Source of the DNA: Clostridium sp. AM33-3
GTDB lineage: Bacteria > Bacillota > Clostridia > Lachnospirales > Lachnospiraceae
Direction: 5' to 3'
NCBI RefSeq assembly: GCF_003480315.1
Contig: NZ_QUIV01000003.1
Coordinates: forward strand, 62,001-126,000
Length of the DNA: 64,000 nt
Made by a program: the position numbers and the translations under genes. Positions 1 through 64,000 of this stretch are shown here, in pieces; position 1 is the first letter of the stretch; the number at the start of each line of letters is the position of its first letter. A model generated the notes under the pieces. The model was not told the DNA's origin. It did not search any database and saw only the letters and a list, made by a program, of their open reading frames with translations.

Positions 1-400
1 TGGTGTCGCACCAGAGGACCTGATCCACACCATCAATGGCCTGGATCTTATCTTTATATTGCTTCGCCTCGTACAGGCTTACATCCTTTAGCATCAGCCG
101 GGCTGTTCCAGGATATCCAAACTCCTTCTTCATCACATCCAGTCCCATGCTGGACTGGGCTGTGGAAGGCACATACTTGGTCAGGTCGTAGTTTACATTT
201 ACAAACAGCATGGCAATTGCGCAGAAAATACAGCCTGCAACGAACACCGACTCGATCCAGGCACGCTTTTCAATGATAAAGCGCGCCAGGCGAATGGTAA
301 AGCCGGTATCCTCCGCGCCTTTTTTCTGCTTCTCTTCCGCTCCCCTTTTGTGGGGCAGATGCGCTTTTAATTTATCTTTCAGGGATTTTTTGTCTTCCAT
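1..400 (-). CDS. MMPL/RND-family exporter, N-terminal part (cut by window edge)
   Basis: The first 133 residues of a larger membrane protein are present; the rest lies outside the window. A charged cytoplasmic start is followed by a hydrophobic segment (about residues 49-68), then by an extracytoplasmic stretch containing NYDLTKYVPS and a segment about fixing a paired-helix porter domain (GLDVMKKEFG). This order is typical of MMPL/YdfJ-type exporters, which move lipids or drugs using the proton gradient. The start ATG is followed by EDKKSLKDK. The gene lies 39 bases after the CAP-domain gene on the same strand, and a TetR regulator is divergent, a common arrangement for a self-regulated efflux locus. 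Substrate unknown. Confidence 0.8.
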   Translation of the reverse strand, partial: MEDKKSLKDKLKAHLPHKRGAEEKQKKGAEDTGFTIRLARFIIEKRAWIESVFVAGCIFCAIAMLFVNVNYDLTKYVPSTAQSSMGLDVMKKEFGYPGTARLMLKDVSLYEAKQYKDKIQAIDGVDQVLWCDT

Positions 401-439
401 AACTGATCTCTGCTCCTCTTTCCCTTTTTCTTTTCACTT

Positions 440-1297
440 CTACCGCATCAGGATCACCATAAAATAGTGTTCTCCGTCTTTCTCCGCATGGGCCATGCCG
501 ATACGCCGGTAATAATCCAGGGAATCTTTCCGTTTTCCGCTGGAATCATATTTGTCCTGGGTCTTGCCGATGAGCTTGTCAAAGGCATCGTCCGCATCCT
601 CCCGGCCCCGCAGGTAAAGCTCCCGGCAGCTGGAATTTTTCCGGTAGGAAATTTTTTCCAGGTAATCCTTTAAGGTTCCCTCACCGGGAATCGCGTCACC
701 GCTGTAACCATTTGCCAGCGCTGCTTCCAGACGGTGAGCTGCTGCCTGATTCAATTTTTCATCCATGATAAATCCGGCATAGCGGTCGTACTGCCGCTTT
801 TCATCATTACCGTACTCCTCTTCCCGGTCCGGATACTCGTCAAAATACAGATCCTTTTTCTCGTCATTTAACTGGTCAAATAAAAACTGCGTTTCTTCAT
901 CGTAACAGAACACCGGATACGCACCGCCGCCGGTATTCGGTACCCATTGGGCCGTTTTTAAGGAGCTGTTCCAGTTAAATTTATAAAGGGCATTGTCAAA
1001 CTGCAGATCCTGCCGGTTCCTGCTGCCGTCCGGCAGGAGATAATACCAGTCGTCGCCCTCCTTTACCCAGTTTGCCCGGGCCGTTTCTGTTTCTTCTGAA
1101 TCGATTACTTTTGTCGTTCCATATACAGACGCCGGCTTTGTCTCTGCCACAGCACCGCTTCCTGCCTCAATGGTGGACGCAGCCGCCAGCGCCGCCACCG
1201 GCTGATGCAGCAGCACCAACCCAACCGCAAAAAGTGCGACACGCAAAGGGTTCGTTAAGAACTGTTTGTTTTTGTGCAATTTATCTCGATAATCCAT
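440..1297 (-). CDS. Secreted or anchored CAP (SCP/PR1)-domain-like protein
   Basis: A 285-residue protein with a hydrophobic segment at about residues 17-40 that can act as signal peptide or anchor. The middle carries an aromatic Trp/Tyr-rich stretch (WYYLLPDGSRN) like cell-wall-binding repeats. The C-terminal 130 residues resemble a divergent CAP domain: LNQAAAHRLEAAL, a serine/arginine-rich centre and a closing RRIGMAHAEKDGEHYFMVIL strand. CAP proteins of Firmicutes are usually extracellular; their biochemical role is mostly unknown. The gene has a clear ribosome site (GGAGGT) and lies between a divergent TetR gene and a downstream MMPL exporter, so it is probably co-transcribed with the exporter. 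The CAP call rests on a remote pattern match. Confidence 0.6.
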   Translation of the reverse strand: MDYRDKLHKNKQFLTNPLRVALFAVGLVLLHQPVAALAAASTIEAGSGAVAETKPASVYGTTKVIDSEETETARANWVKEGDDWYYLLPDGSRNRQDLQFDNALYKFNWNSSLKTAQWVPNTGGGAYPVFCYDEETQFLFDQLNDEKKDLYFDEYPDREEEYGNDEKRQYDRYAGFIMDEKLNQAAAHRLEAALANGYSGDAIPGEGTLKDYLEKISYRKNSSCRELYLRGREDADDAFDKLIGKTQDKYDSSGKRKDSLDYYRRIGMAHAEKDGEHYFMVILMR

Positions 1298-1333
1298 AAA
1301 AACCTCCAGAATTCCTCTTCATTTTATTGCATT

Positions 1334-1362
1334 ATTATCTATGTATATGTTAAAATACACAA
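1334..1362 (-). promoter_or_regulatory. Promoter for the CAP-protein/exporter genes
   Basis: On the minus strand a -35 box TTGTGT (1362-1357) and a -10 box GATAAT (1339-1334) are separated by 17 bases, 37 bases upstream of the CAP-protein start. The sequence ACAAGTATC overlaps the -35 region and an imperfect inverted partner (GAGACACTTGT) lies about 30 bases away, which could be an operator for the divergent TetR protein. The promoter is well formed; the operator is an inference. Confidence 0.5.
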
Positions 1363-1479
1363 GTATCAGTTTTGTTTGGAATGTTCATAATGAGACACTT
1401 GTTTTAGATTTGTCCAGTTTTATACATTGTGAACCTGTGCTGTTTTTCATGCGCAAATTCATCGATCACGGAGGTTATT

Positions 1480-2073
1480 ATGGCACAGTCTACATCCCGG
1501 AAAACCAGTATTACCGCCCGCCGCACCTACGCGCTTTTGAAGGGTGCTCTCTTTTCCCAGCTTGCAGCCCTGCCTTTTGAGCAGCTCACACTGACCGACA
1601 TCTGCAATACCGCGCTGATTTCCCGTTCTACGTTTTACCGCTATTTTGAGGATAAATATGACCTGCTCCATTACTGCCTTGGCTCTATGCTAGATGAGCT
1701 TGGCCTGAATGAAGATGTCATGTATTTCACCAACCGCACTTCCGTGCGGGACTTCCTGCTGATCCTGCTGCATCTTATCGGCGAGAACCGGATTCTGTAC
1801 CAGAAAATCTACCATGCCAATCAGGACGGTGACCTGATGCGCATCATCCGCACCGGCCTCATCCGCATTATGAATGATAAAATTCAGGCTGCTGAACAAA
1901 AGGGCTATCGCTTGAAGCTTCCTGCCCCTATATTCACCAGCCTGATGACAGATTTTTATTTTAATATTGTACAGTGCTATCTCGATCAGGAAGAACCCTG
2001 TGACCCGGACAGCTTTGTCGACAATGTATGCCTGTTTATTGAACGTGACTTTTTTGCACCGCCGGAGTCCTGA
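1480..2073 (+). CDS. TetR/AcrR-family transcriptional regulator
   Basis: A 197-residue protein with an N-terminal TetR helix-turn-helix: LTLTDICNTALISRSTFYRYF, the usual tyrosine-phenylalanine ending included. The rest is a helical ligand-binding domain of the small C-terminal type seen in Firmicutes TetR-like proteins. The start chosen (MAQSTSRKT) follows GGAGGTTATT directly; longer versions upstream lack a ribosome site. The gene is divergent from the CAP-protein and MMPL exporter genes and probably represses them in response to a small molecule. Ligand and operator are unknown. Confidence 0.88.
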   Translation: MAQSTSRKTSITARRTYALLKGALFSQLAALPFEQLTLTDICNTALISRSTFYRYFEDKYDLLHYCLGSMLDELGLNEDVMYFTNRTSVRDFLLILLHLIGENRILYQKIYHANQDGDLMRIIRTGLIRIMNDKIQAAEQKGYRLKLPAPIFTSLMTDFYFNIVQCYLDQEEPCDPDSFVDNVCLFIERDFFAPPES

Positions 2074-2102
2074 GCCTTATGCCCAGCGCTCCGGTGTTTT
2101 TT
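2062..2102 (+). terminator. Probable terminator of the TetR gene
   Basis: CCGGAG at 2062-2067 pairs with CTCCGG at 2089-2094 and is followed by TGTTTTTT. It overlaps the last codons of the TetR gene. The loop is fairly long, so strength is uncertain. Confidence 0.5.
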
Positions 2103-2145
2103 ATCACCAGACTGCACTTCCTGCAGCCTGATCCGATTGTGGCAC

Positions 2146-3853
<1,708 letters not shown>

Positions 3854-4081
3854 TTGTTCTTTATACTGGGCACATCAAACAAAGATCAGGACGGACAGAA
3901 TGAAAACAATGACGGAAATGGCGCGCCAGATGGCAAAGAAGCGCCGGACGGCAAGGGCAGACCGGATGACAACGGCGGTGAAGGCAGCGCAAACGTCACC
4001 ATCAAAAAGAGTGATGGAACGGTAATAAAAAAAGGAAGCAGCTGCTATACCATTACGGTAGATTCCTACAGTGCTTCCTGA
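3854..4081 (+). pseudogene. Possible remnant of a secreted protein C-terminus
   Basis: An open frame of 75 codons starting at TTG, with no good ribosome site. The translation is a hydrophilic Asp/Gly/Asn/Lys-rich linker (GAPDGKEAPDGKGRPDDNGG) followed by a short beta-like end (NVTIKKSDGTVIKKGSS). Its base composition is much more GC-rich than the flanking region, so it looks like the tail of a larger surface protein whose front part is lost. It ends just before a strong inverted repeat. It could also be a small peptide gene; I do not recognise it. Confidence 0.3.
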
Positions 4082-4095
4082 AGCATATAATGTTG

Positions 4096-4134
4096 TTTGG
4101 CAGGTCTGCGCATTCACTGTACAGACCTGCCAAA
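4096..4134. terminator. 13-base perfect inverted repeat between convergent frames
   Basis: TTTGGCAGGTCTG (4096-4108) pairs perfectly with CAGACCTGCCAAA (4122-4134). It lies between the 3' ends of the plus-strand remnant and the minus-strand lipoprotein gene, so it can serve both strands, but neither side has a clear T run. Confidence 0.5.
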
Positions 4135-4144
4135 TACTTCCCTC

Positions 4145-4597
4145 TTAATCTACTTTTTCAACAGAAAGGATTTTTCCGGTGAAGGCATCCACGGTATTTA
4201 CCGTACCGGTATAGGTTACCATCACGGTATCACCATCCTTCACACTGTCTAACCCCTGTGGCTTCTCATTCTGATCAAAGCTGAAGCCGTAATCCTGACC
4301 ATCAAATGTGATGGTAAACATGAAATCCTTGATGTCACTGATCGTGCCTGTCATGCTTGCTTCTTCCTGATCTGCGGCAGAATCTGCCTTAGATTCCTCT
4401 GAATCCTTTGCTTCATCTGTGTTCAGACTCTCAGCAGAGGCTGTGCTTTCTGCCTTTGTGGTCTCCTGCTGTGTTGTTTCTGCCACTGTAGCCGTTGTCT
4501 CACTTGCTGTAGCAGACGGGGTATTTTTTGAAGAACAAGCTGCTGCAAATACCATGACCATTGCGGTGCTCATCATAATCAATGCTCTTTTTTTCAT
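4145..4597 (-). CDS. Small lipoprotein of unknown function
   Basis: A 150-residue exported protein. The start MKKRALIMM was chosen because GAAAGG sits at a good distance; an upstream TTG in frame adds three residues. The signal peptide ends in a lipobox (FAAAC followed by SS), so the protein should be lipid-anchored on the outer face of the membrane. A Ser/Thr/Ala/Glu-rich linker (about residues 22-75) is followed by a compact C-terminal domain of about 70 residues with alternating strands (TGTISDIKDFMFTITFDGQ, VMVTYTGTV, GKILSVEKVD), which looks like a small OB-like or barrel fold. No function is known from what I can see. Confidence 0.75.
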   Translation of the reverse strand: MKKRALIMMSTAMVMVFAAACSSKNTPSATASETTATVAETTQQETTKAESTASAESLNTDEAKDSEESKADSAADQEEASMTGTISDIKDFMFTITFDGQDYGFSFDQNEKPQGLDSVKDGDTVMVTYTGTVNTVDAFTGKILSVEKVD

Positions 4598-4831
4598 TTT
4601 AACCAACCTTTCTTTTTTGAGCAGACGGAATCTGTTTTTCCTCGATCTGAAAGCATTTCCGGCTGCTGATGCATATGCGATCTGTAACTGTGTCTATCTC
4701 CACAGCCACTCCTATTGAACAATAAAATTGTGTCCAAATTGTCATCGTTTTATGAAGAAAGGAAACTTTTTTCTTAAGATTTCAAATGCAGATATGGGAC
4801 AGCAACCGGACGCTGGCTTTTACAAGCACGC

Positions 4832-4875
4832 AAAAAGTCCACGGACCAGCACATTTACTGGCCCGTGGACTTTTT
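4832..4875 (-). terminator. Bidirectional terminator after the hsp20 genes
   Basis: AAAAAGTCCACGG (4832-4844) pairs with CCGTGGACTTTTT (4863-4875). The stem is 13 base pairs with T runs on both strands. It lies about 50 bases beyond the stop of the second Hsp20 gene. Confidence 0.85.
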
Positions 4876-4924
4876 ATTCACTTTCTCTCATGCGGTTCTG
4901 CTGCCATCTCAGCCTGCTTACGCA

Positions 4925-5389
4925 TCAGCCTTCAATGGTAACATATTTCTTGGTTTCTACCGCCGGTTTTGCTTCCTTCTTCGGAACAAACAGCTTCAGC
5001 ATACCATGCTTGAACTCAGCCTTGATGTCCTGCTCGGTCACATCTTCACCAACGTAGAAAGAACGCTGGCACGCACCGACATAACGTTCACGGCGGATAT
5101 ACTTACCGGTTTCTTTCTCCTGCTCATCCTTATCAAGTCCCTTAGCGGCACTGATGGTTAAATAGCCATCCTTCAGTTCTGCGGTGACTTCCTCTTTCGT
5201 GAATCCCGGAAGATCGATCTCCAGCTCATAGCCGCCTTCCAGCTCTTTGATATCGGTTTTCATAACGTTCTTGGCGTTGTGACCATATAGTTTCTTCTCA
5301 ACATTGTTCTCTGCGCTGTTATCGAAGAACGGGAAACCTCTCATAAAGTCATCAAACATATCCTCACCAAAAATACTCGGCATTAACAT
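4925..5389 (-). CDS. Hsp20/alpha-crystallin small heat-shock protein (second copy)
   Basis: A 154-residue small heat-shock chaperone that holds unfolding proteins in the cytoplasm without ATP. The alpha-crystallin domain covers about residues 40-140: DIKELEGGYELEIDLPGF, the ELKDGYLTISA strand and the closing FKHGMLKLFVPKK with the conserved GxLxLxxP pattern. A start ATG follows AGGAGAGATGACTT. It differs from the copy just upstream at about 22 of 154 residues (about 86% identical), and the sequence before the start, including the ribosome site, is also duplicated, so a recent tandem duplication is likely. It should be expressed from the CIRCE promoter in front of the first copy. Confidence 0.93.
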   Translation of the reverse strand: MLMPSIFGEDMFDDFMRGFPFFDNSAENNVEKKLYGHNAKNVMKTDIKELEGGYELEIDLPGFTKEEVTAELKDGYLTISAAKGLDKDEQEKETGKYIRRERYVGACQRSFYVGEDVTEQDIKAEFKHGMLKLFVPKKEAKPAVETKKYVTIEG

Positions 5390-5515
5390 AAGTCATCTCT
5401 CCTTTATCTATCTAAAATTTACTTATTATCAAATTCAGTCTTCTATATTATGGCTGCGGTTTCTTCCCCGGCCAGGCAGCCTTACTGTTTTCCGGGGAAG
5501 TTTCAGTCATTTGTA

Positions 5516-5980
5516 TTAGCCTTCAATGGCTACGTATTTTTTATTTTCTACCTTCGGCTGTGCTTCCTTCTTCGGAACGAACAGTTTCAGGATACCGTGC
5601 TTGAACTCTGCCTTAATGTCCTGCTCGGTGATATCTTCACCTACATAGAAGGAACGCTGGCACGCACCCGCGTAACGTTCACGGCGGATATACTTACCGG
5701 TTTCTTTCTCCTGCTCGTCCTTATCAAGTCCCTTGGATGCGCTGATGGTTAAGTAACCATCTTTCAGCTCTGCGGTAATCTCGTCTTTTGTGAATCCCGG
5801 AAGATCCATCTCCAGCTCGTAGCCGTCTTCCTGTTCCTTGATATCGGTCTTCATCATATTCTTTGCATGACGTCCGTAAAGTTTCTTCTCTATTTTATTA
5901 CCTGCATTCTCATCGAAGAATGGAAAATCTCTCATAAAGTCATCAAACATATCCTCACCAAAAATACTCGGCATTAACAT
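5516..5980 (-). CDS. Hsp20/alpha-crystallin small heat-shock protein (first copy)
   Basis: A 154-residue paralogue of the next gene, with the same domain layout: a short N-terminal region (SIFGEDMFDDFMRDFPFF), the alpha-crystallin domain from about residue 40 with QEDGYELEMDLPGF and the KHGILKLFVPKK end. The main differences from its twin are in the N-terminal 30 residues and the C-terminal tail, the regions that in this family control oligomer assembly and client binding. The start has the same AGGAGAG ribosome site. A sigma-A-type promoter overlapped by a CIRCE element lies about 120-160 bases upstream, which points to HrcA control. Confidence 0.94.
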   Translation of the reverse strand: MLMPSIFGEDMFDDFMRDFPFFDENAGNKIEKKLYGRHAKNMMKTDIKEQEDGYELEMDLPGFTKDEITAELKDGYLTISASKGLDKDEQEKETGKYIRRERYAGACQRSFYVGEDITEQDIKAEFKHGILKLFVPKKEAQPKVENKKYVAIEG

Positions 5981-6100
5981 AAGTCATCTCTCCTTTTCTA
6001 TCTATGCTTAACCTTGTTTCTTTGGAACCAGGATCTTTCAGAGACCTCCGGGAACCTCTTTCTTTGTTCCCTCTGTATCCCCTTCCTTTGTTCTACATGT

Positions 6101-6129
6101 ACTATAGCACGCATTATTAGCACTGTCAA
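6101..6129 (-). promoter_or_regulatory. Promoter of the hsp20 pair
   Basis: On the minus strand a perfect -35 box TTGACA (6129-6124) and a -10 box TATAGT (6106-6101) are 17 bases apart. The CIRCE dyad covers the -35 box. Confidence 0.85.
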
Positions 6130-6143
6130 GTATTGAGTGCTAA
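6117..6143. promoter_or_regulatory. CIRCE operator (HrcA binding site)
   Basis: TTAGCACTG, nine bases, GAGTGCTAA. The consensus is TTAGCACTC-N9-GAGTGCTAA, so only one base differs. CIRCE is the site of the HrcA repressor; its position over the -35 box of the hsp20 promoter fits repression that is lifted by heat. In most Firmicutes it controls groE and dnaK, less often hsp20. Confidence 0.92.
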
Positions 6144-6260
6144 TTTTTTGTGAACTTTTTGTGAACTTCGTTTTGTGCAAGATAACATTGCACGTTTTAG
6201 CAAAATTACGAAGTTATGCGCACTGATCTTGCACATTTGATATTGGACAAAAACACAAGA

Positions 6261-6298
6261 AAGCGTGAAACCTCTGCTTTCGCAAAAGTTTCACGCTT
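6261..6298 (-). terminator. Terminator of the lar-nik operon
   Basis: AAGCGTGAAAC (6261-6271) pairs with GTTTCACGCTT (6288-6298). On the minus strand the stem is followed by TCTTGTGTTTTTG. It lies about 50 bases after the last gene of the nickel operon. Confidence 0.7.
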
Positions 6299-6345
6299 CC
6301 TTGACTGTCTCTCAGATTATTACAGCTTGCTCTTTCTTCTCCCGT

Positions 6346-7107
6346 TTATACTTTTTCCGCCCGCAGCATATACAGCGGCGTGGCAGCATAAAAGAATTTT
6401 TCCCTCTCACTCCAAAGCTCCTTTGTCACGTCACGCTCAAAGGATACATTCGTACAGGGAAGCTGTTTTAATACGCCCATGTCAAAATCCGGACGCTGGG
6501 CTTTTCCGAATACTCTATAATTTTCCGGTTCCAGTTCGCTGTCAATGTACTCATAGGAGCCATCGTGGGTGTATCCGCGGCCATATTTTTTCAGGCCTTC
6601 GCGCTCCCGGCGGATAGCCTCCTCCCGCACCGGCCCCGGCTGATAAGGAAGATGCCAGTTGGCATCAAAGATCAGCAGCACGCCGCCCGGTTTCAAAACC
6701 CGCAGCCACTCCCCATATACCTTCAGATGTTCCCGGATGATGTGAGTCACATTCCGGCTGACCACCAGGTCAAAAGTTCCATCCGGAAATGGCAGCGCGC
6801 CAAAATCCCCCTGCAGAAGTTCCGGTGAAACGCCATAATGAGCCACGTTTTTTCTGGCATACGCAAGCATCCCCTCCGAACCGTCAATGCCAGTCACGTG
6901 ATGACCGGCTTTTGACAGCAGCACAGAGAAAAAACCTGGTCCACATCCGGCATCCAGAATCCGTAAAGGGCGCTCTGCCGGTGCCTGGGACTCGATCAGC
7001 TCCAGCCACTTTTCCGGTCGGTTCGTCGCAAACTCCTCTTCTACATAATTGTTGTAATTGTCAGACCGGACTGTCCAGTCTTCGTTGATCTGTTCCTGTG
7101 TTAACAT
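6346..7107 (-). CDS. Class I SAM-dependent methyltransferase (last gene of the nickel operon)
   Basis: A 253-residue cytoplasmic methyltransferase. SAM-binding motif I is LRILDAGCGPGFFSVLL at about residues 48-64, the acidic ribose contact is in VTGIDGSEGML, and motif IV/V reads FDLVVSRNVTHII followed by VLKPGGVLLIFDANW. The same SRNV and FDANW pattern occurs in the methyltransferase between larC and nikB, so the two are paralogues. It follows the binding-protein gene by about 20 bases. Being at both flanks of a nickel transporter suggests these enzymes make or change a small metal ligand, but that is inference; they could equally modify another small molecule. Confidence 0.85.
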   Translation of the reverse strand: MLTQEQINEDWTVRSDNYNNYVEEEFATNRPEKWLELIESQAPAERPLRILDAGCGPGFFSVLLSKAGHHVTGIDGSEGMLAYARKNVAHYGVSPELLQGDFGALPFPDGTFDLVVSRNVTHIIREHLKVYGEWLRVLKPGGVLLIFDANWHLPYQPGPVREEAIRREREGLKKYGRGYTHDGSYEYIDSELEPENYRVFGKAQRPDFDMGVLKQLPCTNVSFERDVTKELWSEREKFFYAATPLYMLRAEKV

Positions 7108-7128
7108 TACAAAATACCTCTCATAAAA

Positions 7129-8748
7129 CTAATTGATATCCAGATCCGCCGTAACCTGGTAATAATCACAGGCATGGGCCGTATAATTCTTCACATTGGA
7201 TCTTGAGATCATATTCATCTGAAGAAATGAGCAGAAAATGTACGCGTGATCATCCAGAATCTTCTGCTGAAGTTCAATTGCCAGTTCTGCGCGTTTTTCC
7301 GTGTCAAATTCCATCGAAAGCTGCTCAATCAGCGCTGTAACCTCTGAATTATCGTAAGCACCAAAGTTATAGTTCATTCCCGGCTGACAGCTCGTAGTAA
7401 AGAAATACTGAGGATCTCCGGACGGTGCCGTCACCAGAGCCGACGCATAAATATCAAAGCTGGACATATCCGCCAGAAATTCCCGGCGATTTGCGGTGCA
7501 GTTGATATCCACATCCATTCCAACCTCTTTCAAACTGGCCTGAACAGCCTCCGCCAGCAGCGGCAGTTCCTGACGGCTTGGATAAGTCAGCCAGCGGATT
7601 ACCAGCTTCACGCCGTCTTTCTCCCGGATACCGTCACCATCGGTGTCCACCCAGCCAGCCTCTTCCAGAACGACTTTGGCTCCTTCCGGATTATAGCTTT
7701 CTGTCTTCACATGTTCACCGCCAAAACCGGCAAAGCCATCTGGAAACGCTCCGTTTGCTGCCACCCCATGACCATCCAGCAGAGCAGTGACGAACCCTTC
7801 TTTATCAATGCTCATGGCAATGGCTTTCCTCACGGCATCATCCTGGATCACAGGACTTGTCATATTCATGCTGCAAAAAAACGCACGAGAGGTCTGGACG
7901 GATGAAAACTGATAGTTATCATTTTCAAAGTTTGGATAAGCCTCATACGCCATGCCGTAGGCTGCGTCAATATCACCGGACTGCAGCGCGGCTGATAAGG
8001 TATCGCCATTAGACATGGTCCTGATCGTCAGTTCATCAATCTTTGGCGCTCCATTCCAGTAATTTTCATTTTTTGTCAGAGTCAGGTGGTCATCCGTAAC
8101 CAGCTCTTTCACTACATACGGACCGGTTCCGGCTACAATTCCTCTCTCAAAATCACTGGCATCCACGTCGATAATACAGCCATAAGGATCTCCCAGATAG
8201 TTCATTAGGGCCGGATTCGGCTCACTGGTTGTAATCGTCAACACCTGCCCGTCTGCCTGAATATCCACGATTTTCGTATCAAGCGGAGCTCTGTCATGCA
8301 CCTCCAGCAGATGATCCAGACACTGCTTCACCGCCTCGCCGTCCATCTTCCGTCCACTTGAAAAGGTAACCTCGTCCTGCAGGATAACGGTCCAGGTACA
8401 GTCTCCATCATTCTCCCAGGATTTTGCCAGCCACGGCTCCAGCTCCATTGTATCACTGTAATGAACCAGCGTCTCGCCCACGCCATAGCGGATGCAGGCC
8501 CAGCCATTGTAGGTTTCATGTGGATTCACAGTCTCTTCCCAGTTTTCTGAGTTGAATGTCGTATCTCCGATCACCATGGTCTTTCGTGAATCCGAACTGC
8601 CGGCCGGTTCTGTATTCGTACCGGCTGCTGCCTGCCCTGTATCTGCTGCATGCTCTATACTCTCTGTGCTCCCGGCCCTGCTGCCGCATCCGGCCAGTAT
8701 CCCTATTGTAACCCCCAAACACAGGAATACAGCGATTGTCTTTCTCAT
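7129..8748 (-). CDS. ABC-transporter substrate-binding lipoprotein, nickel/peptide family 5 (NikA-like)
   Basis: A 539-residue extracellular lipoprotein. The signal peptide ends in a lipobox with the anchor cysteine at residue 21 (GILAGC). The body is a family 5 binding protein: the opening EPWLAKSWENDGDCTWTVIL, VTFSSGRKMDGEAVKQCL, and the late AIAMSIDKEGFVTALLDGHG region are typical of NikA, oligopeptide and metallophore-binding members. Ribosome site AAGGAG. It is the receptor for the NikBCDE-like permease and ATPases encoded just upstream in the same operon. The operon context (lar genes and His-rich LarC) argues that nickel, free or chelated, is the cargo; sequence alone does not settle the ligand. 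Confidence 0.85.
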   Translation of the reverse strand: MRKTIAVFLCLGVTIGILAGCGSRAGSTESIEHAADTGQAAAGTNTEPAGSSDSRKTMVIGDTTFNSENWEETVNPHETYNGWACIRYGVGETLVHYSDTMELEPWLAKSWENDGDCTWTVILQDEVTFSSGRKMDGEAVKQCLDHLLEVHDRAPLDTKIVDIQADGQVLTITTSEPNPALMNYLGDPYGCIIDVDASDFERGIVAGTGPYVVKELVTDDHLTLTKNENYWNGAPKIDELTIRTMSNGDTLSAALQSGDIDAAYGMAYEAYPNFENDNYQFSSVQTSRAFFCSMNMTSPVIQDDAVRKAIAMSIDKEGFVTALLDGHGVAANGAFPDGFAGFGGEHVKTESYNPEGAKVVLEEAGWVDTDGDGIREKDGVKLVIRWLTYPSRQELPLLAEAVQASLKEVGMDVDINCTANRREFLADMSSFDIYASALVTAPSGDPQYFFTTSCQPGMNYNFGAYDNSEVTALIEQLSMEFDTEKRAELAIELQQKILDDHAYIFCSFLQMNMISRSNVKNYTAHACDYYQVTADLDIN

Positions 8749-8800
8749 AGATCTTTTTCTCCTTCATATAATTTTTATCTGTATCATTCCTGACTCTGGA

Positions 8801-9574
8801 TTATTCAAACTCCAGAACACTGTCAATCAGTCTCCTGGTATACGCATGTTCTGGTTTCTGAATCACATCGTCCGGCTTCCCCTGTTCCACAATTTCTCCC
8901 TGATACATGACCAGCACACGGTCACAGAACTGCTGCACCAGTGACAGATCATGACAGATAAACAGAATGGACAGATGTTTTCCCTGCGCGAGGCGCAGCT
9001 GATTCAGAAGATCGATGATTTCCTTCTGAACTGTCACATCCAAAGCTGAGGTCGCCTCATCACAGATCAGAAGTTTTGGCTGAATAGCCAGCGCCCGAGC
9101 AATGGCCGCCCTCTGACACTGCCCACCGCTGACCTGGTGCGGATAACGGTCGGCGAATTTCTTTGACAGTTCGCACTGCTCTAATAGCCGTTCCACTTCT
9201 GCCCGGGTCTCCCGCCTGGACATTCCGGCATTTCTCAGGCTTTCCCCGATTCCATCCCCCAGTGTCTTTCTCGGATCAAAGGAATCTGCCGGAGTCTGAA
9301 AAACCATCTGCATCTTTCTATAAACACTGCGAAGTTCCTTTCCCCGCAGGTTTGTGATATTCTGACCATCCAGAATAATCTGCCCCACTGTAACATCCAG
9401 TAATCGGGTAATCATACTTACCATAGTCGTTTTTCCGCTGCCGCTCTCTCCCAGCACGCCAAGACATTCTCCTGGCATCAGCTCAAAACTGACATTTTTT
9501 ACCGCTGTAACCGGCTGCTGTCCGCCCCGCAAGAAAACTTTTGACAGATTGTCCACCTTCAGAATTGGCCCCAT
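8801..9574 (-). CDS. ABC-transporter ATP-binding subunit, NikE/OppF type
   Basis: A 257-residue nucleotide-binding subunit. Walker A is GESGSGKTT at about residues 38-46, the signature is VSGGQCQRAAIARAL, and Walker B is LLICDEATSALD. The C-terminal HAYTRRLIDSVLEF stretch matches the short NikE/OppF form. It lies one base after the partner ATPase gene (stop to start almost overlapping) and forms with it a heterodimer that drives the NikB/NikC-like permeases. Confidence 0.9.
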   Translation of the reverse strand: MGPILKVDNLSKVFLRGGQQPVTAVKNVSFELMPGECLGVLGESGSGKTTMVSMITRLLDVTVGQIILDGQNITNLRGKELRSVYRKMQMVFQTPADSFDPRKTLGDGIGESLRNAGMSRRETRAEVERLLEQCELSKKFADRYPHQVSGGQCQRAAIARALAIQPKLLICDEATSALDVTVQKEIIDLLNQLRLAQGKHLSILFICHDLSLVQQFCDRVLVMYQGEIVEQGKPDDVIQKPEHAYTRRLIDSVLEFE

Positions 9575-9575
9575 C

Positions 9576-10361
9576 TTACTTCCTCCTTAAGCGCGGAACA
9601 GCTGCAAGCAATTCCTTTGTGTATGCTGTCTGCGGATCCGTCAGAATCTTCCTGGTTTCTCCATATTCTAGCATTTCTCCATTTCTCATCACCAGAACCC
9701 TGTCTGCCATGGCTTCAATGACCCCCAAATTATGGGACACTATCACAATAGCTGTGCCAAAACTTTTCCGCACCATCAGTATCTCCTCTACCACCTGTTT
9801 CTGCACCGAAACATCCAGCGCCGAGGTTGGTTCATCCGCCAAAAGGAGCCGCGGATTTAAAAGCATCGCCGCGGCAATTCCGACCCTTTGCTGCATACCG
9901 CCGGAAAGCTCGAAAGGATAGCTTTTTAAGATTCTCATGCCATCCGAAAAACCAAGCTTTGCCAGCAGTTCCAGTGCCCTGTCCTGAAATTCTTTCTTCG
10001 AGATCCGGCTGTGTTCCTTCATCGTTTCGTATAACTGGACTCCCACCGTGCGAATCGGTGAAAAGGAGCTGCCCGCGTTTTGAAAAATATAGCCAAGCTC
10101 CGGCCCATTCAGTCTCCGGCGGTCTCTCCCTGGTAAATCTGTGATATTTTTTCCCTGATACCAGATATCGCCCCGGGTGACCAGCCCCTCCTGACTCAAC
10201 AGTCCCATGGCGGCCTTAATCAGTGTAGATTTTCCGCTGCCACTTTCTCCTACAATTCCAAGTATCTCTCCCGGATCTACCGCAAAGCTTACCTGCTTTA
10301 CCGCCAGCTCTCCCCGGTAGGATATATCCACCTGATCGTATCTTAATAAATGTTCCACCAT
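9576..10361 (-). CDS. ABC-transporter ATP-binding subunit, NikD/OppD type
   Basis: A 261-residue nucleotide-binding subunit with Walker A GESGSGKST, signature LSGGMQQRVGIAAAM and Walker B LLLADEPTSALD. The FQNAGSSFSPIRTVG segment is the Q-loop region seen in NikD. It begins on the last base of the upstream permease gene, which signals translational coupling. It pairs with the NikE-like subunit. Confidence 0.9.
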   Translation of the reverse strand: MVEHLLRYDQVDISYRGELAVKQVSFAVDPGEILGIVGESGSGKSTLIKAAMGLLSQEGLVTRGDIWYQGKNITDLPGRDRRRLNGPELGYIFQNAGSSFSPIRTVGVQLYETMKEHSRISKKEFQDRALELLAKLGFSDGMRILKSYPFELSGGMQQRVGIAAAMLLNPRLLLADEPTSALDVSVQKQVVEEILMVRKSFGTAIVIVSHNLGVIEAMADRVLVMRNGEMLEYGETRKILTDPQTAYTKELLAAVPRLRRK

Positions 10362-11215
10362 TAGTTTCCTCCCCGGCTCTTTGGATCCGCGTAGTCCCGG
10401 ATCGTATCACCCAGAAGATTAAAAATCATAACAGAAAGAAAAATCGCGATTCCCGGTGAAAAAGTAATCCAGGGAGATATGGTCATAAGGCTTCGCGTGT
10501 CACTCATCATGCTGCCCCATTCCGGAACCGGAGGTTTGGCCCCCAGTCCCAGAAAACTCAGCGCCGCCAGTTCCATCATCATGGTTCCGATGTCCAGCAT
10601 GGAAGTCACCAGTACCGGCCCCATGATATTCGGCAGAAGATGTTTCAGAATAATCTTGAACGTTCCGCTGCCGGAAAGCTTTACCGCCCGCATCCATGTC
10701 GTTTCTTTCCGGGCAAGGGTCTGGCTGCGGGCAATCCGCGCATATTTAGGCCAGGAAATGGCTGCCAGGGCAATGATCGCGTTATGCAGTCCGCCGCCAA
10801 AGCTGCCTGCCACCGCCAGCGCGAACACCAGGCCAGGAAAGGCAAGAAAGACATCTGAGATCCTCATGAAAAAAGTGTCCGTGAAATCGCCGCGCCAGCC
10901 ACAGAGAATGCCCACGGCTGTGCCCACAACGGTAATCACCGACACCAGCAGCAGCGTGGAAAACACACTGGCTCTGCTTCCGGCTATCACCCTGGAAAGC
11001 ATGTCTCTCCCATAACGGTCTGTGCCCAGAAGATGAAGGGCACTGGGTGCCGCCTTAACATTGCTTAAATCCTGTAAATAGGGATCATATGGGGTAAGAT
11101 ACCGAGAAAAAGCGGAAGCAATCACCAGAAGCCCTGCCAGGGTTCCGAACACAAACAGGCGCATCCGCACGCTGTCACGGTATTTTTTCTGAATTCGAAC
11201 TGTCACATTGTTCAT
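10361..11215 (-). CDS. ABC-transporter permease, NikC/OppC type
   Basis: A 284-residue inner-membrane permease. It opens with a cytoplasmic stretch and a first membrane helix (LFVFGTLAGLLVIASAFSRY), then the DPP/OPP-specific LLGTDRYGRDMLSRVI segment, and further helices. The ATPase-coupling loop is in AVKLSGSGTFKIILKHLLPN. Its start overlaps the stop of the NikB-like gene by four bases. Together with NikB-like it forms the translocation channel. Confidence 0.9.
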   Translation of the reverse strand: MNNVTVRIQKKYRDSVRMRLFVFGTLAGLLVIASAFSRYLTPYDPYLQDLSNVKAAPSALHLLGTDRYGRDMLSRVIAGSRASVFSTLLLVSVITVVGTAVGILCGWRGDFTDTFFMRISDVFLAFPGLVFALAVAGSFGGGLHNAIIALAAISWPKYARIARSQTLARKETTWMRAVKLSGSGTFKIILKHLLPNIMGPVLVTSMLDIGTMMMELAALSFLGLGAKPPVPEWGSMMSDTRSLMTISPWITFSPGIAIFLSVMIFNLLGDTIRDYADPKSRGGN

Positions 11216-12153
11216 TCTTCCCTTACCCCCAGACGAATTCTGGGATCCAGTGCATGATAAAGAAGGTCACTGATCAGATTTACCAACACATAAATCACCG
11301 CCATCCAGACAACATAGGCCTGGATCATCGGATAATCCCTCATGGTAATCGAATCGACTGCCAGTTTCCCTACACCGTCCCACATAAAAATACTTTCAAT
11401 GATCGCGGTTCCGCCCAACAGACTGCCAATGGACAGAGCCATCAGAGTAATAATCGTCAGCATCGAAGATTTCAATACACTCTTCCAGAGAATCACGCCA
11501 GGCCGGATGCCCCTTGCGCTGGCTCCCATGACATAATCCTTGTTCAGTTCTTCCAGAACCGCTGCGCGCACCTGCCTCATATATTTGGCAGACATGGCAA
11601 TGGCCAGTGTCAGCGTTGGAAGCAGCGCGCTTTGCACGGTATTTCCGCCGGAAATAACCGGGAACAGCTTCCAGTGAATAGAAAACAACTGCGTCAAAAG
11701 CAAAGCCACAAAAAAATTTGGCATAGAATTGCCCGCAAAGCTGAAAAAGCGCAAAAAATAATCTGTAAACTTATCATGGCGCACCGCAGCCAGAACCCCC
11801 AATGGAATAGAGAATACAACCGTTGCGCCCATAGATAACGCCGTTAACAACAGGGTTGCAGGCAGTTTCGAAACAAAGGTATCAAACACATTTTTTCCCG
11901 AAACATAGCTGATTCCCATATCTCCGGTCAATATTCCACGAAGCCAGGCCAGATACTGGGTGAAAAACGGCTGGTCCAGCCCAAGCTCCGCTCTTTTGGC
12001 ATCAATGATTTCCTGAGCAACCGCACCCTTGTCTCCATAGAGTTCCATCACGGCATCACTGCCTGCCGCGCGCATCATGGCAAAGGACAAAAAAGTGATG
12101 CCAAACAACACCGGAATCAGCTGCAGCAGCCGCTTTCCTATATATTTTTTCAA
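11212..12153 (-). CDS. ABC-transporter permease, NikB/OppB type
   Basis: A 313-residue permease. The first helix is LLQLIPVLFGITFLSFAMM, followed by an external loop and five more helices; the coupling helix lies in YVMGASARGIRPGVILWKSVLK. This is the usual NikB/DppB/OppB layout and length. It follows the first methyltransferase gene by about 15 bases and overlaps the next permease gene by four. Confidence 0.9.
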   Translation of the reverse strand: MKKYIGKRLLQLIPVLFGITFLSFAMMRAAGSDAVMELYGDKGAVAQEIIDAKRAELGLDQPFFTQYLAWLRGILTGDMGISYVSGKNVFDTFVSKLPATLLLTALSMGATVVFSIPLGVLAAVRHDKFTDYFLRFFSFAGNSMPNFFVALLLTQLFSIHWKLFPVISGGNTVQSALLPTLTLAIAMSAKYMRQVRAAVLEELNKDYVMGASARGIRPGVILWKSVLKSSMLTIITLMALSIGSLLGGTAIIESIFMWDGVGKLAVDSITMRDYPMIQAYVVWMAVIYVLVNLISDLLYHALDPRIRLGVREE

Positions 12154-12168
12154 TTTTCGTTACCTCTT

Positions 12169-12972
12169 TCATCCCTGATCAGCCGTTACCGGCTTTTCCT
12201 CACAGATCATAAAGGTATGATTCAGACTGTCCCGCTCCCAGTCCAGCGGATCCTGCACGCCAGGGCCAATGTCCTCAATGACCTCAACCATCCGCATACC
12301 TAGTTTTTCTAACACCTTTTTATCCCACTCGGGGCGTTTTTCTTTCGAAAGTGGAAGCGCATAAGCGGTCTGCTCCAGTTCCAGCACCCGTGCCTTTGAC
12401 ATATTTCCTGCATAATTGTGAACCGGGTATTTTGCGCGGAAGGCCGCCTCCGCAGCTTTCTTCCGGGCGCGAAGTTCCTCATCATAAAGATACAAATACC
12501 AATTGGCATCAAAATATATCATGCGTCCGCCCGGCGCAAGGACTCTCTCCCATTCCTCCAGGGCCTGCTCCGGATACTCCAGATTCCAGATGACGTTTCG
12601 GCTGACAATCAGGTCAAAGCTTCCATCTTTAAACGGAAGAAACTCGCCCCGGTGAAGAACAAAATCCACCCTTGCCCCATAGCTTTCCGCATTGCTTTTC
12701 GCGTACTGCAGCATCTCCTCCGTCACATCGACTGCAGTTACCTCATGCCCGGCCAACGCCAGATTGATGGCAAAAAATCCCGGACCGGTGCCAATATCCA
12801 GCACCCGCAGCACTTCTTTCTGCGGCGCGTGGGAGAGAATCAGCTTTCTCCATGCCTCCCTGCGCCAGTCATTCATCTCTGCAATGTTCTGCGCACTGTA
12901 ACTCTTTGCCCGGTCCGTCCAGTAAGACGTAAGGGCATCCAATATCGTATCCTGATTATTATGTTCCTGCAC
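12169..12972 (-). CDS. Class I SAM-dependent methyltransferase (between larC and the transporter)
   Basis: A 267-residue methyltransferase with SAM motif I LRVLDIGTGPGFFAINLA at about residues 57-74, VTAVDVTEEML as motif II and FDLIVSRNVIWNL as motif IV, then VLAPGGRMIYFDANWYLY. The SRNV and FDANW pieces match the second methyltransferase at the end of the operon. The gene lies 127 bases after larC with no terminator seen. Its target is unknown. Its place between the nickel-cofactor genes and the nickel permease makes a role in a nickel ligand or in the cofactor pathway plausible, but that is inference. Confidence 0.85.
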   Translation of the reverse strand: MQEHNNQDTILDALTSYWTDRAKSYSAQNIAEMNDWRREAWRKLILSHAPQKEVLRVLDIGTGPGFFAINLALAGHEVTAVDVTEEMLQYAKSNAESYGARVDFVLHRGEFLPFKDGSFDLIVSRNVIWNLEYPEQALEEWERVLAPGGRMIYFDANWYLYLYDEELRARKKAAEAAFRAKYPVHNYAGNMSKARVLELEQTAYALPLSKEKRPEWDKKVLEKLGMRMVEVIEDIGPGVQDPLDWERDSLNHTFMICEEKPVTADQG

Positions 12973-13099
12973 CTCTCAAGTTCTCCCGTTTCCGCGGCAG
13001 TTTTCTTTCTGTTCAGCTGTTTAACTGTTCACCAGCTTCCCATCCACATTGCTGCCACTTTTTGTTTCTGTGCTGCTGCGCACACAGCCTTGTTTTATA

Positions 13100-14461
13100 T
13101 CAGATACTTTTGCGCACCTCTGCCAGGGACAGGCCCTGCTCTCTGGCGATCCGCGCCAGATCCTCATACTCATATTTCTCCCTGGTCACTCCGTAACCGG
13201 ATGAAAGCTTTTTCTGCACATCTCCATAAGGAGTCTGAACCGTCTCAAAGCTGCGCTTTAAGGTATAACGGCTGCAGCGGTGCTCTCTCACACCAATGGT
13301 GGTTGTGTTCCGGAAAATCACCCGTACCAGTGTTTCCTTCGCATCCTCATGGCAAAGAACGCACAGGATCGTCCCCGGTCTTGATTTCTTCATGCCCGCC
13401 GCAACGGTGTAAACCTCCAGCGCACCGGCTGCCAGAATCGTTTCCATGGCAAACCCAAGCTCCTCTGCCGTCATATCATCCACATTGCACTCTAACTGCA
13501 GTACACTGTCTCCGGCATCCTCCGTCTCACCCAGCATTGCACGGATGCAGTTTGCCTGCTCAAAGTCCTTCTTGCCCATGCCATAACCGATTGCCGCGGT
13601 CCGCATCACCGGCATATCACCAAAACGGGTGGCAAAATGCTTTAACAGCGCTGCGCCGGTCGGAGTGCAGAGTTCGCCCTTCACTGCGCCGCCGTACATC
13701 GGCACACCATTTAAAATATAAGCAGTGGCCGGAGCCGGAACCGGCAAAATGCCGTGAGCGCAGTGCACATGACCGCTTCCCACATGAACCGGGGAAACGA
13801 TCACCTGATCCGGAGCAATCTTGTTCATCAGCAGGCAGACTGCCGTGATATCCGCAATGGCATCCATGGTTCCCACCTCGTGAAAATGGATCTCCGTAAC
13901 CGGAACGCCGTGGGCATGACTCTCCGCCTCCGCAATCAGGCCGTAAACTGCCATCACATCCTGCTTCACCTGATCCGGAATGTTCAGGTGACCGCAGACG
14001 ATATGCTCAATGTCATGGAGACTGCTGTGATGATGATGCGTGTGACCATCATCACCGTGCTCGTGGGCATGCTCGTGAGTGTGTCCATGGGTGTGCTCAT
14101 GGCTGTGTTCGTGGGTGTGATCGTGGTGGTGCTCATGACCCTCATGGATATGTTCATGATCATGATGATGCTCATGGCATGCGCTTTCATCATCGTGCTC
14201 ATGCTCATGTAAGTGATCGTGATGCTCATGATGGTGATGGAACATCTCCTCGGACTCTTCCTCCCCATGTACCTTCACGGTCATATGAGTTCCGCCGATT
14301 CCACACTTGCTTACGGCTTCTTTGCTGAACTGCACACCAGGAATCCCCAGTCCGTTTAATTCTGTCACAGCTGCCTCCGGGTCCGGCATCAGTTCCAGTA
14401 AAGCCGCAGTCAGCATATCGCCTGCAGCGCCCATTCCACATTCCAGATATAATGTCTTCAT
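13100..14461 (-). CDS. larC: LarC, nickel-inserting enzyme of nickel-pincer cofactor synthesis
   Basis: A 453-residue protein from the start MKTLYLECGMGAAGDM, chosen over an upstream start because AGAGGGG lies in front and this sequence begins the family. LarC inserts nickel into the pyridinium bis-thiocarboxylate mononucleotide made by LarB and LarE, using CTP. After about 70 residues there is a very long histidine tract (about 38 His in some 75 residues, mixed with Glu and Asp), then the conserved body HFHEVGTMDAIADI, the CTPTGAALLKHF segment and the C-terminal half with ECNVDDMTAEELGFAME. In Lactiplantibacillus LarC is produced through a frameshift; here it is a single frame. The His tract likely stores or hands over nickel. 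Confidence 0.95.
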   Translation of the reverse strand: MKTLYLECGMGAAGDMLTAALLELMPDPEAAVTELNGLGIPGVQFSKEAVSKCGIGGTHMTVKVHGEEESEEMFHHHHEHHDHLHEHEHDDESACHEHHHDHEHIHEGHEHHHDHTHEHSHEHTHGHTHEHAHEHGDDGHTHHHHSSLHDIEHIVCGHLNIPDQVKQDVMAVYGLIAEAESHAHGVPVTEIHFHEVGTMDAIADITAVCLLMNKIAPDQVIVSPVHVGSGHVHCAHGILPVPAPATAYILNGVPMYGGAVKGELCTPTGAALLKHFATRFGDMPVMRTAAIGYGMGKKDFEQANCIRAMLGETEDAGDSVLQLECNVDDMTAEELGFAMETILAAGALEVYTVAAGMKKSRPGTILCVLCHEDAKETLVRVIFRNTTTIGVREHRCSRYTLKRSFETVQTPYGDVQKKLSSGYGVTREKYEYEDLARIAREQGLSLAEVRKSI

Positions 14462-14513
14462 ATCGCAATCCCCTCTTCGTGACTGTTCTGTACAGTCACA
14501 CTTTCTCAATTTT

Positions 14514-15281
14514 TCACTTCTTACTTTCTGTGCCTGTCATGTGATTGATCATGCTTGCCAGATATCCGGCTCCGAATCCATTATCAATATTCACCACCGA
14601 AACTCCGCTGGCACAGGAGTTCAGCATGGATAACAGTGCGGACACGCCTCCAAAAGATGCCCCATATCCGATGCTTGTCGGAACCGCAATGACCGGGCAG
14701 TCTGCCAGGCCTCCAATGACACTGGCCAGCGCGCCCTCCATTCCGGCAATGGCAATAATGACGGACGCACTCATGATCTCATCCATGTGAGCCAGCAGTC
14801 GGTGAAGTCCGGCTACTCCCACATCATACAGGCGCACCACCTCATTGCCGTGGGCTTCGGCTGTCAGTGCCGCTTCCTCTGCTACCGGAATATCCGAGGT
14901 TCCCGCAGTTGCTACCACGATTTTTCCCAGCCCATCCGCTGCAGGAAATTGACCGATGGTGCCAATCCTTGCGTCTTTCCGATAGTCCATCTGTGGATAT
15001 GTTTTTCGAATTTCAGCTGCCTTTTCCTCAGACAGCCGGGTGAGCAGGATCGTCTTTACCTCATGCTCCAGCATTGCGCCAATGATCCCCACCATCTGCT
15101 CCGGTGTCTTTCCGGCTCCGTAAATGACCTCAGCCGCTCCCTGACGGATCCCACGATGCAGATCCACCTTCGCGTAACCGATATCCTCAAAGGGCTCTTT
15201 CTTAATCGCGAGCAGTGCGTCATCCACGCTAAGCTCGCCGCTCTTCACTGCTTCCAGTGTTTTTCTGATCTCGCTGTTCAT
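14514..15281 (-). CDS. larB: LarB, nicotinate adenine dinucleotide carboxylase/hydrolase
   Basis: A 255-residue enzyme that carboxylates nicotinic acid adenine dinucleotide and cleaves off AMP, the first step of nickel-pincer cofactor synthesis. The C-terminal two thirds look like the PurE/AIR carboxylase fold: IVVATAGTSDIPVAEEAALT, GVAGLHRLLAHMDEI, GMEGALASVIGGLADCPVIA and VPTSIGYGASFGGVSALLSM. The N-terminal part has the family stretch IGYAKVDLHRGIRQGAAEVI. It overlaps the end of larE by four bases (ATGA) and is followed by larC after a short gap. Confidence 0.95.
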   Translation of the reverse strand: MNSEIRKTLEAVKSGELSVDDALLAIKKEPFEDIGYAKVDLHRGIRQGAAEVIYGAGKTPEQMVGIIGAMLEHEVKTILLTRLSEEKAAEIRKTYPQMDYRKDARIGTIGQFPAADGLGKIVVATAGTSDIPVAEEAALTAEAHGNEVVRLYDVGVAGLHRLLAHMDEIMSASVIIAIAGMEGALASVIGGLADCPVIAVPTSIGYGASFGGVSALLSMLNSCASGVSVVNIDNGFGAGYLASMINHMTGTESKK

Positions 15282-16027
15282 CCGCGCACCTCCAGATCCA
15301 GAAGCACAGCCGGATAGTGCTTCTTTAACTCGTTCAGAATCTCTGCCCGCTTTTCCATGAGAAGCGGAAGCTGGTTTTCCGGCAATTGCAGGCGGGCTGC
15401 ACCGTTCGGCATCATCCGCACACGGAAATCACTGAAGCCAAGGGAGAACAGAAAATCCTCTGCTGCTTCCGTCTTCTGAAGCTTTTCTGCCGTAATCTCG
15501 CATCCGGTCGGAATGCGGGTGGCCAGACATGCATATGACGGCTTGTCCCAGGTAAAAAGCCCGCCTTCTTTGGAAAGTCTGCGGATCTCGGATTTTACAA
15601 GACCGCATTCTCTCAGCGGAGATTTTACCTCCAGCTCCTGCAATGCCTTCATGCCCGGACGGTCTCTTGCATCATCGGAGGCATTGGTTCCGTCAAGCAG
15701 TACCGTATAGCCATCCTCCGCAGCCGCCTTCATGATCATGTTGAAGATAACTTTCTTGCAGTAATAGCAGCGGTTAGACGGGTTGGAAACCACAACCGGG
15801 TCAGACAGTACATCTGCCCGGAGCACCCGCACCGGTGCCTTTAACTGCTCTGCCAGGCGCATGGCATCATCCATCTCAAACTGCGGCTGAAACAGTGCTT
15901 TTACATAGTAGGCTTTCACATCCGCACCGTATTTCATGGCTGCGTAAAGCAAATAAGAAGAATCCACACCGCCGGAAAAGGCCAGCGCGACCTTCGGGTT
16001 TTCTTTGAAAAATTCCTGTAAGTTCAT
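15278..16027 (-). CDS. larE: LarE, sulfur transferase of nickel-pincer cofactor synthesis
   Basis: A 249-residue ATP-pyrophosphatase. The PP-loop is AFSGGVDSSYLL at about residues 16-27. LarE adenylates the pyridine dicarboxylate and adds sulfur to it. Cysteines are visible at 87 and 90 (RCYYCKK) and at 167 (PSYACLATRIP). In the sacrificial type (Lactiplantibacillus) one cysteine of the last motif gives up its sulfur; other members carry an iron-sulfur cluster on three cysteines, and the three seen here could fit that kind. It is the first gene of the operon, about 300 bases from its promoter. No larA (the racemase using the cofactor) lies in the window. Confidence 0.94.
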   Translation of the reverse strand: MNLQEFFKENPKVALAFSGGVDSSYLLYAAMKYGADVKAYYVKALFQPQFEMDDAMRLAEQLKAPVRVLRADVLSDPVVVSNPSNRCYYCKKVIFNMIMKAAAEDGYTVLLDGTNASDDARDRPGMKALQELEVKSPLRECGLVKSEIRRLSKEGGLFTWDKPSYACLATRIPTGCEITAEKLQKTEAAEDFLFSLGFSDFRVRMMPNGAARLQLPENQLPLLMEKRAEILNELKKHYPAVLLDLEVRG

Positions 16028-16133
16028 AATTAAGTCCTCTCCTTCTCAAAGTACTGATCCCGCCTGCGGCAAACAGCATGCCGCCAGGACAAATAAGAAT
16101 GTGCATCCCTGCGGAGCAATACAATTTCCTATG

Positions 16134-16176
16134 AAACAAAAAAGGCATGCGGCCCTTCTTGAAAGAGCCGTATGCC
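16134..16176 (-). terminator. Intrinsic terminator inside the larE leader
   Basis: On the minus strand GGCATACGGCTC and GGGCCGCATGCC form a 12-pair stem with one mismatch and one wobble, loop TTTCAAGAA, then TTTTTTG. It lies in the untranslated leader, so it would stop transcription before larE unless an alternative fold forms. Confidence 0.8.
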
Positions 16177-16325
16177 TTCCTGTGCATACATCATTCTAAA
16201 TTAAAATACGGACACATCACCTGCAAAATTCAGATATCTATATTATATCCAAGATCTCTTCTTACTGCTTTTACCAATCAGAAGCTTCAGCCTCTGCATG
16301 GCAGCTTCGTGCTGCCCGATTTACG
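16136..16325 (-). ncRNA. Structured leader RNA ahead of larE, candidate riboswitch or attenuator
   Basis: About 190 bases from the predicted transcript start to an intrinsic terminator, followed by another 108 bases before larE. Near the 5' end there is a perfect hairpin GGCAGC-ACGAA-GCTGCC, then CAGAGGC-TGAA-GCTTCTG, and TCTCT upstream can pair with AGAGA downstream to close a multi-branch junction. This arrangement of a junction followed by a terminator fits a metabolite- or metal-sensing switch. I do not recognise a known riboswitch class; NiCo RNA is the obvious one to test. Confidence 0.5.
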
Positions 16326-16331
16326 AGAGAA

Positions 16332-16360
16332 ATTATAGCACAATCTTTTTTTCATGGCAA
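16332..16360 (-). promoter_or_regulatory. Promoter of the larEBC-nik operon
   Basis: On the minus strand -35 TTGCCA (16360-16355) and a perfect -10 TATAAT (16337-16332) are 17 bases apart. It lies just after the stop of the DUF3842 gene. Confidence 0.8.
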
Positions 16361-16368
16361 GTACCTGA

Positions 16369-16776
16369 TCAGCCAATCAGTTTTCCCACCTCCGTCACCA
16401 CACCATCAACCAGCTTCGTCATACTCAGATCCGTCACACCCACAATGTAGTTATCGCAATGGTTCACCGGAACCAGAATGCGCTTGGCCTGGCTCCGGCC
16501 CACGGCTGTTGCCATAGCCGCCGTGATCTCGCCAAGAAGCGCATCCGCAATGACGATTCCCACCGGCCCGATGATAACATCGGCTTTGCGGCTGCAGACT
16601 ATGACCGGATTTTCTCCGGTTGCCGCCACATCTGCCCCGGCTTTTAACATGGCCGATGTGGCCAGACTGTTGGTCCCCACTGCGGTAATATACTGCTCCG
16701 GGTAACGTTTCTTTAAAGCGCTGACGATCTGCTTTCCAATACCGCCGCCCTGCGCATCGATTACAAGTATATTCAT
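16369..16776 (-). CDS. DUF3842-family protein
   Basis: A 135-residue protein that opens with a Rossmann-like glycine loop (ILVIDAQGGGIGKQIV) and has IIGPVGIVIADALLGEIT in the middle, the marks of the DUF3842 family. It is common in Clostridia; no function is established. It starts four bases after the stop side of the PPK2 gene, so it is probably the second gene of a PPK2 operon, and the larE promoter begins right after it. Confidence 0.8.
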   Translation of the reverse strand: MNILVIDAQGGGIGKQIVSALKKRYPEQYITAVGTNSLATSAMLKAGADVAATGENPVIVCSRKADVIIGPVGIVIADALLGEITAAMATAVGRSQAKRILVPVNHCDNYIVGVTDLSMTKLVDGVVTEVGKLIG

Positions 16777-16780
16777 AATG

Positions 16781-18259
16781 TTATTCTTCCTTTTTCAATG
16801 CCTTTTCCAATTCCTCTACCACAATCCTCAGAGCCTTGATCCGGGCATATTTCTTGTCTACAGACTCCAGGATATGCCACGGCGCGTAGGTGGTGCTGGT
16901 TTTGGCAAGCATCTCATTCACAGCCTGCTCATACCGATCCCACTTGTCGCGGTTGCGCCAGTCCTCCTCTGTGATCTTCCACTGCTTCGCCGGGGTATTC
17001 TGCCGCTCAGTGAAACGTTCCAGCTGGGTATCCTTATCAATCTGTACCCAGAATTTGATGATGACTGCACCCCAGTCGTGAAGTTCTTTCTCGAACTCAT
17101 TGATCTCATGGTAAGCGCGTTTCCAGTCGTTCTCGCTGCAAAAGCCCTCCAGCCGCTCTACCATCACACGGCCATACCAGCTCCGGTCAAAGATGGCAAT
17201 ATGGCCTGTTTTGGGAAGCCTGGTCCAGAAGCGCCACAGATAATGCCGTGCCTTTTCATGGGGCTCCGGGCTTGCGATGGGATGCACCTCGTATCCGCGG
17301 GGATCCAGAGCACTGGTGATACGCTTGATATTTCCGCCCTTACCGGCTGCGTCCCAGCCCTCATATGCAATGATCACCGGGACCTTCTTACGGTACAGGC
17401 GGTTATGCAGCTCGCCCAGTCTCTGACGCAGCTGCTTCAGCTCTTTTTTATAATCCTCTTCCGAAATCGTCTTGTCCAATGGAATTTCAGAAAGCAGCGG
17501 CATCCGCTCAAGCGGGAACACATTCTGTAAAAGCGGCACTGCCATCTGACTGTTGCTGAGCGCAATGTCGATTCCCTGCGTCAGGATCTCTATAATCTGA
17601 AGCTCTCTCCACTTTCTGGACTTTGCGTCAATGATATACCAGGGCGCTGACGGCTGATTGGTCTGTTTTAAATAATCAGAGAAAACATCCCGGCACCTGT
17701 CATAATGCTCATGCTGCCACAGATCATAGCTGCCGACCCGCCATGCCGTATCCTTTTCCCCAGCCAGATGACGGATCCGCCTTTCCTGTTCCTTCCTGGA
17801 AATATTCAAAAACAGCTTTACTACCAGGTACCCATTGTCTGTCAGCTGACGCTCAAACCGCTGTACACTCTCGATCCGCTTTGCGTACTCCTTCTCAGAA
17901 AATTCTCCCTGCAGATATCCGCCCGTCAGCTCTCCCATCCAGCCAGAATCCAGGAATACAAACTTTCCCGCTTCCGGGATCTTCGCAAAATGCCGGTACA
18001 GAAACGGCTTTCTGGCATCTTCCTCCGTTTTCTTTTCCATATCAAAAACCTTGAAAAAGCGCGGATCAATATTCTGGATGATGCTCCCGATGCCGGAACC
18101 CTTGCCGGAGGTTCCCCAGCCTTCCACCAATACCAGGACCGGAACCTTTTTCTCCTTCATCTGCAGCTGCTGCACCGCCAGTTTCTCTCTGGCTGCCTCA
18201 AGTCTTGTTTTCAGCTCCTCCTCTTCCGGCATCTCGGCCGGCACCCATTCTCTCAGCAT
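16781..18259 (-). CDS. Two-domain PPK2, probable polyphosphate:AMP phosphotransferase
   Basis: A 492-residue protein with two PPK2 domains (about 1-230 and 245-492), the layout of class II enzymes that phosphorylate AMP to ADP using polyphosphate. Both halves carry a Walker A loop: EGWGTSGKGSGIGS and EGWDAAGKGGNIKR. Only the second half keeps the canonical Walker B and lid (FDRSWYGRVMVERL); in the first half the equivalent is FLDSGWMGELTGG, so the N-terminal site is probably weakened, as in known two-domain members. Soluble and cytoplasmic. The DUF3842 gene follows directly. Confidence 0.9.
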   Translation of the reverse strand: MLREWVPAEMPEEEELKTRLEAAREKLAVQQLQMKEKKVPVLVLVEGWGTSGKGSGIGSIIQNIDPRFFKVFDMEKKTEEDARKPFLYRHFAKIPEAGKFVFLDSGWMGELTGGYLQGEFSEKEYAKRIESVQRFERQLTDNGYLVVKLFLNISRKEQERRIRHLAGEKDTAWRVGSYDLWQHEHYDRCRDVFSDYLKQTNQPSAPWYIIDAKSRKWRELQIIEILTQGIDIALSNSQMAVPLLQNVFPLERMPLLSEIPLDKTISEEDYKKELKQLRQRLGELHNRLYRKKVPVIIAYEGWDAAGKGGNIKRITSALDPRGYEVHPIASPEPHEKARHYLWRFWTRLPKTGHIAIFDRSWYGRVMVERLEGFCSENDWKRAYHEINEFEKELHDWGAVIIKFWVQIDKDTQLERFTERQNTPAKQWKITEEDWRNRDKWDRYEQAVNEMLAKTSTTYAPWHILESVDKKYARIKALRIVVEELEKALKKEE

Positions 18260-18365
18260 AGAAATCTCCTTTTTTTGTCTTCCCAGCCATCAGGTATCTC
18301 TTACATCTAGGATAACACGAAACACCCGTTCCTACAAGGATGATCCGGTCTGGCAGACTGCTTCT

Positions 18366-18498
18366 GTTACTGTTCACGCGTTGCGCAAACAGCAACGGAT
18401 TTTGCCGATGCTTCGCATTCCAAATCGGCAAAATCTGCTGCCACGGCTGTATCATACGGCATTTTCAGTTCAGAAAATGCCTACCCGTGTACAGTAAC
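18366..18498. repeat. Small palindromic repeat element (MITE- or REP-like), 133 bases
   Basis: The ends are GTTACTGTTCACG (18366-18378) and CGTGTACAGTAAC (18486-18498), inverted copies with one mismatch. Inside are two perfect hairpins, GATTTTGCCGAT/ATCGGCAAAATC (18398-18435) and GGCATTTTC/GAAAATGCC (18458-18481). The right end with its flank CCCGTGTACAGTAAC occurs again at 49288-49302. It may also act as terminator for the three-gene secreted-protein operon that ends at 18506. Confidence 0.6.
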
Positions 18499-18505
18499 CT
18501 GCTTC

Positions 18506-19114
18506 TTAGCTTCTGGCAGCTGTACCTGCCTTGATCGTATAGGTGATCTTAAACAGATTGGCAGCTCCGTTCGCCCAGTCTGCCTCAAAGGTGCCAACCT
18601 TGCCGCCGGAGAAGGTAATGCCAAGCCTGTTGTTGGAGCCGGTTTCGATTACCCAGTCACTTTCATCAAACACTTGCGGTCGTGCTCCAGTTTTTCCTTG
18701 CAACTGAACCAAATTACTGCCATTTTCAGGCTGCATCTGAAGTCTGATCTTTTTGCCACTCACATCATCTTCATTCGCAACAAATTCGTACCCCTCCGCA
18801 ATATCACTGACCTTAATCTCGCTCACGTGGATCGGTACCACGCTGTTGTTCGTGATCCCGTAGCCCTCCGGCGTGATAAATTCTCCGGTGCTGAGCACGG
18901 CAAACGTAATACTGAGCGGAACCGTTGCGGAAAGCTGTGATACATCTTTGGTATACACCACCTTTACCTGCGTGGAGGCTATTCCTGCTTCAAATGCATT
19001 GCTGCTCGCCGTGTCGACGGCCTGTCCCTGCTGTGCCTCCCCTGCAGCAAATGCAGTCATGCTCATGCTTGCCGCCAGGGCCAGGGCCGGAATCACCATT
19101 TTCATCTTCTTCAT
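18506..19114 (-). CDS. Secreted beta-sandwich-like protein (third gene of surface operon)
   Basis: A 202-residue exported protein. The start MKKMKMVIPALALAAS was chosen because AAGGAG lies eight bases upstream; the frame is open further but has no ribosome site. The signal peptide ends near TAFAAG. After a short linker there is a single all-beta domain of about 150 residues that opens with SATVPLSITFAVLSTGEFIT and closes with NLFKITYTIKAG. There is no sorting motif. The domain pattern (VPxxxxFVxxxxG, then N-S-V-PxxVxxI, then YTI) also occurs in the first gene of the operon, so the two look like distant paralogues. Function unknown; a role as a subunit of a surface layer or fibre is possible. 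Confidence 0.75.
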   Translation of the reverse strand: MKKMKMVIPALALAASMSMTAFAAGEAQQGQAVDTASSNAFEAGIASTQVKVVYTKDVSQLSATVPLSITFAVLSTGEFITPEGYGITNNSVVPIHVSEIKVSDIAEGYEFVANEDDVSGKKIRLQMQPENGSNLVQLQGKTGARPQVFDESDWVIETGSNNRLGITFSGGKVGTFEADWANGAANLFKITYTIKAGTAARS

Positions 19115-19163
19115 ACTCTTTCTCCTTTGATTTGTTTTTATAGACAATTTACGGGTTACCCTC

Positions 19164-19718
19164 TTAAGAACCGGCCACAATCGTAATTTTGGCTGCTGCC
19201 TGACCGGCCTGCAATAAGTTTTCCATATCATAAGCCGTAAACAGGGCCGTAGCGGAATACGTTCCTGCAGACAGCGTGCGATTCAGTTTTACATGCTCGA
19301 TATACTGTCCCGGCGCGATTCCGGCAGACTCATAAATCGGCTCCCTCTCCCCATCCAGCGTGATCGTTACCTTCATATGATGATGATTTGCGGCTATGTT
19401 TTCAATCCGCGCCATGGCATCAGCTCCATTCTCATCAACCGTCACAACCGACGCAATGGAAATATTAAACATGCCTTCCTCGACCACCTTATTCAGTTCC
19501 TCCTGGATTTCTTTCTCAGAGCGCCCCGGCAGGGTTCCGGTCCGGGCAGACGGATCAAAGAACTCATGAACCGGCTCCGCCCTGCAGCTGTGCAAAAGCC
19601 AGATCAGGACGAGAAGAAGCAGCACTGCCAGAATGCCACAGATCCACTTCCTTCGATTTCCGCTTTCCTTATTATTTTTCTTGTTAAGCCCTTTGTCCTC
19701 TGATTTGAATTGCTTCAT
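19164..19718 (-). CDS. Membrane-anchored extracellular protein (second gene of surface operon)
   Basis: A 184-residue protein starting MKQFKSEDKGLNKK (AGGA six bases before it). One membrane segment lies at about residues 26-43 (GILAVLLLLVLIWLLHSC), with the positively charged side inside. The outer part has EKEIQEELNKVVEEGMFNIS and a beta-rich domain with RIENIAANHHHMKVTITLD, the GIAPGQYIEHVKL turn and LSAGTYSATALFTAYD. This domain type is frequent in small operons of secreted proteins in Firmicutes, without known function. It sits between two genes for secreted proteins of a related fold; the three are probably one assembly. Confidence 0.75.
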   Translation of the reverse strand: MKQFKSEDKGLNKKNNKESGNRRKWICGILAVLLLLVLIWLLHSCRAEPVHEFFDPSARTGTLPGRSEKEIQEELNKVVEEGMFNISIASVVTVDENGADAMARIENIAANHHHMKVTITLDGEREPIYESAGIAPGQYIEHVKLNRTLSAGTYSATALFTAYDMENLLQAGQAAAKITIVAGS

Positions 19719-19745
19719 ACACATTCCTTTCTAATCATATATTTA

Positions 19746-20525
19746 TCATGATGTTTCCAGACTCCTGACCGTATAGGTTACGATCGCAACCACAGCCTCT
19801 TCCCCGGCATCGAGTGTCCCCGCCAGACAGTTTCCGCCAAGCTCCAGCTCCCAGCTCAGCTCCAGTTCTTCTCCCGGCTCCAGTAGCAGCTGCTCCGCCT
19901 CAAGCTCCCAGGTCATACCGGCTTCACCGGCCGCTGTCTGTTCCTGTCCAAAGACACAGGATATGTCATTCCCCAGCGTCAGCCGCAGACTAGGCTTTCT
20001 GCTCTCCCATTTCGTAAAAATATCGTCCGCATCCTTACTGTCCTCTGTCTGCCAGGCAAACGTAACCGAGGTCAGTAAAACCGTGCTCTCTCCGTGATTT
20101 TCCAGACTTCCGCTGACTGCTGTGCAGCTCCCGTCCGGCTCAATCACGAACAGCATCTGCGTTGGCACCACCATGGAGATCTGTGGCGCACAAAGTGCGG
20201 GCTGATATTCTGCGTTGCTCACCGAAGCTATGGGAGACAAATCATCCAGAAGTGGTTCTTCCGTCAGATCCCGTTCCGATTCCTCTGAAGCTTCCTCCCG
20301 CGGTTTTGTGAGCTTTTCCGCATCTGACACCGTAGCGGTTTCAACGATTGTTCTGTCGGCAGATGCATTTCCTGCCGTAGCAATTTCCACCCCCGTCCTC
20401 CTGTCCGTTTCCATGGAAGCCGAGGCAAATGCCATGACAGCAGACATTTGCAAAATACACGCCAGCACAGGCACCAACAGGAAAATCCACGCCGTTTTCC
20501 GAATACCGGCATACACAATGTGCAA
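19746..20525 (-). CDS. Secreted protein with Asp/Glu-rich linker (first gene of surface operon)
   Basis: A 259-residue exported protein. A signal peptide spans about residues 11-36 (LLVPVLACILQMSAVMAFA), then a low-complexity Thr/Ala/Glu-rich linker to about residue 105, then an all-beta domain beginning ISMVVPTQMLFVIEPDG and ending VVAIVTYTVRSLE. The domain resembles that in the last gene of the operon. The gene is preceded by GGGGGGAATGG and by a promoter about 180 bases upstream. Its role is unknown; an all-beta secreted pair flanking an anchored partner suggests a surface structure. Confidence 0.7.
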   Translation of the reverse strand: MHIVYAGIRKTAWIFLLVPVLACILQMSAVMAFASASMETDRRTGVEIATAGNASADRTIVETATVSDAEKLTKPREEASEESERDLTEEPLLDDLSPIASVSNAEYQPALCAPQISMVVPTQMLFVIEPDGSCTAVSGSLENHGESTVLLTSVTFAWQTEDSKDADDIFTKWESRKPSLRLTLGNDISCVFGQEQTAAGEAGMTWELEAEQLLLEPGEELELSWELELGGNCLAGTLDAGEEAVVAIVTYTVRSLETS

Positions 20526-20707
20526 TCCATTCCCCCCTTTTTGCTGCAGTTACCTTCCATCATTCATTTTATAAACTGGGAAATACCGAACCAGGCATGA
20601 TGTTCAGCACACAGCCTGTCCGTTTGAAATAAAAGACCCGCCAAGATATTGCGGTTACATGAGATTACAGGATTGTTAAGAATATAAATCCCGATAAACT
20701 TACGTTT

Positions 20708-20736
20708 ATTATACTTGCCTCAATAAAGAATGACAA
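20708..20736 (-). promoter_or_regulatory. Promoter of the three-gene surface operon
   Basis: On the minus strand -35 TTGTCA (20736-20731) and a perfect -10 TATAAT (20713-20708), 17 bases apart. Confidence 0.75.
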
Positions 20737-20797
20737 GCTTCCAGCCTGCAAAAATCTGCCCAAAATCCATAAGATCATGACAGAACAGGATGAAAAA

Positions 20798-20836
20798 ACA
20801 GGAAAAGCGCAAGCTCTTCAACGGCTTGCGCTTTCC
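20798..20836 (-). terminator. Terminator at the end of the sensor-kinase chain
   Basis: AAAGCGCAAGC (20804-20814) pairs with GCTTGCGCTTT (20824-20834). On the minus strand it is followed by TCCTGTTTTTTC. It lies four bases beyond the stop of the hybrid kinase. Confidence 0.85.
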
Positions 20837-20839
20837 ATC

Positions 20840-23797
20840 TTACTTCAGATTATTTTGTAATGTACCGATCAGTTCCTCAAGAACGATTGGCTTGGATAAA
20901 AATCCATCCATGCCGCATTCCAGTGCCTGCTTTCTGTCTTCGTCAAATGCATTGGCCGTCATGGCAAGGATCGTAATTCCCGCCAGTGCCGGGTCATCGA
21001 GCGCACGGATCTGCTTCGTGGCCTCATATCCGTTCATGACAGGCATCTGAACATCCATAAGCACCAGATCATAATCGCCCGGTGCTGCATGCCTTACCTT
21101 ATCCACAGCCTCTGCTCCGTTTTCTGCCGTATCAATCCGGAATCCATATTGCTTCAGGAGCTCCACAGCAATTTCACGGTTCAGTTCGTTGTCTTCCACA
21201 AGCAGGATACGTCTGTCTCTGAAATCTAAGCCTGCTGCCGGAAGAACAGGATTCTCTGTTTTCTCCTGCTTCTGACCGATCGCTGTCATCAGCGTCTCTC
21301 GGATATCTGACATAAACAGCGGTTTCGCACAGAATGCAGTTACCCCTGCAGCCCTGGCTTCTACTTCGATATCCGACCAGTCATAGGCAGTCAGGATAAT
21401 GATCGGCGTATCATCACCCAGACTGCGGATCTGGCGGGTGACCTCAATGCCATTCATATCCGGCAGGCGCCAGTCGATGATATAGGCATGGAATGCATCG
21501 CCCAGTTCCATGGACTGGCGTGCACGGAGAACTGCCTCTTTGCCGGAAAGTGTCCATTCCGAACGCATCCCGACCTTGGCAAGCATCTTTGTCACACTGT
21601 CGCAGGTATTAAAATCATCGTCTATCACCAAGGCCTTAAGACCTTCCAGCTCTGCGATCCGCTCTGTGCGGCGCTGCTCCGGCTGAATCCGCAATGCCAG
21701 GCGGACAATCACCTCCGTACCCTTTCCCTGCTCCGTCTGAACCTCAATGGTTCCACCCATCATATTCACAATATTCTTGGTGATAGCCATACCAAGTCCT
21801 GTGCCCTGGATCCTGCTGACCGTGGAGGTGCGTTCCCGCTCAAACGGCGAAAACAGCTTCTGGGCAAATTCCTGGCTCATGCCGATTCCGTTATCCTTGA
21901 CCCGGATCTCATACAGCGCACTGTCCTTCTGTGTCCCCGGGAACTGCTTGAGCCGGACAGAAACGGTTCCACCCGCCGGAGTAAACTTGATCGCATTGGA
22001 CAAAAGATTCAAAAGCACCTGGTTCAGCCGCGTTTTATCACAATAGACGTCCTCGTTCGCAACATCCACCGCATCCATATAAAGGTCCAGCTGCTTTGCA
22101 TAGATCTGGCCGCTGATGATCGTCTTCAGATCATGAAGGACATCTGACAGACTGACCTCCGTTTCTTCCAGATGGATCTTTCCACTCTCAATACGGCTCA
22201 TATCCAGTACATCATTGATCAGCGAGAGCAGATGGTTGCTGGATGAAAGGATCTTGCCCAGATAATCCCGGACTCTTTCCTGATTATCTATGTTGCTTAC
22301 AGCCAGTGTCGTAAAACCAATGATCGCATTCATCGGTGTCCGGATATCATGAGACATGTTGGAAAGGAACGTGCTCTTTGCACGGTTGGCGGTCTCCGCA
22401 GCACGGACTGCCTCAGCAAGGGCCTGATTCATTTTCTTGTCAGAGGTACGGTCCGACATAACCAGGATATATTTCTTCGTTCCGTTTACCTCACTGCCCA
22501 TTGCGACAATATGAAACCAGTGCCGCTCCCCTGTTTTCTGATGAATACACTCAAAATCCCATTCCCTCTGTTCCTGTGTCAGGATATCCTTCAGATAATT
22601 CTTCTTCGGATCTTCCGGATTCCCGGAATGCAGTTTTCCCAAAATACAGATATCCTTCTGGATCTGCTCTACGGTAATGCCCAGCAGTCTTTCCACATTC
22701 GGGCTTACATAATCGGCCTTATACGTTTTCGCATCCAGCATCAGGGACACATCATCCACATTCATCGACAGCTTTTGAAACAGCTCATCCCGGTACAGGA
22801 TCTCCGTATCCTTTCGCTTCAGGCTTCTCCTGCTTTTCTGAACGATCAGTCCGATCAGGAGGGCAGCGATACCGCACACGACCGCTCCCACAAGGAGCAT
22901 CGTACTAAGCTGCAGATTGTTCATGCTGGCATTGACGATATCGGCCCGGACCAGACCCAGAAATATCCAGTCCTGAAGCTTCGATTTTTCATAAACCAGA
23001 TAGTAATCCATTCCATCCAGATTTACAAGCATCGCATCGGTACGTCCCACTTTCCATTGCTCCACAAGGTCAAGGATCTCTTGTTCGGATATATCAGAAT
23101 GCTCTCTCAGAAGGCCAAAGAAATTATAAACTGCTCCCCATGATTCCAGAGAATGATCGATCACAACACGGCCATCCGGATGAACCACATAACTCTTTGC
23201 GTATCCGTGAAAGGCAGAAATATCCAGTACACTTACGATATCCGAGTTTTCATATGCAATGGCAATGGCATCATATTCAAAGCCCTGATAGCTTCCATGC
23301 GCCTGCGGGCTGGCAAAAATAAGCAGCTGGGATTTTCCGGGAACTACTGCATTTGTTATGATATCCTTTCCCTGCCGGATCTCATCCTCCAGATTTTCCT
23401 GCACGCCAAGATACCCGGTTTCCCCTGTTACCATCTTATAGTTGCCGTCAGCCGAAAGAAAATAGAAATACAAAAAGCCTGCCTCATTCTGCGCTTTCTC
23501 CACATAATCACGAATTTTGCTTTCACTTGAGGTGGTCTGCAGATACTCACTCCACATATGAAGATAAGTCAGGTTCTTATTTGTCAGCTCACTTAGCACA
23601 TTATTCGACTGATGGAAAACCTCAGTCAAATGAGAAACACTTTCCTCATAAACCGTTTTCGATACAAACTCAAAATACCGGGAAACAGTCAGAGCGATCC
23701 CAAGTAAAACGGCAAGAAATACCGCTATCTCGAGTCGTTTTCTCATAAAAAATTTCACTCTGTTCGTATTGCGATTCTCAATATCCATTCTTCTCAC
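20840..23797 (-). CDS. Hybrid sensor histidine kinase with Cache-like sensor, PAS and two receiver domains
   Basis: A 985-residue membrane kinase. Two membrane segments (about 22-40 and 298-320) frame an extracellular sensor of about 250 residues that looks like a double Cache domain. A PAS domain (about 335-450) precedes the HisKA domain with the phosphorylated His at about 483 (SNMSHDIRTPMN). The ATPase domain has DNGIGMS and GTGLGMAITKN. Two receiver domains follow; the first has ALVIDDDFNTCDS and IIDWRLPDMNG, the second LLVEDNELNREIA and LMDVQMPVMNG. There is no DNA-binding output, so phosphate must pass on to an unlinked regulator. Its start overlaps by four bases the stop of the binding protein gene upstream, the likely ligand partner. 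Confidence 0.92.
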   Translation of the reverse strand: MRRMDIENRNTNRVKFFMRKRLEIAVFLAVLLGIALTVSRYFEFVSKTVYEESVSHLTEVFHQSNNVLSELTNKNLTYLHMWSEYLQTTSSESKIRDYVEKAQNEAGFLYFYFLSADGNYKMVTGETGYLGVQENLEDEIRQGKDIITNAVVPGKSQLLIFASPQAHGSYQGFEYDAIAIAYENSDIVSVLDISAFHGYAKSYVVHPDGRVVIDHSLESWGAVYNFFGLLREHSDISEQEILDLVEQWKVGRTDAMLVNLDGMDYYLVYEKSKLQDWIFLGLVRADIVNASMNNLQLSTMLLVGAVVCGIAALLIGLIVQKSRRSLKRKDTEILYRDELFQKLSMNVDDVSLMLDAKTYKADYVSPNVERLLGITVEQIQKDICILGKLHSGNPEDPKKNYLKDILTQEQREWDFECIHQKTGERHWFHIVAMGSEVNGTKKYILVMSDRTSDKKMNQALAEAVRAAETANRAKSTFLSNMSHDIRTPMNAIIGFTTLAVSNIDNQERVRDYLGKILSSSNHLLSLINDVLDMSRIESGKIHLEETEVSLSDVLHDLKTIISGQIYAKQLDLYMDAVDVANEDVYCDKTRLNQVLLNLLSNAIKFTPAGGTVSVRLKQFPGTQKDSALYEIRVKDNGIGMSQEFAQKLFSPFERERTSTVSRIQGTGLGMAITKNIVNMMGGTIEVQTEQGKGTEVIVRLALRIQPEQRRTERIAELEGLKALVIDDDFNTCDSVTKMLAKVGMRSEWTLSGKEAVLRARQSMELGDAFHAYIIDWRLPDMNGIEVTRQIRSLGDDTPIIILTAYDWSDIEVEARAAGVTAFCAKPLFMSDIRETLMTAIGQKQEKTENPVLPAAGLDFRDRRILLVEDNELNREIAVELLKQYGFRIDTAENGAEAVDKVRHAAPGDYDLVLMDVQMPVMNGYEATKQIRALDDPALAGITILAMTANAFDEDRKQALECGMDGFLSKPIVLEELIGTLQNNLK

Positions 23798-25644
23798 CTC
23801 AGAGTCATGTAATCTTCAGGCTCTGCAAGAATCGCATTACCATCCAGAATATAGCCTGTCCAGGTATCTTTCACCGTACTGTTCGCTCTGTCAAATACTA
23901 TCGTTTCATCTGCAGGATAAGCCTCCATATGCTGTGGTATGGCCAGACAGGTTACCGTAAACGTATCATCATCCCGAACTGCTTTTCCATTCTTTGTAAC
24001 TTTCTCCAGTGTATAACCATCCGCCGTTTCCCTGATCTCCACAGAAATACCGCTGACCACAGGCAGAGAACCGCGGTTAAAGGGAAGGAGTCCGCCCGGC
24101 CAGCCTTCCACAAAGCTTCTGACCGTTTCTTTCAATTTGGCCCCGCTCAGCTCGCAGTTGTAAGCCGAAAGTCCGTTTGGCATGATCATGCCGCGTGCCA
24201 TTTTTTCCGTATATCCTGCCTTCCGCACATTCCCCGTAAAGCTGTTTGCTGTCGCGATCAGCACATCCGTACCATAAATGCCGCGCAGAGTGTTTGCCAT
24301 AACAGAATATGCCGCATTGCCCCCACTGGCATGAAAACGGTCGGAATATGCCTTCTGTGAATCCAGCACAACCGGTTCAGAAGCAGTATTCTCCTCGAGA
24401 AGCTGGGTATGGAAGGACTGATAAGCCTGTCCGGCATCGTATTCTCCGGAGATCATCTTAGAAACCACATCTCTGGAAACAGAGAAAAAGTCATTTGACG
24501 CAATCCGGATATACATATGGTTCTCTTCAATCACAGATTTCACATCCTTCAGATATTCCGTCAGCTGGTTATCCACATCCTGACTGTAGCTTAGCAGATC
24601 CTGGCCCTCATAAATGATCCGGTTCTGCGCATCCGCCGAAAGCATCACATTCAGTACCTTCATTGCTTTCTGCCGGCGCGTTTCATCCTGCGTCAGGTCA
24701 CGGTTTAATGCCACCTGGAAATATGGCGTAGTCATCAGCCACTTTTCGCCGTTCTGCTCAAAGAATGGCAGAAATATTGTATCAATGCCCTGATCCTGAA
24801 AAATTTTTACACCGGCAGAGCTGCCGAAATACATGGCCAGCTTACCGCTTTTGTACAGCTCAGTCACAGCATCATAATTCAGATTCAGATCCTCCCGGCT
24901 CAGCCCTGTATCCCGGATAAATTGCTCCATCCGCTCAAAGGCCTTCGGCCAGACGGTACTGTCCAGACCCTCTTTTGTGCTGTTACCCGGATCACTGTAG
25001 GCGGTACGCCATCTGCGTCCGGTTGCAGTCGAAAGCTCTGCCGCAGACAGGCCCTGCAAGGTTTCCATACAGGTATAATCATAATAATAGTCTGCGGTAA
25101 ACCCTCGGATCCCCACCTTGTCAAATGCCTGACAGGCAGAAACAAAGCTTTCGTAATCGGTTGGCAGCGGAATATCATACTTTTCAAACAGATCTCTGTT
25201 CACCACGAAGCCATGTACATCTGCGCACACCGGAAGCCAGTTTACACTGCCATCCTGATTCATAAAGCTGTGGATGTATGTATTATAGACAGCACCGGCC
25301 TCATTGGTGGTGGAAAGATCCATCAGACTGTCCTTCAGCGGACTGGCGTCATGCAGAGAAAACCGGCAGCAGGTTATAATATCCGGCAATCCACCGTTTT
25401 CATTCAGAAATCTGTAGAAATCCAGATCGTTATTGCCCACTACAAATTCAATATTGATGTCCGGAAGCTGCTCCTGAATGTATGGTGCATAGGTGTCATA
25501 CAGCTTTGTGGACCACAAATACACGGTGATCGTTTCCGCATCTTCTTTTTCCGCGCTCTTCCCACGGCAGCCTGACAAAAGTGACAGGACTGCAGCCATC
25601 ACCCAAAATACAGCTAAAACTCTATTCCATTTTTTCTTTTTCAT
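23794..25644 (-). CDS. Substrate-binding lipoprotein fused to a 5'-nucleotidase C-terminal-like domain
   Basis: A 616-residue lipoprotein from MKKKKWNRVLAVF (ribosome site AGGGGAG). The lipobox is LSLLSGC. The first 400 residues are a family 1 solute-binding protein (TITVYLWSTKLYDTYAPYI). The remainder, from about residue 415, resembles the C-terminal substrate domain of 5'-nucleotidases: LIATANSFTGNV, GLLPFNRGSLPVVSG, SGAKLKETVRSF. The catalytic metallophosphatase domain is absent, so this part can only bind, perhaps a nucleotide or sugar. It overlaps the ends of both neighbouring kinase genes (23 and 4 bases), so all are made together. No permease is near; it is probably a receptor for a kinase rather than for a transporter. 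Confidence 0.8.
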   Translation of the reverse strand: MKKKKWNRVLAVFWVMAAVLSLLSGCRGKSAEKEDAETITVYLWSTKLYDTYAPYIQEQLPDINIEFVVGNNDLDFYRFLNENGGLPDIITCCRFSLHDASPLKDSLMDLSTTNEAGAVYNTYIHSFMNQDGSVNWLPVCADVHGFVVNRDLFEKYDIPLPTDYESFVSACQAFDKVGIRGFTADYYYDYTCMETLQGLSAAELSTATGRRWRTAYSDPGNSTKEGLDSTVWPKAFERMEQFIRDTGLSREDLNLNYDAVTELYKSGKLAMYFGSSAGVKIFQDQGIDTIFLPFFEQNGEKWLMTTPYFQVALNRDLTQDETRRQKAMKVLNVMLSADAQNRIIYEGQDLLSYSQDVDNQLTEYLKDVKSVIEENHMYIRIASNDFFSVSRDVVSKMISGEYDAGQAYQSFHTQLLEENTASEPVVLDSQKAYSDRFHASGGNAAYSVMANTLRGIYGTDVLIATANSFTGNVRKAGYTEKMARGMIMPNGLSAYNCELSGAKLKETVRSFVEGWPGGLLPFNRGSLPVVSGISVEIRETADGYTLEKVTKNGKAVRDDDTFTVTCLAIPQHMEAYPADETIVFDRANSTVKDTWTGYILDGNAILAEPEDYMTLR

Positions 25645-27826
25645 TACAGCTCCCCTTAAAATTATTTCCAATTAATTTACAGATCACCTTCACCAGCAAT
25701 TTTACATCAATCGGTTTGGCAATGTGTTCATCCATTCCTGCTTTCTTTGCTCTGAGCCTGTCCTCCGTAAACGCGTTTGCCGTCATTGCGATGATCGGAA
25801 CCACCTTTGCGTCCTCTCTGTCCAGAGAACGGATCCTTTCTGCCGCTTCATAACCATTCATGACCGGCATCATGATATCCATCAAAATGACATCAAATTC
25901 GTGCGGCCTGCTGTTTTCAAATATCTCAGCCGCCTGCTGGCCATTCCATGCTTTACACACACAGGCCCCTTCATTCTGAAGCATAAATTCCGCAATTTCC
26001 ATGTTCAGCGCATTGTCTTCTGCCAGAAGGATCTTCAGACCTTTGATGGATCTTTCTGTTGCAGCCTTCTGTTCTTCACGCTTTTCCACATCCGGATCTG
26101 TTTGAAACGGGATCCGGAACACAAAGGTCGTGCCTTTTCCCAGCTCACTTTCAAACGTAATCGTTCCGCCCATTTTTTCGATCAGCTTTTTTGTGATAGA
26201 CATTCCAAGTCCGGTTCCGGAAAATTTTGTCCGGCTTCCGGCATGCTCCTGCGCAAACGGTTCAAAAAGACGTTTCTGAAACGCTTCTGTCATACCAATC
26301 CCTGTATCCCGGCAGACAAATTCCATGGTCACCATTCCTGTCTGTTCTGATGCGATTTCCATGCAGCTGATATAGATACATCCGTTTTCTCTGTTATATT
26401 TCACCGCATTTGTCAGGATATTCATCAGGATCCTCTTCACATATCCCGGACTTCCGATGAGATTCCAGTGTATCACTTCTTTTTTCTCCCACACGATCCG
26501 GATATTCCGTTTTGCGGCTATCTGTTCGATCACAACCAGGAGTTCGTCAAAAATACTGGCCAGCTGAAATGGGATTTCTTCCAGAACCACTTCATCCGAT
26601 TCCAGCTTGCTCATATCCAGGACTTCGTTTACCAGCTCCAGCAACAGATTTGATGCCTCTTTGATCTTTGTACGGCATTCCCTCTGCTTGTCCATATCGT
26701 CTGCATAATGGTCTGCCACATCGAGCATGCCGCAGATTCCGTTGATCGGTGTCCGGATATCATGGCTCATCCTCTGGAGAAACTCGGTTTTTGCCTCATT
26801 GGCTGCATCTGCCATTTTTGCTGCCCTCAGAAGCTCTGCTTTATATTTTTCGTCCTTTTCCTGCTCCTGTTTCCGGTGTGCCTGATTGGTTCTGTATATC
26901 CAGAACCAGAAGACACTGAATATCAGAAAATAAAAGAAAACAACCGCTGTTACACTAAGCGGCAGGTCATGAAAGACCTCCGTATCCGGAAGATACGCAT
27001 AAATGTAATAATCCCGCTGCTTCAGCATGATCCCGTAACATCCGATCCCTCCATGCTTCAGATGAAATATGTGCCGGCTGTCTGTATTCTGTTTCATTGC
27101 CTGCACGATCTCGTTGCCGGCGGTATCCTGTCCAAGCAGACTCTCATCGTTGCTGGCAATGACGCTTCCCTTGTCTGCCACAATGATGGTACCGTCCTTC
27201 CGGGTACTATAGCCATTTAAAAGGCTCTGTATCGTCAGCGTATAGTTTCTGACAAATTCTGGAGACGTATAATAGTAGATCGCAACAATGCCCGGTGCAT
27301 CTTTTCTGGCGCAGGCTGCAATATCGATACGTGATCCGTCTGCTCTGGTTATCCGCTCCGAATAGCTTCGTTCTTCATATCCGGCAAAATCCATGATAAT
27401 GTCTTTTTGCAGATAATCCGTGATCTCATCGGTCAGAGACTCATTCGCGCTGTATTCACAGACTGTCCTTCCCTCTGTATCCAGGATAAGGATCCCGTCC
27501 ACCCAGAGAGTCTGCAGATTCTCTTTCAAAAATTCCCGGCTCAGCTGACCGCCGTTTTCTGTTTCCGTATCGATATTGGTACTCATCTGTCTGGCACTTT
27601 CAATCGCACGGAGAAGGCTTTTGGATTCCGAAGATTCATTATAATGGGTGTAGGTTGAGCACTGCACCTTGACGTAGTTTACAATCTCCACCATCCGTCT
27701 CTCTGCCTCTGCCTTTTCCACATGAAAAAAATAAAACAGAGCTGCGGCGGCCACACAGATTCCAAGAAGAGCACCAACTATCTGGATCCGTTTTTCTTTT
27801 TTCTTACGCTTAATCTCCAAGATCAT
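25622..27826 (-). CDS. Hybrid sensor histidine kinase with one receiver domain
   Basis: A 734-residue kinase. Membrane segments at about 15-34 and 291-311 bracket a 255-residue extracellular sensor, probably of double Cache type (DGILILDTEGRTVCEYS, DGTIIVADKGSVIASN). A short coiled coil leads to HisKA with the His at about 355 (QRMSHDIRTPIN). The ATPase motifs are CRDTGIGMT and GTGLGMSITKKL. One receiver domain (about 605-725) has LLAEDNALNMEIA and LMDIMMPVMNG. It overlaps the genes on both sides: the amino-acid-type binding protein before it (17 bases) and the fused binding protein after it (23 bases). Confidence 0.92.
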   Translation of the reverse strand: MILEIKRKKKEKRIQIVGALLGICVAAAALFYFFHVEKAEAERRMVEIVNYVKVQCSTYTHYNESSESKSLLRAIESARQMSTNIDTETENGGQLSREFLKENLQTLWVDGILILDTEGRTVCEYSANESLTDEITDYLQKDIIMDFAGYEERSYSERITRADGSRIDIAACARKDAPGIVAIYYYTSPEFVRNYTLTIQSLLNGYSTRKDGTIIVADKGSVIASNDESLLGQDTAGNEIVQAMKQNTDSRHIFHLKHGGIGCYGIMLKQRDYYIYAYLPDTEVFHDLPLSVTAVVFFYFLIFSVFWFWIYRTNQAHRKQEQEKDEKYKAELLRAAKMADAANEAKTEFLQRMSHDIRTPINGICGMLDVADHYADDMDKQRECRTKIKEASNLLLELVNEVLDMSKLESDEVVLEEIPFQLASIFDELLVVIEQIAAKRNIRIVWEKKEVIHWNLIGSPGYVKRILMNILTNAVKYNRENGCIYISCMEIASEQTGMVTMEFVCRDTGIGMTEAFQKRLFEPFAQEHAGSRTKFSGTGLGMSITKKLIEKMGGTITFESELGKGTTFVFRIPFQTDPDVEKREEQKAATERSIKGLKILLAEDNALNMEIAEFMLQNEGACVCKAWNGQQAAEIFENSRPHEFDVILMDIMMPVMNGYEAAERIRSLDREDAKVVPIIAMTANAFTEDRLRAKKAGMDEHIAKPIDVKLLVKVICKLIGNNFKGSCNEKEKME

Positions 27827-28637
27827 CTACCTCCAGATACTTTTCCGGATCATCCAGATATTTTCCGATGATTTTCAGGGATGTGCCATCCCGGCGCATT
27901 TCTTCCAGTGTCTGGTTCATCTGCTCGCAGATTCCTCTGTCATCAGCTTTTGCAAAAGCAACTCCTATCCCCACAACCATCAAAGGTTCTTCCAGGACAC
28001 GAAAATCTGTATCATAATCCTTCTTATACTGAACGATGGATTCCTCATGTGCAGCCACTGCATCTACATATCCTTTCCCAAGAAATGTATAGATCAGCTC
28101 TCTGTGTCCGAGACTGATCAGATTTCCCAGTTTCGGTATCCTCTCATCTGTCCGGTTCAAAAAAATGCCTTCCGGCTTGGTTGTAGACTGAACTGCAAGA
28201 TTCTTTCCCTCCAGGTCACTCAGTTTATAAATGTCACTGCTCGCATTTACAGCAACCACCTGACGGCTTGCTATGTACGGTCCGGCCCAGCGGTAATCGT
28301 CAAGACGTCCCTCCATGGAAAAGCAGCCCATAATACAGTCAATCTCCCCGCTCTCCACCAGTTCCTTTTTCTGTTCCCAGTTGATCTGAACAACCTTCAC
28401 CTCGTACCCCATTCTTTGGAAGGCTTCGGTCGCCAGCTCTACATCGATTCCTGTCGGAATACCATCTTCATTCAGATAGTTGTATGGCGGATAGCTGTCG
28501 CTGCCGAGCGTAATGACAGGCCTTTTTGTTTCCTGCTTACTGGCAGCTGCATTTCTGCACCCTGCCAGAATGCCCGCCGAAATACCTGCAAGCAAAATGC
28601 CTGCAATCACTGTTTTTCCCTTCATTTTTATATCCAT
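27810..28637 (-). CDS. Amino-acid-type (family 3) substrate-binding lipoprotein
   Basis: A 275-residue lipoprotein with lipobox ISAGILAGC at about residues 19-27. The body is a family 3 binding protein: ITLGSDSYPPYNYLNEDGIPTG near the start, IDVELATEAFQRMGY and a C-terminal MRRDGTSLKIIGKYL. These bind amino acids or similar small ligands. There is no permease or ATPase; the gene is coupled to a hybrid kinase gene (17-base overlap), so it probably works as the soluble sensing part of that kinase. Confidence 0.9.
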   Translation of the reverse strand: MDIKMKGKTVIAGILLAGISAGILAGCRNAAASKQETKRPVITLGSDSYPPYNYLNEDGIPTGIDVELATEAFQRMGYEVKVVQINWEQKKELVESGEIDCIMGCFSMEGRLDDYRWAGPYIASRQVVAVNASSDIYKLSDLEGKNLAVQSTTKPEGIFLNRTDERIPKLGNLISLGHRELIYTFLGKGYVDAVAAHEESIVQYKKDYDTDFRVLEEPLMVVGIGVAFAKADDRGICEQMNQTLEEMRRDGTSLKIIGKYLDDPEKYLEVDDLGD

Positions 28638-28686
28638 CCCTGCTGTTTGTTATGTTTGCCTGTTATTCTTTCTGTACTGTTGATTT

Positions 28687-29334
28687 TTAAGCTATTTCAG
28701 TGGCCTGCGTTTCGGTACCCCCCCCCCACGAAATTTTATGCTTCTTATCGTCTTTTCCAGTCGTTCCTTCCACGGAAGAAAGAATTTCCATAACTTTTAA
28801 TGCATCTTCAAGCTTTTGTGGGTTCTCCTCTAATTTTTTGCTCAATCCATGGTAACGTGTCACATTCAAAATATATACACTCTGGCTTCCGTCTTCAGAA
28901 AGATATGGCATTAATCCAAACTGATCCTTTGTATCATCTGTTTCTCCGATACCATTTTTGCTTCCAATCAGAAATAACGTATTACCCTCCATAAATTCAT
29001 TTCTAGTTTCGTCATCACTCTGGGGATTTCTTTTATTCGTAGTAAACATTCCCAGATATTTCCATTTCTAAATATATTCCATGCAATCCATCATGCCCGG
29101 TGTATCACTCACATTGGCCTTTCCCACCAGATAATCCTTTTGCCACTGCTTACCCTGAAAAGTTCCCAAAAATCCCGTGTCCGCAATATTGCACATATAT
29201 TGAAATCCATAACCCGGATATGCAATCTGCGCCAGGCACAGCAGTCCCGCAACAGCAGATAGACCCAGTATTTTTCTTAATTCCATAAATTCACTTATCC
29301 TTTCACCTCCTGTCAGCAATTCCGATTGTTTCAA
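28687..29334 (-). pseudogene. Decayed family 1 substrate-binding protein, with TAG stop and a ten-G tract
   Basis: Two consecutive frames belong to one gene: the first ends MMDCMEYI at a TAG codon (29070-29068), and the same frame resumes with KWKYLGMFTTNKRN. Together they give the middle of a solute-binding protein (YPGYGFQYMCNIADTGFL, ENPQKLEDALKVMEIL). The N-terminal lipoprotein part and the C-terminal third are missing. The end is a run of ten G residues (28718-28727 as C on the plus strand) followed by an unrelated tail. It is the same kind of gene as the intact binding proteins downstream, so it was part of the sensory chain. Confidence 0.8.
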
Positions 29335-29751
29335 ATTGAAAAAGAATATGCACTGCCAAACAGACAGTGCACATCATTTCATGCAGCTGGCTGCCATTTT
29401 ACAGGCCCTGTAGCTTTGCGTCTCAGACTTTCATCTGATTTGCCCATCATCCTATTTCCGTTAAGCTTATGTAAAAAACTCAATTTTATTATACGTCTGC
29501 ATCATACGGTGCACAAGAAAAATATGACCGCATTCCTGCTTAAAAATGACAAAAAAGCTGTCCCTGATGCATTTATTTACTTTATCATCCGTTCAATACC
29601 ATCGGTCATACGGATTCCCACGCACCTTCTTTGTCTCTGGTGCCTTCTCAATACTCTTCTCGGCTTCTTCCCTCGTTGCAAACAGCCTGCTTCTTCTAAG
29701 GAATAAAAAAACAGACCATATAACAACTTTATATGCTCTGTCTTTTTATTC
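29335..29751. other. Intergenic region with hairpins and a short protein relic
   Basis: No intact gene. A hairpin TGCACTG/CAGTGCA lies at 29349-29371. On the minus strand at about 29593-29685 one frame reads FATREEAEKSIEKAPETKK and ends NPYDRWY, which looks like a relic of a larger coding region rather than chance, but I do not recognise it. Confidence 0.35.
29705..29746 (-). terminator. Terminator after the broken kinase
   Basis: ACAGACCATATAA (29711-29723) pairs with TTATATGCTCTGT (29729-29741) with one mismatch. T runs are present on both sides, on the minus strand GTCTGTTTTTTTA. Confidence 0.8.
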
Positions 29752-30753
29752 CTACAAATCTTCGTGCAGTTTTACATCGCTATTATCTGCCATGCATTGT
29801 TTTAAGGCAACAATCATTTTTTCCGCATCCAGCGGCTTTGCAAGATGAACATTCATTCCAGCCAGCCGGCTGTTGATAATGTCTTCTGCAAAGGCATTTG
29901 CGGACATTGCAATGATCGGAACCCTCTTGGCATCCCTTCTTTTCATTTCCCTGATTGTCCTTGCCGCATCCAGACCATTCATCCTCGGCATCATAATATC
30001 CATATAAATTACCCCAAAATAATCCGGTGCAGATTTCTCGAAGATTTCAACTGCTTCCTGCCCGTCTACTGCACATGTAACTTCCATACCGCTGTCTTCC
30101 AGTATACATCTGGAAATTTCCATGTTCAACTCATTGTCTTCCACAACCAATGCCCGCATGCCTTCTACCGAATAATCATCAAGGCTTACTGGCTTATCTG
30201 ATAAATTACTGTTTTTATCCTGTGTGCCAATTTTGAACGGAATTTTTACAATAACTGTTGTCCCGACACCTGCTTTGCTCTTCAGTTCAATACTTCCATC
30301 CATTTTGTCCACGAGTTGCTTCGTAATTGCAAGCCCCAGTCCGGTGCCTTCATACCTGGATCTGCTTGTCTCGCTTTCCTGAGCGAACATATCAAAAGCA
30401 TGTGCAATAAAATCTTCACTCATACCCACACCCTGGTCTTTACAGTAGAAAGTGAAATTTGCTCTGTCATCATCCAGAGTTTCTTCCTTAACCCCGACCG
30501 TGAGCACACTACCCGCCTGACTGAATTTTATGGCATTGTCCATAATATTCGACAGAATCCTTCCAAGATATACCGGGTTTCCAACCAGAGTGCTGTGACT
30601 GTATATACCATTTTTCCAGTCAATCTCATACCGGATGCCTTTCTTGGCAGCCCGCTCATCATAAATCTGGTTCAGTTCTCGCAGTACTTCTGTCAGATCA
30701 AAGGTTAGCTGCTGGTCCTTCAAATCTCCGCTCTGTAGTTTATTCATATCCAA
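29752..30753 (-). pseudogene. Hybrid histidine kinase, C-terminal part cut off by the mobile element
   Basis: The fragment starts inside HisKA: just upstream of the first start codon the frame reads LVNCT, then LDMNKLQSG, the usual end of the dimerisation helix. The ATPase domain (DNAIKFSQAG, CKDQGVGMS, GTGLGLAITKQL) and a complete receiver domain (LVVEDNELNMEIS, YMDIMMPRMNG) follow. Sensor, PAS and phosphorylated His are absent. The missing front part is probably the fragment on the other side of the element (37926-38129), but the segment between, some hundred codons of PAS and HisKA, is not found, so DNA was lost in addition to the insertion. Confidence 0.85.
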
Positions 30754-30810
30754 AGTACAGTTTACAAGGGACTACACAGAGTAGGTATCTGACGGGAGGG
30801 GTTCCGCCCG

Positions 30811-32322
30811 TCAGATTTTCCATGTGATATTCAAGCTGTCGCTTGTGGCGGCTATGGTGGTAATCATCAAATCCACCACCCGCCGCTTGTCGTCAAAGGA
30901 TACATTCTCCCAAGTGTCGAGGTAGCCGGAAATCTGGCTGACCTGTTCCGGGCTGATGGCTTCCACCGTCAGCTCTGCTATCCTCGCCAGAAGTTCCTGC
31001 TTGCGCCCGTCCAGTTCTGCTATCTTCACATTCACATAGGAGAGAAGGACATTGTTTGCGCCCGTCAGACTGTCCACCAGCTTTTCAATCTCGCCGTCCA
31101 CATGAGCAAGTTCCACTTGCAGGGCGGCGATTTTCGGGTTTGCCTTTGCCGCTTTCTTTCTGCCTGTCAGCGTCTTGTAGCTTGCCAGTTTCTTTACCAT
31201 CTGCTGATAAACAACCGCTTCCAGTTCCGAAGTAATGATTTTCCCGCACCCCGGACAACTCTTGTTATCCAGCCGTTTCGTACAGCGAAGGTATTGCTTG
31301 CCGGAGGGATTGAAGATGCTCATAAGGGCATACCCGCAATTCCCGCATTTGATTTTTCCCGCCAGCCATGTGTGGGTGGCTTTCCGGGCGGACTGGATTT
31401 TCATGTTGTTCATCAGCTTCTTGCGGCAGGTCAGCCAGATGTCAGAGGGGACGATACCCTCATGGGGAGCCAACACCAGCATTTGGTCTTTCAAGTCGTT
31501 CTTTTTGCTGGGCTTCACATCCCGCCCCTGATACAGATAGCAGCCGTTCATACCCGTAAAATCGGCAGCGTCATTGACAATGACTGTCCCTTGACTTTTG
31601 AAAAACTCGTACACATCAAGGTCTGCCTGCACATAGACAGGATTTCGTAACATCTGCGCCAGCGTGGGGCGTATCAGCTCTTTGCCGTTGAATAAAATCC
31701 CCTGTTCGGCAAAGTACCGGGTAATGTCCCCGTAGGAGGTAGTGGGCTGGGCGTACATCTCAAACATCAGCCGGATATTTGCCGCTTCGTCTGGATTTAC
31801 CACCAACTTTTTTGTGTTGATACCGTCCATCTTGATCGGCTCTGTATGGAAGCCGTAAGGGGCTTTCCCACCCATCTTGAAGCCCCGCTGACTGCGGGAA
31901 TAGTAAGCGTCCGTTACCCGCTTCTGTATGGTTTCCCTCTCAAGCTGGGCGAACACGATACAGATATTCAGCATCGCCCTCCCCATCGGGGTGGAGGTAT
32001 CAAACTTCTCCGTAGAGGACACAAACTCCACATTGTACTGCTGGAACAGCTCCATCATATTGGCAAAGTCCAGAATGGAACGGCTGATACGGTCGAGTTT
32101 GTAAACCACGACCTTTGCAATCAAGCCCCGCTTGATGTCCCGCACCAGTTCTTGAAACTTCGGACGGTCTGTGTTCTTGCCGCTGTACCCCTTGTCTGTG
32201 TATTCCTTGCAGTTACCGCCTTTCAACTCGTATTTGCAAAATTCAATCTGGCTTTCAATGGAAATGCTGTCCTTTTTGTCTACCGATTGCCTTGCATAGA
32301 TTGCGTCTATTCGATTGTTCAT
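30811..32322 (-). CDS. Large serine recombinase
   Basis: A 503-residue site-specific recombinase. The N-terminal catalytic domain starts IYARQSVDKKDSISIESQ, the first Ser (residue 13) being the expected nucleophile, and contains KVVVYKLDRISRSILDF and the helix LERETIQKRVTDAY. It is followed by the recombinase domain (GKAPYGFHTEP) and a zinc ribbon (CGNCGYALMSI, then RCTKRL and SCPGC at about residues 330-365), then a coiled coil. Such enzymes integrate and excise elements by themselves. The stop lies 34 bases from the left end of the element, the usual position. Confidence 0.95.
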   Translation of the reverse strand: MNNRIDAIYARQSVDKKDSISIESQIEFCKYELKGGNCKEYTDKGYSGKNTDRPKFQELVRDIKRGLIAKVVVYKLDRISRSILDFANMMELFQQYNVEFVSSTEKFDTSTPMGRAMLNICIVFAQLERETIQKRVTDAYYSRSQRGFKMGGKAPYGFHTEPIKMDGINTKKLVVNPDEAANIRLMFEMYAQPTTSYGDITRYFAEQGILFNGKELIRPTLAQMLRNPVYVQADLDVYEFFKSQGTVIVNDAADFTGMNGCYLYQGRDVKPSKKNDLKDQMLVLAPHEGIVPSDIWLTCRKKLMNNMKIQSARKATHTWLAGKIKCGNCGYALMSIFNPSGKQYLRCTKRLDNKSCPGCGKIITSELEAVVYQQMVKKLASYKTLTGRKKAAKANPKIAALQVELAHVDGEIEKLVDSLTGANNVLLSYVNVKIAELDGRKQELLARIAELTVEAISPEQVSQISGYLDTWENVSFDDKRRVVDLMITTIAATSDSLNITWKI

Positions 32323-32416
32323 ATTGTCGCTCCTTTTCTTAAAAAAGAAACGGAGCTGCTGACACCTTTATTATACCGTCAGCAGCCCCGCAAATCAACG
32401 ATGGCTTTGGAAAACC

Positions 32417-32608
32417 TTATGCCCCGGCTTCCTCACTCTGCCGTTTGTCGGCATACTTGCGGAACACCTCATAAAGCTGCTGTTCCAGCTCCCGGCGTTT
32501 TGCCGCTTCCTGCTCCGGCGTGAACACCGGGGAGAGATTTTCCAGCGTGATTTCCTTTCCCTGAAAAGTCACGACTTCGGTTTCTTTCTTGTATCTGATA
32601 TGCTCCAT
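32417..32608 (-). CDS. Small protein of the mobilizable element
   Basis: A 63-residue protein with start MEHIRYKKETEVV, chosen because ACGGAGGT lies in front. A beta-like start (VTFQGKEITLENLSPVF) is followed by a charged helix (AAKRRELEQQLYEVFRKYA). Similar small proteins accompany serine recombinases in Clostridia elements and may assist excision, but I cannot assign a function. It lies between recombinase and relaxase genes. Confidence 0.7.
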   Translation of the reverse strand: MEHIRYKKETEVVTFQGKEITLENLSPVFTPEQEAAKRRELEQQLYEVFRKYADKRQSEEAGA

Positions 32609-32678
32609 AGTACCTCCGTATTTAATTTTCAAAGTGCAGTGCCGTCATACCGCGGCGTGAAATGTTTTCTGTCATTGT

Positions 32679-33620
32679 TCACCGTTCCCTTGTGTGCCGC
32701 TGCTGCCGTTTCAGTTCCGCCAGTATATCCGGCGGGATACAGTCAACCAGCCGCTGTAAATCGTCCAGTTCGCTTTTCAGCTTTGCCCGTTCCATCGTAT
32801 CTTTCATCTTGCCTTTTTCGCTGGCTTTGGCTCTGGCTTCCAACTGTTCATTTTCCGCCAAAAGGTCGTTTATCGTGACCTTGTATTTTTTGAGCTGCCC
32901 GGAGAAGTTCTCTATCTGCGGAAACCACTTTTTCAGCAGGGAGAGGGCTTCCTCTTTCTTCTTTCCGGCATTGAACGGGGTAATACCGTCCAGCGAGGCT
33001 TCAATGGCTCTTGCCTGTTTGGAGAGATTGACCGCCTGCTTGAACAGACGGGTGGGGATATGCTTCCGGCCTGTTTTGCTGGCACTCTCCCCTCGCTCCA
33101 AAGCCGGGTACTTATCCACCATGTAGGCGTGAAAATCGTCCTGCCATTTTGTGAGGCTGGCTCTGTTCCCGATAATCTCCTTTGCACACAGGCGGTTGTC
33201 CTCTGTCAGCGGGACAAAGACCAAATGCAGGTGGGGCGTTTTCTCGTCCATGTGTACCACCGCCGACACGATATTTTCTTTCCCTACCCGCCCGATTAAG
33301 AAATCAGCCGCCCTCTGGAAAAATTCCTGTATCTCCTTTGGAGACTTCTTCTTAAAAAATTCCGGGCTGGCGGTAATCAGCGTATCCACAAACCGGGTGC
33401 TGTCCCTGCGGGTGCGGCATCCGGCTTGTTCAATGTGGCTCTGAATGAAATGGTAGTACCTGCCCTCCGGCTTGACGATATGGAAGTTGTATTTACTCCG
33501 GCTGGTGTCAATATCCGGGTTGCTGGCGTACTGTTCCTTTTGTCTTTCGTGATGGGCTTCCAGCGGTCTTGCCGGATTGCCCTTGTGTTTTTCAAATCGC
33601 AAAATTGCGTGTTGTGCCAT
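32679..33620 (-). CDS. MobV-family relaxase
   Basis: A 313-residue plasmid mobilisation protein (Mob/Pre type). The N-terminal stretch AILRFEKHKGN and the metal-binding motif VVHMDEKTPHLHLVFVPL at about residues 116-133 identify the MobV family, which nicks one strand at the transfer origin. The C-terminal third is a coiled coil (INDLLAENEQLEARAKASEK). Slightly short for the family, but the active region is complete. It lets the element be transferred by a conjugation apparatus in the same cell. The nick site is probably near 37750-37810 or upstream of this gene. Confidence 0.9.
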   Translation of the reverse strand: MAQHAILRFEKHKGNPARPLEAHHERQKEQYASNPDIDTSRSKYNFHIVKPEGRYYHFIQSHIEQAGCRTRRDSTRFVDTLITASPEFFKKKSPKEIQEFFQRAADFLIGRVGKENIVSAVVHMDEKTPHLHLVFVPLTEDNRLCAKEIIGNRASLTKWQDDFHAYMVDKYPALERGESASKTGRKHIPTRLFKQAVNLSKQARAIEASLDGITPFNAGKKKEEALSLLKKWFPQIENFSGQLKKYKVTINDLLAENEQLEARAKASEKGKMKDTMERAKLKSELDDLQRLVDCIPPDILAELKRQQRHTRER

Positions 33621-33805
33621 GAAACTCCTTTCCCCATTCCATCCCTTTCCGGGACTTTTCCACAGGAAAATCCCGCAGAAAATATCTCAGATAGGATAGG
33701 AATGGATAAGATATAAATAAAATCGTTTTAATCTCTGTATTTCTATCTTCCGTCCGGTTTTCGTACTTCAAGAGGATTGATTTTCGTACTTGTCAGGTAC
33801 GCTTT

Positions 33806-34201
33806 TCAGCCCTCCGGCGTACCAAAACGGGATTTCTTGAAGTCGGTGTTTGAAACCGCTTCATAGGATTTTGGGTAAATACAGTTGGGTTTTCCACAGC
33901 CCTGCTTCTTAATCTCAATCAACTCCGCATACTGCAATTCCCGCAGGGTGTTGACGGCTTTCTGCCGCCCACAGTGGAGCAGGGCGACCACCTCGCAGAT
34001 GGGATAATACAGGTAAATGCGCCCGTATTCGTCCGCCCAGCCGTTTTTCCGGGATAGTTCTGTCCGGCGCAGGATAAAGGCGTACAGTATCTTCGCTTCG
34101 TTGGACAGGGGCGTAAATGTAGGTGCTTCAAAGAGGAAATTCGGAAGCCGGGTGAAGCTGACCGATTTCTCCGGCTGATGAATATAAATCGTGTTTGTCA
34201 T
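33806..34201 (-). CDS. Replication initiator N-terminal-like protein (RepA_N type)
   Basis: A 131-residue protein with the RepA_N winged-helix layout: FTRLPNFLFEAPTFTPLSNE, then AKILYAFILRRTELS, and QKAVNTLRELQYAELI. Full RepA initiators are about twice as long; only the N-terminal domain is here. In mobilizable elements such short proteins are common and may help replication of the excised circle or act as DNA-binding regulators. No strong ribosome site is seen. Confidence 0.75.
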   Translation of the reverse strand: MTNTIYIHQPEKSVSFTRLPNFLFEAPTFTPLSNEAKILYAFILRRTELSRKNGWADEYGRIYLYYPICEVVALLHCGRQKAVNTLRELQYAELIEIKKQGCGKPNCIYPKSYEAVSNTDFKKSRFGTPEG

Positions 34202-34211
34202 AATGTGCTTT

Positions 34212-34324
34212 GTGGACAGTTAGAACGGCATTTCCGGGGGTGGACGATACTTTATACCACCTGCCCCGTTTTGGGGCTTGCAAAGCCTGATAAATCAAGG
34301 CTTTTTTCACTCCTAACTGTCCAC
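34212..34324. repeat. 12-base perfect inverted repeat between rep and Cys-rich genes
   Basis: GTGGACAGTTAG (34212-34223) and CTAACTGTCCAC (34313-34324). The right copy is the 3' end of the Cys-rich gene, the left copy lies before the Rep-like gene. Confidence 0.6.
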
Positions 34325-34726
34325 AGCAGACCTCCTTTTCCGTTCACTTTCTGTTTTCTGCCGCCTGTGAACTCTGGCGGCACAGCCGGGGCAGTATTTT
34401 GCCCGGTTGGATTTGGGGACGAACACTCTGCCGCAGACCGCACAGCGTTTCAAGTCTTTATCCCGGAAAATCTCCGCTTCCAGCGTCCCGTCCAGCGGCA
34501 AAACCGCCCAGCGGAACCACTTACAGCAGACCGAGAAAGAAACCGTCTGCGGGCAGGTGCAGGTGTCCCCATCGTCAAGGACAATGCAGTTGCCGTCCTC
34601 ACAGCAACAGCACTCCCGGCGGATCAGGGCGTTTGCCTGTTTCCTCTGTGCCGGTGTCATGCGGTAAAGGGAACTGTCCTGCTTGCGCTCTATGGGCGGC
34701 AGTCGTTTATATGGGTTCTCTCTCAT
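34313..34726 (-). CDS. Cysteine-rich VLP-type protein
   Basis: A 137-residue protein with two cysteine clusters: ECCCCEDGNC and CTCP with CCKWF at about residues 38-70, and a zinc ribbon KRCAVCGRVF and KYCPGCAARVHR at about 92-122. This arrangement, with the VLP residues in WAVLPLDG, matches the cysteine-rich VLP family found in Firmicutes mobile elements. The role is unknown; metal-dependent binding of DNA is likely. It is transcribed with the rep-like and relaxase genes. Confidence 0.8.
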   Translation of the reverse strand: MRENPYKRLPPIERKQDSSLYRMTPAQRKQANALIRRECCCCEDGNCIVLDDGDTCTCPQTVSFSVCCKWFRWAVLPLDGTLEAEIFRDKDLKRCAVCGRVFVPKSNRAKYCPGCAARVHRRQKTESERKRRSAVDS

Positions 34727-34822
34727 GTGTTTCCTCCATTTTGCTTTCCGTTGCCGCTCTCTCCGAAAAGGCTTCCTGCCCCATTTCTGCGGCGTGTTCC
34801 GGCGTTGGCACGCTCCCCACAG

Positions 34823-34869
34823 CTTCGGGACAAGTTGTCCCGAAGTGACCTCTGGACAAAGTGTCCAGA
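34823..34869. promoter_or_regulatory. Two neighbouring palindromes, possible operator or origin sites
   Basis: CTTCGGGACAAGTTGTCCCGAAG (arms CTTCGGGACAA and TTGTCCCGAAG) at 34823-34845, and TCTGGACA-AAG-TGTCCAGA at 34851-34869. A third one of the same kind, TTCGGGACA-TTT-TGTCCCGAA, lies at 37557-37577 beyond the cargo genes. Confidence 0.55.
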
Positions 34870-35030
34870 AGTTGGCTCCTTGCGGTGCTTCCCCTGCCGG
34901 GGTATTCCTTTTCGGACGGTCATTCGGTTTTCAAGGTGCGGCTCATCGATGAACTACCCTAAGTCTACACCTAAAAGACCGCCCGTCCCGTATATCCGAA
35001 AGGTAGGAAATCCGCCCAAAAAACTGCCTA

Positions 35031-35059
35031 TTTCCACGCTCTCGGAATTGTGGTAAAAT
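35031..35059 (+). promoter_or_regulatory. Promoter candidate of the cargo genes
   Basis: -35 TTTCCA (35031-35036) and -10 TAAAAT (35054-35059), 17 bases apart, about 50 bases before the first cargo gene. Confidence 0.45.
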
Positions 35060-35106
35060 GATAAGTACAAAGAGACAAATCGGCGTTTGGAAAGGGGGAA
35101 GCCTAT

Positions 35107-35553
35107 TTGATTGAGTTACAAACAGGAAAGATTACTTTCCCTGAACTGAATATAACAGTATCACCGTTATTGCATTATGCTGACTTTATTTCTGATTTTC
35201 CAAAAAATAAAATCACACAAATCAGAGATATGAGAAATGGATATATATGGTACGATATAAAAGAAAAAGTTTATGACAACAAAATCCCTGTTTATTTTTG
35301 CTTCAATCCACAGAAAAATCTTGAACTTGTTAATCTATATCCGCAGCACTTTGACTTAAATGCTATTCAGCATTGGGAATGCTGGACGCCCGAAGAAGCT
35401 CAGAAAGATAAAAGGTATTGTGATGAATGGCTCATGAGGTTTTGTGGTTTGAAGAACGAAGAAAACTTGTTTTCATGGGGTTCTATTTCATCTTACTTTG
35501 ACCCGCGCTCGTGCAGCAGTGGTATTTGTATTCATTACACAGAACAGAAATAA
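35107..35553 (+). CDS. Cargo protein of unknown function (immunity-like)
   Basis: A 148-residue protein with a TTG start after AAAGGGGGAA. It is AT-rich compared with its flanks. The C-terminal half shows the pattern of small toxin-neutralising proteins: LYPQHFDLNAIQHWECWTPE, KRYCDEWLMRFCG and the ending WGSISSYFDPRSCSSGICIHY. No signal peptide or membrane helix, so it acts in the cytoplasm. I do not recognise an exact family. It is followed by TTCCCATTTAT, a sequence that recurs after the other cargo genes. Confidence 0.65.
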   Translation: MIELQTGKITFPELNITVSPLLHYADFISDFPKNKITQIRDMRNGYIWYDIKEKVYDNKIPVYFCFNPQKNLELVNLYPQHFDLNAIQHWECWTPEEAQKDKRYCDEWLMRFCGLKNEENLFSWGSISSYFDPRSCSSGICIHYTEQK

Positions 35554-35608
35554 ATTAAAACATGAGAAAACAGCTATTCCCATTTATTGGGCAGACAGGG
35601 GGGAGAGC

Positions 35609-36409
35609 ATGGAACTATCCATACAGGAACGCCTAAAAGACCTGCGTGTGGAGCGTGGGCTGACGCTGGAACAGCTTGCGGAGGAAACTCACCTTTCCAA
35701 ATCTGCTTTAGGCAGTTATGAGGGAGACAATCTCAAAGACATCAGCCACCATGCCCTTATCCAGCTGGCGAAGTTTTACGACGTGACCGTTGATTACCTG
35801 CTGGGACGCTCTAAAACAAAAAATCACCCAAACGCCGATCTTGCAGACCTGCGCTTGAGTGATGATATGATTGAACTATTGAAAAGTGGGCGGGTGGATA
35901 CTTCCCTCTTGTGTGAGCTGGCGGTACACCCGGATTTCCCCCGGCTAATGGCTGACCTTGAAATCTATGTGAACGGAACGGCAGTCAAGCAGGTACAGAG
36001 CGCAAATGCCATTGTGGATATTATGAGCGCAACCATTATGAAGCAGCACAATCCCGGCTTGTCCGACCCGCAGTTAAGGCAGCTTGTCGCCGCCCATATT
36101 GACGATGACAGCTTTTGCCGCTATGTGATACAGCAAGACATAAACAAGATAGCCCTTGACCTGCGGGAAGCCCATAAGGACGATTTTTTCAGCGTTCCGG
36201 AGGACAATCCGCTGGAAGATTTCTTGCAGACCGCCGAGGAAACTGCCAGTCCAGACAGCGACCCGGAGCAAGCGGCTTTGGCGTTTATCTGTAAGCGGCT
36301 CAAGCTGAATTTGAAAAAGCTGTCCGAGGAAGAAAAGAAGTGGCTGAAAAAGATTGCACAGAAGTCGGACTTGCTGAAAAATCCAAACCCGCAGCGGGGG
36401 AGAAAATGA
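35609..36409 (+). CDS. XRE-family helix-turn-helix regulator
   Basis: A 266-residue DNA-binding protein, start MELSIQERLKDLRVERG after GGGGGGAGAGC. The helix-turn-helix covers about residues 4-66: LTLEQLAEETHLSKSALGSYE, then LIQLAKFYDVTVDYLLG. The rest (about 190 residues) is a helical domain typical of regulators in Firmicutes elements (LLKSGRVDTSLLCELAVHPDF). The last 15 codons (KSDLLKNPNPQRGRK and stop) are repeated at about 36986-37031, between two cargo genes. It probably controls the element or its cargo; the palindromes may be its sites. Confidence 0.88.
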   Translation: MELSIQERLKDLRVERGLTLEQLAEETHLSKSALGSYEGDNLKDISHHALIQLAKFYDVTVDYLLGRSKTKNHPNADLADLRLSDDMIELLKSGRVDTSLLCELAVHPDFPRLMADLEIYVNGTAVKQVQSANAIVDIMSATIMKQHNPGLSDPQLRQLVAAHIDDDSFCRYVIQQDINKIALDLREAHKDDFFSVPEDNPLEDFLQTAEETASPDSDPEQAALAFICKRLKLNLKKLSEEEKKWLKKIAQKSDLLKNPNPQRGRK

Positions 36410-36450
36410 AAAAATTAACAAATCGAAAATTTGAAAGGAGTACAAAGATA

Positions 36451-36804
36451 ATGAAAATTACAAAAGAATTTGAAAAAGAAATTGCACCGTTTTTCTGGGT
36501 TGAGCATGAAGAAAGTGCTTCTGTCTGCCTAAATGTGGGAGAGTATCTACAAGAGATTTTTAATACTCGTGAAGATGAAGGTTTTGAAGGAAACGGTTAT
36601 GATTGGGGGAGTTTAGCGCAAGTGTTTTTGGACGAACAGTGTTCAAATTTGCAAGGGAAAATAGGCTTTGACCCAGAGGGCAGTATGTTCTGTGTATATT
36701 CAAAAGATAAAAATGCGTTGGCAGAATTTATTCTTCGTTTCAAAAAAGCCTGTGAGGATAAGCCGTTTATTTTAGACTTATTTAGTCGGGCTGAATTAGA
36801 CTAA
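36451..36804 (+). CDS. Immunity protein 51-like protein
   Basis: A 117-residue protein starting MKITKEFEKEIAPFFWVEH; AAGGAG lies ten bases before the start. The central motif FEGNGYDWGSLAQVFLDEQ and the following IGFDPEGSMFCVYS are typical of the Imm51 family, which neutralises a secreted toxin of polymorphic type. No cognate toxin is present, so it is an orphan immunity gene. Very AT-rich. It lies right after the XRE gene, and a repeated sequence follows it. Confidence 0.75.
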   Translation: MKITKEFEKEIAPFFWVEHEESASVCLNVGEYLQEIFNTREDEGFEGNGYDWGSLAQVFLDEQCSNLQGKIGFDPEGSMFCVYSKDKNALAEFILRFKKACEDKPFILDLFSRAELD

Positions 36805-36817
36805 AATTCAATCCGAC

Positions 36818-37031
36818 AGCTTCCCATTTATCGGAGAGATAGCAAAGCCAGCCGAGCCAGTCAACGGTCAAGATGAACGGCGCATTTCATGCGCCGCCGT
36901 TGACAGTCCCGCCCGTCTTTGCTAATGGGCAATCAAGGCGGGAAAGCCCTAAAATGGCTTCCCGCCCATTTCTAAGAACTGATAAGTCAGATTTGCTGAA
37001 AAATCCAAATCCACAGCGGGGACGGAAGTAG
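36818..37031. repeat. Cassette-junction sequence with duplicated XRE 3' end and nested hairpin
   Basis: From left: TTCCCATTTATCGGAGAGAT, AGCAAAGCC, an insert with a nested hairpin (GTCAACGG/CCGTTGAC outer, CGGCGCAT/ATGCGCCG inner, 36860-36904), then GCCCTAAAATGGCTTCCCGC and, at about 36986-37031, a copy of the last codons of the XRE gene encoding KSDLLKNPNPQRGRK and a stop. After the next cargo gene (37456-37506) the same outer pieces recur without the hairpin insert. Confidence 0.75.
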
Positions 37032-37066
37032 AGAACAATAAATAAGAATTTACAGGAGGAAAATCA

Positions 37067-37453
37067 ATGGAGAACTTGATTAAGTTTTTAGAAGATAAGA
37101 TAACGGATAAAATGTCTGTGGAAGAAATAGTTGATGTTTTTGAGCAGATGTGCAGCACACCGCTTGAAGAAGATATGGTTTTATTTGAAACCGGAACATT
37201 TACTGCTTTTTCAAAAGAACCATTTTTTCAAATTTCATTAGTTCGACAGTTTTCAAATGATGATGAAGAGTTTTATCAAATCCATGTAGTCATCTTGTAT
37301 AAGCCAACCGCTGAAAATAAAATTTTCAGCGAAACAACATGGGACGAAGATTTAGACGAAAATATATTTGACTATATCAGAAAATCAGCGTCGTTTGCTT
37401 ATGCAAGAAATCATGAATACATCGAGGTAAAAATATATATGGACGAAACTTAA
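37067..37453 (+). CDS. Cargo protein of unknown function (possible immunity gene)
   Basis: A 128-residue protein, start after AGGAGG and seven bases. AT-rich. N-terminal helix (MENLIKFLEDKITDKMSVEE), then a beta-rich part (FFQISLVRQFSNDDEEFYQIHV, LYKPTAENKIF) and an acidic C-terminus. No signal or membrane segment. Size, composition and its place in the cassette series suggest a toxin-neutralising protein, but I do not recognise the family. Confidence 0.65.
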   Translation: MENLIKFLEDKITDKMSVEEIVDVFEQMCSTPLEEDMVLFETGTFTAFSKEPFFQISLVRQFSNDDEEFYQIHVVILYKPTAENKIFSETTWDEDLDENIFDYIRKSASFAYARNHEYIEVKIYMDET

Positions 37454-37925
37454 CTTCTCATTTATCAGGGAGATAGCAAAGCCCTAAAATGGCTTCCCCG
37501 CCCATTCCAATTTTGAGAGAAAAATCTGTTTGCTTTTTTGTGAGTGTGTCCACAAGTTCGGGACATTTTGTCCCGAAGTCCGGCGTGGGACGAGGAACGG
37601 GGGCTTTCATATACGCCCTGTCTGCTGACGAAACCAGCCCTGCGCTTGCGGCTCCACGACACGCAATCACAGCCCTGTTTTCCTGCTGCTTCAAATGCCC
37701 TTGCCCGACCCGGCGGCAACCTCATTTTCGCAGCAACGCCGACAGAGCGTATAACACACTACACTTTGCAAGCAAAGTCGTGTGCCAAGGGGCAAGCCCC
37801 TTTGGAAACCCCGGACAACAAAACAGTCTGAATATCTCGCACTTTTTCGGTGCTTGATACTCAGCCTTTATTTGTTGTCAGCAGCCCCCGTTTCGTGGTC
37901 TGCGTGTAGTTCCTTGTAAACTGAC
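37454..37925. other. Gene-free right arm of the element with oriT-like hairpins
   Basis: No gene. It has the junction repeat (37456-37506), the palindrome TTCGGGACATTTTGTCCCGAA (37557-37577) and two neighbouring hairpins with AA loops: ACTTTGC/GCAAAGT (37763-37778) and GGGGC/GCCCC (37789-37800). The pair resembles a transfer origin for the MobV relaxase. The right end repeat follows. Confidence 0.5.
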
Positions 37926-38129
37926 CTAATAGACAGCCGTAAAATCTGCACATATCTTATCCAAAAGCCGTCTTTCCGCCATCTGTTCTTCCAGCGTACT
38001 TTTCAGTTTTCTGTTCCTCATATGTACCATTACAGTCAGGATAAGAAGCAGAACGATCAGCACGGTTATAAAAACCAAAACAGTCACAGACTGCGGTTGC
38101 TTCGGAAATATATATTTAGTTTCTGTCAT
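37926..38129 (-). pseudogene. Histidine kinase N-terminal fragment cut by the mobile element
   Basis: A 67-residue fragment starting MTETKYIFPKQPQSV (GAGAGGG in front), with one membrane helix (VLVFITVLIVLLLILTVMVH) and the family linker TLEEQMAERRLLDKICADF. The frame ends at TAG; the following codons (VSLQGT) still resemble the kinase PAS region, so the stop is a mutation or the result of the junction. The C-terminal part of a similar kinase lies on the other side of the element (29752-30753). Confidence 0.8.
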
Positions 38130-38184
38130 AACAAAACCCTCTCTATGCTTCCTATCTGCTTTTCCCATGCATCCAGAAAGGCAA

Positions 38185-41100
38185 TTACAGCCAGTTTTCC
38201 AGAACATCATTCAGCTTATTCATATCCAGCGGTTTCGCGATATGTCCATTCATGCCTGTATTTTTGGCCAGCTGTACATCTTCTGCAAAAGCATTGGCAG
38301 TCATGGCAACAATAGGCAGTTTTCCCTTTTCACCCGGAAGGCTCCTGATTGCTGCAGTTGCCTCATAACCATTCATGACAGGCATTTGGATATCCATAAA
38401 AACAAGATCATACAATCCTTCCGGAGAAGCTTCCACTTTTTCAACTGCGATTTCCCCATTTTCTGCTGTTTCCACTTCTGCCCCTGTCATCTGCAAAATT
38501 TCAACAGCAATTTCTCTGTTCAACTCATTATCCTCAACCAGCAGAATCCTTTTTCCTGTATAGTCTGATTCTGACAACTTCTCCAGATAATTTCTTGCTG
38601 TTTTTTCTTTTCTGCCTGAAGTAAACTGCCGTAGTGTTGCCGTCAGCCGGGAACGAAACAGCGGTTTTGCAATAAAAGCATCTACACCTGCAGCCTTTGC
38701 TTCTTCTTCAATTTCGCTGAATTCATAGGATGTCAATACAATGATGGTGATCTCTTTTCCTATCCGTTTCCGGATCTGTCTGGCAGTCTCTATACCATCC
38801 ATATCCGGCATCTTCCAGTCTAAAATAACAGCAAAGTAATCATCTTTCAACTCATGCCGTGCATAACAGCGCTCAACCGCTTCCCTGCCAGAGAGAACCC
38901 ATTCACCCATAATACCGATTTCCTTCAGTGTGGCAACTGTACTTTCACAACATGTCTTATCATCATCCACAACCAGAACCGGCAAATTCATCAGATTTTT
39001 GTCCTGTTCTTTTTCTTTTTCCTGAAGCTCCAGATAAATTGTTACCGTAATTCTGGTTCCCTTATGTAAGGTACTGTCCACTTTAATATTACCATTCATC
39101 AGGTTCACAATATTTCTGCTGATTGCCATTCCAAGACCGGTTCCCTGAACTCTGGTTGTCCGGTGGTCATCCGCGCGGCTAAAAGGATCAAACATGATTT
39201 TCTGGAATTCCGGTGACATACCGATTCCATTATCCTCAATCGTAAATTCATAGCATCCAAGTTCTGAAAATCCATTGGGTTTTTCCTCTATCGAAAAAGT
39301 AATATTTCCACCATCCGGTGTATACTTGATCGCATTACTCATCAGATTCACAAATACCTGCTGAATCCTCAAGCTGTCACCACAGACAGCCTCATGTTCA
39401 ATATGATTGATGTGTATATCAAAATTATGTTTATGTTCATCAAGCACCGGTTTCGTAAGTGTAATAAGATTATCTACCAGCTCTGACAGATTGAAATCTT
39501 CCTGTGTCAGTGTCATTTTTCCACTTTCAATACGTGCCATATCCAATACTTCATTGATCAGCCCAAGCAGATGGCGGCTTGATTCTGTGATCTTGCCGAG
39601 GCATTCAATGACTCTGTCCTGGCTCTCAACATTTGCTCCTGCGATTGCCGTCAGACCCACAATCGCATTCATTGGTGTCCGGATATCATGGGACATATTG
39701 GAAAGGAATTCTGTTTTCGCACGATTTGCATTTTCTGCGGACCGGTAAGCCTCTTTCAGTGCCTGACGAGATTCAATCTCTGCTTTCTTCTCCTGTGTCA
39801 CATCCATGGATGCCAGCAGTACCTTTTCCAGCTTTCCATTCTTCCATTCCAAGGGAATATAAGAAGCTATTTTATAAGTCTTTTCATCCAGGCTGCAATA
39901 CTCAAACTTATAAATATCATTTTCACTTTTCAGTTTTTTCCGAATATTATCCGGGGCTATCAGGATATCTATAGCTTCCAATGGTTCCAGTGTCTTATAT
40001 TTTTCAAGAACCTGCATCTGAAAATCATGATAAAATCCCAGAGGTTTATATATCATCTGTCCATTCAGATTGTAGAATTCATATCTGTCATTTTCCAGAT
40101 CACAGACAACAAAGCGGTCAACCAGACGCACAATACTCTGAATCAGCTGCTCCATGGAAGCATTATCCGCTGCCATCTGCAGATGCCGTGCGCTCTCTAC
40201 CTTTGCCTCTGTGATATCACGCAGAAAGATCATGGCATATTCTGAATCCTCTATTTCGCCACGTATGACCACATTGCGGACCCATCGTTCTTCTCCATTC
40301 AGAGTGATACGGCACTCTAAAGCCAATTCGGTTTCCAGACCCTTCAGCCTTTCTGCAATATAACCACGGTCGTAAAAAGAGGATACCGCCTTCTTATCTG
40401 TCTCCACAACATAGGAATCCACAAAATGCTGAATCAATTCATCCCACGTATAACTCTGTTCAAAGACGGTCATCAGGGACGGTTCAACCTTAAAGGTATC
40501 AAAAGTATTCGCTTCCAGATTCACATAATACTCGCACAGATCTGCTTTCGTAAAAGCCCGGTGGAAAGCAGCAGATTTTTGTGCCTGCATGATTTCTTTT
40601 TTCTCCGCATTAATGTTAATAAAAATCCCGGCAATTCTGCTGGCAGAACCATCCAGACGGCGTATTACTTCTGCCGATGCCCGAAACCACTGGTATTGAT
40701 TATCCTTCATTCTCATACGATACTCTACCTGGTATTTTATCTGGTTCGTCTTATCCTTAATTGCCGCCTGAAGCTGCACCATCACTCTTTCTTTATCCTG
40801 TGGATGCAGAAGCTCTGACCAGGATTCCAGTTTATTCGGAAAGTCCAGAGTGTCATGATAGCCAAGCATTTTTCGGAATTCATGACTCCAGTTTGCATTC
40901 ACAATCTCACTGTTTTCGTCACAGTCAAAATACCAGAAGCCGGAATAGATAGCCTCATTGAGCAGTGTCAAATTTACATGATCCCAGTTGACCTGTACGG
41001 ACATAACCCAGATCTGTCTGCCCGCCTCATCTATCGCATCCTCTTTACAAAGCCGTACATTATTCACTGTACCGTCTGCTGTAAGGATCTGTGCTTCCCC

Positions 41101-41391
41101 TGTTCCATGAAGCCGCAAAAAACGGTCTCGCTCCAGTGTATCTTCCTCGTCATAAAAGAAGTTTCTCAATGAGCCTTTTGTCTGTTCCATGAAAGTATCG
41201 AATGTATATCCTGTACTATGCAACAGCAGATTATCCACAGACAAAATAGACAGGTTTTGGTCATAAGATCCTGTCATTATACCTACCCCGCCATTATTTT
41301 CCAGTGTTTTCTGTACGGCCTGTGACATGGCCTGTGTCTGCCCCGTTACAGTCTCACCTAAGGAATATATTTTGTCTTCATAATTTTTCAT
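38185..41391 (-). CDS. Cytoplasmic PAS-containing hybrid sensor histidine kinase with two receiver domains
   Basis: A 1068-residue kinase without a membrane helix. There are several PAS-like domains, the clearest at about 145-270 (GFWYFDCDENSEIVNANW, FININAEKKE) and 275-400 (MIFLRDITEAKVE), and a further one at about 410-540. HisKA has the His at about 568 (SNMSHDIRTPMN). ATPase motifs are DNGIGMS and GTGLGMAISRN. Two receivers follow, with LVVDDDKTCCES and ILDWKMPDMDG, then LLVEDNELNREIA and FMDIQMPVMNG. Same build as the kinase at the other end of the chain. It is the first gene of the chain and stops about 55 bases before the split kinase. Confidence 0.93.
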   Translation of the reverse strand: MKNYEDKIYSLGETVTGQTQAMSQAVQKTLENNGGVGIMTGSYDQNLSILSVDNLLLHSTGYTFDTFMEQTKGSLRNFFYDEEDTLERDRFLRLHGTGEAQILTADGTVNNVRLCKEDAIDEAGRQIWVMSVQVNWDHVNLTLLNEAIYSGFWYFDCDENSEIVNANWSHEFRKMLGYHDTLDFPNKLESWSELLHPQDKERVMVQLQAAIKDKTNQIKYQVEYRMRMKDNQYQWFRASAEVIRRLDGSASRIAGIFININAEKKEIMQAQKSAAFHRAFTKADLCEYYVNLEANTFDTFKVEPSLMTVFEQSYTWDELIQHFVDSYVVETDKKAVSSFYDRGYIAERLKGLETELALECRITLNGEERWVRNVVIRGEIEDSEYAMIFLRDITEAKVESARHLQMAADNASMEQLIQSIVRLVDRFVVCDLENDRYEFYNLNGQMIYKPLGFYHDFQMQVLEKYKTLEPLEAIDILIAPDNIRKKLKSENDIYKFEYCSLDEKTYKIASYIPLEWKNGKLEKVLLASMDVTQEKKAEIESRQALKEAYRSAENANRAKTEFLSNMSHDIRTPMNAIVGLTAIAGANVESQDRVIECLGKITESSRHLLGLINEVLDMARIESGKMTLTQEDFNLSELVDNLITLTKPVLDEHKHNFDIHINHIEHEAVCGDSLRIQQVFVNLMSNAIKYTPDGGNITFSIEEKPNGFSELGCYEFTIEDNGIGMSPEFQKIMFDPFSRADDHRTTRVQGTGLGMAISRNIVNLMNGNIKVDSTLHKGTRITVTIYLELQEKEKEQDKNLMNLPVLVVDDDKTCCESTVATLKEIGIMGEWVLSGREAVERCYARHELKDDYFAVILDWKMPDMDGIETARQIRKRIGKEITIIVLTSYEFSEIEEEAKAAGVDAFIAKPLFRSRLTATLRQFTSGRKEKTARNYLEKLSESDYTGKRILLVEDNELNREIAVEILQMTGAEVETAENGEIAVEKVEASPEGLYDLVFMDIQMPVMNGYEATAAIRSLPGEKGKLPIVAMTANAFAEDVQLAKNTGMNGHIAKPLDMNKLNDVLENWL

Positions 41392-41869
41392 TTTATAAAA
41401 ATCCTCTCTCCGTCTTATACCTTCTTCATCTTGCTTTTATCTGTATACAGAAAACCTGTCCCTGCTAGTTTTGTTACCCATTTTTGCATATAAAAAGGAC
41501 ACTTGCCAAAATCTGCCAGTGTCCCTACTACATTTTTTTAAAATCACACATCTATATAGTATAAAAGGTATCGGAATCTCTTCTGTTCAAACATCTTTTC
41601 CATATACTATGATGATATGGAAACAGTGGCAACCGGCTGACATGGTCAAGCTTTCTGACTTTAGTCCCTTCTGGCTTTGCGCCCCTGCCTTTCAACAGGT
41701 TTGCCTTTAAAATAATCTCTTTCTTCAAAAGACCATACCACGCGGTTTTCCACACGTCAATAATTTTTTTTTTAAATCTACACATATTTTACTTCTGTTT
41801 TTGAACTTCTCTTTATAAAAAATCTAAATCGATGAATCCTAAAAACCTAACATTTTTTTCATATGAAGC
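41392..41869. other. Intergenic region upstream of the kinase chain
   Basis: No convincing gene. A terminator-like hairpin is at 41497-41524. The remainder is AT-rich at 41780-41860 and may hold the kinase promoter, but no good box pair was seen. Confidence 0.5.
41497..41524 (-). terminator. Terminator-like hairpin upstream of the kinase chain
   Basis: GGACACT (41497-41503) pairs with AGTGTCC (41518-41524). On the minus strand it is followed by TTTTTATATGC; it would stop transcription coming from the RhuM remnant. Confidence 0.65.
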
Positions 41870-42436
41870 TCATTCATCATTAGCAACCGTAACATCACTT
41901 TTCTTAATCTTTCCTTCCGGTGCATCTGCCCAGGTGGTTAATCCCATATGCTCTTTTGTGTGATCAGCTCTTTCCACGATCAGTTCAGCCGCCGTATGTC
42001 CATGAACTGCGTAATGCATTTTATTCTGAACAGTCGCATAGAATCTTCTCGTCGTTGCAGAATTTTTATCATAATCAACAGCCGTAGCATACAGGTCAGT
42101 GATCTTCTGATAGAACTTTCTTTCGCTGGCACGAATCTCACGGATGCGCTCTAACTGCTCATCGAAATACTTCTCCGTCAGATACGTTCCACGCTTCAGC
42201 CGTTCATCATCCATGACCCAGCCTTTGATGGTATAGTCCTTTGCGATCTGGTTTACCCATTTACGAAACTGTACAGCACGCTCAGAATTGACCTTGAAGC
42301 CTACGGCAATGGTCATTTGAAGGCTATAGTGTTTGGTATCGCGTGTGACCTGACGAGAACCTTCAGTTTGAACTATCCGGAAATTCCGGATAGTTGAATC
42401 TTCCTCAAGCTCTGAATCAGAATAAATCTTCTTGAT
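41870..42436 (-). pseudogene. RhuM-family protein, truncated at the N-terminus
   Basis: The frame encodes the C-terminal half of a RhuM (virulence RhuM/Fic-associated) protein: FRIVQTEGSRQVTRDTKHYS, then MTIAVGFKVNSERAVQFRKW, YTIKGWVMDDERL and a C-terminal MHYAVHGHTAAELIVERADH. The conserved sequence continues upstream of the first ATG to about 42436 and then stops abruptly where the recombinase remnant on the other strand begins. So the gene lost its 5' end by a rearrangement. RhuM genes are frequent in horizontally acquired regions; function not established. Confidence 0.85.
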
Positions 42437-42439
42437 CCC

Positions 42440-42744
42440 TTACCAATGCTGCTAAGAAAGCCGGGCTTGATCTTCTCCATTCTGGTGCCAAGTGCATGAT
42501 GCTAAACAGGCATTACCTCGGAGATGACTTCTACCCGTCCATCATTGATCCGGCATCCTTCGATGCCGTCAGTGCGGAGCTTAGCAAGCGCTCTACGCAG
42601 CTCGGACGGAACGACCGCTATATTGCACCAATCATAAAAAGGCCACCTACCGCCTTTCAATTTGGTGATATTACAGAAAGTTATGAAAATCCGGTCAGGC
42701 AAGCAGAATACCTATACAGCCTGATAGAAAGCGAGGTCAAATAA
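42440..42744 (+). pseudogene. 5'-truncated recombinase-associated protein
   Basis: The frame, open from the junction at 42440, reads LDLLHSGAKCMMLNRHYLGD and ends YENPVRQAEYLYSLIESEVK. This is the C-terminal part of a small protein that commonly precedes serine recombinase genes in Clostridia transposons. Its beginning is missing. Confidence 0.75.
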
Positions 42745-43544
42745 TGGGAAATGTTATGGTCATCCCTGCAAAACGGCAGGTCGGAAACACTGCCAGACAG
42801 CAAGATGCAAAGCCAAAGCTTAGAGTCGCGGCGTATTGCAGAGTCAGTACTGACAGCGATGAGCAGGCTACAAGCTACGATGCTCAGGTTGAGCATTACA
42901 CAGAATTTATACAAAAAACCCAGAATGGCCAGGTACAGGTAAATCACAATCACTTCCTCGGCTACACCAAGGATGCAGATGGTAATCTCATCATCGATCC
43001 AGAGCAAGCGGAGGTGGTAAAGCGCATCTACCGTGAATACCTGGAGGGCTACTCGATGGACCGGATTGCAAAAGGTCTGGAAGCAGACGGCATCCTCACC
43101 GGCGCTGGCAAAACAAAATGGTGGACCAGCACCATCAACACGCTCCTTGGCGATAAGTCCACCTACCAGGCGAAGCTCCAGCAGAACAGCGCAAAGGTGA
43201 TCCGAAGCGCTCAGCAAAATACCGCTGATGGCATTGACGAAAGACTGCAGGAGCTCCAGAAAGAACTTCTCAAAAAGGCCAATAACAAAGAGGCCTACGA
43301 CGAGATTGCCGACGAGATCTTCAAACTCCGGGAACAGCGCGAAAAGTGCACGGTTGATACCGCGGCCAGGGACGCACAGATTGCTCGCATCAATGAACTG
43401 CAGGACTTCATCAAGCAGCAACCCGCACACCTGGAAGCCTTCGATGAGGCCCTGGTAAAGCGCTGGCTTGAGCGGATCATTGTCTGGGAGGATCACTTCA
43501 CAGTGGAGCTTAAGTCCGGACTGAAAATTGATATTGAAGGATAA
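42744..43544 (+). pseudogene. Serine recombinase with internal deletions
   Basis: The 266-residue product starts like an intact recombinase (VAAYCRVSTDSDEQATSYDA with the nucleophilic Ser) but jumps after QKTQN to GYTKDADGNLIIDPEQAEVV, in the recombinase domain; most of the catalytic domain is lost. A second jump at STYQAKLQQ removes the zinc ribbon. The end (ERIIVWEDHFTVELKSGLKI) is normal. Usual length is over 500 residues, so it is inactive. The reading frame stays open, which suggests in-frame deletions. Confidence 0.85.
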
Positions 43545-43615
43545 TCCCGTAGACGCGCGAAACCCTCTCGACCATGATGGCCGGGAGGGTATTTTCTATA
43601 TCTACAAACTGGAAG

Positions 43616-44065
43616 TTATAAACATCTTTGCAAATATATCATATCTATCAACTGTACACCGCCCTCATAAATTGGGTGGTCATAATTGTCAGTAAAGAAA
43701 TTGGGAATCTTGTGAGAACGAACAAATCCACATTTTTCATAAAATGGTATTGTCAATGGACTGTCACCTGTTCCAACTTGCAAAACAGAATATTCATCTG
43801 CATATTTACTGGCAAGAAAATCAATTAGTGCTTTGCCATAGCCCTTTCCCTGATTTTCCGGATCGACTGCGATATTTTTGATTTCAAGTATTCCATTACC
43901 TTCATCGGTAACAACACATTCTGCTTTTTCATCATTGTCTTCAAGCACATACATAGTACCTTTTTCAAGATAGCGCTCAACCATGCTCTCCTGTTCATCA
44001 GCTAATAACAATAATGATATAAATTGCTTTTTATTTTCGTTCACTTCTCGGATTTTCATATCCAT
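43616..44065 (-). CDS. GNAT-family N-acetyltransferase
   Basis: A 149-residue acetyltransferase. The acetyl-CoA-binding signature is AVDPENQGKGYGKALIDFL at about residues 70-88, with the beta bulge strand GILEIKNIAVDP before it and PFYEKCGFVRSH near the end. Substrate unknown. It follows the peptidase E gene by 26 bases and is AT-rich, so the pair may have come in together. Confidence 0.9.
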   Translation of the reverse strand: MDMKIREVNENKKQFISLLLLADEQESMVERYLEKGTMYVLEDNDEKAECVVTDEGNGILEIKNIAVDPENQGKGYGKALIDFLASKYADEYSVLQVGTGDSPLTIPFYEKCGFVRSHKIPNFFTDNYDHPIYEGGVQLIDMIYLQRCL

Positions 44066-44091
44066 TACTCCGTCAAATTGGAATTTTCAAA

Positions 44092-44697
44092 TTAGTCTTT
44101 GCAAATAACATTTGAACCTTCACCATCAATTACAATTCCCTGACGGTTGTTAATCGGGCATAGATTCAAATCCGAAAACTCAGTCATTATTTTCTCGGTA
44201 ACTTTCTTAAATGGTGCTGTAAGATAATGCGGAAGAACATAGAAATCAATCAAATCAAGCCCTGCATCATCTTCTTGTGAGTAGTCCTCTGGCTTTTCAT
44301 CCATTTGCTCGATATATTGGATGCTTGGAGCGCATATAATTGCGCCTGCCGACTCGCCGATCATCAATTTTCCATTTGCCAATTCCTTTTTCAGTAGCCC
44401 ATCAGTTCCCGTTTTACGGAGCTGGTCCATAAGAAAGAAAGAATTTCCGCCGGTAAAATATATCACATCTGCTTCTTCAAAAACAGACTGTATCGTTGAA
44501 TAAGCCTCCGTTGAAATATCAATTTCAGTTACGATTGCTCCCAACTTTTTGAATAATTTTCGAGCCGAGCCGACATAACCGGTGTAGCCTTCACGCAGTG
44601 AAGCTGTTGGAATAAATGCGACTTTCTTATTTTCAATTTCTTCCTTTATCAGACTTCCCACACTTGAAAAGTGCGAACATAAAAATAGCTTCATCAA
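44092..44697 (-). CDS. Peptidase E-like (S51) protein
   Basis: A 201-residue class I glutamine amidotransferase-like peptidase. The nucleophile elbow is MIGESAGAIICAP (Ser about 115), preceded by IYFTGGNSFFLMDQL, the usual S51 landmarks. Known members cut Asp-X dipeptides; many Firmicutes homologues are untested. It starts MMKLFLCSHFSS. The acetyltransferase gene follows closely. Confidence 0.88.
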   Translation of the reverse strand: MMKLFLCSHFSSVGSLIKEEIENKKVAFIPTASLREGYTGYVGSARKLFKKLGAIVTEIDISTEAYSTIQSVFEEADVIYFTGGNSFFLMDQLRKTGTDGLLKKELANGKLMIGESAGAIICAPSIQYIEQMDEKPEDYSQEDDAGLDLIDFYVLPHYLTAPFKKVTEKIMTEFSDLNLCPINNRQGIVIDGEGSNVICKD

Positions 44698-45004
44698 TAT
44701 TCTCCTTTATAAATTTCGATTTACTGAATTTTCCCTTCACATCTATACCACTGCCTGCAACCACCCAAAATGGTCGAGTTGCCGGATTGGTTGTCAGCCC
44801 TTTCCGTTTTCCAAAAATCAGCCCGAAATGCCTGACATCTAATCCACTGTCTCAAATCGCGACATCTAATCCGAGGTCACAACCTGACACAGATTTCGCG
44901 TTAGATATGTTTCCATATAAGAAAACCAAGCTTTTTCAGAAGTCTGGCTTCAAATCCAAACCTCCGAAAAAGCCCGGAAATACGCCGCTTTCTGGCACTT
45001 GATT
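44698..45004. other. Intergenic region with a direct repeat, perhaps an IS end
   Basis: No gene. GACATCTAATCC occurs twice (44834-44845 and 44861-44872), 27 bases apart, in a sequence like the ends of some insertion sequences. This would fit the other remnants just to the left, but no transposase is left. Confidence 0.4.
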
Positions 45005-46378
45005 TCATTTCCTTGACATCAATACTACCGTCTCCACGTGTCCGCTCCACGGGAACATATCCACAGTTTTTACCCGTTTCACCTCATATCCTCTCTCTCC
45101 CAGATACTTCACATCCCTGGCCAGAGTCGCGGAGTCACAGCTGACATATACCACCTTCTCCGGTGCCATCTTTACGATGGTGTCCAGGCAGACGCTGTCG
45201 CAGCCTTTTCTAGGCGGATCTACCACAATGGTGTCGGCGTAGACCTGGTTCTTTTCATACTGTTCCGGCAGTACCTCCTCCGCTTTTCCGACGAAGAACT
45301 CGACATTTTCAAAATGGTTCAGCTTTGCGTTGGCACGGGCATCATCAATCGCCTGCGGAATAATCTCTACGCCATATACTTTCTTTGCTTTCTGCGCCAG
45401 AAACAGGGAGATGGTTCCGATACCGCAGTAAAGATCCCACACGGTTTCCTCGCCAGTCAGGCCTGCATACTCCAGAGCGGTTCCGTAAAGTTTCTGGGTC
45501 TGCACCGGATTGACCTGATAAAAGGACAGTGGAGAGATGCGATAGCAGACATTTCCGATATAATCGGTGATATAGCCCGGTCCATATAGATTTACGATCT
45601 CTTTTCCCATAATGACGTTGGTCTTTTCCCGATTGATACTGCAGGAAATGCTTGCCATGTGGGAAGGGAACAGCTTCACCAGGCGCTCCACCAGCACCTC
45701 CGGTGCCTTTAGTTTCTTCACATCGCCATTCAATACCAGGCAGACCATCAGTTCTTCTGTGGCAAAGCCCTTGCGAATCAGCACATGACGAACGAGACCC
45801 TTGTGCAGTTCTTCCTCATATGGTGCGATATGATACTCTTCCATGAAGCCGCGGATACAGTCCAGAATCGGCTGATTCTCTTCCACACCAAGCAGACAGT
45901 CCTCCTGCTCAATGATAGCGTGGGTCCTGCCTGCATAAAAGCCTGTGATGATACGTCCGTCTTTATCTTTTCCAAACGGGAACTGGGCTTTGTTGCGGTA
46001 ACGCCACGGCTCGTCCATGCCGATGATCGGCTCCATCGGAATCTCAGTCAGTCCGCCAATGTGGCTTAAATTATTGCGTACTTTGTTTTCCTTAAATCTT
46101 AACTGTTCTTCATAGCTCATGGCCTGAAGCTGACATCCGCCGCACTGGCGGGCTGACGGGCAGCGAGGAGTCACGCGGCATGCTGATGGTTCCAATACCT
46201 GTATCAGGCGCGCAAAGCCGTAGGATTTTTTCGTTTTCATAACTTTGGCTTCCACCACATCGCCGATCACGGCATCCTTTACAAACCAGATGAAGCCGTC
46301 GGTCTTTCCGATTCCTTCCCCGGTATCACTCATATCCTCTATCCGAACCTGAAATACATCATTCTTTTTCCAATCCAT
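45005..46378 (-). CDS. rlmD: 23S rRNA (uracil-1939-C5)-methyltransferase
   Basis: A 457-residue TrmA/RlmD-family RNA methyltransferase. A TRAM domain (about 1-60, DVFQVRIEDMSDTGEGIGKT) is followed by the cysteines of an iron-sulfur site (CRVTPRCPSARQCGGCQLQ). The C-terminal catalytic domain has SFYQVNPVQTQKLYG, the SAM loop VWDLYCGIGTISLFLA, VDPPRKGCDSVCLD and the catalytic Cys in VVYVSCDSATLARDV. Other TrmA relatives methylate different uracils, so RlmD versus RlmCD is not settled. It stands alone, with a few hundred bases of non-coding DNA upstream. Confidence 0.88.
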   Translation of the reverse strand: MDWKKNDVFQVRIEDMSDTGEGIGKTDGFIWFVKDAVIGDVVEAKVMKTKKSYGFARLIQVLEPSACRVTPRCPSARQCGGCQLQAMSYEEQLRFKENKVRNNLSHIGGLTEIPMEPIIGMDEPWRYRNKAQFPFGKDKDGRIITGFYAGRTHAIIEQEDCLLGVEENQPILDCIRGFMEEYHIAPYEEELHKGLVRHVLIRKGFATEELMVCLVLNGDVKKLKAPEVLVERLVKLFPSHMASISCSINREKTNVIMGKEIVNLYGPGYITDYIGNVCYRISPLSFYQVNPVQTQKLYGTALEYAGLTGEETVWDLYCGIGTISLFLAQKAKKVYGVEIIPQAIDDARANAKLNHFENVEFFVGKAEEVLPEQYEKNQVYADTIVVDPPRKGCDSVCLDTIVKMAPEKVVYVSCDSATLARDVKYLGERGYEVKRVKTVDMFPWSGHVETVVLMSRK

Positions 46379-46841
46379 GTGTTTATCCTTTCATTCCGCC
46401 AAACTTCTTTCCTCTCATTTTACGGGTTTTCCCGCCTCTGCGCAAGCGTTCCAGCAGCTTCCCTCTAAAAACCTTCCAAAAAAGTCCCTTTTCCGTAATA
46501 TTTTGTTCTGAAACTTTCTACTTTCTTCACAATCTCCTCAAACTTTAGACACATTTTTCCAGTATCATATAACCATGATGTGAGGAAGAGAAAACACTGA
46601 AAGCCTTACCATCAGAATGAACAGAAAGTAAAAGAACATGTTCATTATACACCAATATAAGAGAGCCTGGCAGCAACAAGCGCGCAAACGCTGCCGGGGT
46701 CGTCCAACAACAATCCGTTATCCATCTGCTATGATGGAACAAACGGTTCCCATATATCGATACTTTACATTACCTCTTTCCCCTTTTTAATCAGAAAACG
46801 CGCCCGAAGCGGCACGTTTTCTGATTTTTATGTTCTGTTAT
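46379..46841. other. Intergenic region with a bidirectional hairpin
   Basis: No gene that I can support. AATCAGAAAACG (46789-46800) pairs with CGTTTTCTGATT (46815-46826), probably the terminator of the YhaM gene. A 65-codon frame at 46545-46742 has no ribosome site or family pattern. Confidence 0.55.
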
Positions 46842-47786
46842 TTAATACTCTGTTGTCTTTCTGATATTCGTCTCCAGCAGCCGGTTATATCCAAGCCAGC
46901 CCTGATTATCTCCGGCACCCCGCAGCACCTCGATCATCGTCTCCATCTTGGCGTCAGCATTATCCGCGAAGTTCAAAGCCATAGCCTCTAACAGCGCCGG
47001 CTTTTTCGGGGAACCGTATTCCAGCTCACCATGATGTGCCAGAATGCAGTGCTTTAACTCTGTTGCAAGCTTTGGCGGAAAGCCTTCGATGGTGCGCATG
47101 CGCTCACTGACCATCTCGGTGCCGATGATGATGTGCCCCAGCAGCTGGCCGTCATCGGTGTAGTCATTTTCCGGGAATACGGATAATTCCTTCGTCTTGC
47201 CGATATCGTGAAACATAGCTGCGGTTAACAGCAGATCACGGTTTAACATCGGATATGCACCTGCAAAGTAGTCGCACATTTTGGCAACGCTTAAGGTATG
47301 CTCCAGCAGGCCGCCCACAAAGCCGTGATGTACACTCTTTGCCGCGCTGTGGAACTGAAATGCCCTGGCAAAATCCGGATCTCCGAAGTAGCTGTCCAGA
47401 AGCTTTTTCAGATACGGATTCTTCACAGAGGCAATGAGTGCCAGCAGTTCGGAATACATCTGCTTCACATCTTTTAAGGAAACCGGAAGGTAATCAGCCG
47501 GGATATACTCGCCCTCATCTGCCTTGCGGATCCGCTTTACATTCAGCTGGTTGGCGCCCATGAACACGGTCACATCTGCATCAATGTATACATAATCCAG
47601 CGTTTCGAAATTTCCGACTCCCGGAGATCCCAGATCCCAGATTTTTGCGTCAATGGTACCGGTCTTATCCTGGAGTACCAGGTTGCCGTATTCCTTTCCA
47701 TTCTTCGTCAGCGCAATCTGCCTGTTTTTGCACAGATACACATCAGAAATGTGCATACCTTCTCTAAAACTGTCAATATACCTCAT
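46842..47786 (-). CDS. yhaM: 3'-5' exoribonuclease YhaM-like protein (OB fold plus HD domain)
   Basis: A 314-residue protein. An OB-fold nucleic-acid-binding domain (about 10-85: GNLVLQDKTGTIDAKIWDL) is followed by an HD domain with HHGFVGGLLEHTLSVAKMC, AAMFHDIGKTKEL and ILAHHGELEYGS, the metal-binding histidines and aspartates. This is the YhaM/Cbf1 layout; members degrade RNA and single-stranded DNA from the 3' end. It follows the HtrA-like gene by 32 bases on the same strand. Confidence 0.9.
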   Translation of the reverse strand: MRYIDSFREGMHISDVYLCKNRQIALTKNGKEYGNLVLQDKTGTIDAKIWDLGSPGVGNFETLDYVYIDADVTVFMGANQLNVKRIRKADEGEYIPADYLPVSLKDVKQMYSELLALIASVKNPYLKKLLDSYFGDPDFARAFQFHSAAKSVHHGFVGGLLEHTLSVAKMCDYFAGAYPMLNRDLLLTAAMFHDIGKTKELSVFPENDYTDDGQLLGHIIIGTEMVSERMRTIEGFPPKLATELKHCILAHHGELEYGSPKKPALLEAMALNFADNADAKMETMIEVLRGAGDNQGWLGYNRLLETNIRKTTEY

Positions 47787-47818
47787 ATCTTTCCCTTTAC
47801 TTTCTATCTTTCTTGATT

Positions 47819-49135
47819 CTACCGGCTTCCTACCGTCACATCAAATTCCAGCTCGGTGTAGGTGTCGCGGCCATTCCGCGCCACGGTCACATGTACCACC
47901 TGGCCGCAGGTCATTTTATCCAGCGCTGCCTGATATTCTTTCATGGATGTTACCGGCTCACCGGCAAGCTCCGTAAGAATATCTCCATTCTGGATTCCCG
48001 CATTGTAGGCTGGTTTATCTGTCACTGCGTTCATCACATAAATACCGGCCGGAAGTCCGTTTTCCACCTGCGCGTCCGTTACTTCCTGACCCACGATTCC
48101 GATACAGGGCACAGCCTGGCCATTGCTGAGTTTTTCCAGAATCCCCTTATAATCGGAGATTCCAAACACCTCTGTCACGCGGTCTGATGCCTCGGGGCTA
48201 TCCGGTTCCTGCGCCCAGCCTACCAGTTCACCATTTGTATTCACCAGAAAGGTTCCCTTTCCGGCATCTGCCAGAATATTGGAATATAACATGCGGCAAT
48301 GCTGATCCACCATGGGGTTGCTGCGCACCACATAAGACACAAAGCCGTAATCCATGGAATGGACCACTCCGGCCGGACTGCCTACCGCCGCAATCAGATC
48401 TCCCTGCTGCACCTGATAGGAATTGCCTAACGGTATCGGTTCCAGATCCCGCAGCTGTGTCGCACTGATGTCCTGCACGCTGATGCTGACAATGGCCTGC
48501 CCGGAAATGGCATCCTTCTGCTTCATATGGCCACTCACATCGTTTCCGTTCCCGAGCGTAACCTTGATGGAATCAGCCTGTTCTACCGCTGCCTCAGGTG
48601 TCAGCACCAAAAGCTCCTGACTGGTTTTTGCGATGATCATTCCGGCATACAGACCGGTCGTTTCCACCGGATTATCAAACCAGTCCGTGTTCTGCTGCAC
48701 GGAATGCACCACCACTACGCTCTTGTCCGCAGTCTGGGCTTTGCCCCGCAGACTGTTTAACATGGAATTTAAATCATCTACCGTATAACGATATTGCTCC
48801 AGAGCAGTCTGGACCATCTCTTCTACCGGCTCCGTCTCCGTTTCAGCCACACGTTCGTTTTCTATTGCTTCCACCGGAGATTCCAGTTCATCCTTTGGAA
48901 TGGAAATAGCGGATGTGGTTGGCCGGTTTCCTGCCGACAGCTGTTCCAGAATCGGTCTGGTCAGCACAAAGCAAACTGCAGATACCACACCGAATATCAC
49001 ACCGGCGCAGGCCGCTGTAGCCATCCTGGTGCCAACCTGCTTCCTGCTTGGCGCCGGTCTTACAATTTTTTCACTGATAAAATCACGGTCATTCTTTTTT
49101 TCAGGTTTCTTTTCCGGATCCCGTATCTCAGACAT
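47819..49135 (-). CDS. HtrA-like protein with PDZ domain, catalytic triad apparently lost
   Basis: A 438-residue membrane-anchored protein: membrane helix at about 42-62 (AACAGVIFGVVSAVCFVLT), acidic linker, trypsin-like domain (about 120-320) and a PDZ domain (about 340-435: AGIQNGDILTELAGEPVTSM). The fold is that of HtrA/DegP, but the residues are changed. The usual histidine region (TNNHV) reads VLTPEAAV, the aspartate region (DLAV) reads SGQAIVSI, and the serine region (GNSGGP) reads DAGKGTFLV. It should be unable to cleave and may be a scaffold or chaperone. It is coupled to yhaM. Confidence 0.8.
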   Translation of the reverse strand: MSEIRDPEKKPEKKNDRDFISEKIVRPAPSRKQVGTRMATAACAGVIFGVVSAVCFVLTRPILEQLSAGNRPTTSAISIPKDELESPVEAIENERVAETETEPVEEMVQTALEQYRYTVDDLNSMLNSLRGKAQTADKSVVVVHSVQQNTDWFDNPVETTGLYAGMIIAKTSQELLVLTPEAAVEQADSIKVTLGNGNDVSGHMKQKDAISGQAIVSISVQDISATQLRDLEPIPLGNSYQVQQGDLIAAVGSPAGVVHSMDYGFVSYVVRSNPMVDQHCRMLYSNILADAGKGTFLVNTNGELVGWAQEPDSPEASDRVTEVFGISDYKGILEKLSNGQAVPCIGIVGQEVTDAQVENGLPAGIYVMNAVTDKPAYNAGIQNGDILTELAGEPVTSMKEYQAALDKMTCGQVVHVTVARNGRDTYTELEFDVTVGSR

Positions 49136-49287
49136 TCACGTCCTCCTTACTTCATAATCCTTGCAATGGTCCGGCCGCTGTATAAATCTGCCGGATCATT
49201 TCCCGTCCTCCCCAGATGCATAACGTTTTATGCATTACATTCTATTATAAGGTTTTGAGCCAATTTGCGCAACTAAAAAAGAATCCG

Positions 49288-49320
49288 CCCGTGTACAGTA
49301 ACGCCATTTCATGCTATAAT
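49288..49320 (+). promoter_or_regulatory. Promoter candidate of mutS2, built partly from a repeat end
   Basis: A perfect -10 TATAAT (49315-49320) is preceded at 17 bases by TGTACA (49292-49297), a poor -35 box. TGTACA is part of CCCGTGTACAGTAAC (49288-49302), identical to the right end of the repeat at 18366-18498. Confidence 0.55.
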
Positions 49321-49353
49321 CCAGATACAAATAAAAACAAATCGAGGATTTTT

Positions 49354-51747
49354 ATGAACCAGAAAGTTTTGAAAACATTAGAATATAACAAAATCATCCA
49401 TCAACTGACCGGTTACGCGGCTTCCGCTCCGGGAAAGCTCCTGTGTCAGAACCTGCTCCCTATGAGTGACTTCCATGAGATCGTGCAGGCCCAGACAGAG
49501 ACCAGCGACGCCCTCACCCGTGTCCGCATGAAGGGCAGCCTTTCCTTAAGCGGCATCCGCGATGTCCGGGATTCCTTAAAACGTCTGGAAATCGGCAGTG
49601 CCTTAGGCATCCCGGAGCTGTTATCCATCAGCTCTCTGCTCACCGTGGCGGCCCGCGCCAAAGCCTACGGCCATCATGAGGAATCCGAAGAATTTCCGGA
49701 TGACTCCCTAGATCAGATGTTCCGCAGCCTGGAGCCATTAACGCCTGCTAACAACGAAATCAAGCGCTGCATCATTTCCGAAGAAGAGATCAGTGACAAT
49801 GCAAGCCCCGGCCTGCACAAGGTCCGCCGCTCCATGCACGGCATCAATGACCGCATCCACACCCAGTTAAACAGCATCTTAAACAGCTGCCGCTCCTATC
49901 TGCAGGACGCTGTCATCACCATGCGTGACGGGCGCTACTGCCTGCCGGTCAAGGCAGAGTATAAATCCCAGGTGAACGGCATGGTACACGACCAGTCCTC
50001 CACCGGTTCCACCCTGTTCATCGAGCCAATGGCAGTCATTCAGTTAAACAACGAACTGCGCACCCTGGAAATTCAGGAGCAGAAGGAGATCGAAGCTGTT
50101 CTGGCTGATCTGAGCAATCAGCTTACGCCTTACACCACAGAGCTGGCCATCGACCTGCAGATCCTGACCAGGCTGGACTTTATCTTCGCAAAAGCTGCCC
50201 TGTCCCGCCATTTCAAGTGCAGTGAACCGAAGTTCAACACTGAGGGACGCATTCACATCAAGGACGGACGCCATCCGCTTCTGGACCCGCAGAAGGTGGT
50301 CCCGATCACCGTATGGCTTGGCACCGATTTTGATCTTCTTATGGTCACCGGACCAAACACCGGCGGTAAAACGGTTTCCTTAAAAACCGTAGGCCTCTTT
50401 ACCCTGATGGGGCAGGCCGGTCTGCATATTCCGGCATTTGAAGGCTCAGAGCTGGCTGTATTTGAGGAAGTCTTTGCCGATATCGGCGATGAGCAAAGCA
50501 TTGAGCAGAGTCTCAGTACCTTCTCCGCCCATATGACCAACATCGTAAATATTTTAAATCAGGCCGACAGCCGCTCTCTCTGCCTGTTCGATGAGCTCTG
50601 TTCCGGAACTGATCCGACTGAGGGTGCGGCTCTGGCCATTGCCATCTTAAACTTCCTGCACAACATGAAGTGCCGCACTATGGCTACCACACATTACAGC
50701 GAATTAAAGATCTACGCCCTCAGCACTCCGGGCGTGGAAAATGCCTGCTGCGAGTTTGATGTTGCCACCCTGCGCCCAACCTACCGTCTCTTAATCGGCA
50801 TCCCGGGCAAGAGTAATGCGTTTGCCATCTCCAAAAAGCTGGGACTGCCGGATTACATCATCGAGGACGCGAAAAATCATCTGGAATCCGAGGATGAAAC
50901 CTTTGAAGATGTCATCAGCCGTCTGGAGGAAAACCGTGTCACCATCGAGAAAGAGCGCGCGGAGATTGAGAACTACAAGGCAGAGATTGCCCGCCTGAAA
51001 TCCGGTCTGGAAAAGAAAGAAGAGCGTTTCGATGAGCGCAGGGACAAGATGATCCGCAAGGCCAACGAAGAGGCTCAGCAGATCCTGCGGGAAGCAAAGG
51101 AAACGGCAGACCGCACCATCAAGAACATCAACAAGCTGGCTGCTTCCTCCGGCATCGACACCAAGGCCCTCGAGGCAGAGCGCACAAAGCTGCGCGACAG
51201 CTTAAAGAAGGTCGAGGGCGGCCTCTCCTTAAAGCAGGAGACCAGAAAGCCGCACAAGGCCATCAACCCGAAGACTCTGAAGCTGGGCGACGGCGTGCGT
51301 GTGCTTTCCATGAACTTAAATGGTACCGTCAGCAGCCTTCCTGACGCCCAGGGCAACGTATTTGTCCAGATGGGCATCCTGCGCTCCAAGGTGAACATAA
51401 GCGACCTGGAGCTGCTTCAGGAGAATTCTGTCAGCGGTCCGGGACTGGAAGCCCGCCGCAAGGGCAGCGGAAGCAGCAACATCAAGATGTCCAAGTCCTT
51501 TGGCATCTCCCCGGAGATCAATGTCCTGGGTATGACCGTGGACGAGGCCGTGGCACAGCTTGACAAATATCTGGACGATGCCTACATTGCCCATCTGCCG
51601 CAGGTACGCATTGTGCACGGTAAGGGTACCGGAGCGCTGCGCGCCGGCATCCACAAGCACTTAAAACGGCTCAAATATATTAAGGAATTCCACCTGGGCG
51701 GCTTCGGAGAAGGCGACGCAGGCGTAACCATCGTAGTATTCAAGTAA
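49354..51747 (+). CDS. mutS2: MutS2, ribosome-rescue and recombination-suppressing ATPase
   Basis: A 797-residue protein, start MNQKVLKTLEYNKIIHQLTG after GAGGA; an earlier start has no ribosome site. MutS core with Walker A GPNTGGKTVSLKT (about 330-342), DIGDEQSIEQSLSTFSAH and LFDELCSGTDPTEG as signature and Walker B. A coiled coil follows (IEKERAEIENYKAEIARLK) and a C-terminal Smr endonuclease domain with VRIVHGKGTGALR. The mismatch-binding domain of MutS is absent, as always in MutS2. In Bacillus MutS2 removes collided ribosomes; in Helicobacter it suppresses recombination. The response regulator gene starts 17 bases after it. Confidence 0.96.
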   Translation: MNQKVLKTLEYNKIIHQLTGYAASAPGKLLCQNLLPMSDFHEIVQAQTETSDALTRVRMKGSLSLSGIRDVRDSLKRLEIGSALGIPELLSISSLLTVAARAKAYGHHEESEEFPDDSLDQMFRSLEPLTPANNEIKRCIISEEEISDNASPGLHKVRRSMHGINDRIHTQLNSILNSCRSYLQDAVITMRDGRYCLPVKAEYKSQVNGMVHDQSSTGSTLFIEPMAVIQLNNELRTLEIQEQKEIEAVLADLSNQLTPYTTELAIDLQILTRLDFIFAKAALSRHFKCSEPKFNTEGRIHIKDGRHPLLDPQKVVPITVWLGTDFDLLMVTGPNTGGKTVSLKTVGLFTLMGQAGLHIPAFEGSELAVFEEVFADIGDEQSIEQSLSTFSAHMTNIVNILNQADSRSLCLFDELCSGTDPTEGAALAIAILNFLHNMKCRTMATTHYSELKIYALSTPGVENACCEFDVATLRPTYRLLIGIPGKSNAFAISKKLGLPDYIIEDAKNHLESEDETFEDVISRLEENRVTIEKERAEIENYKAEIARLKSGLEKKEERFDERRDKMIRKANEEAQQILREAKETADRTIKNINKLAASSGIDTKALEAERTKLRDSLKKVEGGLSLKQETRKPHKAINPKTLKLGDGVRVLSMNLNGTVSSLPDAQGNVFVQMGILRSKVNISDLELLQENSVSGPGLEARRKGSGSSNIKMSKSFGISPEINVLGMTVDEAVAQLDKYLDDAYIAHLPQVRIVHGKGTGALRAGIHKHLKRLKYIKEFHLGGFGEGDAGVTIVVFK

Positions 51748-51764
51748 ATTGGGAGGATAAAAAC

Positions 51765-52475
51765 ATGGCTGAAAAGCAGCGGATTTTGATTGTAGATGAT
51801 GATGAGAACATCGCAGAGCTGATTTCTCTCTATCTGATGAAAGAATGCTACGAAACCTATATTGTCAATGACGGCGAGGAAGCCCTGAAGATCTTCCCGG
51901 AATTTAAGCCGAACCTGATCCTGCTGGATCTGATGCTTCCGGGCATCGACGGCTACCAGGTGTGCCGTGAGCTGCGGGCCACCTCCCAAGTGCCGATCAT
52001 CATGCTTTCCGCCAAGGGCGAAATTTTTGATAAGGTCCTGGGACTGGAGCTGGGCGCCGATGACTACATGATCAAGCCCTTCGACTCCAAGGAGCTGGTA
52101 GCCCGGGTCAAGGCCGTGCTGCGCCGCTATCAGGCTGCTCCGGCTCCGGCCGCGCCGGAACCGGCCCAGCAGGGCGAGTATGTGGAGTACCCGGACCTGA
52201 CCGTCAACCTGACCAACTACGCGGTCACCTACTGCGGCCATTCCGTGGAGATGCCGCCGAAGGAACTGGAGCTTCTGTATTTCCTGGCTTCCTCACCGAA
52301 CCAGGTCTTCACCAGAGAGCAGCTCTTAGACCATATCTGGGGCTACGAATACATCGGAGACACCCGCACCGTAGACGTACATATCAAACGTCTCCGGGAA
52401 AAGATCAAGGATCACGCCAACTGGGCGCTGACCACCGTGTGGGGCATTGGATATAAATTTGAAGTGCGGAAGTAA
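51765..52475 (+). CDS. OmpR/PhoB-type response regulator
   Basis: A 236-residue regulator, ribosome site GGGAGG. The receiver domain (1-120) has the acidic pocket VDDDENIAE, the phosphorylated Asp in LILLDLMLPGIDG (about residue 56) and GADDYMIKPF with the conserved Lys. An Ala/Pro linker (APAPAAPEPAQQ) leads to a winged-helix DNA-binding domain (ELLYFLASSPNQVFTREQLL, GDTRTVDVHIKRLREKI). It lies behind mutS2, and no kinase follows on this strand; the kinase at 53308-54714 on the other strand may be its partner. Confidence 0.93.
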   Translation: MAEKQRILIVDDDENIAELISLYLMKECYETYIVNDGEEALKIFPEFKPNLILLDLMLPGIDGYQVCRELRATSQVPIIMLSAKGEIFDKVLGLELGADDYMIKPFDSKELVARVKAVLRRYQAAPAPAAPEPAQQGEYVEYPDLTVNLTNYAVTYCGHSVEMPPKELELLYFLASSPNQVFTREQLLDHIWGYEYIGDTRTVDVHIKRLREKIKDHANWALTTVWGIGYKFEVRK

Positions 52476-52517
52476 AAAAGTAGACAGGCACCTTTCAAGG
52501 TGTCTGTCCACTTTTTT
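52474..52517. terminator. Bidirectional terminator between convergent genes
   Basis: AAAAAAGTAGACAGGCACC on the left and GGTGTCTGTCCACTTTTTT on the right form a long stem with one mismatch and one wobble pair. It overlaps the stop codons of the response regulator and of the cell-wall-binding protein. Confidence 0.88.
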
Positions 52518-53286
52518 ACTGGATCCAGGCTCCGTCTCCGCCGACGTAGCAGCCATCCGGAGTCCGGCTATTTACAAGCATGGCTCCGGTGCTGTCCGTG
52601 TAATACCATTTTCCGTTATCCTCGATCCATCCGCAGCGCAGATAACCATTCATTCCAAAGCAATACCAGATTCCGTCTATCTGCACCCAGCGGCCCACCG
52701 GGTAGCTTCCATCTTTAAACTGGAACCATTTGCCGCCCTGGTCAATGCACCAGTGGTTGCCCTGTGCGGTGGAAAAATCCTGTCCGCTGCCTGCTGCCAC
52801 ACCGGGACCTCCGGTGCTGGCTGGATTTCTTCCGGTATCCCCGGGGCCTCCGGAAACATATTTTCCATCTCCGGGACCTCCGGAATAGCTGTGGCGGTAA
52901 TCATAGCTGAGATCATCTGCTTCCTCCGCAGTCAGAAACATGGTATCGGAACTTACCCACTCTCCCTTTGCCGATCCGCTTCCCACAGCACGTACCATAA
53001 AGCAGTAGTTGCCCCTGCGGGTCATGTGACCGGCAAAATCATAGGCATTATCGTAAACCGATGCGGTACTCATCACAGAAGAATCGTTCCGGTACAGCTT
53101 CACCTGATAATACCGGGCTGACGTGTTGTCCGTCCAGGTACCACTGCCGGAATCTCCGTCCCATCTTACATTCTCAACATTCAGATCCGTGCCGGGATCC
53201 GGCGCCGCAAACCCGCTGACCACTCCAGCCAGGCTCATCCCCATGACAAGCAACATGCCTGCAATACATTTCCCTGTTTTTTTCAT
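52516..53286 (-). CDS. Secreted cell-wall-binding-repeat protein
   Basis: A 256-residue exported protein. Signal peptide of about 27 residues (GMLLVMGMSLAGVVSGFAAP), then a fibronectin-like beta domain (about 35-115: VRWDGDSGSGTWTDNTSARY), a Gly/Pro-rich linker (SGGPGDGKYVSGGPGDTG) and at the C-terminus three choline- or cell-wall-binding repeats (GRWVQIDGIWYCFGMNGYL, CGWIEDNGKWYYTDSTGA). No catalytic domain is visible; it probably binds the cell surface. It lies between a kinase gene upstream on the same strand (about 20 bases away) and a convergent response regulator. Confidence 0.88.
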   Translation of the reverse strand: MKKTGKCIAGMLLVMGMSLAGVVSGFAAPDPGTDLNVENVRWDGDSGSGTWTDNTSARYYQVKLYRNDSSVMSTASVYDNAYDFAGHMTRRGNYCFMVRAVGSGSAKGEWVSSDTMFLTAEEADDLSYDYRHSYSGGPGDGKYVSGGPGDTGRNPASTGGPGVAAGSGQDFSTAQGNHWCIDQGGKWFQFKDGSYPVGRWVQIDGIWYCFGMNGYLRCGWIEDNGKWYYTDSTGAMLVNSRTPDGCYVGGDGAWIQ

Positions 53287-53307
53287 ACGCGTTCTCCTTC
53301 TTTACTC

Positions 53308-54714
53308 TTACAGATTCGTTGCCAGGGGCAGGGAAAAGATAAACTCCGATCCCACGCCTTCTGTGCTGACTACATCAATATTTTCCCCATGTGCCTGAAT
53401 GATTTCTTTTACAATGGCCAGCCCCAGTCCGGTGCCTTTTTTATCTTTTCCGCGGGACAGATCAGACTTATAAAACCGGTCAAAAACCTTTTGTACACTG
53501 TCTTTCGGAATGCCAATGCCCGTATCCTTCACGGAAACAAAAATCTTTTCATTTTTAATGCGGGTCTGGATATAAATCGTGGAATCCTGATGACTGAACT
53601 TGATGGCATTGTCAATCAGGTTATAAAGCACCTGCTGGATCTTTCCCAGATCTGCATACACCATCTGCATGCTGTCCGAAAAGGTCAGTTCGAAATTAAT
53701 ATTCTTCTTTTCACAGGTTCCCTCAAAGGAAGCCGCTGTGTCTTTGATCACGCGGTTGATATCAAAGCTTGACCTCGAAAGATATCCCTTACTGTCTAAG
53801 GAATTTAACGTCAGCATACCCTGTGTCAGCTTGGTCAGGCGCTCCGTCTCCGAAATCACACGGGTCAGATATTTTTCATACATTTCCGGCGGAATCGTTC
53901 CGTCTATAATCGCTTCCAGATAGCCTTTGATAGATGTCAGCGGAGAACGGAAATCATGAGAGACATTGGCGATAAAGTTTCTCTGATATTCCTCCAGCTT
54001 GTTCAGCTCACCGGACATATAGTTTAGCGTACCAGCCAGATAGCCCATCTCATCCCGGGTATTCAGATCAATCCTGTACTCCAGATTGCCGGCCGCATAT
54101 TCATTGGCACCCTCCGTGATCTTCTGCAGCGGAAAATACACAGTCTTCGTGAACACCAGCAAAATGATCAGGGACAGGATAAACAGGATCGCTGCCGTTA
54201 TGTAAACCACATTCAGATTTGAATTGCTCATCTCCCAGATCACGCTCATAGGAAGATGCACCAGCACATAGCCGTAGGTATTGTAATTTCCCGTAATGGG
54301 TGCGGAAACACTTAAAACATCATACGGAAAGAGCCCGTAGTAAGTTCCGGTACAATAAGACTTATTGCCTGTCGCCGTCGGATCAAACCCTTCGATGGCT
54401 GTCCCGGCCCGCTTATTCTGTTCGCTGTCCACCACAATGATGCCCTGGCGGTTCACCACCCAGATCTCCGCCCGCACAAACTTGGCCACGGCCTGAAGCT
54501 GCGGGTAGACGGAATCCAGATCCTGCTTCTTCCCCTGATACACACTGCTGTAGGCTGACGCGATCAGATTCGCCTCGTCATACATGGCTTCCGCCTGGTT
54601 TTTTACCTGATTTTTGTTCATCAGCTGCGCGGATAAGGTCGCAATCGACGCAAAGCCAAGCAAACCGAATACCAGATAGCCCAAGATAAATTTATAGTAA
54701 AGTGAATGCTTCAT
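53308..54714 (-). CDS. HAMP-type sensor histidine kinase
   Basis: A 468-residue classical membrane kinase. Membrane helices at about 9-31 and 170-188 enclose an extracellular sensor domain of about 140 residues (EIWVVNRQGIIVVDSEQ). A HAMP domain (KTVYFPLQKITEGANEYAAG) and HisKA with the His at about 253 (FIANVSHDFRSP) follow, then the ATPase domain (DNAIKFSHQ, KDTGIGIP, GTGLGLAIVKEI). The PhoR/WalK-like build fits the OmpR-type regulator at 51765-52475, which is on the opposite strand about 0.8 kb away. The cell-wall-binding gene is directly downstream and may be co-transcribed. Confidence 0.93.
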   Translation of the reverse strand: MKHSLYYKFILGYLVFGLLGFASIATLSAQLMNKNQVKNQAEAMYDEANLIASAYSSVYQGKKQDLDSVYPQLQAVAKFVRAEIWVVNRQGIIVVDSEQNKRAGTAIEGFDPTATGNKSYCTGTYYGLFPYDVLSVSAPITGNYNTYGYVLVHLPMSVIWEMSNSNLNVVYITAAILFILSLIILLVFTKTVYFPLQKITEGANEYAAGNLEYRIDLNTRDEMGYLAGTLNYMSGELNKLEEYQRNFIANVSHDFRSPLTSIKGYLEAIIDGTIPPEMYEKYLTRVISETERLTKLTQGMLTLNSLDSKGYLSRSSFDINRVIKDTAASFEGTCEKKNINFELTFSDSMQMVYADLGKIQQVLYNLIDNAIKFSHQDSTIYIQTRIKNEKIFVSVKDTGIGIPKDSVQKVFDRFYKSDLSRGKDKKGTGLGLAIVKEIIQAHGENIDVVSTEGVGSEFIFSLPLATNL

Positions 54715-54796
54715 AGATACATAAAACCCCTTATTCTGTAATGGATGTCCTGATTATATTCATTCTAACACAAAATAAGGCTGAAATAAACAAACA

Positions 54797-54822
54797 AAAA
54801 GCACGCCTGGCAGCGTGCTTTC
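54797..54822 (-). terminator. Terminator of the YesN-type regulator operon
   Basis: AAAGCACGC (54798-54806) and GCGTGCTTT (54813-54821) with a six-base loop; on the minus strand followed by TTGTTTGTTT. Confidence 0.8.
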
Positions 54823-54893
54823 CGTTTAGGAGTTGAGTTTCTGATTTCACGGGTCAGATGAAACCAGACGAAATGTATAGAATATTCACATGT

Positions 54894-54934
54894 AGTTAGT
54901 TGCGGCTAACTGTCATTATATTAGCATATGCTAA
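54894..54934 (-). promoter_or_regulatory. Promoter with two DtxR/Fur-like dyads and no gene behind it
   Basis: On the minus strand a perfect TATAAT (54920-54915) lies next to the palindrome TTAGCATATGCTAA (54934-54921) and before a second dyad AGTTAG-TTGCGG-CTAACT (54911-54894). TTGCAA about 20 bases upstream could be a -35 box. The arrangement resembles an iron-regulated promoter. The transcript would run only about 90 bases to the terminator at 54797-54822, with no reading frame. Confidence 0.5.
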
Positions 54935-54973
54935 CTGTTTTTGCAAGCCCTTTTTTCAAATTTTTTTAATTTT

Positions 54974-55735
54974 TTATCTGCTGCGGTCCTGGTATTCAGA
55001 CGGAGAGATTCCGATCAGCTTCTTAAACTGGGCGCTGAAATAGGCTGTGTCGGAATATCCTACCTGCTCTGCCACTTCGTAAACCTTCACACGGCAATCC
55101 TTCAGCAGGGACATGGCTTTTTTCATGCGATACCGCGTTAAATAGCTGGTGAAGGTATAGTCCGTTTCCTTTTTGAACACACGGCTTAAATACCCTTCGC
55201 TGATTTCCAGTTCTCCTGCCACGGTACTGATATTGATATCCTCCCGGAAGTGTTCCCGGATCAGCTGTACAGCCTGCTCTACGTATTTATTCTTCGTATT
55301 TTTCACCGGATTTAACCGGAACACCGGCATATCCTGCTCCTTCGCCGCTTTTGACTCCAGCGCCTCTTCCTGCCCCTGAATACGGCGCACCACAAGCTCC
55401 AGTTCACCGTCTTTGAGCGGCTTCAGCAGATAGTCACTGACACCAAGGCGAAGCGCGCTCTGGGCATACTTGAAGTCGCTGTAGGCCGTCAGGATGATAA
55501 ATTTTGCCTGGCAGCCATTTTCCCGCAGCTTCGCGATCATCTCCACGCCATCCATGCGGGGCATCTTCACATCTGTCACCACAATATCCGGCGACAGGCG
55601 TTCCACCAAAGCTGCGCCCTCCTCCCCATTGGCCGCTTCTCCCACGACGACACAGCCCAGGGCAGACCAGTCAATGGTCAGGATAATGCCCTTGCGGGCC
55701 ATTGTCTCATCTTCCACCACTACTACTCTATTCAT
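54974..55735 (-). CDS. YesN-type response regulator with AraC DNA-binding domain
   Basis: A 253-residue regulator. Receiver domain (1-120) with VVVEDETMARKG, phosphorylated Asp in IVVTDVKMPRMDG (about residue 55) and the Lys in YLLKPL. A short linker leads to a double helix-turn-helix of AraC type (INISTVAGELEISEGYLSRVF, VYEVAEQVGYSDTAYFSAQFK). It overlaps the end of the YesM-type kinase gene by eight bases, so the two form a pair. The likely target is the transport operon encoded upstream. In Staphylococcus the HptR regulator of this type activates hexose-phosphate uptake. Confidence 0.94.
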   Translation of the reverse strand: MNRVVVVEDETMARKGIILTIDWSALGCVVVGEAANGEEGAALVERLSPDIVVTDVKMPRMDGVEMIAKLRENGCQAKFIILTAYSDFKYAQSALRLGVSDYLLKPLKDGELELVVRRIQGQEEALESKAAKEQDMPVFRLNPVKNTKNKYVEQAVQLIREHFREDINISTVAGELEISEGYLSRVFKKETDYTFTSYLTRYRMKKAMSLLKDCRVKVYEVAEQVGYSDTAYFSAQFKKLIGISPSEYQDRSR

Positions 55736-57398
55736 GTTCCACTTCCTTCCAAAATGGCAGCCTCAGCGTCACAGTAGTGCCGTCTTCCGCCACTTCCGCA
55801 TGCATACCGTACTCCTCTCCATAGTAAATCTTTAAAATCTGGATCACATTGAAAAGGCCCAGATGTCCATCCCGCTTTGCCGGTGCCGGGCTGTTGATCC
55901 AGTCCACCATATCCCGGCTCATGCCGCAGCCATCATCCGTCACGGAAATGCTTAAAGCACCGTCCTTCTGGGCCGCGTAAATACAGATATAGCCATTATC
56001 ACATCCATCCAGGCCATGAATGATGGCATTTTCGACCAGCGGCTGCAGAATCATTTTGGGGATCATGCTTTCTTCCAGAAGATCTGGAATTTCTGTTTCA
56101 TAGAGGAACCTTCCGCTGAACCGGATCTTCTGGATGCGGATATAGCTGTCTATGGTATCCAGCTCCTCCCTCAGGGTGATGAATGGCTTGCTGGAAATGC
56201 TTTTTCTTAAGATTACTGCCAGGTTTTCCGCCAGCACCGCAATCTCCGGGATCTGATTGATCTTGGCATTCCACTTAATGGTATCCAGTGTGTTATACAA
56301 AAAATGCGGATTTAACTGTGTCTGATACAGGCGCAGGGTCGTCTCATTTAAATCCTTCTGCTGCTGCACCTTCTCCTCCAGGTATGTTTTCAGATCACGT
56401 ACCATACCGTTAAAGCTGTCTGTCAGCCTTCCCAGTTCATCGGTACGGGTACTGTTGACACGGATGTTTAAATCTCCTGCCTTAACCTTTTCCATGGCCT
56501 TATCCAGCTGGCTGACCGGCTTTACAATATTCCGGGTCAGCGCGCCGGAGATCATCATGGACAGGACCAGGCTCAGCAGGGACATGGCCAGGACCACCGT
56601 TCCCATCGTCTGCATGGCCGGGGAACTGATGGGCGCCTGACGGCACAGGATCACATAAAACCCACGCTCCGGTTCCTGCATCCACAAATACTGTGTGTCT
56701 TCCTCCTCATTCATGTTGGTCTCATCATAGTCTGATCTGGAACAGTACAGAAGCCGCTTATGGGAATCCAGAAGCCAGATGGTATCTGTCTGGGAATAGA
56801 AGCCGCTGAAAACATTATCAAAATTTTCCCGGGTAAAATCCAGCACCAGATATCCGGTCCTGGCTCCGCCGGGATTTTCTATCGCGTAAGCCCCCTGCAT
56901 CAGCACACGGTCATCATTCAGTGTCAGGTATGGATCTGTGCGGTACCAGGTCATGCCCGCCTGTCCGGATGCTTTCTTTAAAATACCCCAATACACAGGC
57001 AGAGAATCTGCCCGCGACAGTGTATCCGTGGTAAACCGCAGCTTTCCGCCCACATCGTACACACTGATCTGGGCATGTCCGTAGATTTCCTGCGAAGCCT
57101 GATATAAAGAAACGTACATGCCCCGCTGCATTTCTATCGTAGTGGTATCGATCATATAGCGGGACACGGTACCGTTCCTTGTAAGTTCCCGGCACGCTTC
57201 CTCACAGTCATCCAGAAGCGCTGCAAAACGGCTGCGGATCTCCGTAATCTGCCGGTTCGCCTCCTGCTCACTCTGGCGGTTCAGGGAAGCTGTAAACAGC
57301 CGCACCATGACCACGCTGGTTAACAGAAGCGGAACCAGTGTTACCAGAAAGCAGGCCAGAAAAACCTGGTCCCGGAACGAAAGGGTTTTATGCTTCAT
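55728..57398 (-). CDS. YesM-type sensor histidine kinase
   Basis: A 556-residue membrane kinase starting MKHKTLSFRDQVF; GGAGGGCGGAGC lies in front and the start codon overlaps the stop of the binding protein gene (ATGA). Helices at about 12-32 and 268-292 frame a large extracellular sensor. HAMP (GALTRNIVKPVSQLDKAMEK), then the His_kinase domain with QLNPHFLYNTLDTIKWNAK, and the ATPase domain (LVENAIIHGLDG, VTDDGCGMSRDM). The binding protein gene before and the YesN regulator after make a three-gene signalling unit in the manner of HptA-HptS-HptR. Confidence 0.93.
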   Translation of the reverse strand: MKHKTLSFRDQVFLACFLVTLVPLLLTSVVMVRLFTASLNRQSEQEANRQITEIRSRFAALLDDCEEACRELTRNGTVSRYMIDTTTIEMQRGMYVSLYQASQEIYGHAQISVYDVGGKLRFTTDTLSRADSLPVYWGILKKASGQAGMTWYRTDPYLTLNDDRVLMQGAYAIENPGGARTGYLVLDFTRENFDNVFSGFYSQTDTIWLLDSHKRLLYCSRSDYDETNMNEEEDTQYLWMQEPERGFYVILCRQAPISSPAMQTMGTVVLAMSLLSLVLSMMISGALTRNIVKPVSQLDKAMEKVKAGDLNIRVNSTRTDELGRLTDSFNGMVRDLKTYLEEKVQQQKDLNETTLRLYQTQLNPHFLYNTLDTIKWNAKINQIPEIAVLAENLAVILRKSISSKPFITLREELDTIDSYIRIQKIRFSGRFLYETEIPDLLEESMIPKMILQPLVENAIIHGLDGCDNGYICIYAAQKDGALSISVTDDGCGMSRDMVDWINSPAPAKRDGHLGLFNVIQILKIYYGEEYGMHAEVAEDGTTVTLRLPFWKEVEHE

Positions 57399-58447
57399 GC
57401 TCCGCCCTCCCTTCCGTCTGCCTGCTGCCACAACATGTCTGCCTGCTGTTTTGCTTCCGAAAGCTCAGCCTTTCCTGCCTCCGGAAGCGGCAGCTTTTCC
57501 ATCGGATCCATGCCTTTTTCCGCAGCTGTGTCCGTCCGCACGGAACGGCGGTTCCGGCTCACTGCCATGATCTTCTGCGCGTCACGGCTGACCGTAAAAT
57601 CCAGAAAGGCCAGGGCTTCTTCTTTATGGCTGCTTCCGGCGCGGACTGCCGTACCGTCCAGCACTATCGCAGTTCCCTCCTCAGGATAAATATAATCCAC
57701 ATCGGCTCCGCCGCTGCGAAGCGTCTGAGCCGCCGCCTCCGTGGTCACACCAACCGAATAACGCCCGTCCAGGATCCCCTCATTGACCTGCTCCACGCTT
57801 TTTAAGACCTCATAATTCAGATTTTCCGCCAGTTTTCCAATATAATCCTCACCGCTCTGACTGCCAAGCATGGCTGCCGCAAGTGCCAGGGCAGAAACAT
57901 CAGACTGCTCCGGATCCGCAAAGGCCACACGCCCCTGCCACCGGGGCTCCAGCAAACTCTCCCAGCCCACCGGAAGCTCCCTGTAGGTCACCACATTGGT
58001 GTTGTACATGATTACCAGCGGCAATACTGAAAAACCGGTCCAGAAATGGTCCGGTGACACATACCGGCTGTCCAGCATTTTGGCCTCACTGCTCTCACAG
58101 GGAAACCACAGCTCTTTATATTCATCCAGAAGTTCTGTGTTCACGCCAAAGGCCAGATCCCATTCTGCCGGCTGATCCGGTCCGCGCTTTCCATCTCCGT
58201 TTCGCTCTGTCTGTTCCTGCGCAAGCCAGGTCCGGATCTCTTCCGATGTTCCCGCCTGCACTTCAACTATCAGACCGGTACGCTCTTCAAATTCCTTTAC
58301 CACCGGCTCATAAACCGGAAGCTCCAGATCCGTACAGACCACCAGATCTGCCTGCCGCGTAAGCGGCGGCTCCGTCCTGCGCCCGCAGCCGGAAATAAAG
58401 ACTGCCAAAACGAACAACGCCGTTTTTCTAAAGTTTCTGCTTTTCAT
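57395..58447 (-). CDS. Substrate-binding lipoprotein of a sensory unit (HptA/AfuA-like)
   Basis: A 350-residue lipoprotein, start MKSRNFRKTALFVLAVFISG with a lipobox ending VFISGC. The body is a ferric/thiamine/phosphorylated-compound type binding protein (LVVCTDLELPVYEPVVKEFEE, WDLAFGVNTELLDEYKEL, GRVAFADPEQSDVSALALAA, HKEEALAFLDFTVSRDAQKI). No ABC subunits follow; instead YesM and YesN genes do, so it probably senses the ligand for the kinase. It and the transporter's own binding protein at the edge of the window belong to the same family, so they may bind the same ligand. Confidence 0.85.
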   Translation of the reverse strand: MKSRNFRKTALFVLAVFISGCGRRTEPPLTRQADLVVCTDLELPVYEPVVKEFEERTGLIVEVQAGTSEEIRTWLAQEQTERNGDGKRGPDQPAEWDLAFGVNTELLDEYKELWFPCESSEAKMLDSRYVSPDHFWTGFSVLPLVIMYNTNVVTYRELPVGWESLLEPRWQGRVAFADPEQSDVSALALAAAMLGSQSGEDYIGKLAENLNYEVLKSVEQVNEGILDGRYSVGVTTEAAAQTLRSGGADVDYIYPEEGTAIVLDGTAVRAGSSHKEEALAFLDFTVSRDAQKIMAVSRNRRSVRTDTAAEKGMDPMEKLPLPEAGKAELSEAKQQADMLWQQADGREGGA

Positions 58448-58610
58448 CCAGTCATTCCCCTCAAAATTCAGCCATTTCAAAACAAAAAATCCCCGTTCTC
58501 CGGACTTCTGCCATTTTCGTGACTTCATGGATTTCCCGTATCTTCACTGATACGGCCTTATCACTATATTATAGCAGAAATCCCGGAAAAACGGAGATTT
58601 TGCAGGACAT

Positions 58611-60050
58611 TTACAGTCCCAAAAACTTCTCAAATACTTCACAGAGCAGCACAGCCTCATGCTCCGTCTGCATCTCGCAGAAGATGCGAAGCAGCGGTTC
58701 CGTTCCGGAAAACCGGGCGCTGACCCAGCCTCCATTTTTTAAGTAAACCTTGCAGCCGTCCATGTAGGAAACATGATCAATCTCAAATGGGATCTCCGGC
58801 AATGCCTGGTCCATCATCAGGGTCTTGTGGATGCGTTCCTTTTCCTCTGCCGTGAAACGGTACGCGCGCTCTTCCATGTGGATCTCGCCGTACTCCTTGC
58901 GGATGTCCTCAGCAATCTCAGAAAGCTTCTTGCCGCTGACTGCCATCATCTCCACCAGAAGGGAAGCCGCGTAAATACCATCCTTGCCATGGATATGGCC
59001 CTTTACTGTCAGACCGCCGGAGGATTCGCCGCCAATGATAGCATCGGTCTCCTGCATCTTTGCGGAAATATACTTAAAGCCCACCGGCACCTCATAGCAT
59101 TTCTGGCCGAAGCTCTCTGCCACCTTGTCCAGCACATGGGTAGTAGACAGGTTGCGCACCGCCGGGCCGCGCCAGCCGCGGTATTTCAGCAGATAATAAT
59201 ACAGCATGACCAGAATGGTATTTGCGTGAAGGTAATGTCCCTTATCATCAATCACACCCAAACGGTCCGCATCACCATCGGTGGCAATACCGATGTCACA
59301 GTATCGGTCCAGCACATAATTCTGGAGGCTGCGCAGCGTGCTTTCTGTCGGAGCCGGCATCTTGCCGCCAAACAGCGTATCATGCTGGGAATTGATAGTC
59401 TCAACAGTGCAGCGGGCAATGGAAAGGATCGTACAGAGCGCCGTCAGGCTCACACCGTACATCGGATCAATGGCAATACGCAGGTCGCGCTCCCGGATGG
59501 CATCCAGATTGATAAGGGAAATGATGTTGTCCAGATACTCATTCATCGGGTTCATCTCCACCACCCGGCCGCTCTTCACCAGTTCCTGGTATGCATGCGG
59601 CGGCATCTGTCCGTTCTCCTCCGGATCCGGCACGTAGAGTTTCTCTGCCTGCTCCAGATATTTCTCAATATCTGCTGTCTGATGTTCGTCTGCGTCGCGG
59701 CCGCCTCTTGTGAATACCTTGATACCGTTGTAGATAGCCGGATTGTGACTGGCTGTTACCATCATGCCATAGCTGAGATCATGCTTCATCACATAGAACA
59801 TGATGAGCGGGGTCGGGGAACTGCGGTCCACAAACAGCACCCTGATTCCCTGCTGCCCCAATATTTCACAGGACCAGATAACAGCCTCTTTGGAAAGGAA
59901 ACGCCGGTCATAACCGATCACCACCGGCTTGTCCTCCACATGCTCTGCCTTGATTTTCAAAGACATGGCCAGTGCAAGCTTCTGAATGTTTTCTTTCGTA
60001 AACTCTTCGCCAATGATGGCTCTCCAGCCACCAGTGCCAAATTTTATCAT
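58611..60050 (-). CDS. Phosphohexomutase (phosphoglucomutase/phosphomannomutase family)
   Basis: A 479-residue enzyme, start MIKFGTGGWRAIIGEEF after GAGAGG and seven bases. The phosphoserine loop is MVTASHNPAIYNGIK (Ser about 98), the metal site is GIATDGDADRLGVIDDKG, and the sugar-binding loop is GGESSGGL. The C-terminal phosphate loop is RFSGTEPLLRIFCE. It interconverts hexose 1- and 6-phosphates. It lies between the transporter permease gene and the sensory binding protein gene on one strand. This links the locus to phosphorylated sugars. Exact sugar unknown. Confidence 0.9.
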   Translation of the reverse strand: MIKFGTGGWRAIIGEEFTKENIQKLALAMSLKIKAEHVEDKPVVIGYDRRFLSKEAVIWSCEILGQQGIRVLFVDRSSPTPLIMFYVMKHDLSYGMMVTASHNPAIYNGIKVFTRGGRDADEHQTADIEKYLEQAEKLYVPDPEENGQMPPHAYQELVKSGRVVEMNPMNEYLDNIISLINLDAIRERDLRIAIDPMYGVSLTALCTILSIARCTVETINSQHDTLFGGKMPAPTESTLRSLQNYVLDRYCDIGIATDGDADRLGVIDDKGHYLHANTILVMLYYYLLKYRGWRGPAVRNLSTTHVLDKVAESFGQKCYEVPVGFKYISAKMQETDAIIGGESSGGLTVKGHIHGKDGIYAASLLVEMMAVSGKKLSEIAEDIRKEYGEIHMEERAYRFTAEEKERIHKTLMMDQALPEIPFEIDHVSYMDGCKVYLKNGGWVSARFSGTEPLLRIFCEMQTEHEAVLLCEVFEKFLGL

Positions 60051-60119
60051 AACCACACCTCTCTTTTATAAGAGCTCCGGCGGCCTCTCAGACCGCCGAA
60101 CGCTGTAGCTGTTTCCGGA

Positions 60120-61772
60120 TCAGACAACCGATACCCTGCCCTTGCTGACTTTCAGGAAAATCAGCAGGGAAATCACAGTGCTGACCGTCAGGATGGAGGC
60201 CAGCGCTGCCGCGGTACCGAAGCTGTTTCGTACCACCTCCGTGTAGATCGCAACAGAAATCGTGCTGGTCTTGCCGCCATACAGCATAACGCTGGAGGAC
60301 AGCTCATTGATACAGGTGATCCAGCTTAAGATCGCGCCGGAGAGAACTCCCGGTGCCATCAGTCTGGCAGTCACATTTACAAAGGTCTTCATCGGGGATA
60401 CACCCAGGCTGATGGAAGCCTCTTCCACGCTCACATCCATCTGCTGCAGGAATGCACTGCCGGAACGGACGGTATAAGGCAGCTTGCGGACAATAAACGC
60501 AATGATCATGATCATAGCGGTACCGGTCAAGATCACCGGCTGTTTGTTGAAGGCAACGATCAGGCTGATACCGAGGACAGCGCCCGGAATGACAAACGGG
60601 AACATGATCAGAAGATCCATGAGCTGGCCAGCCAGCCCTTTCTGGCGCACGACGATGTAAGAGATCAGCATGCCCAGGATGATAATGAACACGATCGCGA
60701 TCGAGGAGAATACGAAGGTGTTGCGGATATTGGTCCACAGACGGTTGAAGATCGTTGCATAGCTGTCCAGACTGAAGCCCTTCTGGAATCCGGTAAAATC
60801 ACATTTGATAAAGCTGCTGACGATCACCACGATCTGCGGCATAATACCGATCAGAGTAACGAGCAGTACCGGCAGGGTAACCAGGAAACGCTTTCCACCG
60901 TGAAGAACTTCTTCCTTCGGCGGGCGCATGGCAGTCATCACATAGTTTTTGCGGCTCACGAAATATTTCTGAACCAGAAGAACAGTGGTGGAGCAGAGTA
61001 CTACCACAACAGAAAGGGCACTTGCCAGATGGGCATTTCCTCCGATCTCACTCATGTACTCATTGTATACAAGAACCGGAAGAACCATATAGCCCTCGCC
61101 GATCAGCATCGGGGTGCCGAAGTCTGCCAGGCTGGTCATGAATACCATGATCGCGCCTGCCGCGATGGACGGAGCCACAACCGGAAGGGTAATGGTTAAG
61201 AGACGGCGCAGCTTGTTGCTGCCCAGGTTCTCTGCCGCTTCCTCAATGCTGGAGTCAATGCTTCCCATGGCACCTGATGTATACAGATACACGTATGGGA
61301 AAAGCTTAAACGTAAATACCAGGATGATTCCCAGCTTGCCGTAAATACTCGGCAGATGGATCCCGATATTGGCAAACAGCCTTGTCACAAAACCTGCACG
61401 GCCAAACAGCATGATCCAGCTGTAGGCACCGATGAACGGCGGGCTCATCAGACTCATGATAATAAAAATATGAATGAAGCTCTTGCCAAATACATTATAG
61501 CGGGACATGATATATGCGATCGGGACTCCTACCAGAAGCGTGGTGCAGGTGGTCACAATCGATACAAACAGGCTTCGTCCCAGCGCCGAATAGTAATATT
61601 TCTTCGTAAAAAACCGGATGTAGTTTTCAAAGGTGAATCCGGCCGTCTTGTTGGAAAAGAAGCTTCGGGTGATCAGGGTGCAAAACGGATAGATCAAAAA
61701 GATCAGCATAAATCCGATCACTACCACCTTGACCCAGAACCAGAAATCCAGTTTTTTCCGGGATGTTACCAT
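60120..61772 (-). CDS. Fused ABC-transporter permease, FbpB/AfuB type
   Basis: A 550-residue permease composed of two halves, each with about six helices and one coupling loop (EEAAENLGSNKLRRLLTITLP in the first, EEASISLGVSPMKTFVNVTARL in the second). This double-length form is typical of ferric iron (FbpB), thiamine (ThiP) and hexose-phosphate (AfuB) transporters. The start overlaps the ATPase gene's stop by seven bases. The family has been named for iron, but AfuABC moves sugar phosphates. Confidence 0.9.
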   Translation of the reverse strand: MVTSRKKLDFWFWVKVVVIGFMLIFLIYPFCTLITRSFFSNKTAGFTFENYIRFFTKKYYYSALGRSLFVSIVTTCTTLLVGVPIAYIMSRYNVFGKSFIHIFIIMSLMSPPFIGAYSWIMLFGRAGFVTRLFANIGIHLPSIYGKLGIILVFTFKLFPYVYLYTSGAMGSIDSSIEEAAENLGSNKLRRLLTITLPVVAPSIAAGAIMVFMTSLADFGTPMLIGEGYMVLPVLVYNEYMSEIGGNAHLASALSVVVVLCSTTVLLVQKYFVSRKNYVMTAMRPPKEEVLHGGKRFLVTLPVLLVTLIGIMPQIVVIVSSFIKCDFTGFQKGFSLDSYATIFNRLWTNIRNTFVFSSIAIVFIIILGMLISYIVVRQKGLAGQLMDLLIMFPFVIPGAVLGISLIVAFNKQPVILTGTAMIMIIAFIVRKLPYTVRSGSAFLQQMDVSVEEASISLGVSPMKTFVNVTARLMAPGVLSGAILSWITCINELSSSVMLYGGKTSTISVAIYTEVVRNSFGTAAALASILTVSTVISLLIFLKVSKGRVSVV

Positions 61773-62851
61773 GAAATCACCTCCTGGGTTGCCGCATCGT
61801 ATACGCCCACTGCGTTGATGTCAAAGTTGACCTTCACCTGCTCGCCATCCGGGCGCACCATCTGCACATCCTTGGTGTACTCGTTGAGCTGCAGGGTCTG
61901 TCCGTTGTTCAGCTCAATCTCATACTCAATGAAATCGCCCAGGAAGGTGGACATCACGATCCTGCCCGGAAGTCCGTTTTCCTTGTCAAAGAACAGCTGC
62001 TCCGGTCTTGCGGAAATGATGCCCTTGCCGGTAAATGGCTTTTTTAACTTACAGGTGATGCTGCACTCATCCTTGACATTTAAAACCGCCGCCTCCGGAT
62101 TTTTGCCATCCACCTCACACTCCACAAAGTTAGACACGCCGATAAATCCGGCTACAAAGGTGTTTTCCGGTTTCTTGTAAATGGCTTCCGGCGTTCCCAC
62201 CTGCATGATATTGCCTTCTTTCATGACGGCAATCCGATCCGAAATAGCCAGTGCTTCCTCCTGGTCATGGGTAACGTAAATGGTAGTAATGCCGAGTCTT
62301 CTCTGCAGCTTCTTGATGGCGGTCCGCATCTGCACGCGGAGCTTCGCGTCCAGGTTGGAAAGCGGCTCATCCATTAAAAGAACGCCCGGCTCAATCACAA
62401 AGGCTCTGGCCAGTGCCACACGCTGCTGCTGGCCTCCGGAAAGCTCGTTCGGCTTTCGGTCCTTTAACTGGCCGATCTGGACCAGTTCCAGTGCCTCTTC
62501 CACCTTGCCCGGTATCTGATCCTTCGGACATTTCTTTGCTTTCAGTCCGTATGCCACGTTCTCTGCTACCGTCAGATGCGGAAAGATCGCATAATTCTGG
62601 AATACCATGCCAATATCACGCTTATGCGCTTCCAGATTGTTGATGACCTTGTCATCGAAACAGATCTCACCACCGTCCACGCTGTTAAATCCCGCGATCA
62701 TACGAAGCAGGGTGGTCTTTCCACAGCCGGAAGGTCCAAGCAGGGTAAAGAACTCACCCGGCCGGATTTCCAGGTCCACTCCATTTAACGCAGTGAAATT
62801 CCCGTATTTTTTTACGGCTTTTTTTATGATAACTGCATGACTCATATTCAT
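61766..62851 (-). CDS. ABC-transporter ATP-binding subunit, FbpC/AfuC type
   Basis: A 361-residue ATPase. Walker A GPSGCGKTT (about 39-47), Q-loop FQNYAIFPHLTVAENV, signature LSGGQQQRVALARAF and Walker B LLMDEPLSNLDA. A C-terminal regulatory TOBE-like region (about 245-361) contains ISARPEQLFFDKENG. The subunit drives the fused permease encoded right after it. Confidence 0.92.
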   Translation of the reverse strand: MNMSHAVIIKKAVKKYGNFTALNGVDLEIRPGEFFTLLGPSGCGKTTLLRMIAGFNSVDGGEICFDDKVINNLEAHKRDIGMVFQNYAIFPHLTVAENVAYGLKAKKCPKDQIPGKVEEALELVQIGQLKDRKPNELSGGQQQRVALARAFVIEPGVLLMDEPLSNLDAKLRVQMRTAIKKLQRRLGITTIYVTHDQEEALAISDRIAVMKEGNIMQVGTPEAIYKKPENTFVAGFIGVSNFVECEVDGKNPEAAVLNVKDECSITCKLKKPFTGKGIISARPEQLFFDKENGLPGRIVMSTFLGDFIEYEIELNNGQTLQLNEYTKDVQMVRPDGEQVKVNFDINAVGVYDAATQEVISW

Positions 62852-62872
62852 TCCTCCATTCCTTCATAACCG

Positions 62873-62910
62873 AAAAGGCTGCCCGCCCGCTTGGGGCAAG
62901 GCAGTCTTTC
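62873..62910 (-). terminator. Hairpin between binding protein and ATPase genes
   Basis: AAGGCTGCC (62875-62883) pairs with GGCAGTCTT (62900-62908) apart from one mismatch. On the minus strand the stem ends in CCTTTTCGG. Such a hairpin behind a binding-protein gene can lower expression of the membrane subunits. Confidence 0.55.
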
Positions 62911-62984
62911 CGTTTTCGCTCAGCTGTTTACTTGCTGTATCTCACGATTCAGTGTTTGCATTTTCTTTGCCGGTGTTCTTAAAA

Positions 62985-64000
62985 TTAATCTACCATGATA
63001 TCATTGAAATGCTCGATATTGGCTTCCTTCTCATTTGCTGCCCAGTCAAAGTCATAATCAACTAATACCAGGTCATCCAGCTTCGCCATGCCATCGCCAA
63101 CTTCCATATCGCTGCGAACCGGACGACGTCCCCAGTTCTGGCTCTGCTCAGTCTGGCATTCTTTTGAAGTAACAAAATCAATGAACAGCTTTGCGTTCTC
63201 TTCGTTCGGGCATCCCTTAACCAGTGCAACACCATCCGGAACTGCGCTGGTGCCGTCTTTCGGATATACAAATCCAACGGATGGATCATCTGCGTATTTG
63301 ATTGCGGATTTCTCAATGGTAATTCCTACATAGAACTCACCGTCAGCTACCATCTTGTGACACTTACCGGAAGAGTCAACGATCTTGCCATCCAGATTGT
63401 CATACAGCTTCTTGATGAAATCCCATCCGGCTTCCTTGCCGCCATGTCCAAGGATCATGGTGCACAGCTGGGTGTATGCGGAACCGGATTTAGACGGCAG
63501 ACAGTAAGCAATTTTACCCTTCCACTCCGGCTTGGTTAAGTCTTCCCAGGACTCCGGAATGGTTAAACCATCTTTTTCAATTAAGTCTTTGTTATAGAAG
63601 ATAACCATCGGAAGCGGGCTCTCGCCGATCCACAGGCCATCCGGGTCTTTGTATGCATCGCCGATAAATTCATCGTTTGCGCATACATACGGCTGGAAGT
63701 ACTCCTTAAATGCTGCCAGTGAGTCTGCACCGCCGCCCCACAGTACGTCTGCGATCGGGTTTGCGGACTCTGCCGCGATTCGGTTGCAAAGCTCACCGGT
63801 TCCGGCTGCTACCACCTCAACCTTTACGTTCGGATATTTCTCCATGAATAGGTTTACACCTGCATTCAGCGGATCTGCGTCATGCGGGGAATATACGACT
63901 ACACTGCCGGTATAATCTTCCGGAGCCTTCTCGGCCGTTTCCTCTTTGGAAGCTTCCTCGGCCTTAGATTCCTCTGCTTTTGTCTCTTCGGCCTTGGTCT
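62985..64000 (-). CDS. ABC-transporter substrate-binding protein, FbpA/AfuA type (N-terminus outside window)
   Basis: The frame runs through the window edge; about 337 residues are visible and the start with the signal peptide is missing. A Lys/Ala/Glu-rich linker (KAEESKAEEASKEE) leads into the binding domain: SVVVYSPHDADPLNAG, NVKVEVVAAGTGELCNRIAA, VLWGGGADSLAAFKEYF, and the ending DYDFDWAANEKEANIEHF. An internal Met at 63845 is not the start. It is the receptor of the ATPase and fused permease. The AfuA group binds hexose phosphates, FbpA binds ferric iron; the tyrosine pair that holds iron in FbpA is not obvious here. Confidence 0.88.
   Translation of the reverse strand, partial: TKAEETKAEESKAEEASKEETAEKAPEDYTGSVVVYSPHDADPLNAGVNLFMEKYPNVKVEVVAAGTGELCNRIAAESANPIADVLWGGGADSLAAFKEYFQPYVCANDEFIGDAYKDPDGLWIGESPLPMVIFYNKDLIEKDGLTIPESWEDLTKPEWKGKIAYCLPSKSGSAYTQLCTMILGHGGKEAGWDFIKKLYDNLDGKIVDSSGKCHKMVADGEFYVGITIEKSAIKYADDPSVGFVYPKDGTSAVPDGVALVKGCPNEENAKLFIDFVTSKECQTEQSQNWGRRPVRSDMEVGDGMAKLDDLVLVDYDFDWAANEKEANIEHFNDIMVD

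Follow-up and report, generated by a model that had tools for sequence, protein, structure and literature searches.

Putative mobile gene cassettes with inverted-repeat ends in the cargo sites of a mobilizable element from a gut Clostridium

Much of the cargo of an integrative mobilizable element in the window (the whole 64,000-nucleotide stretch of Clostridium sp. AM33-3 DNA that was analyzed) probably consists of mobile gene cassettes that occupy expression slots and are moved by homologous exchange together with an enzyme recognizing their ends. As predicted here, a cassette usually comprises one gene with its ribosome-binding site, apparently lacks a promoter, and lies between a left end, CGAYAAATCGGAATTTG, and an inverted-repeat right end. 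The slots would lie mostly directly behind a -10-like element or within an operon, and an arriving gene should therefore be expressed at once. Two such presumed slots flank the XRE gene of the element.

Element backbone and borders

The backbone comprises the following features.

30752..37929, no strand: integrative mobilizable element with cargo sites, ends inferred from homology stops against relatives
30811..32322, minus: large serine recombinase (PF00239, PF07508, PF13408)
32679..33620, minus: MobV relaxase (NF041497, 169.5 bits; cut-off 100)
33806..34201, minus: RepA_N protein (PF06970)
34313..34726, minus: Cys_rich_VLP protein (PF14194)
35609..36409, plus: XRE-family regulator (PF12844; relatives found), separating cargo sites A and B

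Homology to relatives stopped at 30752 in 17 of 33 matches on the left and at 37929–37931 in 39 of the 79 loci with a match on the right, where a second frequent stop, at 37823, was seen in 21 of the 79. The serine recombinase reported in the initial annotation was borne out by its Pfam matches. With this recombinase of its own and a MobV relaxase without conjugation machinery, the element has the makeup of an integrative and mobilizable element; no transfer-channel gene was seen by eye among the open reading frames of 30752–37929, nine of which were also covered by profile scans. The complement of 37752..37762 (minus strand), GTAGTGTGTTA, is a candidate oriT, resembling what we take to be the nick-region consensus of the MobV family. 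The AlphaFold model of the XRE regulator was of low confidence (pLDDT 53, pTM 0.32).

Variable cargo and homologous exchange

The cargo sites are laid out as follows.

35051..35059, plus: -10-like element TGGTAAAAT, immediately 5' of cargo site A (agreement at 7 of 8 positions, shuffling p 0.02)
35073..35090, plus: putative cassette left end, site A (matrix score 11.4, weak)
35107..35553, plus: site A cargo gene, encoding 148 aa (without a Pfam match at E<=0.001)
35572..35589, minus: putative cassette right end, site A, CTATTCCCATTTATTG (matrix score 13.1)
36416..36433, plus: putative cassette left end, site B (matrix score 13.6)
36451..36804, plus: Imm51-family cargo gene, site B (PF15595, E 1.4e-31)
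36816..36833, minus: putative cassette right end, site B, TTCCCATTTATCG (matrix score 16.4)
36834..36975, plus: conserved block with inverted repeats, 3' of cargo site B (found in relatives)
36984..37031, plus: copy of the XRE 3' end, brought along with the third gene (same sequence in L030 and L038)
37036..37053, plus: putative cassette left end, third gene (matrix score 15.4)
37067..37453, plus: third cargo gene, encoding 128 aa (without a Pfam match at E<=0.001)
37450..37467, minus: putative cassette right end, third gene, TTCTCATTTATCA (matrix score 16.1)
37468..37506, plus: shortened block (part between two AAAGCC copies lost)

Relatives were compared as the best 80 of 180 found. Across these 80 loci the backbone was kept while genes varied 5' (site A) and 3' (site B) of the XRE gene, so that the gene set is not fixed and the cargo is exchangeable, as the initial annotation had supposed. 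The XRE 3' end, where it placed the exchange, corresponds to site B; the first gene (35107–35553) lies upstream of the XRE gene in a separate site. The element has at least two cargo sites, and some copies have a third. Near-identical copies (99%) of the site A gene were found in loci L008 and L030. None of the 80 loci gave a nucleotide match to the Imm51-family gene, which formed a single-member cluster. The third gene had 559 homologues at E<=0.001, with an informative name for none of the 120 listed; its predicted structure was good (pLDDT 93.9), but no PDB fold reached E<=0.001, the best having E 0.44.

The cargo fell into 87 clusters, 70 of which were scanned against protein families. Immunity families were represented, but by only four clusters (Imm51, Imm68 and two SUKH-1, that is SMI1/KNR4). 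Other families were matched by 42, among them GNATs, methyladenine glycosylase, deaminase, MFS and ABC transporters, and 24 had no family match; some of these 24 could be immunity proteins. The Imm51 call made from a motif was right, and the other two window genes, also read as immunity genes, had no Pfam match at E<=0.001.

All repeats named in the initial annotation are present in the window. The final XRE codons (36362–36409) recur at 36984–37031, with 89% identity over the first 38 nt. AGCAAAGCC (36841, 37475) and CCCTAAAATGGCTTCC (36947, 37482) lie 3' of the second and third genes. The block 36834..36975 was matched in 79 of the 80 loci, partially in some, the exception being L055; its short form is the sole block in L036 and L039. 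Identity among elements was mosaic, and it broke within the XRE gene, the tail or the block, or at their edges. The copy of the XRE tail has the look of a trace left when elements recombined by homology, and the tail and block copies are, on sequence comparison, apparently backbone carried along in this way. Mosaic identity shows that elements swap slots through homologous recombination in their common backbone, and unequal exchange of this kind would account for the XRE-tail and block copies. The exchange first proposed for the 3' end of the XRE gene is visible in this mosaic identity. The two kinds of repeat differ in meaning, TTCCCATTTAT behaving as a cassette end that occurs outside the element too.

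Cassette ends

Variants of TTCCCATTTAT, a 22-nt family, lie at 35577, 36821 and 37455, and the latter two share 82% and 77% identity with the one at 35577. Together with the leaders at 35073, 36416 and 37036, these copies form the two ends of one inverted-repeat motif. TTCCCATTTAT is the putative right end of a cassette, and CGAYAAATCGGAATTTG, its imperfect inverted repeat, the putative left end. Many cargo genes sit between two such ends, and the end motifs are common to an alignment of 70 non-redundant cassettes. At p<=0.01 against shuffles, 34 of 88 left ends and 49 of 94 right ends stood out, for a short, degenerate motif whose consensus came from the same data. The within-element motif count is circular for that reason, and at score 14 it includes four outward pairs. 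Several cargos of sites A and B had no recognizable left or right end.

At a matrix score of at least 14, six matches were found in the window: 36816, 37036 and 37450, all boundaries described above, and 43602, 44071 and 44709 in a second array. Because element cassettes served to train the matrix, the second array alone counts as an independent find. Both ends of site A (11.4, 13.1) and the left end of site B (13.6) score lower, inside the range of scattered matches (up to 13.1) or slightly higher than it.

Eight element-carrying genomes contained 198 motif matches, against 65 for a reversed control. Ten motif pairs lay 150–1600 bp apart, of which nine pointed inward and none outward (counted in six of the eight genomes, with all 150 matches listed); the nine include site A of the element itself. 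None of 20000 strand permutations reached nine inward pairs. Genes thus lie between inversely oriented sites, as in dif modules.

Cassettes outside the element

The second array lies beyond the right border.

43602..43619, plus: second cassette array, putative right end, outside the element (matrix score 15.4)
43616..44065, minus: GNAT cargo gene (family match)
44071..44088, plus: site separating the two genes of the array (matrix score 14.1)
44092..44697, minus: peptidase S51 cargo gene (PF03575; six contexts)
44709..44726, minus: second array, putative left end (matrix score 16.2)

A 73% nucleotide homologue of the GNAT gene is the site A cargo of L002 and L014. The peptidase S51 cassette occurred in six contexts with 94.5–99.2% identity between the ends. 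Among these, the 400-nt 5' flanks shared no similarity at E<=0.01, and in the 400-nt 3' flanks the only similarity was two matches of 26–27 nt shared by L083 and L121. The match of L083 with L120 and with L121 extends 21–22 nt beyond the left end, and L122 has a degenerate right end. L083 and L115 are orthologous beside the cassette on the promoter side only. A putative insertion into a histidine kinase gene was discarded, since the two flanking kinase pieces do not read as one gene.

Different genes were also found in one slot. L085 and L174 have orthologous flanks, representing a single chromosomal slot in related genomes, with a different gene between the ends; flank homology does not stop at the left end and enters the cassette for about 20 nt. 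The L085 cassette was present in G005 only, among 35 genomes of its genus. The chromosome of G480 carries a tandem array of three complete units and two additional left ends, where G573, of the same genus, has a single left end. No recombinase-like frame was seen by eye in the open reading frame list near the array (about 742–759 kb). Within the element family, one gene occurs both in site A of L051 and in site B of L069 (97.8% over 276 nt), the match ending on the right in the motif and on the left at the ribosome-binding site. An efflux gene at site B lies on the reverse strand in five loci of one lineage, with no left end seen there.

The end motif also bounds unrelated genes elsewhere in gut-bacterial genomes. 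Shared inverted ends on unrelated genes suggest, at the sequence level, a gene-swapping system. In a second process, cassettes would move between unrelated slots, homology being limited to the stretch between the ends. The mover would be a recombinase or transposase that recognizes the ends, probably in trans; the element's own serine recombinase may serve. As a separate observation, motif repeats were noticed in G071 and G302; in the four G071 loci read they were MITE-like, with a similar 16-mer in opposite polarity.

Alternative explanations

Mobile insertion cassettes consist of a passenger gene within terminal inverted repeats, without a transposase, and the cassettes resemble them in this. 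The ends could then be terminal inverted repeats, cut by a transposase that an unlinked insertion sequence encodes. Their length of 18–22 bp, the lack of a transposase seen by eye between them and the 16-mer of the MITE-like repeats favor this reading. We consider it rather unlikely, as no autonomous partner or parent insertion sequence was found in the loci examined, genes read from left to right end mostly behind a -10-like element, and different genes reuse the same promoter-linked slots. No consistent target-site duplication was seen by eye in the printed cassette flanks, and the motif polarity is opposite in the four G071 loci.

Plain homologous recombination between related elements or repeats might move all cargo, the short motifs being passengers in exchanged tracts. 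Mosaic identity and the XRE-tail footprint agree with it, as do a longer XRE remnant in L069 (293–345 nt), a partial element tandem in L035 and the spacers of the G480 array, which are 79–97% alike where alignable and could recombine. It is improbable as a full account given the six S51 contexts with nearly no flank similarity, the gene common to sites A and B, and the inward motif pairs across genomes.

Operators or RNA elements of expressed genes would also place the ends in 5' and 3' untranslated parts, where they lie, and the left end is nearly palindromic and adjoins the XRE gene in this element. Homology of the same gene is confined between the ends, however, and ends are present at places with no XRE gene noticed in the vicinity. 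An RNA stem joining left and right ends was rejected, with no covariation in 40 element cassettes (p 0.81) or 12 stand-alone pairs (p 0.34). An Rfam scan of 30000–45000 gave no match at the cassettes, only a c-di-GMP-I riboswitch elsewhere. We regard this reading as distinctly improbable.

A recombinase-linked acquired-immunity cluster, the initial proposal of orphan immunity genes, is very improbable: its Imm51, Imm68 and two SUKH-1 clusters are the only immunity matches among the 70 scanned, 42 of which belong to other families.

Relation to known systems

The preferred reading, of cassettes moved by homologous exchange and an end-recognizing enzyme, resembles several known systems in part. 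Integron cassettes are single genes without a promoter of their own; they occupy fixed slots and tandem arrays, are expressed from a promoter already present there and carry broad cargo. The cassettes described here are apparently alike in these respects, a -10-like element (p<=0.1) preceding the left end in 14 of 20 slots. They appear to differ in carrying short inverted repeats at both sides instead of one attC per cassette. No integron integrase exceeded the TIGR02249 cut-off in the eight genomes; weak matches occurred in all eight and likewise in all 14 control genomes.

In Xer/dif modules of Acinetobacter, genes lie between short sites of inverse orientation and are shuffled in plasmids and chromosomes. 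A 28-bp XerC/XerD site was rejected for the ends: four end strings were identical at 10–13 of 28 positions to a B. subtilis dif, from which the dif sites of the hosts may differ (p 0.37–0.93 against shuffles).

Acquired interbacterial defense clusters of Bacteroidales share toxin-less immunity genes on a recombinase-bearing mobile element. They consist mainly of immunity genes; here the cargo is mostly of other kinds, most relatives are labeled as Firmicutes, and the serine recombinase serves the whole element.

IME_Rho_tet (PMC12904643), also from gut Bacillota, is likewise mobilizable and has a serine recombinase, and its authors suggest evolution by homologous recombination; the cargo described there, tetracycline-resistance genes, differs from that found here. 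No published description of such cassettes was found in titles and abstract openings, a search mostly outside the subscription literature.

Much gene shuffling in Proteobacteria is explained by integron-type cassettes, and we know of no comparable cassette system generally recognized in gut Firmicutes. We tentatively propose a previously undescribed one, in which promoterless single genes with inverted 18–22-bp ends would be traded by a recombinase among slots on mobilizable elements, chromosomes and tandem arrays, as an integron counterpart without the integron integrase. With the end motif such cassettes can be searched for, and the enzyme becomes a defined target. If the cassettes are moved by site-directed recombination, they would help acetyltransferases, immunity proteins, efflux pumps and many unknown genes to spread through gut bacteria, arriving already behind a promoter.

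Results and Discussion

Relatives of the element were collected by a scan with the XRE protein, and all counts of relatives refer to the best 80 of the 180 found. Across these 80 loci the backbone is kept and is broken at two places, the cargo slots before and after the XRE regulator gene (sites A and B). The features discussed are the following.

About 30752–37929: mobilizable element, its ends taken from where homology with relatives stops
29752–30753 (−) and 37926–38210 (−): histidine-kinase-like pieces on both sides of the element
34817–34846 and 37550–37579: two copies, 87% alike, of a TTCGGGACA/TGTCCCGAA palindrome
34901–35065: promoter region; site A lies between it and the XRE leader
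36834–36975: conserved block; site B lies between the XRE stop and this block
37067–37453: 128-aa cargo gene
41625–41715 (−): c-di-GMP-I riboswitch (RF01051, 74.1 bits), upstream of a long kinase-like frame (38185–41391)
42744–43544 (+): fragment of another serine recombinase (Recombinase domain only), directly adjoining the second array
43602–44726: second array outside the element, a peptidase S51 gene and a GNAT gene bounded by the motif

The element encodes a large serine recombinase, a MobV relaxase, a RepA_N protein, a Cys_rich_VLP protein and the XRE regulator. Its left limit of homology falls at 30752 in 17 of 33 hits, and its right limit at 37929–37931 in 39 of the 79 loci with a match. 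In 21 of the 79, homology is lost as early as 37823, some 100 nt short of the usual right end, which may mark an alternative form of this end. A reading of the flanking histidine-kinase pieces as one interrupted gene was rejected, as they did not read as a single gene. Site A is empty, without cargo and without either end, in at least five loci. The window has two units at site B. The first is an Imm51-family gene with the full block; the second joins a copy of the XRE 3′ end to the 128-aa gene, and its block is shortened. Some copies of the element carry an extra gene ahead of the tail, the end part of the element (site C). Between block and tail, 21 of the 80 loci, including L002 and L006, have a streptomycin adenylyltransferase-like gene, a call based on a scan of one gene from the 21 loci.

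Cargo content was surveyed with one protein from each of 70 of 87 clusters; the 17 left out were mostly genes of a large insertion in L034, transposase-like frames (by eye) and short or reverse-strand frames. The initial annotation had read the cargo region as an array of orphan immunity genes. Only 4 of the 70 scanned clusters match immunity families: Imm51, Imm68 or SMI1/KNR4 (SUKH-1), the last being an immunity superfamily. Forty-two match other families, some below the curated cut-off, including enzymes (GNATs, methyladenine glycosylase, phosphorylase, metallo-beta-lactamase fold, deaminase, glyoxalase) as well as MFS and ABC transporters, VanZ, CAAX protease and DUFs. The cargo is thus diverse, with immunity genes as just one of its kinds. 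The remaining 24 scanned clusters gave no Pfam match at E ≤ 0.001. The 128-aa protein has 559 homologues at E ≤ 0.001; it has no Pfam match itself, and its AlphaFold model is confident yet without a PDB match.

The repeats named in the initial annotation are present in the sequence as claimed. The cassette ends were aligned using 70 non-redundant cassettes of the 145 at sites A and B (35 from site A, 35 from site B or a further site B unit). The left-end consensus of these 70 is GARCGAYAAATCGGAATTTG, adjoining the ribosome-binding site, and the complement of the right end is TCTSCCCGATAAATTGGAATTTAT. Against shuffles, p ≤ 0.01 was reached by 34 of 88 left ends and 49 of 94 right ends, a test weak by itself with a consensus drawn from the same sequences. 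With a joint matrix (score ≥14), the 275 kb of element sequence yielded 106 hits, which form 30 inward and 4 outward pairs, a circular measure; the 889 kb of flanks yielded 14 hits and one inward pair, and one Markov shuffle 4 hits and no pair. The ends might act as an RNA stem; no covariation was found between a cassette's own left and own right end, which argues against this.

The same cassettes occur in different places. L051 and L069 have one gene in common (97.8% over 276 nt), placed at site A in the former and at site B in the latter; the match ends inside the motif on the right and at the ribosome-binding site on the left. An S51 cassette, 94.5–99.2% identical between its ends, was found in six contexts (the window, L083, L120, L121, L122 and L188). 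No pair of their 400-nt 5′ flanks matched at E ≤ 0.01, and their 400-nt 3′ flanks showed similarity in L083/L121 only, over two stretches of 26 and 27 nt. Relative to L083, the match in L120 and L121 continues 21–22 nt beyond the left end, and the right end in L122 is degenerate. Such recurrence supports cassette mobility.

Slots are also reused. A single slot holds a 117-aa gene in genome G005 (L085) and a 176-aa gene in G022 (L174), between flanks 92% and 88% identical; one limit of flank homology lies in the right end, the other about 20 nt inside the left end. Another locus of G005 carries S51; in G021 the same promoter-like sequence is followed there by a frame of roughly 50 aa, and the other flank differs. 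Four further genomes of the genus lack this slot. In G008 and G342, a repeated carrier has differing inserts. By comparison of these loci, slot reuse likewise supports mobility. An array in G480 comprises three complete left–right units and two further left ends, some ends being extended to CTGCCCGAYAAATCGG; its spacers, 79–97% alike where alignable, hold a GGTATAATGA promoter-like element. G573 belongs to the genus of G480 and shares these flanking genes, with a single left end that precedes a lipoprotein-like gene matching the last one of the array. The contrast between the two lends mobility further support. Upstream of the left end, a −10-like element matched on average 6.8 of 8 positions versus 5.3 in shuffles (p ≤ 0.1 in 14 of 20 slots), in a non-random and partly non-independent sample.

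The motif extends beyond the element. Eight element-carrying genomes gave 198 matches to the 16-bp motif (≤2 mismatches), part of them the element's own copies, versus 65 for the reversed control. The six fully listed genomes (150 matches) contain ten pairs at 150–1600 bp. Nine of these face inward, including site A of the element itself, and one is tandem; no outward pair occurs. In 299 genomes of the phylum, matches to the right-end form (≤1 mismatch) numbered 72, spread over 50 genomes, with the control giving 22; two repeat-bearing genomes, G071 and G302, account for 16 of the 72. Repeats there (L123–L126 and L127–L131, respectively) carry a similar 16-mer in their ends, with opposite polarity in G071. 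In the pairs inspected, the ends mostly enclose a single small gene, oriented from left to right end. At L082 (1966–3437), the motif encloses a 188-aa gene whose neighbor, on the other strand, is an XRE-like gene of 268 aa; the locus may represent another type of element that has slots of this kind.

Cargo also travels with stretches of backbone. L001 and L038 have a site B gene in common, and their near-identity starts in about the last 40–100 nt of XRE and stops with the block; outside it, XRE is about 83–97% identical before and the tail about 92% after. The same mosaic pattern, broken at other points, is seen in L008/L073 (near-identity from the XRE stop to the block), L035/L048 (up to the XRE start, site A) and the window/L008 (through site A into XRE). 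Starting at the first block and through to the element end, L038 and the window are 99.6% identical; the first site B genes of the two differ, and their XRE genes are only 90% identical. As judged from sequence, this mosaicism shows that homologous recombination through the backbone exchanges cargo. In L035 the segment of the element from site A through XRE and site B to the block is tandemly duplicated, with different cargo. A 94-nt tail-plus-leader and the 128-aa gene (100%) are common to the window, L030 and L038; the gene also occurs in L048 (96%). The XRE-tail copy is likely a footprint of homologous recombination, and L069 carries a longer XRE remnant. The copy probably came from another element, since it is 89% identical over 38 nt to the window's own XRE.

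Two further accounts of the ends gained no support: no integron integrase scored over the cut-off in eight genomes, and comparison of four end strings did not favor dif sites. A separate integron-like system is possible, and we lean slightly against it. We consider it fairly probable that much of the cargo consists of mobile cassettes with inverted ends. At the level of sequence, the compared loci support movement bounded by the two ends, which the element's own serine recombinase may conceivably carry out.
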